From: Lachnospiraceae bacterium
GTDB taxonomy: Bacteria; Bacillota; Clostridia; Lachnospirales; Lachnospiraceae
Reading direction: 5' to 3'
Assembly (NCBI GenBank): GCA_017622505.1
Contig: JAGAQZ010000100.1
Span: 1-32,166, forward strand
Length of the DNA: 32,166 nt
Of the stretch, positions 1-32,166 are shown in pieces. A program made the position numbers and the translations under genes. Within the stretch, counting starts at the first letter, position 1, and each line of letters begins with the position of its first letter. The notes beneath the pieces were generated by a model, which saw only the letters and a program-made list of their open reading frames with translations, was not told the origin of the DNA and did no database searches.

Positions 1-177
1 ATGATTACAGATGCAAGCGGTAATGTGATTGCTGCAGGCGCATCCACACGAATGTGCCCGCACAGTGTTCAATTCTATCTGTTACCGAATTATCAGGATT
101 TGATTAATCAGCAAGCCGTTGAATTAGAACAGCGACGCCAGGCAGCAGCTGCTGCAGCGCTCCAGGCGCCCCAATAA
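1..177 (+). CDS. C-terminal end of an unknown protein (5' end outside window)
   Basis: An open frame runs from base 1 to a TAA at 175-177, giving 58 residues. An ATG falls on base 1, but nothing upstream is visible, so it may be an internal methionine. The tail is rich in Gln and Ala (QRRQAAAAAALQAPQ) and looks like a flexible or coiled end. The segment before it (ITDASGNVIAAGAS) reads like a surface-exposed beta strand-turn. I do not recognise the family. It is convergent with the large minus-strand surface gene, and two hairpins separate them. Confidence 0.5.
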   Translation: MITDASGNVIAAGASTRMCPHSVQFYLLPNYQDLINQQAVELEQRRQAAAAAALQAPQ

Positions 178-207
178 GACATTGAAACAATATATATTGT
201 TAAGTTA

Positions 208-232
208 AAGGCTCCTTTTACCGAGGGGCCTT
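208..232 (+). terminator. Possible terminator of the partial left-edge gene
   Basis: An 8-bp stem (AAGGCTCC with GGGGCCTT, one G-U pair) encloses a 9-nt loop 31 bases after the stop at 177. The following TTATTTACG is only a weak U-tract. Confidence 0.4.
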
Positions 233-270
233 ATTTACGCCTTAAAATGCGTTCAAACATTTACCCACAA

Positions 271-304
271 AAAACGGTTGCCCGTATATACGGACAACCG
301 TTTT
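271..304 (-). terminator. Strong hairpin terminator of the surface-protein operon
   Basis: The 10-bp arms AAAACGGTTG and CAACCGTTTT enclose an inner CCGT/ACGG stem. On the minus strand the hairpin ends in a run of six T. It lies 34 bases beyond the stop of the large surface gene and, given the A/T arms, could work in both directions. Confidence 0.75.
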
Positions 305-337
305 CATTTATTACTTATTTGTTTGTATTGCTTTGAC

Positions 338-3300
338 TTATCTTTCGTTTTCGGTCTTCTTTCTATATACTACGATACCCGCAAGACCAACGATTGAAAT
401 AACCATCATTGCCAATGCAATCGGTGTATAACCTGTATCACCTGTTTTAGGTGATTTCTTAAGTATTTCATTTGAATTATTAGTATTATTTGACTTATTC
501 GCACTGTTTGTACCATTGGATGTAACAGGCGGCTTTTTGATGAGAATATCTACCGTTCTGTCAACTATCGTTACCTCAACAATGGAAGGAGTACCTGTAG
601 ACTTTGTATAACCATCAGGCACACCTGTAATGGTCACTGTGTATTTACCAATCGGTGTGTTTGTCAATCTAATTTCACCGTTTGAATCGGTTTTTTTAGT
701 AGATACATTACCACTTGGATCCTTAACCTGTACAACTGCACCGGGAACCTTCTTTCCGGTTAATTCATCTGTAACCGTAATGGTCAGATTTCCTTTTTCG
801 GTAACCTTAGGTGCCTCAACCTTATGTTCGTTAGTACTATTCTTTTCTACGGTTGCAGTGCTTGTATCAGGTGTAGGAATTACATTAGGTGAAGGTACTT
901 TATTAATCTTAACAGTACTGTCACCCACTGCCCAATCATTCAATGTAGATTCACCATTCGCATCTGTTGTCACTGTTTTCTCATTTCCATAAGGGTCTGT
1001 TACAGTAACCTGCGCACCGGCAAGGGGCTCTGTAGGATCTTCTTTGTCTACTACTTTAATCGTCAAATTCGCGGTAGCTGCAACAACAAATTTTTCATTG
1101 GCAGTTTCGCCACGCTCCACGGTTGCCGACTTACTGCTCAATGCAGAAGACGGAACCTTCCAACCGGAAGGAGGTGTTCCTATTGTAACGGTATATTCAC
1201 CTGTTATCATATTAGGGAATGTAACAATACCACTAGTTCCGGTATTATCTGTATATGTAACGCCTTCCGGATCTGTTACCGTCACATCTGTATTCGGAAT
1301 CAGTTCCTCTGGATCACTTCCATCCTCTACTACCTTAATTACCAAGGTACCAAGTCCATAAATCTTATAGTCTCTCTGAACATCAGCACCATCTGTAATT
1401 GTTGCTTCCTGGATCTTAGTAGCAGGTTCTTTATAACCTGTAGGTATGGATGTTACCTCTACCTTATAATTACCATTCGGTAATTTATCAAATACAATCT
1501 TACCATCCGCATCCGTTGTTCCAGTAATGGCTGTACCGTTTGCATCCACAACCGGTGTACCGCTGCCATCCTGTAATGCAACAGTAGCACCTTGAATAGG
1601 CTCATTAGTACCTTTCTCTGTAACGGTTACCGTAATACTTCCTTTAGATTCCACAACAAACGGAACATTTGTTGTTTGACCTTGCTCTACGGTTACCGTT
1701 TGATCTGCAGGAACATCATATCCTTTCGGAACCTCAGTCACTTTAACAGTATTGCTACCTGTAGGTAAATCTTTCAAAGTAACGCTACCATCATTTTCTG
1801 TAGTTCCACTCACAATTACATCATCACCATTTGAGTCCTGTCCGACAACAACTTCAACCTTTGCGCCGGGAATAGGTTTTCCTGTGGTTTCATCTGTAAC
1901 CGTTACCTTCACATTACCTGCTTTTTCTAAAACATAGGTTATTGTAGCAGTCTCTCTTTCTTTTACCTCTGCTGTATAAGACACGTCATATGTATCTACT
2001 AATCTGTAGCCTGTAGGAACCGTGATTTGGGTTGTATAGTCACCTACAGTCAAAACATAATCAAGGTCATTTGCAGGAGTATCCACTTTCCAATCTGAGT
2101 TGTCAGACGTATGATTGGTTGTTGAACCATTGGGTCTCACAAGCTCAATACCGGCTCCCGAAACAGGATTATTTGAAGTATCTTTAACAATAACCGTTAA
2201 ATTACCCAACTTATCAGAAGCTTTCGTTACTTCCAATACAATCTCATTCGTTCCATTTATTTCTACAACTGTACTTCCGATTGCATCCGTGCCTGTAGGC
2301 AACTCATATTCTGTGGGAACCTGCTTAATTGTTGCAGTATATTTTTCACCTGCAGGTAAATTGCTGATTACAATTTTACCATCCGAATCTGTTTCAGTTT
2401 GCGAAGAATTAACAACATTACCTTTGCTGTCTTTCACTTCTATAATTGTATCTTCAACTTTTATTCTTGAATCTTCTTTATCCTGCACAATAATTGTAAG
2501 TTTGCACACACCTCTTGAAAGTTCGAACTTTTCTTCTGCAGTTTTATTTGCCTTAACAGTCACCGTTTTTGTCGCCGCAACCGGATCCGGCATTGTCCAA
2601 ATTGTATCATCCGGATTTCCGGAAATGGTTACATTGTAATCACCTGCGGGAATCTTAGTGAAATTAACAACACCCTGTTCATTGGTATTCTGTGCTGCTA
2701 CCACATTTCCGTCAGCATCTTTAACCGGATTACCGGATGCATCGGTTAATGTAATCTTAGCACCCTTAATTTTATTAGTATCGTTATCTTTTTCATAAAC
2801 CGTTACAGTAATAGCACCGAGAGGTGTAACTTGTAATGTCTGTTTCTCATCCTCGCCCGGATCAATGGTTCCTGATGCAACAACACTATCACCAGGCTGT
2901 ACATAATTCTCAGGAACATCCTTTATAACAACTTCATAAGCACCAATCGGTAATGTTATGCTTACTTTACCGTCTTCATCTGTCTTTACAGTATGAGTCT
3001 TACCCTCTGAATCTGTAATTTCAAGCTTTGCATTAGGAATTACTACATCAGGTGTACTTCCTTCTTCTTTTACTGTAATTTCCAATGTACCTGTCTGTTT
3101 CACTTCAAACGTTGCTTCAGCCTCGTCATTTTCAGGGATTACAACCGTCTGTTTCTTTACAGTACCTTCCGTAGTTTTCCATCCGTCCGGAACAGTTGTA
3201 ATCTCTACTGTAGTATTTCCTACAGGAAGGTTTGATACCGTAAAAGTATCATTTACCTCAACAACGTCAGGGTTTGTTATATAACCATCAGCATCTGTAG

Positions 3301-5635
3301 CATTACCATATACAGTCACATTACCTGCTGAATCCGTAACTTTAATAATCACGCTTGTTGTTGCATCATTTGCATCATCAACATCCGCTATGGTAACTTT
3401 CAAATCACCTTTCTTTGTTTCCTTCAGTACATATAAATCCTCAGTAACATCTTCATCTGCCACTGTAACGGATTCTCCTGTTCCTGTTAAAACATATCCG
3501 GCAGGAACCTTTGTTACCTCTACTGTCGAAGTACCGCTTGGAACATTGGTAAATACAACTTTACCGGTAGCATCTGTTGTTCCTAATACTGTTGTTCCGT
3601 TAGGTTTGGTTAATGTAACATCTGCACCCGGAACAGTATTGGTTGTTCCGTCTTCATATACTGTCACCGTTACAGAAGGTGCTTTTAATACAAATGTATG
3701 CTCATTGACGTCAACCAAATCTGTTGTTGATACAGGAACCGTACCGGTTGTTCCGTTTACATTTGAATATCCGTTGGGATTCTGTACTAACTTAACTGTA
3801 TATGTGCCCACAACCTTCTCTTCAAATGTAACACTACCTGTATTACCAACCCACTCTGTAGTGGTTACACCTTTGGGATCCGTAATACTTACATATCCGC
3901 CGGTTACCTTATTGCCCTCTGTATCCTTTAAATATACAATTATCGGTTCTGTTTCTTTTTCCAATTCAAATGTATGATATGATGTATGCTGAACCGTTAC
4001 ATTTGCTGTCTGCGCACTGGCACTCTTATATCCGTCCGGTATTGTGGTAATTGAAACAGAGTACTCACCCTTCTTCAAATCCGTGAACGTAACAACACCT
4101 GTAGAAGTTGTAACCTTCGGTGTGACCTCAACATCATTTCCCTGCTCATCTTTTACAGTTACAGTGTTTCCGTATGCATCTTTTAAGCTGATTTTTGCGC
4201 CTGCTAATTTTTCACGTGTTTTTGCATCTTCTACTGTTACTACCAAGGTACCGATATTGCTGGTATTACTGTATGTAGTCATAACATTTTCACAAACAGG
4301 TGAATTTGTTTGTGCCTTTAAAGGGTCTTTTCCCTTCTCATAATAAGAAACCAATCCGCCTGTTGAAATTGAACAAACATATATCGTATCATTAATTTCA
4401 AAACTTTGAGGCGCTGAAACTTCCTTCGCATAATATACAGTAGCCAGCTGTAAATTCAATTTTTCTGCATCAAAAGTTACCAAACCTGTCTTAGAATCAA
4501 CTGATACAGATTCAGCACCGGGAACCGGAACTGTACAAGCCTCATCCGTATACAATGCAAACTTAGCCTGTGTTAAAGGCGAAATCTTATTACCCTCTGT
4601 ATCCAAATAAGTCTTTGAAATAACAATATTGCCTGCTTTAAGCGTAATTCCATTATAAGGGAAGTAGTGTCCCTGACCGTTTCCTACGATTGAATTTGCA
4701 ATGATACCACCTTCAAAACGTCCTGAAGTTACTTCTACATCTGCAGTAGGGGCTATAAGGTGTCCGCCAACACCATGCCACTTGATATCACCGGTTGCAT
4801 CCGGGAAGTTCCATACAAGTTTCATACCGGATAAGTTGTACTGAATTCCGTCAGAAGCACCTTCCCCTCCTAATTTAGAGAGGTACGCTAACTTATTTCC
4901 GTCTACGAAAACGTCAACTTTACCGGTTCCCACTTCACCAAGCCAGGCATCGCCGTCGAACAAAACCTCATTGTCATTAACCTCGGTAATATTAATTACA
5001 TATTCCTTAGTAATCAAATCATTTACGTTAAAATTAACGAAATTAAGACCCTTCGCTTCTTTTAAAACATCATAGGGAATTGTGAAAACCTGTCCCTTTG
5101 AAAAGTCAATATCAATCATCTGAACCCATTTTTCCGTATTAAAATAAGATTCAGTAATCTTAATGCCTTCATTTTGTGCCAACGTCTTAGAATCATTAAC
5201 CAAACCGGCAAAAATATCATCAACTACCATATAACCGGCATTCTGGGTAAACTCCGTACCTAACGTATTTGTTGATGTACCATAATAGAAATCTCTGGTA
5301 CTTCCGGCATATCCTGTACCGTTACCAACACTTGCACTAACAATATGTCCCGCATAAGACGGACTCTGTGCACCATCACCGATTGTATTGGACGCTGTCA
5401 ATTTACCGCCAACAGCAACAGCACCAACCGTATGCGCAGAACCGTTTAATGTCGCATCTCCTTTAATAAAATACTGGAAATTAGTTAACACATTCTGATA
5501 ACTAGTTCCACCGCTATAAACAGCATTAGGCGTTGCAGCGCTTACATTCTGAGGAATGTAAATCGAAAGCACCATCACTGCCGTTAAGAGCATTGCCAGC
5601 AATCTTCTTGCTTTTTTCATATACCCTTTCATCAT
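338..5635 (-). CDS. Giant LPXTG-type wall-anchored stalk protein: choice-of-anchor A domain plus about 13 CnaB-like repeats
   Basis: A 1765-residue secreted surface protein. Residues 1-34 form a signal peptide (basic start, hydrophobic core, cleavage near NVSAA). Residues ~36-335 match the choice-of-anchor A type, with the YQNVLTNFQYFIKGD opening. Residues ~335-445 look like one SpaA-type domain. Then come about 13 repeats of roughly 95 residues (~460-1695), each opening like GNLTITVTDELTGKKVPGA, typical of CnaB/SpaA beta-sandwich stalks. A Ser/Asn/Thr linker leads to the sorting signal SPKTG (1728-1732), a hydrophobic stretch and the tail RKKTENER. The start is supported by GGAG five bases upstream. 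It is the last gene of a three-gene operon with a sortase B, the likely anchoring enzyme. SPKTG is a signal type known for Clostridioides difficile SrtB. Likely role: adhesion or a surface fibre. The ligand is unknown. Confidence 0.9.
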   Translation of the reverse strand: MMKGYMKKARRLLAMLLTAVMVLSIYIPQNVSAATPNAVYSGGTSYQNVLTNFQYFIKGDATLNGSAHTVGAVAVGGKLTASNTIGDGAQSPSYAGHIVSASVGNGTGYAGSTRDFYYGTSTNTLGTEFTQNAGYMVVDDIFAGLVNDSKTLAQNEGIKITESYFNTEKWVQMIDIDFSKGQVFTIPYDVLKEAKGLNFVNFNVNDLITKEYVINITEVNDNEVLFDGDAWLGEVGTGKVDVFVDGNKLAYLSKLGGEGASDGIQYNLSGMKLVWNFPDATGDIKWHGVGGHLIAPTADVEVTSGRFEGGIIANSIVGNGQGHYFPYNGITLKAGNIVISKTYLDTEGNKISPLTQAKFALYTDEACTVPVPGAESVSVDSKTGLVTFDAEKLNLQLATVYYAKEVSAPQSFEINDTIYVCSISTGGLVSYYEKGKDPLKAQTNSPVCENVMTTYSNTSNIGTLVVTVEDAKTREKLAGAKISLKDAYGNTVTVKDEQGNDVEVTPKVTTSTGVVTFTDLKKGEYSVSITTIPDGYKSASAQTANVTVQHTSYHTFELEKETEPIIVYLKDTEGNKVTGGYVSITDPKGVTTTEWVGNTGSVTFEEKVVGTYTVKLVQNPNGYSNVNGTTGTVPVSTTDLVDVNEHTFVLKAPSVTVTVYEDGTTNTVPGADVTLTKPNGTTVLGTTDATGKVVFTNVPSGTSTVEVTKVPAGYVLTGTGESVTVADEDVTEDLYVLKETKKGDLKVTIADVDDANDATTSVIIKVTDSAGNVTVYGNATDADGYITNPDVVEVNDTFTVSNLPVGNTTVEITTVPDGWKTTEGTVKKQTVVIPENDEAEATFEVKQTGTLEITVKEEGSTPDVVIPNAKLEITDSEGKTHTVKTDEDGKVSITLPIGAYEVVIKDVPENYVQPGDSVVASGTIDPGEDEKQTLQVTPLGAITVTVYEKDNDTNKIKGAKITLTDASGNPVKDADGNVVAAQNTNEQGVVNFTKIPAGDYNVTISGNPDDTIWTMPDPVAATKTVTVKANKTAEEKFELSRGVCKLTIIVQDKEDSRIKVEDTIIEVKDSKGNVVNSSQTETDSDGKIVISNLPAGEKYTATIKQVPTEYELPTGTDAIGSTVVEINGTNEIVLEVTKASDKLGNLTVIVKDTSNNPVSGAGIELVRPNGSTTNHTSDNSDWKVDTPANDLDYVLTVGDYTTQITVPTGYRLVDTYDVSYTAEVKERETATITYVLEKAGNVKVTVTDETTGKPIPGAKVEVVVGQDSNGDDVIVSGTTENDGSVTLKDLPTGSNTVKVTEVPKGYDVPADQTVTVEQGQTTNVPFVVESKGSITVTVTEKGTNEPIQGATVALQDGSGTPVVDANGTAITGTTDADGKIVFDKLPNGNYKVEVTSIPTGYKEPATKIQEATITDGADVQRDYKIYGLGTLVIKVVEDGSDPEELIPNTDVTVTDPEGVTYTDNTGTSGIVTFPNMITGEYTVTIGTPPSGWKVPSSALSSKSATVERGETANEKFVVAATANLTIKVVDKEDPTEPLAGAQVTVTDPYGNEKTVTTDANGESTLNDWAVGDSTVKINKVPSPNVIPTPDTSTATVEKNSTNEHKVEAPKVTEKGNLTITVTDELTGKKVPGAVVQVKDPSGNVSTKKTDSNGEIRLTNTPIGKYTVTITGVPDGYTKSTGTPSIVEVTIVDRTVDILIKKPPVTSNGTNSANKSNNTNNSNEILKKSPKTGDTGYTPIALAMMVISIVGLAGIVVYRKKTENER

Positions 5636-5713
5636 TTTTCTCCTCTTCTTTTCTTCTTTTTTATATGATCCTGGGTCAATTTATTATCTTTTGTAATTCT
5701 ATTGGATAACCAA

Positions 5714-6490
5714 CTAACGCGCTACCGCTACCACAAGCAACCTTGTATCGTCATCATTGCCATAACAGGTCGAAAGCGTTAATAACTGCTCACCATACTC
5801 CGGTATAATGCCGGTCTCATACAAATCAATACTTCTTATATATGCAATTTTTTCTGCATAACTTTCTTCCGTATCTGCCGTATTGGTAAAATACCACTCA
5901 TCCGAAGCATTCACCAAAGCAACTGCAAACACTTCATACTCCACACAGCCGTTTAGGGTTTCAAACTCAATAAACGGATGCTCGTCTCTGTACTCATGCT
6001 TGGCATACTCTGCCACATCACCGAACATAGTATCGTTTCGCATATTATGTCCGTAAATAATGATATGCATATCTGTAATGTTACATGTTGCATCCATAAA
6101 AGGTACGCCTGAAACACTGTACTCACCATAGAAATTCATACGCAGATACTTTTCAGGATTGTCCGGTGTATGCATTACAGGATAATTCACACGAGTACCA
6201 TCTATATATAGCCAGCCAACACACTCGTCATTTTCCTGTTGTAGAAGCGTCAGATTTCTTTCATGTTCTTTCCCTTCCATCACAGTCAAATCAGTACCCT
6301 CCGTGACAACATACTGTTCTGTCTGCGTCGCACCACTGGTATTTATGGTTGCCAAATGCGTCAGGTCATCAAAATTATCCGCATCCATCTGCCTTTGCAA
6401 CAGTTCCTTTACAAGGATAAAACCCGATATGCCAAACATTACAATAAAGAGAATCGTCAGACACTTTAGAATCAATTTCTTTTTCCGCAT
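5714..6490 (-). CDS. srtB: Class B sortase
   Basis: A 258-residue membrane-anchored transpeptidase that cleaves a sorting signal and joins the protein to the cell wall. An N-terminal basic segment and one membrane span (about residues 5-25) give a type II topology with the catalytic domain outside. The sortase B signatures are VGWLYIDGTRVNYPVM, GVPFMD, the catalytic His in IIIYGHNM (H148), the catalytic Cys in LLTLSTCY (C242) and the Arg in TRLLVV (R250). I start at the ATG at 6490 because GGAG lies six bases upstream; a TTG at 6502 is in frame but overlaps that site. It lies 78 bases upstream of the SPKTG surface protein, its likely substrate, and downstream of an SH3-domain membrane protein in the same operon. 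Confidence 0.9.
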   Translation of the reverse strand: MRKKKLILKCLTILFIVMFGISGFILVKELLQRQMDADNFDDLTHLATINTSGATQTEQYVVTEGTDLTVMEGKEHERNLTLLQQENDECVGWLYIDGTRVNYPVMHTPDNPEKYLRMNFYGEYSVSGVPFMDATCNITDMHIIIYGHNMRNDTMFGDVAEYAKHEYRDEHPFIEFETLNGCVEYEVFAVALVNASDEWYFTNTADTEESYAEKIAYIRSIDLYETGIIPEYGEQLLTLSTCYGNDDDTRLLVVAVAR

Positions 6491-6559
6491 CTTTATCTCC
6501 AAATATCAATATCGGTTATTTGATTTTAATATTTATATCAAAATATGTTTTTTAAAGAT

Positions 6560-7084
6560 TTATTCCTGTGTTTCCGGCTCCTCTTCAACCGATTCCTCGT
6601 TTTCGCTTTCAGCACCTGCTGAATCTTCCACTCCACCGATGCCTTCCGCACTTTCTTCTAAATCAACATATTCCGCATATGAACCGTCTTCCTGTAAGAC
6701 CATGGGAATTATCTCCACATATTCGCTGTATACGTAAGCTTCTTTACCATCGTATATAATTTTGGTCCACTCTTCCAACTGTTCCACAAACTCAAAATCG
6801 TACCCGATATATGCAGACCCTAATCGTTCATAATCCGTTCCGGGACCGCTTCGCACATTAATATTATCGCTTGTCATTCTTACACGCTGTTCAATTACAG
6901 GTTCCGGCTCTTCTTCCGACACTTCCTCAACCACGGAAGCAACTTCTGAAATTTCTTCACTGAAATCATCCGCTACCGGTATTTCATCCGGTCTCATAAC
7001 CAACTTAATTGTTACAACCGCAATGGCTATAACCAGCACGATTATTACGCCCTGCATTATAGCGTTCAAGGTGCTTTTTTTCAT
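6560..7084 (-). CDS. Membrane-anchored protein with bacterial SH3 domain
   Basis: A 174-residue protein. One membrane span is near residues 10-31 (IMQGVIIVLVIAIAVVTIKL). An acidic linker follows, then one SH3b domain at about residues 75-135, recognisable by SDNINVRSGPGTDYERLGSA and the closing W-K-I...G-K-EAYVYSEYV. The C-terminus is a long Glu/Ser-rich acidic tail. Bacterial SH3 domains commonly bind cell-wall peptides. The start at 7084 has GGAGAGG nine bases upstream; a GTG at 7102 is in frame but overlaps that site. It is first in the operon with sortase B and the stalk protein, just behind the promoter at 7117-7145, so it may help assemble or position the sortase system. That role is inference. 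Confidence 0.8.
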   Translation of the reverse strand: MKKSTLNAIMQGVIIVLVIAIAVVTIKLVMRPDEIPVADDFSEEISEVASVVEEVSEEEPEPVIEQRVRMTSDNINVRSGPGTDYERLGSAYIGYDFEFVEQLEEWTKIIYDGKEAYVYSEYVEIIPMVLQEDGSYAEYVDLEESAEGIGGVEDSAGAESENEESVEEEPETQE

Positions 7085-7116
7085 ATAATTATACCTCTCC
7101 ACACTACCCTATGTTA

Positions 7117-7145
7117 ATTATAGAATTCTTTATGTAAACTTACAA
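7117..7145 (-). promoter_or_regulatory. Promoter of the SH3-sortase-surface protein operon
   Basis: On the minus strand a -35 of TTGTAA (7140-7145) and a -10 of TATAAT (7117-7122) are separated by exactly 17 bases. This places the start of transcription about 25 bases before the translation start at 7084. Confidence 0.75.
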
Positions 7146-7178
7146 TGTCTTGTCAAGTTTCTGTAAAAATTTTCAGCG

Positions 7179-7214
7179 TAATAACCAATTCGCACTTCTT
7201 GAAATTGGTTATTA
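7179..7214 (-). terminator. Hairpin after the GH26 gene
   Basis: Perfect 12-bp arms (TAATAACCAATT and AATTGGTTATTA) enclose a 12-nt loop, directly abutting the stop codon of the GH26 gene. The stem is AT-rich and the T-run after it is short, so termination is likely but not certain. Confidence 0.5.
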
Positions 7215-8153
7215 TTACAATACAATTGCACAATCAGAAGAATACATTGCTTGCACGACCTCTTTTTTGTTATATTCTTCTGTCATGCAGAACTCTTTGG
7301 ACCATGTCATATAATAAGACCAGGGCACTTTGGACTTCTCCCAGATTGCCATATCAGGGATCATACCAACCTCACCCAATGCCGCAACCTTAGGTGCATT
7401 CGTAATTCTGCGTAATTCTTCATATTCTTTGGCATAATCCGTTCTTGCGCCCTTCTCAAGATATACATCACGTGAGATTACATCACAGTACTCATCTCCG
7501 GGATATCCTTCCGGTGCCGGCGAATTCCAAACCCAAATCAAATTGTCCAAATGCTTTTGGTTGACATAATATTCAAACATCATCTGATACAACTTTTTAC
7601 CGGTTTCATGTCCTCTTGCGCCCCACCAGAACCAATCACCGTCTGCTTCATGGAACGGTCTCCAAAGAATAGGAATTCTTTCATCCTGAAACTTCTTTAA
7701 AATATCCGCAATTACATCCATATCGGAATAAAAGGCTTTACGTTCTTCTGTTCCTTCTTCCAGAATTTTTCTTGCGTCGAAATCCGTATTTTTCTGATAA
7801 AAGCTTTTATCGCGTCCCCCCACAGGTGAATACCAGTGAAAGCAAATCGAAACAATACCGCCGGTTTCCTTCGCCCATTTTATCGCAGTTTCAACGGTTC
7901 CCTGGTTTTCACGAATTTCGGTAAGGCAAGCCTCATCCGCATCATCCCAGTTAATGTTGGGTGAATAACTTAAAAGCTCAAATCCCTGCAATTTCGGTTT
8001 CTTACCGGTCACCTCAAAAATATAATCCACCTCTTCCATCGGATTGGTCTGGGTATGCTGACCTGTAATAATCTTTCCATCTTCCACTGTTTTATAAAGA
8101 TAATCCAATAATTCAACTGCCTCTTTTGTTGCATTCGGATTCACCGGTTTCAT
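7215..8153 (-). CDS. Glycoside hydrolase family 26 (beta-mannanase-like), apparently cytoplasmic
   Basis: A 312-residue (beta/alpha)8 glycosidase. GH26 enzymes hydrolyse mainly beta-1,4-mannans with two catalytic glutamates. Both are visible: the acid/base E169 in WRPFHEADGDWFWWG and the nucleophile E261 in ALGEVGMIP. ITGQHTQ near the N-terminus and SICFHWYSPVGG also fit the family. The start at 8153 has GGAGG seven bases upstream. The protein opens MKPVNPNATKEAVELL, with no signal peptide, carbohydrate-binding module or anchor, whereas many GH26 mannanases are secreted. It probably acts inside the cell on imported oligosaccharides. No transporter or mannose-using gene is adjacent, and its exact substrate cannot be read from the sequence. 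Confidence 0.85.
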   Translation of the reverse strand: MKPVNPNATKEAVELLDYLYKTVEDGKIITGQHTQTNPMEEVDYIFEVTGKKPKLQGFELLSYSPNINWDDADEACLTEIRENQGTVETAIKWAKETGGIVSICFHWYSPVGGRDKSFYQKNTDFDARKILEEGTEERKAFYSDMDVIADILKKFQDERIPILWRPFHEADGDWFWWGARGHETGKKLYQMMFEYYVNQKHLDNLIWVWNSPAPEGYPGDEYCDVISRDVYLEKGARTDYAKEYEELRRITNAPKVAALGEVGMIPDMAIWEKSKVPWSYYMTWSKEFCMTEEYNKKEVVQAMYSSDCAIVL

Positions 8154-8212
8154 AAAAATACCTCCATACGCCAATAATTTTATTATAAAAACATTATTCT
8201 TTACGCAGACAA

Positions 8213-8240
8213 AGCGACTCTTGTCTAAATAAGAGTCGCT
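8213..8240 (-). terminator. Hairpin downstream of the zinc-ribbon gene
   Basis: Perfect 10-bp arms (AGCGACTCTT and AAGAGTCGCT) with an 8-nt loop, extended by GCAG/CTGC outside. It lies 27 bases after the stop of the minus-strand zinc-ribbon gene and before the start of the GH26 gene. The T-tract is weak on either strand. Confidence 0.5.
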
Positions 8241-8266
8241 CTGCTTTTATTCATTTATTTCGATAA

Positions 8267-9661
8267 TTAATATACATCATAAAAATCTGTCAATACATAT
8301 TCATATGCCATTCCGTAAGGTTCTTCCATATCGCCGTACTGGAACATAACTACCATTTCACCATGGATTTCAGGTCCGTATTCGCCATCCACTACCTGTC
8401 CGTTGATTACAAAACCGTACGCACCGTCTTCTTCCACTTCAGCCTCCTGAACATCATAGTCATAAGCATCAAAGAACTGACATCCGTATTCGCCGTAATA
8501 GTCTCTTTCCATTACTTCGATTTCAAAACAATTATTGGAATCTAACTTAATTGCGGCAGTACTATAATCATCATCCATATATTGATCATATGTCATTGCA
8601 TCATAAATATCAAAATACTCTTCATCGAAATAAGAACCCATATTCAACCAAAGTTCCCAGAAACCATCTTCATAAACACCATTGCCTGCAGCATCATATG
8701 CAAACGCATTGAATCCAAACCATTCTTCTTCCGCATTTGTACCATTAAGGCCTGCAATTTCATCTTCAGTCAAAGGACGACCGATTAATCCTTCCAAATA
8801 CTCCTGCATTTCATCTGCGCCGGAAACACTTACTAATGTGGAAGTTCCTTCCCACTCACCGTAAATATCATACAAATCATATTCACCGGATGCCGGAACA
8901 TAATCGTAATCATCCGCATCATCCATCATATCATCCAATTCGTCAGGAACTATCGAATCATCATAGTCATCGGAATCGTCATCCTCGTAATCATATGAAT
9001 ATGAATAATCATCATCATATGAATAATCATAGTCATCATCGCTACCTAACATAGAAACACCCGCAATAATGGCAATAATCACTACAATAATACCTATAAT
9101 TAATATTCCGCCACCAATCAAAGCGGCAATCAAGCAACCTTTGCCTTTCTTCTTCTGCGGCTGCGGTGCAGAATTGTAATTATAAGACGCATTTGTTTGC
9201 TGTGCATTATATGTATTCTGAGTACCATAAGGATTCTGTGCACCTGCATTGTATCCCTGGCTTGCTCCGTACGCCATTCCTGCAGTTGCGCTGTCGGGCT
9301 GTGAATACATTGACTGACCTGCATTCTGCGCAGGCTGTGAGTACATCGACTGACCTGCATTCTGTGCAGGCTGTGAGTACATTGACTGACCTACATTCTG
9401 TGCAGGCTGTGAGTACATTGACTGGCTTGCATTCTGTGCAGGTTCCGTATACATAGACTGGCTTGTTCCCTGTGCAGGTTCTGTATACATAGACTGGCTT
9501 GCACTCTGTACAGGTTCAGCAACCGGTGTTGCCGCCGGTGTCTCTACAGTTTCTGCAGCTGCCATAGTTGCTACCGCTGCTTCTGCCGGAATTTTATATC
9601 CGCAATTAGTGCAAAAAGTTGCACCATCTTCTAATTTCGTTCCACATTCAGTACAAAACAA
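8267..9661 (-). CDS. Zinc-ribbon membrane protein with 12-residue tandem repeats
   Basis: 464 residues. The N-terminus is a zinc ribbon with two CxxC knuckles (CTEC at 3-6, CTNC at 17-20). An Ala/Pro/Thr linker follows, then six 12-residue repeats of the type QNAGQSMYSQPA (residues 52-123). A Gln/Asn/Tyr-rich stretch follows, then a basic patch and one membrane span (about 171-205, GCLIAALIGGGILIIGIIVV). Next is a highly acidic Asp/Tyr run, and last a domain of about 200 residues, probably outside the cell. The start is a TTG with AGGAGG eight bases upstream; no ATG fits as well. Zinc-ribbon plus single-span proteins are common in Clostridia, mostly of unknown function. Its 5' end lies about 145 bp from the prophage attachment site. 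Confidence 0.75.
   Translation of the reverse strand: MFCTECGTKLEDGATFCTNCGYKIPAEAAVATMAAAETVETPAATPVAEPVQSASQSMYTEPAQGTSQSMYTEPAQNASQSMYSQPAQNVGQSMYSQPAQNAGQSMYSQPAQNAGQSMYSQPDSATAGMAYGASQGYNAGAQNPYGTQNTYNAQQTNASYNYNSAPQPQKKKGKGCLIAALIGGGILIIGIIVVIIAIIAGVSMLGSDDDYDYSYDDDYSYSYDYEDDDSDDYDDSIVPDELDDMMDDADDYDYVPASGEYDLYDIYGEWEGTSTLVSVSGADEMQEYLEGLIGRPLTEDEIAGLNGTNAEEEWFGFNAFAYDAAGNGVYEDGFWELWLNMGSYFDEEYFDIYDAMTYDQYMDDDYSTAAIKLDSNNCFEIEVMERDYYGEYGCQFFDAYDYDVQEAEVEEDGAYGFVINGQVVDGEYGPEIHGEMVVMFQYGDMEEPYGMAYEYVLTDFYDVY
9293..9508 (-). repeat. Six 36-bp in-frame tandem repeats within the zinc-ribbon gene
   Basis: Six copies of a 36-bp unit encode QxxxQSMY(T/S)(E/Q)P(A/D). Three consecutive copies near 9300-9400 are nearly identical at the DNA level, which points to recent expansion. 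The first two (N-terminal) copies carry TEPA instead of SQPA. Confidence 0.85.
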
Positions 9662-9781
9662 TTTCTTATCCTCCTCTGTTCCGTATCCTCTTTTACGCTT
9701 ATCGTTAGGTAATTATATTACCACATAGAGAATAATAACACGATTATATAAAAGTAATCAAGCAAAAAAACAAAAAACACC

Positions 9782-9805
9782 CTCATAAAAAGGATGTTTT
9801 TGCCA
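9782..9805 (-). terminator. Former tRNA-Thr terminator, now stranded at attL
   Basis: On the minus strand, an imperfect hairpin (arms around AACATCCT and AGGGTGTT) is followed by a T-rich run (9760-9780). It sits immediately beyond the left copy of the tRNA 3' end. Before the prophage integrated, this would have been the terminator of tRNA-Thr. It is now about 9.3 kb away from that gene. Confidence 0.6.
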
Positions 9806-9826
9806 AGCTGCTAACGGGAATCGGAC
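9805..9826. repeat. attL: 22-bp copy of tRNA-Thr 3' end
   Basis: Exact 22-bp match to 19070-19091, beginning AAGCTGCTAACGGG and ending ATCGGAC. It covers the acceptor and T-arm portion of tRNA-Thr(GGU). Sequence similarity stops abruptly on both sides. It is the left boundary of the prophage. Confidence 0.9.
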
Positions 9827-9917
9827 ACAACTAAAAATACTTATAGAAAGGATAGCTGACATTTCTCTGTAAAATAAAATCGAATAATGATAAATGATAA
9901 GAAAAATCTAGCAAAAA

Positions 9918-9953
9918 ATATTGTCCATTCGGTCAATATCTTTTTTTATTTTA
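9918..9953 (+). terminator. Terminator ahead of the structural operon
   Basis: A 9-bp stem with one T-T mismatch (ATATTGTCC with GGTCAATAT) and an ATTC loop is followed by seven T and further T-rich sequence. In the excised circle this follows the integrase gene and att site. It would end replication-module transcripts before the structural genes begin at 10012. The remaining sequence from 9662 to 10011 holds attL but no open frame. I could not find a convincing promoter for the structural operon here; the best -10-like word, TATAAC near 9976, lacks a -35. Confidence 0.65.
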
Positions 9954-10011
9954 TTCTGTTATAGTCTGTATATAACAAGCATAACACTTTTAAAGAAAGG
10001 AATATAAAAGA

Positions 10012-10257
10012 ATGAAAGAATGTAAATTACTTGGAATTGGTAAGCCTTTTACAAGTTATGAAAAGGAATATGTGAATTTGTATGTTGCTTTGAACAGTCC
10101 GAACGTAACTGGTGTTGTTACTTCTGTTGAAAAATGTCGTTCTTCTCTCTTGCCGGAAGATTTATCAGTAAATGATATGGTGGCAATTGAGTATGATGTT
10201 TTTCGTGGTCGCGATAATCAGTATCGTAAATATGTTTCTTCCGTTCGGAAACTGTAA
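10012..10257 (+). CDS. Small phage protein, candidate ssDNA-binding protein
   Basis: 81 residues, with AGAAAGGAA upstream of the ATG. The protein is mixed-charge, strand-rich and without a membrane span or signal: KECKLLGIGKPFTSYEKEYV, then VTGVVTSVEKC, then NDMVAIEYDVFRG and a basic, Tyr-containing C-terminus (RKYVSSVRKL). Filamentous phages usually encode an OB-fold ssDNA-binding protein (gpV in Ff phages) just before the coat genes, and the size and position fit. I see no diagnostic motif, so the function is inferred from context. Its stop overlaps the ATG of the next frame by one base (TAATG). Confidence 0.45.
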   Translation: MKECKLLGIGKPFTSYEKEYVNLYVALNSPNVTGVVTSVEKCRSSLLPEDLSVNDMVAIEYDVFRGRDNQYRKYVSSVRKL

Positions 10258-10601
10258 TGTCTGATACAGAAGAGATTTTAGAAACAACTCCGGAAGAAAG
10301 TACGGAAGAAATATCGGAAGAAACTTCGGAAGAAAATGTGGAAGAAATTTCGGAAGAAGTATCGGAATAAACTTCGGAAGAAAGTGTGGAAGAAATTTCG
10401 GAAGAAGTATCGGAAGAAACTTCGGAAGAAGTTTCGGAAGAGTTTTCGGAAATCACATCGGAAGTAGGTACGGAAACAGTAGTTTATACTACTGACCCTA
10501 TGGTTGTTCCGTGTTTACAAATTATTATTTGCTTTTTAGGTTGTTTTGCAATCTTTGGTGTTTGCAAATTTGCCTATAAATGTCTAGACGTCATATTTTA
10601 A
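10257..10601 (+). pseudogene. Acidic Ser/Glu-repeat membrane protein interrupted by an in-frame stop
   Basis: An ATG at 10257 overlaps the previous stop (TAATG) and opens a frame of SEE/TEE repeats. TAA at 10368-10370 ends it after 37 residues. Read through, the same frame continues with more EEVSEETSEE repeats into a C-terminal membrane segment (about MVVPCLQIIICFLGCFAIFG) and stops at 10599-10601, giving 114 codons. The stop sits where every neighbouring repeat has GAA, so it looks like one G-to-T change. A GTG at 10386 could restart translation to give 71 residues, but its ribosome site is poor. Placement before the coat gene and the single C-terminal span suggest a small virion or membrane protein. 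Whether it is dead or expressed as a shorter product is unclear. Confidence 0.6.
10323..10418 (+). repeat. Tandem 48-bp duplication in the acidic repeat gene
   Basis: 10323-10370 and 10371-10418 are 48-bp copies differing at only two positions: AAT versus AGT, and TAA versus GAA in the last codon. Both begin ACTTCGGAAGAAA. The first copy therefore ends in the stop codon that the second lacks. Confidence 0.85.
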
Positions 10602-10619
10602 AGAAAGGAGTAAAATGCT

Positions 10620-10823
10620 ATGCCTAATTATTTGTTATCTTTAGTTGCAGAAGGTACTTACACAACCGGTAAAGTGCTTTCAAGTATCGTAACAAGTGAT
10701 ATGATTGGCGGTGTTCTTGATGAAATCATCAATGTTCTTCCTGTCGTATTGCCCGTTGCTATCGGCTTTATTGGCGTTCGTAAGGGTATTGGCTTTGTGC
10801 TTGGTACTTTACACTCTGCGTAA
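10620..10823 (+). CDS. Candidate major coat protein
   Basis: 67 residues, with AGAAAGGAG nine bases before the ATG. An N-terminal Ser/Thr-containing amphipathic part (SLVAEGTYTTGKVLSSIV) and an acidic middle (DEIINV) precede one strongly hydrophobic helix (about 40-62, VLPVVLPVAIGFIGVRKGIG) with a basic RK inside its end. A short helical protein with one span, amphipathic before and basic after, is the pattern of filamentous phage major coat proteins. It is followed immediately by a strong terminator, as in Ff phages, where termination after gene VIII keeps the coat transcript dominant. There is no cleavable signal peptide, so it would insert by its own span. Confidence 0.65.
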   Translation: MPNYLLSLVAEGTYTTGKVLSSIVTSDMIGGVLDEIINVLPVVLPVAIGFIGVRKGIGFVLGTLHSA

Positions 10824-10834
10824 GCCTACTACTG

Positions 10835-10868
10835 AAAGGGTGGAGTCAGCTCCACCCTTTTATTTTTT
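10835..10868 (+). terminator. Terminator after the coat gene
   Basis: A perfect 11-bp stem (AAAGGGTGGAG with CTCCACCCTTT) with a TCAG tetraloop is followed by TATTTTTT. It lies 12 bases beyond the coat stop codon and just before the adsorption gene, whose ribosome site (AGAAAGGG) starts at the end of the U-tract. Probably a partial terminator that sets coat protein above the minor proteins. Confidence 0.85.
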
Positions 10869-10883
10869 AGAAAGGGAATTTGT

Positions 10884-12191
10884 ATGAAAAAAATATTAAA
10901 AATAATACCTTTGATTTTAATTTTTGTATTTGTATTTAGTTTGAATATATATGCTGCTGGTACTGATTCTTCTGATACTCCTATGTTTGCTATAACAAAT
11001 TATGATTCTTATTATGCAGAAATGATTAGTTTGGGGATTGCAAAGTATAAAAGCGATACCGGATATGATGGAAAAGTATTTTGTTATGCGGATTTAGTGA
11101 ATACGGATAGTGCTTCTTTACATCGTTTGGATTTTTATATTGCGCCGCTTGATTCTTCATATTTTACCTATACAACAAACTCTGTTACTTTTCACAATGA
11201 TAGTGGTATATCGCAGTATTATTTGTATGCGTCTGGTGGTGTAAGTAATTATTTTGATGCGCAGTATAAGAACAGTATCACTTCTGTTGTTTTGTCGAAT
11301 AATAGTAGTGCTAAAAATCTTGTAATCTATGTATCGCAAGATTTATCTGCAAATCTAACAGATAAAGAAACGCTTTATTATAAATCACCTGCTCCTTTAT
11401 ATCCGGTTGAAGAAGAACCGGAAGAAGATAACGATTTCTTCTTTGGTGCTTTTGAAGATTTTGCAGATTTCGGTGAAGAAAGTGCAGAACATTATAACAA
11501 TGCTATGAATCAAACTTTAACTGATAATTCTAATAGTCCTAATGATTCAGTATTTATGAATATATTGCAAGCTATGGTTGGAAGCTTGACTACAAATAAT
11601 TCTATTACTCAGCAGATAAGCAATCAGTTGCAGCATTTCACCGAACAATTTTTCAATAACTTTGCTCAATACTCTCTCGGACTTATGACGGATATATTGA
11701 ATACTCTTAATGAATTTACGGGTAAGTTTGACGGACTATTGGATATTGTGAATCAGCTATATAATTCGGGAATCGGCTCAAATGGTGAATTTGGACTTGA
11801 TAACATGTTCTCTTATTGGCTTGTTCCAAGTGATGAGTTTATAGATTCGCAATATAATAAGCTGGTCGGTGCTTTGCCTTTTATCGATGAAATTCAAGGT
11901 ATATCCGATACTTTGCTTAACTTATTTCAAACTGTGGAACCGAAAAGCCCTACTATTACTATTCACGCAGGCACTTATGGATTTATTGTTCTTACAGACG
12001 ATTGTGTGATTGATTTTGATTGGTTTCTTGATTGGAAACCTTATACGGATATATTTATTGCGGTATTTGTATACGCTGGACTTGCTTTGCATTTAGTTAG
12101 ACAGTTGCCTGGTATTCTTGGCGGTACTTCTTCCGTTGTAAATTCAGCTAGTGGACTTGATAAACCGCAGAAAGGGGGAAAAGGCTCGTGA
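10884..12191 (+). CDS. Candidate adsorption (minor coat, pIII-like) protein
   Basis: 435 residues, the largest structural gene of the element. A clear signal peptide (MKKILKIIPLILIFVFVFSL...YAAG, about 1-26) is followed by a Tyr/Ser-rich exported domain (27-170). Next is an acidic hinge (EEEPEEDNDFFFGAFEDFADFGEE, ~175-200), an Asn/Gln-rich helical stretch (200-300), then CVIDFDWFLDWKPYTDIF and one C-terminal membrane span (~385-405, IAVFVYAGLALHLV) ending in a short Gly/Lys cytoplasmic tail. Signal peptide, long exported region and C-terminal anchor at this position, between coat and Zot genes, are the layout of the filamentous phage receptor-binding protein. The sequence is unlike Gram-negative pIII and would need to recognise a Gram-positive surface. 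Its stop overlaps the next start (GTGA). Confidence 0.7.
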   Translation: MKKILKIIPLILIFVFVFSLNIYAAGTDSSDTPMFAITNYDSYYAEMISLGIAKYKSDTGYDGKVFCYADLVNTDSASLHRLDFYIAPLDSSYFTYTTNSVTFHNDSGISQYYLYASGGVSNYFDAQYKNSITSVVLSNNSSAKNLVIYVSQDLSANLTDKETLYYKSPAPLYPVEEEPEEDNDFFFGAFEDFADFGEESAEHYNNAMNQTLTDNSNSPNDSVFMNILQAMVGSLTTNNSITQQISNQLQHFTEQFFNNFAQYSLGLMTDILNTLNEFTGKFDGLLDIVNQLYNSGIGSNGEFGLDNMFSYWLVPSDEFIDSQYNKLVGALPFIDEIQGISDTLLNLFQTVEPKSPTITIHAGTYGFIVLTDDCVIDFDWFLDWKPYTDIFIAVFVYAGLALHLVRQLPGILGGTSSVVNSASGLDKPQKGGKGS

Positions 12192-12451
12192 TATTTGAAA
12201 TGTTAATCGGCCATTCTGTTGAATTTCTTATTGAACACTTTGCAGAAGCTGGCGGTATTGATTGGTTGATTGAATTTATCGAAAATCTTGTTAATTTGTT
12301 GCCTTACTTCAAAGAAATAATCTCATACGCGTATTTCTTTTTACCCGTAGATTATTTTATCCCACTCTTTTCTGTGGTGTTTGGTATTATTGCTTTTCGC
12401 ATTGTTATTGCGATTGTTAAATTGATTATTGATGTAGTGCCGGTATGGTAG
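12188..12451 (+). CDS. Small membrane protein, candidate pVI-like minor coat protein
   Basis: 87 residues starting with GTG at 12188, overlapping the previous stop by four bases. The ribosome site is AGAAAGGGGGAAAAGG. The N-terminal half is amphipathic helix (FLIEHFAEAGGIDWLIEFIENLV). The C-terminal half holds one or two hydrophobic segments (SYAYFFLPVDYFIPLFSVVFG and IAFRIVIAIVKLIIDVV). A short, mostly helical membrane protein between the adsorption gene and the Zot gene is the usual place of the pVI/DUF2523-type minor coat protein that ends the virion with pIII. Assignment rests on position and topology. Confidence 0.6.
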   Translation: MIFEMLIGHSVEFLIEHFAEAGGIDWLIEFIENLVNLLPYFKEIISYAYFFLPVDYFIPLFSVVFGIIAFRIVIAIVKLIIDVVPVW

Positions 12452-12464
12452 AAAGGGAAATTAA

Positions 12465-13310
12465 ATGATAGATATGTTTATGAGAATGTGGGATTTGCTT
12501 AAATATCCCTTTGCGGTATGTATGTCCGTATATTTGATATATTACGGCATTGTTTATTTGAATATCATTATTCAATCGAAAAAGACCGGTAAAAAGCCTT
12601 TGCCGAAACATAAGAAAGTAAAGCAAAAAGGTGTATTTGAAAAGTTATTCATTCAAGCACCGAAACAGATTGCTCTTGATAGATTGAATTATGATCCTGA
12701 TGATTTTACATATCAAGGTATTATTATTTTTGAAGGTAAACAAGGACGCGGCAAGACTATCAGTGAAATCGAATATGCTACGCGTATGCTTGATGAATTT
12801 CCAAAAGCAAAGTGTGTATCGAATCTTGCCTATAACAGACAGAATGCAAAGTTGACACATTGGAAAATGTTGACAGATTATAAGAATGGTCCGCATGGCG
12901 TTGTTGTTATTATTGATGAAACGCAGAACTGGTTTTCTTGCAAAGACAGTAAAAACTTTCCACCGGAAATGCTCTCTGTTGTTACCCAGAACAGAAAGAA
13001 CAGACGTATTATTCTTGGCTCTGCTCAATCATTTTATATGCTGGCTAAAGATATTCGTACACAATGTACGGAAGTACGCTCTTGTTTTACAATTTTAGGC
13101 TGCATAACCTTTGTATTAAGACGTGAACCTATTTGTAATTCAGCTGGTGATGTAGAAAAATGGAAATATCGTGGATTCTATTGGTATGTTCATACGCAGG
13201 AACTCCGTGACGCATACGATACCTATGAAGTAATTGACAGAATGTCAAAAGCCGGTTGGAATGACAGACCGGTTGTTCAGAATACAGAAACTGTTTATGC
13301 AAATAAATAA
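12465..13310 (+). CDS. zot: Zot-like (gpI) phage assembly ATPase
   Basis: 281 residues, the marker gene of filamentous phages: an inner-membrane ATPase driving assembly and extrusion of the virion. The P-loop is FEGKQGRGKT (Walker A, residues 91-98) and Walker B is VVVIIDE (146-152), followed by Q-N-W-F. The sensor-like region TQNRKNRRIILGSAQSF matches Zot proteins. A single membrane span lies at about residues 14-34 (YPFAVCMSVYLIYYGIVYLN), before the ATPase domain, followed by a Lys-rich segment. Ff gpI has its span after the ATPase domain, so the topology differs. The start has AGAAAGGGAA upstream, and a terminator follows the stop at once. No secretin gene is present, consistent with a host lacking an outer membrane. 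Confidence 0.9.
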   Translation: MIDMFMRMWDLLKYPFAVCMSVYLIYYGIVYLNIIIQSKKTGKKPLPKHKKVKQKGVFEKLFIQAPKQIALDRLNYDPDDFTYQGIIIFEGKQGRGKTISEIEYATRMLDEFPKAKCVSNLAYNRQNAKLTHWKMLTDYKNGPHGVVVIIDETQNWFSCKDSKNFPPEMLSVVTQNRKNRRIILGSAQSFYMLAKDIRTQCTEVRSCFTILGCITFVLRREPICNSAGDVEKWKYRGFYWYVHTQELRDAYDTYEVIDRMSKAGWNDRPVVQNTETVYANK

Positions 13311-13341
13311 AGGGAACTCTGCCACGCAGAGTCCCTTTTTA
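13309..13341 (+). terminator. Bidirectional terminator after the Zot gene
   Basis: A 12-bp stem with one bulged A (AAAGGGAACTCTG with CAGAGTCCCTTT) is followed by TTAT. It overlaps the Zot stop codon and lies just beyond the end of the convergent membrane gene (stop at 13346), so it may serve both. Confidence 0.8.
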
Positions 13342-13345
13342 TTTG

Positions 13346-13684
13346 CTATCTGTATCTGTATTTGCCATATTCGTCTTGTGGTTGTGTTTTGGGTTGTTCT
13401 TCTCTCTTCTCGGTATTATTTTTTATTGTTTCTATATTTTCAGCCATTTCCGATACAAGTCCTAAACCTATAACTGATACATAAGATATACCACAACCGG
13501 CAATTGCTATAATGATAAATTCCGCTATTGCTAATATTATAAAAATTGTTAGTGCTCCTTCTATTGGCATTGCATATCCTATACTGACAGTTATAAATGC
13601 AAGACCGCCGGCCAGTAAGATAGATAATACGCAACCGACTATAACTATAACATCAATTAATACTTTTGCTCTTTTATACCACAT
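13346..13684 (-). CDS. Prophage membrane protein of unknown function, antisense to the structural operon
   Basis: 112 residues from the ATG at 13684, chosen because AGGGGG lies nine bases upstream; an in-frame ATG at 13711 lacks a ribosome site. Two or three membrane segments (VLIDVIVIVGCVLSILLAGG, LTIFIILAIAEFIIIAIAGC) are followed by a charged cytoplasmic tail (AENIETIKNNTEKREEQPKT...DEYGKYRYR). I do not recognise the family. It lies beside the repressor and is transcribed in the same leftward direction, away from the virion genes, which suggests expression in the lysogen. A role in superinfection exclusion or host modification is speculation. Confidence 0.65.
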   Translation of the reverse strand: MWYKRAKVLIDVIVIVGCVLSILLAGGLAFITVSIGYAMPIEGALTIFIILAIAEFIIIAIAGCGISYVSVIGLGLVSEMAENIETIKNNTEKREEQPKTQPQDEYGKYRYR

Positions 13685-13745
13685 TGTTTTTATCCCCCTT
13701 GTTTTATACAAGTAGTATAAAAATATATGATTATGATGTCAAATA

Positions 13746-13771
13746 AAAAAGAGTGATTACTCACTCTTTTT
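13746..13771 (-). terminator. Terminator of the repressor gene
   Basis: Perfect 11-bp arms (AAAAAGAGTGA and TCACTCTTTTT) around a 4-nt loop that contains the repressor's TAA. T-runs are present on both sides, so it may act in both directions. Confidence 0.75.
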
Positions 13772-14116
13772 GAATTGTTGTATAAAATTATAAACTGCAT
13801 TCCACTCTTCCGTAGACATGTTAGCAAGTTTTTTTAGTGCATCGTTTAGTGCGGAATTATCAGTTATTTTTTCGTCAATGTAATTTTTTATTTTATCTTT
13901 TTGTGATGTATCTATGAATTTGGGTAATTCATTTTTTTCAATGTATTTTCTTGATATTTTGTATTTGTATTCCATTAACATTAAAGTTTGTTCACTTGGA
14001 ATATTCTCGCCGCTTTCAATTTTGCTTATTGCGCTTCTTGATATTCCTAGTTCTTTTGCAAAGTCTGTTTGGCTCTTTCCTATTGCTTCTCTTACTTCTT
14101 TTATTCTATTGTGCAT
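13757..14116 (-). CDS. XRE-family phage repressor
   Basis: 119 residues. The N-terminal helix-turn-helix of the Cro/CI type (about residues 4-60) reads IKEVREAIGKSQTDFAKELGI then SRSAISKIESGENIPSEQTL, the standard HTH_3 pattern. The C-terminal half is helical and charged, without a LexA/CI-type self-cleaving peptidase domain, so SOS-triggered autocleavage is not expected. AAAGGTGGTGA precedes the ATG. It is divergent from the early genes, its promoter (14140-14168) lies back to back with theirs, and palindromic sites lie between, the standard arrangement of a lysogeny switch. Likely represses replication and early genes and controls itself. Confidence 0.85.
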   Translation of the reverse strand: MHNRIKEVREAIGKSQTDFAKELGISRSAISKIESGENIPSEQTLMLMEYKYKISRKYIEKNELPKFIDTSQKDKIKNYIDEKITDNSALNDALKKLANMSTEEWNAVYNFIQQFKKSE

Positions 14117-14139
14117 TTAATCACCACCTTTCTAATTAA

Positions 14140-14168
14140 AATATATCAAATTATATACATTAAGTCAA
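14140..14168 (-). promoter_or_regulatory. Repressor promoter
   Basis: On the minus strand, -35 TTGACT (14163-14168), a 17-base spacer and -10 TATATT (14140-14145), about 25 bases ahead of the repressor ATG. A TATATCA half-site at 14142-14148 overlaps the -10, fitting autoregulation. Confidence 0.75.
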
Positions 14169-14177
14169 CAAAAACTA

Positions 14178-14206
14178 TTGACAATGCGCATTTAATGATA
14201 TATACT
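14178..14206 (+). promoter_or_regulatory. Early rightward phage promoter
   Basis: Consensus -35 TTGACA (14178-14183), a 17-base spacer and -10 TATACT (14201-14206). It should drive the small-gene cluster and possibly rep-int. The -35 elements of the two divergent promoters are only about nine bases apart. Confidence 0.85.
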
Positions 14207-14235
14207 ATGTATATCAGATGTACATTGAATGTACA
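14196..14235. promoter_or_regulatory. Palindromic operator candidates
   Basis: Two inverted repeats. TGATATA...TATATCA (14196-14216) overlaps the -10 of the early promoter. TGTACATTGAATGTACA (14219-14235) is a perfect 8+1+8 palindrome just downstream of the likely transcription start. A 10-bp palindrome AATGCGCATT (14183-14192) lies in the spacer. Binding by the adjacent XRE repressor is inferred. Confidence 0.65.
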
Positions 14236-14256
14236 AAAAGAAAGGAAATAATATAT

Positions 14257-14475
14257 ATGGTTGATTGGAAAGAATATAACCCTATTGAATTATTTGAACT
14301 TAAGCGTGGAAAAGTATTTTTTTATGGACAAGATTTCGGTTTTTTTGATTGCACTCCTTTTGCGGAATTTTGGGTTTTAAACTTTCTTCCCGTTCTTTTG
14401 ATTTTATCTGATTTTCGCATTTTATCTGTTTTCGAAATGGATTCTTATACTATTTGTATTGTTTCGAGAAACTAG
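14257..14475 (+). CDS. Small phage protein of unknown function
   Basis: 72 residues (MVDWKEYNPIELFELKRGKV...). First gene after the early promoter. I start at 14257 because AAGAAAGGA lies about nine bases before it; an in-frame ATG at 14218 falls inside the operator. The protein is rich in Phe (VFFYGQDFGFFDCTPFAEFW) with a hydrophobic central part (VLNFLPVLLILSDFRIL) that may touch the membrane. No family recognised. Confidence 0.55.
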   Translation: MVDWKEYNPIELFELKRGKVFFYGQDFGFFDCTPFAEFWVLNFLPVLLILSDFRILSVFEMDSYTICIVSRN

Positions 14476-14524
14476 TCATTTATGAAAATTTACATAGATG
14501 AAATAAACGAAAGGAGTAGACAGT

Positions 14525-14635
14525 ATGAGTTATAAGATTGTCGAAAGCGGTTGCTTAATCTTCTGCAATGGTTGTATCGTGGCAGAAACTCCCACAGAAG
14601 AAGAAGCAATCGCGTTCATCAAAGAACATTCTTGA
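14525..14635 (+). CDS. 36-residue phage microprotein
   Basis: MSYKIVESGCLIFCNGCIVA... ending EEAIAFIKEHS. GAAAGGAG lies eight bases before the ATG, an excellent ribosome site, which is the main reason to call so short a frame. It has three cysteines (positions 10, 14, 17) in a CxxxCxxC pattern, which could bind a metal, and an amphipathic C-terminal helix. Function unknown. Confidence 0.6.
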   Translation: MSYKIVESGCLIFCNGCIVAETPTEEEAIAFIKEHS

Positions 14636-14653
14636 TTATATCAGTTTGTTCCG

Positions 14654-14672
14654 GGGCGGTCAAGTGCCGCCC
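14654..14672 (+). terminator. GC-rich hairpin between small phage genes
   Basis: A 7-bp stem (GGGCGGT with GCCGCCC, one G-T pair) with a 5-nt loop. It is not followed by a T-run, so it may be a transcript-stabilising or attenuating hairpin rather than a true terminator. It stands out in an AT-rich element. Confidence 0.4.
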
Positions 14673-14701
14673 TATTATGAGAATAGAAAGGAATAATTAA
14701 A

Positions 14702-14824
14702 ATGATTGATTTTTTTAGTGCTTTAGGTCCTGACGTTGCGTGTATGCTTATATTTTGTGTTTCAGGCTTAATATTCACTTTTTTGGTGGGTATATTTGTT
14801 TTGTTGCATGATATTTTTTATTAG
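14702..14824 (+). CDS. 40-residue phage membrane microprotein
   Basis: MIDFFSALGPDVACMLIFCV... with AGAAAGGAA before the ATG. About residues 13-36 form one membrane span (CMLIFCVSGLIFTFLVGIFVLL). The stop is followed directly by the ribosome site of the next gene. Function unknown; it could be a minor virion protein or a membrane regulator. Confidence 0.6.
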   Translation: MIDFFSALGPDVACMLIFCVSGLIFTFLVGIFVLLHDIFY

Positions 14825-14843
14825 AAGAAAGGAAGAAGAAAAA

Positions 14844-15041
14844 ATGATTGAAGTAAAAAATAATGTTGTAAATGCTCAAGGCCGTGTTAGTGATTTGCTT
14901 ACTGATTTCTCTTGTTTAACTAATGCTCTTTATGTATCAGGTATTAGTCGCACTTGTTTAGTAGCTGCTTTTTACTGTGCTTTTGATGATAGTATTGCTT
15001 GTGAAAAGATTGTTGATGAACGTTATCCGGTAGATAAATAG
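14844..15041 (+). CDS. Small phage protein of unknown function
   Basis: 65 residues (MIEVKNNVVNAQGRVSDLL...). Start set by AGAAAGGAAG upstream. No membrane span; a helical protein with three Cys and a C-terminal charged segment (CEKIVDERYPVDK). The mean spacing to the next gene is about 20 bases, all filled by ribosome site. No family recognised. Confidence 0.6.
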   Translation: MIEVKNNVVNAQGRVSDLLTDFSCLTNALYVSGISRTCLVAAFYCAFDDSIACEKIVDERYPVDK

Positions 15042-15061
15042 AGATAGAAAGGAAAAGTAAA

Positions 15062-15358
15062 ATGAGTAAATTTGTTGGATTTTTAAACACTATGGATTCG
15101 TCTCTTGCGGAATCTTTTCTTTTATTTGTAGGTTTTATTATTTTTTTAATTATTGTTGCTTTTGTTATTTGCCTTTGTGCGCTTTCTGATGTGATTGCCA
15201 AATCTCTTGAATGCAAAAACATTCAGATTTCTAAACGTTTAAATTCTATTGAAGAAAGAATACATTTTTTAGATTGTTCAAAAGTAGATGTGAAATTATT
15301 TTTGAACTTAGAAAAAAAATTAAAAGAAATGGAGAATACTTATGGAACAGATAATTGA
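15062..15358 (+). CDS. Phage membrane protein with C-terminal coiled coil
   Basis: 98 residues, with AGAAAGGAAAAG upstream. One membrane span at about 17-43 (ESFLLFVGFIIFLIIVAFVICL), then a helical, charged region (SKRLNSIEERIHFLD, LFLNLEKKLKEMEN) likely to form a coiled coil in the cytoplasm. It overlaps the next gene by 17 bases, so the two are probably translationally coupled and may work as a pair. Unknown function. Confidence 0.65.
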   Translation: MSKFVGFLNTMDSSLAESFLLFVGFIIFLIIVAFVICLCALSDVIAKSLECKNIQISKRLNSIEERIHFLDCSKVDVKLFLNLEKKLKEMENTYGTDN

Positions 15359-15680
15359 ATATTTAACAGTAGACAAATTTAATTTATTACAGTTGCTACT
15401 TTGGTGTGCGTTTGTTTTTGTTATTACCCTTTGGGGTTGTGTGTCTGCGATTAAAGACAATGCGAAGAAAGAGAAAAAGGCAAAGGAAGTCTTGCTTGAT
15501 GAAATGCATCGCATGTACTTAAAAGAACCTGCTACATATGCAGATGTTTGTGGAAAAGACAAACATGTCACTACCGAAGTAGCGCAGCACTTTCCAACCG
15601 ATGCGGAAGAATGTAAAAATGCTCTCTCGTACCTTGAAAGTTTGAATGTTGAAACAAAGTCATCAGACGGAAAAGCGTAA
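15342..15680 (+). CDS. Phage membrane protein of unknown function
   Basis: 112 residues. GGAG seven bases before the ATG lies within the end of the previous gene. One membrane span at about 15-35 (LLQLLLWCAFVFVITLWGCV) is followed by a Lys-rich stretch (KDNAKKEKKAKEVLLDEMHRMY) and an acidic soluble tail. It resembles the previous protein in plan (one span, then charged helix). No family recognised. Confidence 0.6.
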   Translation: MEQIIEYLTVDKFNLLQLLLWCAFVFVITLWGCVSAIKDNAKKEKKAKEVLLDEMHRMYLKEPATYADVCGKDKHVTTEVAQHFPTDAEECKNALSYLESLNVETKSSDGKA

Positions 15681-15699
15681 CGAAGTGGAGTGTTCCGGC

Positions 15700-15720
15700 A
15701 CCGGCACACGATGTGCCGGT
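15700..15720. other. GC-rich hairpin A with CGA loop
   Basis: A perfect 9-bp stem (ACCGGCACA with TGTGCCGGT) with loop CGA. It lies in the 189-bp non-coding gap 15681-15869. No T-run follows. Candidate replication or packaging signal. The core ACACGATGT recurs in hairpin B. Confidence 0.6.
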
Positions 15721-15765
15721 AGTAATCAAAACAAATTAATGTATGTAGTGGTTTATGGTTTAACA

Positions 15766-15786
15766 GAAAAAACACGATGTTTTTTC
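15766..15786. other. AT-rich hairpin B with CGA loop
   Basis: A perfect 9-bp stem (GAAAAAACA with TGTTTTTTC) with the same CGA loop and the same ACACGATGT core as hairpin A, 66 bases downstream. The T-run arm could also allow it to work as a terminator for the upstream small genes. Confidence 0.55.
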
Positions 15787-15869
15787 GTTCTTCGCGGTGT
15801 GTACTATCGGCTGTGGTAACGAATATGCGTGTCTTAAAAACCCTTATGAATGAAAGGAAGAAATAAAAT

Positions 15870-16055
15870 ATGGCGGGAGATACTATGTTTTCAAATGAAA
15901 ACATTAACAAAATGGTTAATGAAGTTATGGAAGATACAGAGTATGAAGATTTAATTGATGAAATCGGTCAGCTGACCGAATATGAAAAGGATTGTGTAAT
16001 TGCATTTATTCTTGGTCTTACGATGAAGAATGCCTTGATTTTACGCAAATCTTAA
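15870..16055 (+). CDS. Small acidic phage protein
   Basis: 61 residues, acidic and helical: NENINKMVNEVMEDTEYEDLIDEIGQLTEYEKDCVIAFILGLTMKNALILRKS. GAAAGGAAG precedes the ATG. The C-terminal third is hydrophobic but short of a clear membrane span. The pattern LTEYEKDCVIAFILGL resembles small regulators with a helical core, but I recognise no family. It sits between the two non-coding hairpin regions. Confidence 0.6.
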   Translation: MAGDTMFSNENINKMVNEVMEDTEYEDLIDEIGQLTEYEKDCVIAFILGLTMKNALILRKS

Positions 16056-16111
16056 AATGTAACTGTTGGTAGTTATGCTTGTTATTACATCACAATTGAA
16101 AAACTGAATAT

Positions 16112-16206
16112 TGTTTGTGGTTTGTGGTATTTATACGATAAACCCTAGAAAATCAGCGCACTCGGGGGCTACGTCCGAGTGCGCGTCAATGTTTGTGGTT
16201 TGTGGT
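16112..16206 (+). other. Candidate rolling-circle origin: hairpin flanked by 17-bp direct repeats
   Basis: A perfect 10-bp GC-rich stem (GCGCACTCGG, 16156-16165, with CCGAGTGCGC, 16175-16184) has the loop GGGCTACGT. Two identical 17-bp copies of TGTTTGTGGTTTGTGGT flank it at 16112-16128 and 16190-16206. The loop word CTACG resembles the known pMV158-family nick site TACTACG/A, and the Rep gene 360 bp downstream has a pMV158-type HUH domain. The repeats could be Rep binding sites (iterons). Origin function is inferred; a phage packaging signal is the main alternative. Confidence 0.55.
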
Positions 16207-16223
16207 GTTGGAAAGGATATTTT

Positions 16224-16460
16224 ATGAAAAAATCAGAACGTACTGCAATTATTAAATGGTCCGAAAAACTAACAGATGCAGAATTAGAAAAAGAATATTA
16301 TGATTCTGTATTTGATTGTATGGGTAGTGAAGCGGAAAGAATGTATGAATTAGGTTATGATATTCGTGATATTTACGAAAGAGAACGATACGAAAAATAC
16401 TTGTGTGAAAAAAGTGATTTATTAAGAACTTGTTGTGAACAACGTGGTATTGAACTTTAG
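16224..16460 (+). CDS. Small charged phage protein
   Basis: 78 residues from the ATG at 16224 (GGAAAGGA upstream); an in-frame start at 16179 would read through the hairpin and is rejected. Highly charged and helical (SEKLTDAELEKEYYDSVFDCMG...YEKYLCEKSDLLRTCCEQRG). No membrane span. It lies directly downstream of the origin-like repeat. Function unknown; it might assist replication. Confidence 0.6.
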   Translation: MKKSERTAIIKWSEKLTDAELEKEYYDSVFDCMGSEAERMYELGYDIRDIYERERYEKYLCEKSDLLRTCCEQRGIEL

Positions 16461-16485
16461 AAGTGATTTTAGAAAGGTTTTATTT

Positions 16486-16575
16486 ATGAGAGAAAACGGA
16501 AATAAAATTTTATGGATTATAATTGTTACTTTGATTTGTGCGGTTATTCGTGCGCTGGTGTATAAATATGTTTAA
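16486..16575 (+). CDS. 29-residue membrane microprotein overlapping rep
   Basis: MRENGNKILWIIIVTLICAV... ending LVYKYV. AGAAAGG lies nine bases before the ATG. Residues 8-25 form a membrane span with basic residues on the far side. Its stop overlaps the ATG of rep (ATGTTTAA), so translation of the Rep start, which lacks a good ribosome site of its own, may depend on reading this small gene. Confidence 0.6.
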   Translation: MRENGNKILWIIIVTLICAVIRALVYKYV

Positions 16576-17746
16576 TGCACGTGGTTTTGATATAGTGGTT
16601 TATCTCGATAGTTATGAGTGCGATAAACTAACGGAAATATGTAGCAAATTTGAATATATTGCGAAATGGGCATACTGTTTGCACGATAAGGACAAGGATA
16701 AACCGCACTATCATATTATGGTGCAAACTTATGAACCACAAGATAGTACACGTATTGCAAAAGACTTCGGTGTGAAAGAATCGTATGTCGAAAAACCTAG
16801 AAGCAAAAAGAAAACCCATAAATATGATGATATGCTATTGTATTTGATTCATCGTAATGCGCCGGAAAAGTATCAGTATGATGTTGATGATGTAACCGCA
16901 AATTTTGATTATAAGACATTTATCGAAAAGCAAGAAAACAAGGAAAAGAAACAGAATCGAAAAATGGAAATCGTGGACTTAATAAAAAGCGGTACTATTC
17001 GTGAATATAATCTCGGTGAATATGTGAGTGCAGCGGAATATGTAACTTATGCAACCGCTATCAAGTCAGCTTTTGCCTATCGTGAAAAAGTCTGTGTGTC
17101 TGCCGAAAGGAATATGCAGGTCATATACATAACGGGTGATTCGGGTACCGGTAAAACATCACTTGCGAAATACTTTGCAGAGAAACGTGGATTCGATTAT
17201 TTTGTTTCTTCTTCATCGAATGACTTGTTTTATGGATATGGCGGTCAGCCTTGTGTCATTCTTGATGATGTGCGTGGCTCTTTGATGCAGTTCTCGGATT
17301 GGTTGAAACTGTTGGATAATAATGTCAATTCTACAGTAAAGGCCCGTTATAATAATAAAAACCTATCGGAATGTAAGCTGATGATACTGACTTCCGTACA
17401 AAGTGTAGATTCTTTCTATCGTGATATTTACGATAACGATTCGGAAAACATAGTACAGTTAAAAAGAAGATGTGGAGTTCATGTCACTGTAGATACAGAT
17501 TGTTATTATGTGAAACAGTGGGATAAAAAACACAATTGCTACTCTTCCGAAAAATGTTTCAAGAATCGTATTTTTGAAGAGTATGTGAAAAACGCTGCGG
17601 AAAATATGTCAGCTTTGGAAATATTAGGAATCCAAGATGAAGAAGAATATTGTCGCGATCGTAAATTTATGGATATATCCGAAAAGGATTTGGAACAGAT
17701 TGAAATGTTGTTCGGGGTGGAAAATGGAAAAAAAGAAACTGATTGA
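16568..17746 (+). CDS. rep: CRESS-like replication initiator: HUH nickase plus superfamily 3 helicase
   Basis: 392 residues, starting at the ATG at 16568. A GTG at 16538 is in frame but encodes a stretch shared with the overlapping microprotein and has no ribosome site. Residues ~1-125 are a rolling-circle Rep domain of the Rep_2 (pMV158-like) type: the metal-binding HYH (47-49) in KPHYHIMVQ, and YLIHRNAPEKYQYD, where Y92 is the likely nicking tyrosine. Residues ~170-320 are a superfamily 3 helicase: Walker A GDSGTGKTS (190-198), Walker B VILDD (230-234) and motif C LMILTS (271-276). HUH plus SF3 helicase is the plan of Reps in CRESS-DNA viruses and bacterial pCRESS plasmids. It would nick the circular form, unwind it and drive single-strand production. 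Its 3' end overlaps the integrase by 23 bases. Confidence 0.85.
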   Translation: MFNARGFDIVVYLDSYECDKLTEICSKFEYIAKWAYCLHDKDKDKPHYHIMVQTYEPQDSTRIAKDFGVKESYVEKPRSKKKTHKYDDMLLYLIHRNAPEKYQYDVDDVTANFDYKTFIEKQENKEKKQNRKMEIVDLIKSGTIREYNLGEYVSAAEYVTYATAIKSAFAYREKVCVSAERNMQVIYITGDSGTGKTSLAKYFAEKRGFDYFVSSSSNDLFYGYGGQPCVILDDVRGSLMQFSDWLKLLDNNVNSTVKARYNNKNLSECKLMILTSVQSVDSFYRDIYDNDSENIVQLKRRCGVHVTVDTDCYYVKQWDKKHNCYSSEKCFKNRIFEEYVKNAAENMSALEILGIQDEEEYCRDRKFMDISEKDLEQIEMLFGVENGKKETD

Positions 17747-19004
17747 AGATAATTATAAAAATCTCTTGCTATGGTTAGATGAACATAATATGATAACTTA
17801 TAGCAGAGAAATGTCGGCAATTGTAGATATGAAAAAGAGAGATATAATTGCACAACATAAGGAAACAAATAAAATATGGCAGGGAAAGGATAAAAGATAT
17901 TATACCTATGTAGGTATCGGTGCGCGCAGAGTTTTGAGAAGTAGTAAAGATTTGCCGCACTTGGAAGAAATCATTATTGCATACTATCTGGAACATAAGC
18001 TGGTGCGCGCAGACTTGACAAGTTTTGAGTATCTGTTTTATGAATCTTGCGGTTATGCGGTGGAAAGTAATCACTTAAAAAAGAATACCATTGACAGATA
18101 CGCTTGCGACTATCGGAAATTTTTTGAAAATTCTGACTTCGTGAAAAAACGTGTGCAAGATATAACCGCAATTGATGTTGCAGATTTTCTTGATTATGTA
18201 TTGAATCAGTTTGATGTAACGGAAAAATGCTTTTGTAATATTAAAAGCCTGATGTTGTTCGTGTTCAGCTATGCGAAACAACGTAGGCGCATTGAATGTT
18301 TGAATATCAGTGCCACGTTTCACGATTTGCGCTTTGCAAACCGCAGATTCAAACGAAACATAGTAAAAAGCAAGACGCAGGTCTTTAACGTGGAAGAAAC
18401 GCCGCTGCTTTCACAATGTATCGAAAAAGAGTTCCGCGATATTCGTGACTTGGGGTTATTGCTTATGTTACATACCGGATTGCGTGTTGGTGAGTTATCT
18501 GCACTCAAGTGGGATTGTGTCAAGGAAGATGTGCTGGAAGTACGATTGACGGAATGTAAGGAAATGCGTGACGGAAAAACAACGTATTTCAATGACTTAC
18601 CAAAACAAGGGCATATTCGTGATGTGTACTTATCTACGGAATCGAAACGCATTCTTGCACTGATTGATTGTTTGCAGAAAGAAAAACGTATCATCAGTGA
18701 ATATGTGGTGTGTGATGATATTGGACTACAGTGTCATTGCTACATGTTCAATCGTGCATTAAAGCATTACTGTAAAAAGCTGGGTATCTTGGAACGCTCG
18801 CCGCATAAGTTACGAAAGACATATTCTACCGCAATGCTTGATTGTGGTTGTGATGTAAAATTCGTACAGGAACAAATGGGGCATTCTGATATACAGACAA
18901 CTTATAAAAGTTATCAGTACACAAGACAAGTAGAAAATACCTTTATCAATTTTGCCGATAAAGTATCGTTAGAATTAAAAAAAGAATCTAATCAGCAAAT
19001 TTGA
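17724..19004 (+). CDS. int: Tyrosine-family site-specific integrase
   Basis: 426 residues. The ATG at 17724 lies inside the end of rep, with GGGGTGG just upstream, so the two are probably co-translated. Residues ~60-220 form the SAM-like core-binding domain, and the C-terminal catalytic domain has the family motifs: R254 in HTGLRVGEL, HKLR (H361, R364), MGH (H387) and the nucleophile Y397 in TTYKSYQY. This enzyme should integrate the circular phage at tRNA-Thr and, perhaps with a helper, excise it. The gene ends 65 bases before attR, the usual position next to the attachment site. Many filamentous phages instead borrow host XerCD, so having its own integrase is notable. No excisionase is recognised. 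Confidence 0.92.
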   Translation: MEKKKLIEDNYKNLLLWLDEHNMITYSREMSAIVDMKKRDIIAQHKETNKIWQGKDKRYYTYVGIGARRVLRSSKDLPHLEEIIIAYYLEHKLVRADLTSFEYLFYESCGYAVESNHLKKNTIDRYACDYRKFFENSDFVKKRVQDITAIDVADFLDYVLNQFDVTEKCFCNIKSLMLFVFSYAKQRRRIECLNISATFHDLRFANRRFKRNIVKSKTQVFNVEETPLLSQCIEKEFRDIRDLGLLLMLHTGLRVGELSALKWDCVKEDVLEVRLTECKEMRDGKTTYFNDLPKQGHIRDVYLSTESKRILALIDCLQKEKRIISEYVVCDDIGLQCHCYMFNRALKHYCKKLGILERSPHKLRKTYSTAMLDCGCDVKFVQEQMGHSDIQTTYKSYQYTRQVENTFINFADKVSLELKKESNQQI

Positions 19005-19036
19005 ACGAAATTGACTAGATTCTTTCCTATGCTTCT

Positions 19037-19066
19037 CGAAAACCCTACGTTGCATAAGGGTTTTCG
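19037..19066. terminator. Hairpin between integrase and tRNA-Thr
   Basis: A perfect 10-bp stem (CGAAAACCCT with AGGGTTTTCG) with a 10-nt loop. It follows the integrase stop by 32 bases. On the minus strand it sits four bases beyond the 3' end of tRNA-Thr, so it may replace the terminator that integration moved to the left end. No long T-run outside the stem. Confidence 0.55.
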
Positions 19067-19069
19067 GGT

Positions 19070-19091
19070 AAGCTGCTAACGGGAATCGGAC
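19070..19091. repeat. attR: 22-bp attachment core within tRNA-Thr
   Basis: Exact copy of the repeat at 9805-9826, covering the last 21 bases of the tRNA gene plus one base. The incoming phage copy restores a complete tRNA gene on this side. Confidence 0.9.
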
Positions 19092-19143
19092 CCGTGACCT
19101 CCGCACTACCAATGCGACGCTCTACCGACTGAGCCATAGCAGC
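19071..19143 (-). tRNA. tRNA-Thr (anticodon GGU)
   Basis: 73 bases without encoded CCA. The acceptor GCTGCTA pairs with TAGCAGC, and the D stem is GCTC/GAGC. The anticodon stem TCGCA/TGCGG has a loop TTGGTAG giving GGU. The T stem is ACGGG/CCCGT with loop TCCGATT. The discriminator base is U, as in many Thr tRNAs. All stems close, so the gene remains functional after phage insertion at its 3' end. Confidence 0.95.
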
Positions 19144-19166
19144 AAGTGATTGTGTCACCGAAAGTT

Positions 19167-19196
19167 ATATTACCACATACAATTTTACTTTGTCAA
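19167..19196 (-). promoter_or_regulatory. tRNA-Thr promoter
   Basis: On the minus strand a consensus -35 TTGACA (19191-19196), an 18-base spacer and -10 TAATAT (19167-19172), about 23 bases ahead of the mature 5' end. Confidence 0.7.
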
Positions 19197-19212
19197 CGAT
19201 AAAAAAAGAAAA

Positions 19213-19247
19213 GGGCCTACTTTGCATAAACTTACCAAAGCAGGCCC
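19213..19247 (-). terminator. Terminator of ddh
   Basis: A 12-bp stem with one mismatch (GGGCCTACTTTG with CAAAGCAGGCCC). On the minus strand it ends in TTTTCTTTTTTTATC. It begins seven bases after the ddh stop. Confidence 0.85.
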
Positions 19248-19253
19248 CAAAAA

Positions 19254-20237
19254 TTACAATAAATGCGCTCTTATTTCGTCTCCGCTTAAATGTGTTAAAT
19301 ATGCAGGTGCTATATCAAACACAGTCTTGCAACCTGACATTCCCTCTCTCTGCATCTTTACCGCAGCTCTTGCATAAGCCGCAATAACAGATGCCGTGAA
19401 TTCAGGATTAGAGTCTAATTTCAAGCTGTACTCAATTACATGATTGTTCTCTAAATCCCAGCCTGTCTTGCCTGTACGGAATACAAAGCCACCATGAGGA
19501 ATTCCTGCGTGGTCTCTCTGTAATTCTTCCTCTGTAATAAAATGAACAATTGTATCATAATCCGCAAAGTAGTTAGGCATATTCTTAATCTCTGCCTCAA
19601 TACGCGCCTTATCAGCACCTTCTTCCGCTACAACAAAACATTCTCTCAAGTGTTTCTGTCTTGTAGTAAGTTCAGGGTTCTCGCCGTTTCTTACCGCTTC
19701 CAAGGCTGCTTCTACGGGGATAGTGTACTGCTTACCATTCTTTACGCCTTCCACACGTCTGATGGCATCGGAATGTCCCTGGCTTACGCCCTTGCCCCAG
19801 AACGTATAATCGTTACCGGTAGGAAGAACCGCATTTGCATACAAACGGTTCAAAGAGAACATTCCCGGGTCCCAACCACAGGAAATAATTGCGATGTTGC
19901 CGCCTTCCTTGGCGCTTTTATCTACATTGGCAAAATGCTCAGGAATTCTTGCGTGGGTATCAAAGCTGTCCACCACGGTAAAATACTTCGCATATTCTTT
20001 GGTCTGTTCCGGTAAATCCGTAGCACTTCCGCCGCAAAGAATCAAAACATCGATTTCGTCCTTTTTGCTGATGGCGTCATCTACGTGATACACGTTTACT
20101 CCTTCCGTAAGGATTTTTACATCTGCAGGATTTCTACGGGTAAAAACAGCCTTCAATTCCATATCGGGATTGTTTTTTATCGCGCATTCAATTCCTTTAC
20201 CCAAATTACCATAGCCTAAAATTCCTACTCTAATCAT
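19254..20237 (-). CDS. ddh: meso-Diaminopimelate dehydrogenase
   Basis: 327 residues, the normal length for the family. NADPH-dependent enzyme making meso-2,6-diaminopimelate from tetrahydrodipicolinate and ammonia in one step, for lysine and peptidoglycan. The Rossmann motif is IRVGILGYGNLGKGIE (residues 2-17). Family signatures are CGGSATDLPEQ, VDSFDTHARIPEH, ISCGWDPGMFSLNR and GHSDAIRRVEGVKN. The ATG at 20237 has AGGAGG seven bases upstream; the frame extends further 5' but without a ribosome site. It stands alone between the tRNA and sigH, with its own terminator. Confidence 0.95.
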   Translation of the reverse strand: MIRVGILGYGNLGKGIECAIKNNPDMELKAVFTRRNPADVKILTEGVNVYHVDDAISKKDEIDVLILCGGSATDLPEQTKEYAKYFTVVDSFDTHARIPEHFANVDKSAKEGGNIAIISCGWDPGMFSLNRLYANAVLPTGNDYTFWGKGVSQGHSDAIRRVEGVKNGKQYTIPVEAALEAVRNGENPELTTRQKHLRECFVVAEEGADKARIEAEIKNMPNYFADYDTIVHFITEEELQRDHAGIPHGGFVFRTGKTGWDLENNHVIEYSLKLDSNPEFTASVIAAYARAAVKMQREGMSGCKTVFDIAPAYLTHLSGDEIRAHLL

Positions 20238-20304
20238 TGTTTTGCCTCCTATGACATTTTTATAGAGTTTACTTAAAGGAGTATCCCCTCTAAGCATTTA
20301 TGTG

Positions 20305-20326
20305 TTATACAAACTATTTTGTATAA
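20305..20326. promoter_or_regulatory. Inverted repeat upstream of ddh
   Basis: Perfect 9-bp arms TTATACAAA and TTTGTATAA separated by four bases, between sigH and ddh. It could be an operator for ddh or a hairpin ending the sigH transcript; no T-run follows. Confidence 0.4.
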
Positions 20327-20356
20327 ACATTCTGTACCGGTTACCGCCCCCAAAAA

Positions 20357-20989
20357 TTAACGATTCATGTATTTCTTTAATTTCGCACGAATACGTTGCA
20401 ATGCATTATCCGTTGCTTTCTCGTCCCTGCCAAGAACTTTGGCAATTTCCACATACCCCATACCCGTGATATGTAATTCCAAAACCTGGGTTTCAAAGGG
20501 ACTTAACTCATCTTCAATATATTTTTGCAGTTGCTCCATATTTTCCTGGCCGATGAGAATTTCCTCCGGATTGGATGCTTCACCGTCCGCCATCAATTCC
20601 ATTCCGTTATAAAATCCGCCTTCGGATACTCCATCGCCGTCACGACCGCCATCATTTCCGTAAATAGATGTATAAAAGTTTAGCGGCGCATGCTTTTTAC
20701 GCCCCGACCTCTGCACCGCAGAATATATATTTCTGGATACACAAAGCTGCGCAAAGGTAAAAAAGGATGCGTCTCGTCCCGAGTCGTAATCTCTGATCGC
20801 CTTAAAAAGACCAATCATACCTTCCTGGATTAAGTCTTGGGTATCTCCGCCCAGTATATACATGGACTTTGCCTTGCTTCGCACCAGATTTTTGTACTTG
20901 TCCATCAGATACTCCATAATCTGCTCTTCGCCGTCGCGAAGTCGCTCTATGAGTTCCTCGTCGGTACAATTTTCATATCGTTGTGTCAT
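20357..20989 (-). CDS. sigH: RNA polymerase sigma factor SigH (Spo0H)
   Basis: 210 residues. Sigma-70 family factor that in Firmicutes switches on early sporulation and transition-phase genes. Region 2 contains the core-binding and -10 recognition segment DTQDLIQEGMIGLFKAIRDYD...FFTFAQLCVSRNIYSAVQRSGRKKHAPLN, matching SigH. Region 4 at the C-terminus is ELSPFETQVLELHITGMGYVEIAKVLGRDEKATDNALQRIRAKLKK. The linker between them (GNDGGRDGDGVSEGGF) is unusually Gly/Asp-rich. The ATG at 20989 has GGGAGA ten bases upstream. It follows rlmB by 76 bases at the end of the cysE-cysS-mrnC-rlmB run, as in Bacillus subtilis except that the yacP/rae1 gene usually between rlmB and sigH is absent. Confidence 0.92.
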   Translation of the reverse strand: MTQRYENCTDEELIERLRDGEEQIMEYLMDKYKNLVRSKAKSMYILGGDTQDLIQEGMIGLFKAIRDYDSGRDASFFTFAQLCVSRNIYSAVQRSGRKKHAPLNFYTSIYGNDGGRDGDGVSEGGFYNGMELMADGEASNPEEILIGQENMEQLQKYIEDELSPFETQVLELHITGMGYVEIAKVLGRDEKATDNALQRIRAKLKKYMNR

Positions 20990-21065
20990 AGTATCTTGTC
21001 TCCCTACATCTTGCATACGATACTCTATATTCTCATTACAAACGGATACAATACCCCAACCGGCT

Positions 21066-21806
21066 TTACTGCAATCTCTGTCTTACGATTTCATAAGCCA
21101 GCACACCTGCTGCCACCGAAGCATTCAAGGAATCAATTTGTCCCTTCATGGGAATAGATGCAATCAAATCACACTTTTCTTTTACAAGTCTTCCTACGCC
21201 TTCGCCCTCGCTACCGATTACCAAACCGATAGGGCCTTTTAAATTCAAATCATACATAATGATGCCGTCCATATCGGCACATACAAACCAAAGGCCTTCT
21301 TTCTTCAAATCCTCGATGGTTTTCGCCAGGTTTGTCACCTTGGCTACCGGAAGGTAATTCAATGCGCCTGCGGAAGTTCTTGCCACGGTTGCGGTCAGAC
21401 CTACCGCTCTGTTCTTCGGGATAATTACGCCATGGGCTCCCGCCAAATGTGCGGTACGAATCATAGCACCTAAATTATGAGGGTCTTCAATGTTGTCAAG
21501 CAAAAAGATAAAAGGGTCTTCGCCCTTGTCTTTGGCTGACTGCATAATATCCTCCACCTCTGCATAATCATAAGCTGCCGCATAGGCAATCACGCCCTGA
21601 TGTTTTCCGGTTTCCGACATCTGGTCCAAACGTTCTTTGTTTACATAACGTATAACCGTATCCTGCTTTTTCGCCTCTCTCTTGATACTTAAAACAGGAC
21701 CGTCCTGACAACCGTCCAACACAAACAACTTATCAATACATTTGCCGGAACGGAAGGCTTCCATTACGGCATTTCTGCCCTCTATTGTAAATTCATGATA
21801 TCCCAT
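21066..21806 (-). CDS. rlmB: 23S rRNA (guanosine-2'-O)-methyltransferase RlmB
   Basis: 246 residues, normal length. SpoU/TrmH (SPOUT) family enzyme that methylates the ribose of G2251 (E. coli number) of 23S rRNA using SAM. The N-terminal substrate-binding domain starts IEGRNAVMEAFRSGKCIDKL. The three SpoU motifs follow: LDNIEDPHNLGAMIRTA, LVIGSEGEGVGRLVKEKCD and SIPMKGQIDSLNASVAAGVLAYE. It sits between mrnC and sigH in the conserved order. Confidence 0.94.
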   Translation of the reverse strand: MGYHEFTIEGRNAVMEAFRSGKCIDKLFVLDGCQDGPVLSIKREAKKQDTVIRYVNKERLDQMSETGKHQGVIAYAAAYDYAEVEDIMQSAKDKGEDPFIFLLDNIEDPHNLGAMIRTAHLAGAHGVIIPKNRAVGLTATVARTSAGALNYLPVAKVTNLAKTIEDLKKEGLWFVCADMDGIIMYDLNLKGPIGLVIGSEGEGVGRLVKEKCDLIASIPMKGQIDSLNASVAAGVLAYEIVRQRLQ

Positions 21807-21914
21807 TTGTTACCTGCTTTCTGTTCTTCCCAAGCCCGAGAATCCAAGTTTCCTGTTTTCCCGGAATTATATACTCATCGTTAATTTACATTTAGACCAT
21901 AAAAGTTTAAACAT

Positions 21915-22340
21915 TTACTTGGGCAAAACCAGTTTAATCAATTCAAGAATCCGTTCTTCTTCACCCTTCAGATAAAGATAACCAATCAACGCCTCGAAAC
22001 CCGTAGCTTTATGGTACTGACCTATCCCCGCATTCTTGGCATGGGATGCGGTCTTCGCATTGCGTCCTCTTTTATAAACATCGGCTTCTTCTTCCGTCAG
22101 ATGCTCTTTTAAGCTTTCCGCCATCTGCGCCTGGGTCTCTGCTTTTACTAGATTACTTTTATCTTTATGTAAACCATTTACATTGCGATTCCCTTCTCCT
22201 ACAAGGATACTGCGAATCACCAGGTCGTACACACAATCCCCGATAAAAGCCAGAGTCAGCGGGGAATAGGTTCTGATATCCACTTCCCCAAGCCCGAATT
22301 CTTCTTTTATTTTATCCAAAAAGAGTTTCTCGTTATGCAC
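21915..22340 (-). CDS. mrnC: Mini-ribonuclease III (23S rRNA maturation)
   Basis: 141 residues, the family's usual length: an RNase III catalytic domain without the dsRNA-binding domain. It trims 23S rRNA ends in Firmicutes. Signatures are YSPLTLAFIGDCVYDLVIRS, NVNGLHKDKSNLVKAETQA, YKRGRNAKTASHAKN and YHKATGFEALIGYLYL. The start is a GTG at 22340, which overlaps the cysS stop by 8 bases; frames extending further 5' only read through cysS. Translational coupling with cysS is likely. Confidence 0.92.
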   Translation of the reverse strand: MHNEKLFLDKIKEEFGLGEVDIRTYSPLTLAFIGDCVYDLVIRSILVGEGNRNVNGLHKDKSNLVKAETQAQMAESLKEHLTEEEADVYKRGRNAKTASHAKNAGIGQYHKATGFEALIGYLYLKGEEERILELIKLVLPK

Positions 22341-23742
22341 GTTTCCACTTAACCCCTTCTCTTGTATCTTCCAGAACAATACCCATTTCCAGAAGCTTGT
22401 TACGGATTTCGTCTGCCTTGGCAAAATCCTTAGCCTTTCTTGCTGCCTGACGGTCTGCAATCATCTGCTCGATTTCAGCATCTAAGATTTCTGCCTTCTT
22501 CTCGGTAATGATACCGCATACATCGGTCATATTCTTAAAGAATGTATTTACAGCCTCTAAATATGCCTTACTGCTGTTCTCGTCTGTATTGGTATTCATA
22601 AACTTCACCAATTCAAAAATTGCAGAAATAGCATCGGCGGTATTGAAGTCATCCTCCATGGCAGCTTCATACTTATCCATCAAAGACTTAGCAGTTGCAA
22701 GCAATTCCCTCTCGCCATCACTCATAATTTCACCTGTGGCATTTGCCAGTAATCCCTGCATTCTTTCTGCTGCATTTAAAATACGCTCCAAAGAGTTCTT
22801 TGCTGCTTCCATAAGGTCTGCACTGAAGTTTAACTGGCTTCTGTAGTGTGCGGAAAGCATAAAGAAACGAAGTACCTGTAAATCGTATTTTTCCGCAATA
22901 TCGCGTACGGTAAAGAAGTTGCCCAAAGACTTACTCATCTTCTTATTGTCAATATTTAAGAATGCATTGTGCATCCAGTAACGTGCAAAAGTCTTGCCGT
23001 TTGCGGCTTCACTCTGTGCAATTTCATTTTCGTGATGGGGGAATACCAAATCTTCTCCGCCTGCGTGGATATCGATTTCTTCGCCCAGGTATTTCTTACT
23101 CATAACAGAACATTCAATGTGCCAGCCGGGACGACCGTTGCACCAGGGTGAGCACCAGAACGGTTCTCCTTCTTTTTTCGGCTTCCAAAGAACGAAATCC
23201 AAGGGATCTTCCTTCTGGTCTTCGCCTGTTACCAACAAGGATCTATTTCCGCCCTGTAAATCGTCCAAATTCTTATGAGATAACTTACCGTACTCCTTAA
23301 AACTTCTGGTCTTAAAATAAACCGTACCGTCACCGCCCACATAAGCGTGGTTCCTCTTAATCAAAGTACCGATCATCTCAAGCATACCATCGATTTCTTC
23401 GGTTGCCTTGGGATGTGTGGTTGCTTCTTTTACATTCAAAGCCTTCATATCCTTCTTACATTCTTCGATGTAACGCTCGGAAATTACGGTTGAATCTACA
23501 CCTTCTGCAATTGCCGCCTTGATAATTTTATCATCTACGTCTGTGAAGTTAGATACATAGTTTACTTCATAACCCTTGTATTCCATATAACGTCTTACGG
23601 TATCGAATACAATCATGGGACGTGCGTTACCGATATGAATCAAATTGTATACGGTAGGTCCGCACACATACATACGCACCTTACCCTCTTCGATGGGTAC
23701 GAACTCTTCTTTTCTCTTCGTTAATGTGTTGTAAATCTTCAT
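22333..23742 (-). CDS. cysS: Cysteinyl-tRNA synthetase
   Basis: 469 residues, full length. Class I synthetase charging tRNA-Cys. The HIGH motif is IHIGNARP near residue 35, the zinc ligand region starts with MYVCGPTVYN, ECSVMSKKYLG and HAGGEDLVFPHHENEIAQSEA carry the active-site zinc residues, and the KMSKS loop is KKMSKSLGNF. AGGAG precedes the ATG. Together with cysE upstream it is under the Cys T-box leader, linking cysteine supply and charging. Confidence 0.97.
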   Translation of the reverse strand: MKIYNTLTKRKEEFVPIEEGKVRMYVCGPTVYNLIHIGNARPMIVFDTVRRYMEYKGYEVNYVSNFTDVDDKIIKAAIAEGVDSTVISERYIEECKKDMKALNVKEATTHPKATEEIDGMLEMIGTLIKRNHAYVGGDGTVYFKTRSFKEYGKLSHKNLDDLQGGNRSLLVTGEDQKEDPLDFVLWKPKKEGEPFWCSPWCNGRPGWHIECSVMSKKYLGEEIDIHAGGEDLVFPHHENEIAQSEAANGKTFARYWMHNAFLNIDNKKMSKSLGNFFTVRDIAEKYDLQVLRFFMLSAHYRSQLNFSADLMEAAKNSLERILNAAERMQGLLANATGEIMSDGERELLATAKSLMDKYEAAMEDDFNTADAISAIFELVKFMNTNTDENSSKAYLEAVNTFFKNMTDVCGIITEKKAEILDAEIEQMIADRQAARKAKDFAKADEIRNKLLEMGIVLEDTREGVKWKRA

Positions 23743-23801
23743 TTTTCTTCTCCTATTTTATGATAAACATTTGCGGTAACTTCGTCTAAAATACCGCACC
23801 T

Positions 23802-24473
23802 TTATTTAACGTTCTTCTTTAACTCCGCCATCTGTGCTTCCAAAGCCTCCAACTTCTCCAGAAGCTGCACATTGGCAGACTGCAGACGGTTGATATCCTC
23901 TTTGACGGGGTCGGGCAAATGCACCTGGTCCATGGTATCTCGGGGAATTGCGATATTATCACGCTTCACAATTCGTCCCGGAACACCTACTACGGTACAG
24001 TTGGGCGGCACTTCCTCAAGCACCACGCTTCCGGCACCGATTTTGGAATTCTCACCTACCGTAAAAGACCCCAAAACCTTGGCGCCCGCACTAATCATTA
24101 CATTATCGCAAATGGTCGGATGTCGCTTGCCGTGCTCCTTACCGGTACCGCCTAACGTCACGCCCTGATAAAGCGTAACATTGTTTCCGATAATGGTGGT
24201 CTCACCGATAATCACCCCGTTTCCGTGGTCAATAAAAAGACCTTCGCCAATGGTCGCACCGGGATGAATTTCAATACCGGTCTTCCTTGCCGCACGCTGT
24301 GAAATGTAACGGGCAAGAAAATACATTTTACGGTTATATAATTTATGCGCCAGTCTGTAATGAAGCATAACCTTAAAGCTGGGATACAGCAAAACCTCCA
24401 TCGAATTATGGATTGCCGGGTCACGCTCTTTTACAATGGCTATTTCGTTTTTGATACGTTTGATGATGCCCAT
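23802..24473 (-). CDS. cysE: Serine O-acetyltransferase
   Basis: 223 residues. Transfers acetyl from acetyl-CoA to serine, giving O-acetylserine, the substrate of CysK encoded 3 kb away. The N-terminal helical part (ERDPAIHNSMEVLLYPSFKVMLHYRLAH) and the left-handed beta-helix hexapeptide repeats (IHPGATIGEGLFIDHGNGVIIGETTIIGNNVTLYQGVTLGG, with the catalytic His-Asp pair) are standard. The C-terminus has a predicted coiled coil (NRLQSANVQLLEKLEALEAQMAELKK), longer than in many CysE proteins. AAGGAG precedes the ATG, and the T-box leader lies directly upstream. Confidence 0.95.
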   Translation of the reverse strand: MGIIKRIKNEIAIVKERDPAIHNSMEVLLYPSFKVMLHYRLAHKLYNRKMYFLARYISQRAARKTGIEIHPGATIGEGLFIDHGNGVIIGETTIIGNNVTLYQGVTLGGTGKEHGKRHPTICDNVMISAGAKVLGSFTVGENSKIGAGSVVLEEVPPNCTVVGVPGRIVKRDNIAIPRDTMDQVHLPDPVKEDINRLQSANVQLLEKLEALEAQMAELKKNVK

Positions 24474-24529
24474 TGAATATTCTACTCCTTACAGGGACCT
24501 GTTTACAACTTTTCAATAATAAAATTTAT

Positions 24530-24785
24530 CTAAAATATAAAAGAACCCGTCTCAAAAAGAGACGAGTTCATCGCTATTCCACTCTTAATGTCAAAGGCAG
24601 TAGCCTTCTTCACACACGTATAACGTACGCCCCGGATGCAGATACTTAAGTTCCCCGCATCAGCTCCCGAATGCACTTCCGCCAAACTCATACATAAAAG
24701 CGGCTTTCAGCCGGTGACCGCTTCTCTCTGTTATCTTCCTTTGACGTACTCTCTTCGTTCACAGCCTTTGTCATATTCCTCTTAT
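24530..24785 (-). ncRNA. tRNA-Cys-sensing T-box leader of cysE-cysS operon
   Basis: On the minus strand the leader has the conserved Stem I elements in order: an AGTA motif after GAAGAG, AGAGAG, and a GGCTGAAAGCC loop region. The specifier codon TGC (Cys; plus positions 24673-24675) lies in GGAAGTGCATTC. The T-box motif AGAGTGGAATAGCG (24571-24585) is followed by a terminator hairpin (24543-24570, arms GAACTCGTCTC and GAGACGGGTTC) with TTTTAT after it. Uncharged tRNA-Cys should stabilise the antiterminator and allow transcription of cysE, cysS and downstream genes. This fills the 386-bp gap before cysE. Confidence 0.9.
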
Positions 24786-24814
24786 AAAATATGCGTTTTT
24801 TGATTTTTTGTCAA
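24786..24814 (-). promoter_or_regulatory. Promoter of the T-box/cysE operon
   Basis: -35 TTGACA (24809-24814), a 17-base spacer and -10 TATTTT (24786-24791) on the minus strand, immediately before the first conserved T-box element. Confidence 0.65.
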
Positions 24815-24859
24815 TAAAAACCGTTATAAAAATGCTGTTTTTTTCTGCCAATTCAAAGC

Positions 24860-25975
24860 TTAAACGATTTCATTGATGAAAACTTTCTTTAAAACCTGAA
24901 TTTTTTCCAAACTCTCAAGAATTTCATCCTGCTCACGCGTTTCAGAAATTTCAAAACAATCCGCCGCACCTTTATATCCGAATACAAAAGCAGTCAAGTC
25001 ATCAATCGTGATTTGACAATCCGCATCTTCCTGATTTCGCTTTTTGCAAACCAGTCTGCCCTTATCATTCGAATACAAATGATAAACTCCGCTGTTTACG
25101 GCAAGTATCGGATCCTTAAGTTCCATCATTAAATCAACCGCGCCATCACAACGCAATGACTGAAGCATTGCCTCAGGACGAAGGATTCTTGCCATAATCG
25201 CAGGCTTATACTCCTCCGAAGTAACCAATTGCCAGGATGCCAAATCCTCATCCAGAATCACTTCCTGCACACCGGGCTTATCCTGCTCGTGAACGTAGGC
25301 AAGAAGGCCTTTTAATTCACCGTCTTTTTCAATCAGGAAAAGATTACCGTTTTGTGCCATCAATTCTTTCTTAAGAATTTTATAATATCCGGGACTGCGA
25401 AGCATATAACAGTCCGTATTCTGTTTTAACATCTGATTGGCAAACTCTGCTACCTTCACATAATCTGCCTCTTTCACGGCTTTGATCTGTAGCGTTCCCT
25501 TGTCTTTTATAACAAGATGAAACTCTGCGTTGTATCTTGCACCGGCATCCAGATATCTCGTTGGCAAAACACCCTCGTTTATTTTCCAAGCCGGTTTATC
25601 GTAGATGTAGGTAAATCCGAATGGAGTATAATAAGCCGGATTTGCAGGCATCAAAAAAGTAAAGGGCTGGCCTTCCGCTCTCATAAACTGTAAAGCCTCT
25701 TTCATCATATCAGCCATAAGCCCCTGTCTGCGATATGCCTCTTTGGTCGCCACGCCTACAATGTAGCAGACTGACTCCATTCTGCCCGTCATATAGGGTG
25801 CCAAATGCAACATACTGACAATATCCTCACCGTCCATCCTTGTAAAAACCAGGTTACGCTCCGCTTTATTCCCGAAATAATACTCCGTAAAAGCTTTGCT
25901 GTCCTCTGCAAAAACCTGTTCCCACAAGGGACGGATACTATGAACTTCTTTCTCTGCCAGAAATCCTGAATTCAT
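24860..25975 (-). CDS. Eis-like GNAT N-acetyltransferase
   Basis: 371 residues. The N-terminal GNAT domain has the acetyl-CoA loop VGVATKEAYRRQGLMADMMKEAL (about 69-91) and the following PANPAYYTPFGFTYIYDKP, typical of the Eis/Acetyltransf_9 group. A second, degenerate GNAT-like middle part follows, and the C-terminus (MELKDPILAVNSGVYHLY...ITIDDLTAFVFGYKGA) resembles the SCP2-type domain of Eis. Characterised Eis proteins acetylate amines such as aminoglycosides; the substrate here is unknown. AAAGGAG precedes the ATG. It stands between the T-box operon and ispF. Confidence 0.85.
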   Translation of the reverse strand: MNSGFLAEKEVHSIRPLWEQVFAEDSKAFTEYYFGNKAERNLVFTRMDGEDIVSMLHLAPYMTGRMESVCYIVGVATKEAYRRQGLMADMMKEALQFMRAEGQPFTFLMPANPAYYTPFGFTYIYDKPAWKINEGVLPTRYLDAGARYNAEFHLVIKDKGTLQIKAVKEADYVKVAEFANQMLKQNTDCYMLRSPGYYKILKKELMAQNGNLFLIEKDGELKGLLAYVHEQDKPGVQEVILDEDLASWQLVTSEEYKPAIMARILRPEAMLQSLRCDGAVDLMMELKDPILAVNSGVYHLYSNDKGRLVCKKRNQEDADCQITIDDLTAFVFGYKGAADCFEISETREQDEILESLEKIQVLKKVFINEIV

Positions 25976-26061
25976 CGTTTCTCCTTTTATGTAAACCTAT
26001 CTGCGTATGCACTTGTCTTTGCTTACATGTTCTGTTAGTTTACATAATATTCAAATCTGTG

Positions 26062-26595
26062 TTAATGTTTGTTACATCCGCCACAACTTTCACAATTGCC
26101 ATAGGTTACTCCCGGCATCTGTTCCGGTGTAGATAAAAGACAAATTGCCTGGGAACTGATTCCTTCCTTACTTCCTGTAAAACCAAGACCTTCCTCGGTG
26201 GTGGCCTTCACATTCACTTGGGAAATATCAATTCCAAGCACCTGTGCAATATTGGCACGCATAGTATCAATATGCGGTCTCATTTTCGGTGCCTGCGCAA
26301 TAATGGTTGCATCGATATTTTCAATAAAATACAAATTCTCATCCAGAATTTCTTTTACACGTGCAAGTAACTTCATACTGTCAGCACCCTTATATTCTTC
26401 CGCCGTATCCGGAAAATGTTTGCCGATATCGCCAAGGGCTGCCGCTCCAAGCAAGGCATCCATAATGGCATGCACAAGCACATCTGCATCGGAATGACCC
26501 AAAAGGCCCTTCTCGTGGGGGATTTTCACTCCACCGATAATCAAATCTCTTCCTTCCACCAGACGGTGTACATCATAACCCATTCCTATTCTCAT
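26062..26595 (-). CDS. ispF: 2-C-Methyl-D-erythritol 2,4-cyclodiphosphate synthase
   Basis: 177 residues. Fifth step of the MEP isoprenoid pathway. The zinc ligands lie in GYDVHRL (D8, H10) and [31 protein letters not shown]. The signature GADSMKLL and the C-terminal [12 protein letters not shown] complete the family pattern. The ATG at 26595 has AGGAGG seven bases upstream. The usual family length is about 157-160; here a tail of some 17 residues ends [12 protein letters not shown], a CxxCxxC motif not required for catalysis. None of the other MEP genes is in this window. Confidence 0.95.
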
Positions 26596-26665
26596 GGTCT
26601 TTCCTCCTGCTACAATCACTTTTATCTAATGCTTAATGATTAAATCTGTCTTTGTCTCCTGTCTT

Positions 26666-27439
26666 CTAAGCTTTTATTAGATCCCGAATTACTTCTCCCG
26701 CAATCATCAGTCCTGCTACCGAAGGTACAAAAGCTACGGAACCCGGGGTTGCGCGACGGCGGTTGTTTTGCGTTATGTCAACCACATTCCCATTGGTTGC
26801 CTCTTCACTAATCTCTTCGCTTTCATTTGCATTTCCCTGCACTACTTGCGGTTTGATTGCCTCTTCCTTAGAATACAACACCTTCAAATGTTTAATGCCA
26901 CGCTGCTTTAATTCACGGCGCATCACCTTTGCCAAAGGACATACCGAAGTTTTATAAATGTCCGTAATTTCAAAAGCTCCGGGATTTAGTTTATTTCCCG
27001 CACCCATACAGCTGATAATGGGCACTCCCGCTTTCTGCGCCGCTTCCACCAAAGAAAGCTTGGCGGTTACGGTATCCACCGCATCTACCACATAATCATA
27101 TTCTGTAAAATCAAACTCCCCTGCCGTATCCGGCAAATAAAAGCATCTGCGCTCCTCCACCACAATTTCGGGATTAATCTCCAAAGCTCGTTCTTTCATT
27201 ACCTCAGTTTTATATCTTCCGATGGTTTTGCTTGTAGCTATAATCTGGCGGTTAATATTACTCTCCGCCACCGTATCATTGTCCACCAGTGTAAGCTTGC
27301 CGATGCCGCTTCTAACCAAAGCTTCTGCAGTATATCCGCCAACACCGCCGACACCAAACACTGCCACATGGGCGCCTGCCAACTTATTCATCGCATCCGC
27401 ACCAAGAAGCATTTCGGTACGACTGAATCTTTCACTCAT
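26666..27439 (-). CDS. tcdA: tRNA threonylcarbamoyladenosine dehydratase (TcdA/CsdL)
   Basis: 257 residues. E1-like ThiF-family enzyme that uses ATP to close N6-threonylcarbamoyladenosine at tRNA position 37 into its cyclic form. The ATP-binding Rossmann motif is VAVFGVGGVGGYTAEALVRSGIG, followed by VDNDTVAESNINRQIIA and DAVDTVTAKLSL. ISCMGAGNKLNP and SVCPLAKVMRRELKQRGIKHLKVLYSKE are typical. A Glu/Asn-rich insert (NANESEEISEEATNGNVVD, about 204-222) precedes the conserved PGSVAFVPSVAGLMIAGEVIRDL. Other ThiF-family proteins are possible, but the motif set fits TcdA well. Confidence 0.9.
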   Translation of the reverse strand: MSERFSRTEMLLGADAMNKLAGAHVAVFGVGGVGGYTAEALVRSGIGKLTLVDNDTVAESNINRQIIATSKTIGRYKTEVMKERALEINPEIVVEERRCFYLPDTAGEFDFTEYDYVVDAVDTVTAKLSLVEAAQKAGVPIISCMGAGNKLNPGAFEITDIYKTSVCPLAKVMRRELKQRGIKHLKVLYSKEEAIKPQVVQGNANESEEISEEATNGNVVDITQNNRRRATPGSVAFVPSVAGLMIAGEVIRDLIKA

Positions 27440-27472
27440 CTAGGTTCCTCTTTTATATTTATATCGCTTGTT

Positions 27473-27501
27473 GTTTACATAATTTTGTATTATGGTAAAC
27501 T
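27473..27501 (-). other. Small hairpin between cysK and tcdA
   Basis: GTTTACATAA and TTATGGTAAAC form a 10-bp stem with one bulged G around a short loop. The outer part contains the word GTTTACATA that recurs in other host intergenic gaps. Confidence 0.35.
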
Positions 27502-27550
27502 TTTAATGTATTTACTATAAACTTTATTTCGAATCGTATCAAATCATATT

Positions 27551-28492
27551 CTAAGCTTTCTGCGCAAACATCGGCGTCGATAAATAACGGTCGCCCGAAT
27601 CCGGCAACAACGCCACAATCATTTTACCCTTATTTTCTTCTCTGCCTGCTAAGATACCTGCCGCCTTTAATGCCGCACCGGAAGTAATTCCCACAAGCAC
27701 GCCTTCCGTCACCGCAAAGCGCTTTCCTTCCGCAAAAGCATCCTCATTCTCCACACAAATCACTTCATCATAAATTTCCGTATTCAAAAGTTCAGGCACA
27801 AAGTTTGCGCCGATGCCCTGCAACTGGTGCGCCCCTGCCTGTCCGCCTGATAAAAGTGGACTTCCTGCCGGCTCTACCGCAACAATCTTAATCGAAGGAT
27901 TCTTAGACTTTAAATACTCGCCTACTCCGGTAATGGTTCCGCCCGTGCCTACGCCTGCGACGAAAATATCCACTTTCCCCTCCGTCTGTTCCCAAATTTC
28001 AGGACCTGTGGTTTTTCTGTGCGCGGCCGCATTTGCATGGTTTTCGAACTGTCCCAGAATAACGGCACCGGGAATACTGTCTCTTAACTCCTCGGCCTTG
28101 GCAATGGCACCTTTCATTCCCAGGGCACCTTCCGTCAACACAAGTTCTGCTCCATACGCACCCAGCAGGTTTCTTCGTTCTACGCTCATAGTATCAGGAA
28201 GTGTCAATATGGTTTTATAGCCTTTAATTGCTGCCATAGAAGCCAAACCGATACCCGTATTTCCGCTGGTCGGTTCAATAATGGTAGCTCCCGGTTTCAG
28301 AATTCCTTTTTCTTCAGCATCTTCAATCATAGAAAGTGCCGCTCTGTCCTTCGTACTTCCCGCCGGATTGAAATACTCCAATTTTGCAAGCAGGGTAACA
28401 TCCTTCACGCCTGCCGCCGCACCGTATCTGTCCACCTTCATAAGCGGTGTATTTCCCACTAACTCAATTGCACTGTTAACAATATTTTTCAT
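27551..28492 (-). CDS. cysK: Cysteine synthase A (O-acetylserine sulfhydrylase)
   Basis: 313 residues. PLP enzyme making cysteine from O-acetylserine and sulfide, completing the path started by cysE. The lysine for PLP is in NPAGSTKDRAAL, the substrate loop is EPTSGNTGIGLA, the phosphate-binding loop is GVGTGGTITGVG, and the C-terminal motif is GITSGAALKAA. The ATG at 28492 has GGAG in a good position; the frame runs further 5' without a ribosome site. Not in the T-box operon, so it is regulated separately. Confidence 0.97.
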   Translation of the reverse strand: MKNIVNSAIELVGNTPLMKVDRYGAAAGVKDVTLLAKLEYFNPAGSTKDRAALSMIEDAEEKGILKPGATIIEPTSGNTGIGLASMAAIKGYKTILTLPDTMSVERRNLLGAYGAELVLTEGALGMKGAIAKAEELRDSIPGAVILGQFENHANAAAHRKTTGPEIWEQTEGKVDIFVAGVGTGGTITGVGEYLKSKNPSIKIVAVEPAGSPLLSGGQAGAHQLQGIGANFVPELLNTEIYDEVICVENEDAFAEGKRFAVTEGVLVGITSGAALKAAGILAGREENKGKMIVALLPDSGDRYLSTPMFAQKA

Positions 28493-28568
28493 TCTGATAT
28501 CTCCATACAATATATTTACTTTTTCCGGCGATATGCGATTCTGCATGCCATTTCACATCTTTCGCATC

Positions 28569-29699
28569 TTACAGAATCTTTCCTCCGCCAAGCACCGTAT
28601 CTCCGTCATAAAAAACTACAGACTGCCCGGTGGTAATTCCTCGCTGGGGTTCTGTAAAAGTCACTCTCACCCTGCCGTTTTCCAGGCACTCAACTTCCGC
28701 ATCGGCTTCTTTCTGCTTATACCGCGCCTTCGCCTTACAATGGATAGCTTTCCCTTCTTCCGGCTTAATAATCCAGTTTACGTCTTCCGCCACTAAAACA
28801 GAACTAAATAATTCTTCGTTCCGGCACAACACCACTTCATTGGTATCCATACGCTTCTCGTAAACATACATCGGTTCCTGTAAAGCAAGTCCCAAACCTT
28901 TTCGCTGGCCGATGGTATAACGGATCATACCTTTATGACGTCCTAAAACTTTTCCTTCGCGGTTTACGAAATTACCTTCCTCGAAGGACTGTCCCGTATA
29001 ATTTTCAATAAAAGCCGAATAATCCCCGTCAGGCACAAAACAAATATCCTGACTGTCTTTTTTCTTCGCATTTAATAAGCCTAAATTCTCTGCAATATCG
29101 CGGATTTCGTCCTTACTGTATTCTCCCAAAGGAAACTTGCAATGAGCCAATTGCTCCTGGGTTAAGTTATATAAAACATAACTTTGGTCTTTGCTTTCGT
29201 CATGTCCTTTTTTTAATAAATAAAGCTTGCGTTCTTCGTCATATTCCACACGTACATAATGCCCTGTTACTACGTAATCACAGCCTTCCTCGCGCATTTT
29301 ATCCATTAAACGGCCAAACTTCATATAGCGGTTGCATTCCACACAAGGATTGGGTGTTCCGCCTTCAATATAGGTGTTGATAAATCGACAGATTACCTCA
29401 TCTTTAAAATCATTCCTATAGTCATAAGCATGGAAAGGAATGCCAAAATGCTTTGCTACATCCTCCGCATCTTTTACAGCGCTACTGCTTCCGCAAACTG
29501 CATCTTCGTCATACGCCCTATCTTCTGCATTCTCTATTTTTTCTGCCGTTTCTTCGGCATCTCCGTTATTCGGTTGTGCTTCATATAATCGCATAGTGGC
29601 ACCCACACAATCGTAGCCGGCCTTTTGCATCAAATGCACCGCCACACTGGAATCCACGCCGCCACTCATGGCGATTAACGCTCTTTTTTTATCACTCAT
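28569..29699 (-). CDS. mnmA: tRNA-specific 2-thiouridylase MnmA
   Basis: 376 residues. Adds sulfur to U34 of Lys, Glu and Gln tRNAs, using ATP and cysteine-derived sulfur. The PP-loop is ALIAMSGGVDSSVAVHL (about 6-22). The catalytic cysteines are in TPNPCVECNRYMKFG and KDSQDICFVPDGDY. YTIGQRKGLGLA is also diagnostic. Between strand 2 and the next helix is an acidic insertion (about 40-65, PNNGDAEETAEKIENAEDR...), making it slightly longer than usual. It lies 76 bases upstream of cysK, so sulfur-related genes are adjacent. Confidence 0.96.
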   Translation of the reverse strand: MSDKKRALIAMSGGVDSSVAVHLMQKAGYDCVGATMRLYEAQPNNGDAEETAEKIENAEDRAYDEDAVCGSSSAVKDAEDVAKHFGIPFHAYDYRNDFKDEVICRFINTYIEGGTPNPCVECNRYMKFGRLMDKMREEGCDYVVTGHYVRVEYDEERKLYLLKKGHDESKDQSYVLYNLTQEQLAHCKFPLGEYSKDEIRDIAENLGLLNAKKKDSQDICFVPDGDYSAFIENYTGQSFEEGNFVNREGKVLGRHKGMIRYTIGQRKGLGLALQEPMYVYEKRMDTNEVVLCRNEELFSSVLVAEDVNWIIKPEEGKAIHCKAKARYKQKEADAEVECLENGRVRVTFTEPQRGITTGQSVVFYDGDTVLGGGKIL

Positions 29700-29756
29700 A
29701 GGAACCCTCAGTTCTTATTCTTAACAGGCCGGATTATCATCCAACCATCGCTCTCA

Positions 29757-30470
29757 TTAATAATTCATATAAAGCCTTCTGCCCATTTCCTCGCGCAACT
29801 TCGGATTTGCTGCAATTACCAATAAAAGAATCGCAATCGCAAGTAACAAAGGCGCACAACAAAGTGACCAAATCAAATACACTTTTCCCACAATATAAAT
29901 ATCCAGTAAAAACTCAATTAAAATAAGCAAAAAGCACACAAATAACAAACTAATACCGCCCGCGCGGAAATAGTTTCTTCTTTTTTTACGAAGGAAAATT
30001 ACCATACACCACACATAAATTGAAGATAAAATGTGCAACGGCAGGAAAAACTCATAATACCAAATTTCACCGTCCGTCATTACGGCAATCATAAAGATAT
30101 ACAATGCTATCGCTACAAGGTCAATCATTGTTGCTATATAAGGCGATTTGAACTTCACCAACACCGGCAATACAAAACATACCAGCAACGCAAACGCACC
30201 GATACCATATAGCGACCAGCTGATACTAAAGGATATCAAAAAATCGCACAGCGTCTGCACCAAAACCCCGATTCCCACAATAGCAAGAATAATCTGCACC
30301 AGATATTTTACGTTGATGGTACGCCCGGGATATTCCTCAAAACGATGCGAATATGCTGCTTCTTTTTTATCTTCTCCCGTTTCGTTGGGATTTATAACCA
30401 CTGTATTACACAGCGGACATTTTTCTTCGGATGCGGCAAGTTTCACACCGCAATTTACACAATATGACAT
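29757..30470 (-). CDS. Zinc-ribbon multi-span membrane protein (DUF6320-like)
   Basis: 237 residues. An N-terminal zinc ribbon (CVNC at 4-7, CPLC at 18-21) is followed by a short polar linker containing EEYPGRTINVKY and six or so hydrophobic segments from residue ~55 on, ending in a basic cytoplasmic tail (NPKLREEMGRRLYMNY). The pattern fits the DUF6320 family of uncharacterised Clostridial proteins. AAAGGAG precedes the ATG. It lies next to, and downstream of, an acyltransferase-like gene read the same way, and the two may form a unit. Confidence 0.75.
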   Translation of the reverse strand: MSYCVNCGVKLAASEEKCPLCNTVVINPNETGEDKKEAAYSHRFEEYPGRTINVKYLVQIILAIVGIGVLVQTLCDFLISFSISWSLYGIGAFALLVCFVLPVLVKFKSPYIATMIDLVAIALYIFMIAVMTDGEIWYYEFFLPLHILSSIYVWCMVIFLRKKRRNYFRAGGISLLFVCFLLILIEFLLDIYIVGKVYLIWSLCCAPLLLAIAILLLVIAANPKLREEMGRRLYMNY

Positions 30471-30536
30471 AGTGTCACTCCTTTTATCAAATGCATTTTT
30501 TACGCAATCTATGTAGTTTACATAACTCTATTTTCG

Positions 30537-31826
30537 TTATGACTGATTACTCTCAACTTCCACGGGAATCCCCATCTCAACAAGCTTCGTGTAGAAAAGT
30601 CTCTCAATCTCGGCTTCTTTGATTTTACGGGTAAAAGTAACCGACATAATATCGGCGTAACTTACTCCCATACAACTGGTTACACGACCGAAATTCCTGC
30701 CGGCCACCGCCTGTACGCCCTTCACATAGGTTGACATCTTAGGCGGTAAAACCACGTTTCCAAGGTTTGACATTGTACAGGTAGACTTAATCTCCCCACC
30801 CATATAATTGCCAAGAATTACGAAGGGTTTCTTGATGAACATAGGAATCACCTTATATACCTTATACTGATAGCTTGCAATATTGCCCGCAATCAAGTTG
30901 TTTACGCGCTTCTCCGTAATATTAAGCGCCATGCCGTGCTTGACCTGTTCGACAATTTCCGCAAAGGAATAATGTCCCAGCGCGCGGTCCAAACCTATGT
31001 TAATATTGGCAAAAAAGTTACTTACGGTCTTGGACGAATAAAACTTACGCAAATCCACGGGAATATTGATTACAATGGGCATCTGACGGATTTTTCGTCT
31101 CTTTTCTTTCTCCTGAATATCCTGAAAAGCATCCATCAGAACTGCTGTCAGAAAAGCGGTCACGGTACAGTCATACTCCTTTGCTTTCGCCTTTATCGCT
31201 TCCACCGGCATACGCCCCGTCACAATATTTAAATATCCCTCGTTTTCTTTACTTCCCTTAGCCTGATAAGCTTTGGGACTCTTTCTATTAAACTTCTGGC
31301 GTCTTGCTACCTTGCTGTAGGCATCCTCGTATTCTTCCGGCTTTGGCTCTTCGTCGGGATTCAGAATCCACCGGCTTTCTTCAATCTCATAGCCGTATTT
31401 CTGACGAAGATATTCTGCTACCAACGTCATCATAAAAGTCATACCGCCGGTACCGTCTGCCAAGGCGTGAAAAACCTCCAGCGAAATTCTTTTACCAAAA
31501 TAACGGACACGGAACAGGAAGTGTTTGTTTAGCTTCCAGCTTCTTCGGGCCATAGGATTTCGGACATCTTCTTCCACCACCGGCTTGTCTTTGGCAAGTT
31601 CCATATAATTCCAAAACAAACCATAGCGAAGTTTCAGGGCAAAAGAAGGAATTCTTTTTAAAACCACCTGTAACGCACTATCCAACACTACAGGGTCTAT
31701 TTCTTCTTCCAATTCTACAGACAGACGAAAAATATGCGCAAATTTTTTGGTAGTAACCATAGTACAGAAATTCGCCGTATTGTCCGGTTTTAACCATTCC
31801 AAATGCTTGGTATTTTTTGAATGCAT
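30537..31826 (-). CDS. Alcohol acetyltransferase/condensation-domain-like acyltransferase
   Basis: 429 residues. The motif FHALADGTGG (H..DG pattern, around residues 115-124) is the catalytic HxxxD of the CoA-dependent acyltransferase superfamily (chloramphenicol acetyltransferase, condensation domains, PapA, yeast-type alcohol acetyltransferases). The second half has the expected PIVINIPVDLRKFY and a late SNLG motif (TMSNLGNVVLP), followed by SCMGVSYADIMSVTFTRK. No carrier-protein or adenylation domain is nearby, so a stand-alone acyl transfer to a small molecule or lipid is more likely than peptide synthesis. AGGAGG precedes the ATG. The substrate is unknown. Confidence 0.8.
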   Translation of the reverse strand: MHSKNTKHLEWLKPDNTANFCTMVTTKKFAHIFRLSVELEEEIDPVVLDSALQVVLKRIPSFALKLRYGLFWNYMELAKDKPVVEEDVRNPMARRSWKLNKHFLFRVRYFGKRISLEVFHALADGTGGMTFMMTLVAEYLRQKYGYEIEESRWILNPDEEPKPEEYEDAYSKVARRQKFNRKSPKAYQAKGSKENEGYLNIVTGRMPVEAIKAKAKEYDCTVTAFLTAVLMDAFQDIQEKEKRRKIRQMPIVINIPVDLRKFYSSKTVSNFFANINIGLDRALGHYSFAEIVEQVKHGMALNITEKRVNNLIAGNIASYQYKVYKVIPMFIKKPFVILGNYMGGEIKSTCTMSNLGNVVLPPKMSTYVKGVQAVAGRNFGRVTSCMGVSYADIMSVTFTRKIKEAEIERLFYTKLVEMGIPVEVESNQS

Positions 31827-31922
31827 ACTTTTCCTCCTGTCGTGATGATTTCTATGGTTTTAATAGAAGTCTTTTAGTGATTCTTTTATTTGCACATAGA
31901 TATTAAAATTATACACAAAAAA

Positions 31923-32166
31923 TTAGTTAATCACAATATATTCAAAATATTCCAATAACTTTTTGTAAGTATCTTGTGCCGCTCTGCAGGTTTCTGTTAA
32001 ATAACCTTTTTCTTGTGCATATTCCTTTAAGCCTCTTCTGTAGTAATCTTTTGATACATCCTCAATAATAAATGGTGGAATATTATATTTCAAACACTCT
32101 TTAAACATAATTAATCTTCCGACGCGACCATTTCCATCCTGAAAAGGATGTATCTTTTCAAATTTA
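31923..32166 (-). CDS. Fic-domain protein, C-terminal part (5' end outside window)
   Basis: The minus-strand frame is open from the right edge to the TAA at 31923-31925. It begins KFEKIHPFQDGNGRVGRLI, the Fic active-site motif HPFxxGNGRxxR complete with catalytic His. An ATG at 32108 lies inside this frame after the motif and is not the start. Fic proteins mostly transfer AMP from ATP to target proteins; some are toxins inhibited by an antidote helix. About 60 residues follow the motif. Whether an inhibitory helix or partner exists cannot be seen, because the N-terminal part and upstream gene lie outside. Confidence 0.9.
   Translation of the reverse strand, partial: KFEKIHPFQDGNGRVGRLIMFKECLKYNIPPFIIEDVSKDYYRRGLKEYAQEKGYLTETCRAAQDTYKKLLEYFEYIVIN

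What the first reader, a model, noticed from the sequence alone, without database searches (positions are those of the whole stretch)
16568..17746. Filamentous-phage element replicated by a CRESS-type Rep (HUH plus SF3 helicase)
Rep carries HYH (47-49) and YLIHRN (Y92) of a Rep_2/pMV158-like nickase, followed by a full superfamily 3 helicase (GDSGTGKTS, VILDD, LMILTS). Known: this architecture belongs to CRESS-DNA viruses and bacterial pCRESS plasmids, whereas well-studied filamentous phages use other initiators and rely on host helicase. Inference: this phage arose by joining a pCRESS-type plasmid replicon to an inovirus morphogenesis module, giving a helicase-independent filamentous phage in a Gram-positive host.
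Basis: partly seen in the sequence, partly recalled or inferred. Interest (0 to 1): 0.88.

Follow-up and report, generated by a model that had tools for sequence, protein, structure and literature searches.

The report
Filamentous prophage with plasmid-type helicase Rep
A gut bacterium carries an integrated thread-shaped virus whose DNA-copying enzyme, and a likely start site for it, are of a kind known from small plasmids and related to those of ring-shaped DNA viruses of animals and plants, which shows how freely such viruses swap their copying machinery.

Summary
Window 16568-17746 encodes a 392-aa Rep with an HUH nuclease (HYH 47-49, YLIH 92-95) and an SF3 helicase, both above Pfam cut-offs. 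It lies in a 9.3-kb filamentous prophage (Zot, coat-like ORFs, repressor, integrase) in tRNA-Thr, between 22-bp att repeats at 9805 and 19070; a sister genome has the empty site. The Rep is full-length kin of pCPa-like (YLxH) pCRESS plasmid Reps (36-40% identity), not of usual inovirus initiators. A likely origin lies upstream: a 10-bp stem with loop GGGCTACGT at 16156-16184 between iterons. Related Zot phages carry seven Rep classes; a sister prophage in the same tRNA site has a p4M-like HUH-SF3 Rep instead. A second prophage in the window's genome pairs such a Rep with a circovirus-type TAGTATTAC hairpin. CRESS-Rep inoviruses are already in print (Roux 2019; Tisza 2020), so this is a new variant of a known kind. 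Whole-Rep capture is preferred over helicase gain by a phage Rep, but the latter is not excluded. 'Helicase-independent' replication is untested.

The parts
9805..9826 (.). att repeat, distal copy (22 bp)
   Evidence: exact direct repeat of 19070-19091; empty site in sister-genome locus L157
10012..10257 (+). 81-aa ORF, first gene of the morphogenesis block; function not assigned
   Evidence: ORF; no Pfam or PHROG hit; an ORF lies at the same position in sister prophage L022
10386..10601 (+). acidic-repeat ORF with a C-terminal hydrophobic segment, candidate minor virion protein; the 12-nt repeat array begins upstream in an ORF from 10257 that ends inside the array
   Evidence: L022 has an uninterrupted ORF of 119 aa of similar make-up
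10620..10823 (+). 67-aa candidate major coat protein
   Evidence: size and hydrophobic stretch; homologous ORF in L022, phmmer E 6.7e-18; no Pfam family above cut-off
10884..12191 (+). 435-aa candidate adsorption (gp3-like) protein
   Evidence: homolog in L022 E 2.1e-24; position before the gp6-like ORF and Zot; no Pfam or PHROG hit
12188..12451 (+). 87-aa candidate gp6-like membrane protein
   Evidence: homolog in L022 E 8.6e-6
12465..13310 (+). Zot (pI-like) virion assembly ATPase
   Evidence: PF05707 25.1 bits over cut-off 20.3; 48% identical in L022; 20 + 1 related loci
13757..14116 (-). Cro/CI-type HTH repressor
   Evidence: PF01381 E 5.8e-15
16112..16131 (+). iteron block left of the origin hairpin
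   Evidence: 20-nt repeat, 95% identical to 16190-16209; its unit TTTGTGGT occurs four times in the element, only in these two blocks
16156..16184 (+). proposed nicking origin: 10-bp perfect stem, 9-nt loop GGGCTACGT
   Evidence: top-scoring hairpin within 700 nt upstream of rep; loop class in 15 of 26 YLxH replicons, 0.005 expected
16190..16209 (+). iteron block right of the origin hairpin
16568..17746 (+). Rep: HUH nuclease (Pfam 4-115) plus SF3 helicase (Pfam 186-276)
17724..19004 (+). tyrosine integrase overlapping the end of rep (longest ORF starts at 17637; the start at 17724 is my reading of the translation)
   Evidence: PF00589 E 8.9e-22; phrog_1 E 2.8e-37
19070..19091 (.). att repeat, tRNA copy (22 bp)
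   Evidence: overlaps tRNA-Thr 19071-19143 on the minus strand

Best explanation
The element 9805-19091 is a temperate filamentous phage of a Lachnospiraceae bacterium that replicates by rolling circle with an HUH-SF3 Rep of the pCPa-like (YLxH, pCRESS4-8) plasmid group. Likely cycle: the integrase excises the element at tRNA-Thr; Rep binds the TTTGTGGT iterons at 16112-16131 and 16190-16209 and exposes the 16156-16184 hairpin; H47/H49 hold a metal ion and Y92 nicks the GGGCTACGT loop and stays on the 5' end; the SF3 domain helps to unwind the template; the displaced single strand is coated and pumped out through the Zot complex. Shown: gene order, both Rep domains, att repeats with an empty site in a relative, hairpin and iterons, relationship to plasmid Reps. 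Inferred: nicking at this loop, binding to these iterons, unwinding by the SF3 domain, virion production. Close relatives of this phage, one in the same tRNA site, carry other rep modules, so the module is exchanged.
For: Both domains above Pfam cut-offs. Full-length plasmid kin: 18 of 29 matched records are phytoplasma plasmids, pCPa included at 37.5%. Tree of 27 SF3 Reps: window with integrated L015-L017 and four phytoplasma plasmids 90/89; p4M-like Reps apart 100/100. att repeats and tRNA; empty site in L157. Origin: top-scoring hairpin within 700 nt upstream of rep; loop class in 15 of 26 YLxH replicons against 0.005 expected by shuffling, 0 of 10 Zot phages with other Reps, 0 of 22 p4M-like Reps; iterons on both sides here, and long ones in L015 and L040. 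Rep exchange: 15 of 22 Zot-related loci have an assigned Rep, in seven classes; L022 has the same backbone and tRNA-Thr site with a p4M-like Rep.
Against: The fresh test of the YLxH loop motif was weaker: 4 of 11; misses were five distant IMG/VR contigs, a second Leptotrichia plasmid, and an L. plantarum plasmid that has the loop on an AT-rich stem which my filter rejected. Of nine origin hairpins examined for flanking repeats, long ones on both sides were seen in the window, L015 and L040, shorter ones in L019 and L. wadei, none convincing in the other four. The window's place in the pCRESS7-like set has moderate support (83/70 whole Rep; 84/71 nuclease). Nuclease data alone do not reject grouping with helicase-less phage Reps (p 0.08-0.12). 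The acidic-repeat ORF is interrupted, so the prophage may be partly defective. There are no virion, excision or activity data; coat, gp3 and gp6 calls rest on position and on L022. No structure model could be made.
Confidence: 0.8

Rival explanations
1. Domain-gain rival: a resident helicase-less YLxH phage Rep and its GGGCTACGT origin stayed in place and acquired the linker and SF3 helicase of a pCRESS Rep by recombination; only the helicase half is of plasmid origin.
For: The window's loop GGGCTACGT is that of 4 of 8 helicase-less YLxH inoviruses in the first set (bajarodino 21, two porcine records, Dulem 75) and of bajarodino 20 and 48 and porcine L150 in the fresh set; no plasmid examined has it. 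Nuclease-only AU tests do not reject window with those phages (p 0.086, 0.083, 0.122). In L035 a helicase-bearing and a helicase-less Rep that are 55% identical in the nuclease sit in one contig.
Against: The best nuclease tree puts the window with helicase-bearing pCRESS Reps (84/71; highest identity 41%, to L017). The full-length alignment to pCPa-like Reps (36-45%) runs through nuclease, linker and helicase.
Confidence: 0.2
2. Accidental neighbourhood: a pCRESS integrative plasmid and a filamentous prophage lie side by side, and Rep does not replicate the phage.
For: The YLxH HUH-SF3 elements L015-L020 have no clear Zot in the stretch fetched (several of these stretches are cut by contig ends).
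Against: One pair of att repeats encloses both modules with one integrase and one repressor, and the sister genome lacks the whole block. L022 has the same layout (zot, repressor, rep, integrase) in the same site with a different HUH-SF3 Rep in the same slot. L035, L040, L022, L024, L029, L030 and five GenBank inoviruses also pair an HUH-SF3 Rep with Zot.
Confidence: 0.04
3. Decayed remnant: the module is as described but the prophage is dead (not exclusive of the best explanation).
For: The acidic-repeat ORF is interrupted inside the repeat array. Draft genome contig, no read data.
Against: Zot, Rep, integrase, repressor, coat-like and gp3-like ORFs are open, and the att repeats are identical.
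Confidence: 0.25

Closest known systems
pCRESS4-8 / YLxH supergroup (pCPa-like cluster), especially phytoplasma plasmids (pCRESS7 in Kazlauskas 2019)
   Same: HUH nuclease with YLxH, SF3 helicase, 36-40% identity over 74-87% of the Rep; a GGGC-type hairpin upstream of rep on the rep strand
   Different: Here inside a filamentous phage, whereas Kazlauskas 2019 found no known viral structural genes in its pCRESS elements. Loop GGGCTACGT; 5 of 8 plasmids examined have GGGCTTGT, and pCPa, S. haemolyticus p4 and pRGI00478 have near variants.
Inoviruses with CRESS-type Rep: iPF_00203 of Roux 2019, ctbe30/ctbc27 of Tisza 2020, bajarodino viruses 2, 13, 30, 56, 74 in GenBank
   Same: Zot phage whose Rep joins an HUH nuclease and an SF3 helicase
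   Different: The bajarodino Reps are p4M-like (pCRESS1-3 side) with TAGTATTAC hairpins, a different Rep branch. The branch of iPF_00203 and of ctbe30/ctbc27 was not tested here.
Helicase-less YLxH inoviruses (porcine Inovirus sp., Dulem 75, bajarodino 20, 21, 48)
   Same: Zot phages with a Rep_OBD-type nuclease and the same origin loop GGGCTACGT
   Different: Their Rep ends after the nuclease (161-208 aa)
Enterocloster inoviruses (PMC10061712; search listing and passages)
   Same: Zot filamentous phages of Gram-positive gut bacteria, secreted in vitro by the title
   Different: The main text has no mention of helicase, HUH or rolling circle; the Rep type was not compared

Membership tests
pCRESS YLxH supergroup (pCRESS4-8) | HUH motif and YLxH in motif III | tested here: met
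   HYH 47-49, YLIH 92-95
pCRESS YLxH supergroup (pCRESS4-8) | C-terminal SF3 helicase with Walker A and B | tested here: met
   PF00910 above cut-off; GDSGTGKT, VILDDVR
pCRESS YLxH supergroup (pCRESS4-8) | groups with pCPa and kin in a tree | tested here: met
   90/89 with L015-L017 and four phytoplasma plasmids, below the tree tool's star threshold; subgroup pCRESS7 only 83/70, so the subgroup is not settled
Filamentous phage (Tubulavirales) | Zot/pI-like assembly ATPase | tested here: met
   PF05707 25.1 bits, cut-off 20.3; the family alone also rang in 5 of 14 control genomes, so context counts too
Filamentous phage (Tubulavirales) | small helical major coat protein | tested here: inconclusive
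   67-aa candidate without a family hit; homolog in L022
Filamentous phage (Tubulavirales) | ssDNA virions extruded from the host | not testable with these tools
   needs culture or virome reads
Usual inovirus initiators (Phage_CRI, Rep_trans, Rep_1) | match to one of those Pfam families | tested here: not met
   no such match among the 21 families listed for the Rep at E up to 1
CRESS-DNA viruses (Cressdnaviricota) | origin nonanucleotide NANTATTAC in a hairpin (general form recalled; TAGTATTAC given for a member of Circoviridae in PMC6723397) | tested here: not met
   no TAGTATTAC hairpin within 2,500 nt upstream of the window Rep; the loop is GGGCTACGT. Met by the sister prophage L024
CRESS-DNA viruses (Cressdnaviricota) | capsid gene of the eukaryotic-virus kind | not tested
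   no search aimed at jelly-roll capsids was made; the structural genes found are of filamentous-phage type
pE194/pMV158-like Reps | Rep_OBD without a helicase domain | tested here: not met
   helicase present

The most novel reading that the evidence does not exclude
CRESS-type replicons (Rep together with its own stem-loop) are interchangeable cassettes in filamentous phages, taken up at least three separate times and from both arms of the pCRESS tree, so that bacterial viruses, not only plasmids, carry circovirus-type origins. One bacterial genome holds one phage of each arm. The SF3 domain is gained or lost inside phage lineages: the window combines a plasmid-like helicase Rep with a phage-type origin loop, and one contig (L035) holds a helicase-bearing and a helicase-less sister Rep.
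Probability: 0.55. Interest if true: 0.75.

Novelty: new variant of a known kind. Interest (0 to 1): 0.62.

Why it matters
[quoted passage not shown] Filamentous phages that carry both pCRESS branches with matching origins would place such replicons inside bacterial viruses, give natural pairs for testing what the SF3 domain adds to rolling-circle replication, and supply two sequence-defined origin classes (GGGCT(TG/ACG)T and TAGTATTAC) that make nicking assays straightforward.

Tried and rejected
Single-protein pattern searches for the Rep in genome contigs and viral contigs found none, and alignment scans of viral contigs with A2 and A3 found none; the genome search and the plasmid and phage collections were used instead. 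A pMV158-type TACTACGA site (motif recalled) in the element: not found. A TAGTATTAC hairpin for the window: not found (a TACTATTAC at 11951 lies inside the gp3-like gene and was not taken as an origin). The class-level search for more YLxH Reps gave no new genome (2 of 391, both already seen). AU tests: of the sets tested, window + L040 and window + L035 + L040 leave out the Leptotrichia plasmid that is sister to L040, and window + p4M-like phages leaves out p4M itself, so part of those very low p values reflects the omission; window + L035 (p 0.010) is the cleaner one. A test of window plus GGGCTACGT-loop phages (p 0.003) was set aside for the same reason; sets that are clades gave p 0.086 and 0.083, and window with all 11 helicase-less rows 0.122 (the script's own label for that last set says nine). 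The iteron script missed the window's iterons because it skipped words of two letters; searches give them. Rows dropped before trees: eight helicase-less or unlike Reps from the 27-row tree; ten p4M-like Reps (p4M included) and bajarodino 76 from the nuclease tree; also both L035 Reps, L036 and L008, with five rows added. Not in any tree: the partial Rep of G227 (L021) and pRGI00478 (L060). L027 is the same contig as L022 and was counted once. Seven of 22 Zot-related loci had no Rep among the ORFs that I scanned (26 chosen ORFs, plus my Rep profiles on all ORFs of 60 aa or more).
Full report
1. What is there. The 392-aa Rep at 16568-17746 is an open frame with Pfam Rep_OBD (residues 4-115, E 5.6e-12) and RNA_helicase (186-276, E 2.9e-9), both above their cut-offs; the other 19 listed families, mostly P-loop ATPases, are below theirs. 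NCBIfam and PHROGs give only weak matches, mostly to P-loop families. In the PDB the best match is a 'Replication-associated protein' (9pqq, E 4.9e-11, residues 119-283).

2. Surroundings. A 22-bp repeat at 9805-9826 and 19070-19091 brackets the element; the second copy overlaps tRNA-Thr(GGT), 19071-19143 on the minus strand. Inside lie a Zot ATPase (12465-13310), gp3-, gp6- and coat-like ORFs, a repressor (13757-14116, minus) and a tyrosine integrase that overlaps the end of rep. A whole-genome search with the Zot family in 8 genomes found the window's Zot over the cut-off but missed that of G005, and rang in 5 of 14 control genomes, so the family score alone is neither fully sensitive nor specific. 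In a genome of the same genus (G006, locus L157) the left-flank gene lies next to an intact tRNA-Thr with one copy of 21 of the 22 att bases: an empty site. Host: G005 has the same genus code as the window's genome, and its 80,174-base contig C47 corresponds to SVFH01000016.1, titled Lachnospiraceae bacterium SIG327 (same length and same Zot and Rep scores).

3. A sister phage with another Rep. In G005 (L022) the same backbone (Zot 302 bits, gp3-like E 2e-24, coat-like E 7e-18, integrase E 3.5e-47) sits in the same tRNA-Thr between 21-bp repeats at L022:2454 and 11673. Its Rep in the same slot matches the window's only weakly (35 bits) and is of another HUH-SF3 kind: HLH, YINK, Walker A and B. 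The window's own genome holds a second filamentous prophage (L024, G000:C141) with Zot (PF05707 26.4 bits) and an SSB and a Rep 54% identical to that of L022, between 22-bp repeats at L024:8005 and 18167, the former in tRNA-Gly. In the plasmid collection the L024 Rep matches one record, p4M of Bifidobacterium (28%, E 1e-15), the name-giver of the p4M-like cluster (pCRESS1-3) of Kazlauskas 2019. The window's Rep matches 29 plasmid records, 18 of them phytoplasma plasmids, including pCPa, the name-giver of the other cluster (pCRESS4-8).

4. Rep exchange along the Zot lineage. A profile of the window and L022 Zots found 20 loci in genome contigs and one in viral contigs. With the window, and L027 counted as L022, that is 22 loci. 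Among the ORFs scanned with Pfam or with my Rep profiles, 15 of 22 have a Rep: Rep_OBD + SF3 in window, L035, L040; p4M-like + SF3 in L022, L029, L030; Phage_CRI in L026, L031; Rep_1 in L037, L041; Rep_trans in L043; REP_ORF2-G2P in L038, L039, L046; Rep_OBD with RepB_C and no helicase in L036. L040's Rep_OBD (19.0 bits) and the L029/L030 matches are below Pfam cut-offs; L029/L030 score 351-352 bits with the p4M-like profile. By simple patterns the Walker B of L035 and both Walker motifs of L040 are not met, so their helicases may be degenerate. L029 and L030 Reps lie within one att pair with their Zot; no att pair was found for L040. On a Zot tree of 28 rows, 18 labelled, Rep class needs 10 changes and SF3 presence 4; the window stands with L022 and L046 (98/98), which carry other Rep classes.

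5. Rep phylogeny. In a 27-row tree of SF3 Reps the window joins integrated elements L015-L017 and four phytoplasma plasmids (90/89; 83/70 without L017). L040 is sister to a Leptotrichia plasmid Rep (100/100), and L035 joins that pair (96/93); the Zots of L035 and L040 are sisters too (98/95), so those two may stem from one entry. Nine p4M-like phage Reps and p4M form a separate set (100/100). AU tests disfavour single clades for window + L035 (p 0.010), window + L040 (3e-4), window + L035 + L040 (4e-69) and window + the nine p4M-like phage Reps (6e-70); the last three sets leave out plasmid rows that nest among them, which lowers p by itself. Long branches (L035, L062, L064, L061, L065) limit what can be said of those rows. 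Three separate entries of HUH-SF3 Reps into Zot phages (window; L035/L040; p4M-like) are the simplest reading.

6. How common. In 378 genomes of the family, the YLxH profile scores above 490 bits in 4 genomes (G000, G151, G223, G284; members of these were used to build it) and the p4M-like profile matches 21 at E up to 1e-20. The window's Zot profile matches 4 of 397. Zot profiles find no clear Zot near the YLxH Reps of L015-L020 (L020 has a 434-aa ORF at E 5e-5), and a clear one in 3 of 21 p4M-like loci (L132, L139, L140), with a weaker one in L127; several stretches end at contig ends, so these are lower bounds. Thus most of the pCRESS Reps looked at sit without a detected Zot, in line with Kazlauskas 2019, and phages are a minority.

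7. The origin. The top-scoring hairpin within 700 nt upstream of the window Rep is 16156-16184, a 10-bp stem with loop GGGCTACGT, between two iteron blocks at 16112-16131 and 16190-16209; the unit TTTGTGGT occurs four times in the element, all there. Across YLxH replicons the loop class GGGCT(TG or ACG)T occurs in such a hairpin on the Rep strand in 15 of 26 (expected from 200 dinucleotide shuffles each: 0.005), and the broader GGGCN(1-3)GT in 20 of 26 (0.105). Ten Zot phages with other Reps (one of them the helicase-less Rep_OBD phage L036): 0 of 10. Twenty-two p4M-like Reps: 0 of 22. The motif was found in those 26, some of them close kin, so the fresh test matters: 4 of 11, the misses being an L. 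plantarum plasmid (loop present, AT-rich stem rejected by my filter), a second Leptotrichia plasmid and five distant IMG/VR contigs. By group: GGGCTTGT in 5 of 8 plasmids, 4 of 6 integrated elements and phage L040; GGGCTACGT in the window and 4 of 8 helicase-less inoviruses; neither in the two L035 Reps. The three fresh phages that hit also have GGGCTACGT. Flanking repeats on both sides: 17 nt or so in L015 and 18 in L040, 8 in L019, 10 in L. wadei; nothing convincing in four other plasmids.

8. p4M-like phages have a circovirus-type origin. TAGTATTAC in a hairpin on the Rep strand occurs in 6 of 10 replicons of the first set (L024 in the window's genome and bajarodino 2, 13, 30, 56, 74; not L022, L029, L030, p4M) and in 15 of 22 Reps of 21 fresh Lachnospiraceae loci (expected 0.005; two of these loci, L133 and L134, are near-copies); 0 of 10 other-Rep phages and 0 of 26 YLxH replicons. 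Most lie within some 450 nt of the Rep start, but those of L024 and L130 lie about 1.9-2.0 kb upstream. The p4M plasmid has TAGTGTTAC 57 nt upstream. PMC6723397 gives TAGTATTAC for a member of Circoviridae (passages). L022, L029 and L030 have hairpins with divergent loops, whose role is open.

9. Gain or loss of the helicase. On nuclease domains, L035's two Reps (493 aa with helicase, 177 aa without; 55% identical) pair at 100/99, and one clade of helicase-bearing Reps is rejected (p 2e-7). Without L035 the helicase-bearing rows form one side of a weak branch (74/60). The window's nuclease sits with pCRESS (84/71), but grouping with helicase-less phages is not rejected (p 0.08-0.12). The window may therefore be a captured whole Rep (preferred) or a phage Rep that gained a helicase.

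10. Prior knowledge. Kazlauskas 2019 (PMC6668415; outline and passages): inovirus Reps fall in five HUH clusters and lack the helicase, and no pCRESS element had known viral structural genes. Roux 2019 (PMC6813254; section 9 and passages): one inovirus RCR family, iPF_00203, has an S3H motif. Tisza 2020 (PMC7000223; passages): ctbe30 and ctbc27 join CRESS Rep with inovirus genes, read as a bacteria-tropic branch of CRESS viruses. PMC8780604 (passages): pCRESS7 members average 33% identity, and binding of the nonanucleotide in pCRESS7 and other groups needs study. For HUH-SF3 Reps or CRESS-type origins in filamentous phages I searched: (0 papers each), 'pCRESS + filamentous phage' (1), 'nonanucleotide + inovir' (5 papers, passages read in 2), 'pCRESS + nonanucleotide' (3, passages read in 1), and (4 papers; 6 papers), of which I read passages in Kazlauskas and Tisza. 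None of the passages described such origins. The library is partial and holds no paper with 'bajarodino', and no supplements could be read, so absence from print is not shown.

11. Mechanism, with status. Shown: modules, boundaries, hairpin, iterons, relationships. From family knowledge: HUH tyrosine nicking and 5' attachment (as summarised in the passages), Zot as packaging/assembly ATPase. Inferred: that this loop is the nick site, that Rep binds the iterons, that SF3 unwinds, that the phage depends less on host helicase, that virions are made.

12. Verdict. A real and coherent observation, correctly read in its main point. The kind was already reported, so it is a new variant: a pCPa-branch Rep in a filamentous phage, with a proposed origin, and with a p4M-branch phage in the same genome.

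Noticed in passing
L024 (G000:C141), 8005-18188: Second filamentous prophage in the window's genome, in tRNA-Gly, with a p4M-like HUH-SF3 Rep, an SSB and a TAGTATTAC hairpin.
   Followed up: yes
L035, 1271-1804 and 6222-7703: One 7,956-base contig with a 21-bp terminal overlap (probably circular) carries two sister Reps, one with and one without a helicase domain.
   Followed up: partly
window 10257-10601: Acidic 12-nt repeat array: the ORF from 10257 ends inside the array and a second ORF continues from 10386; L022 has an uninterrupted ORF of similar make-up.
   Followed up: partly
GenBank records of bajarodino viruses 2, 13, 30, 56, 74 (L068, L069, L052, L053, L054): Deposited inovirus genomes with p4M-like HUH-SF3 Reps and TAGTATTAC hairpins, annotated as replication initiator protein.
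   Followed up: yes
L073 (bajarodino 50), 452 nt upstream of rep: Loop TACTACGACT on a 16-bp stem, like the pMV158-type nick site (recalled), in a helicase-less YLxH inovirus.
   Followed up: no
L017 (G223), 1778-2632: Element with a YLxH HUH-SF3 Rep, an ORF that looks like a plasmid relaxase (by eye, no family scan) and an integrase, with no Zot found.
   Followed up: no
L054 and L069: bajarodino 74 and 13 carry an annotated transposase near rep.
   Followed up: no
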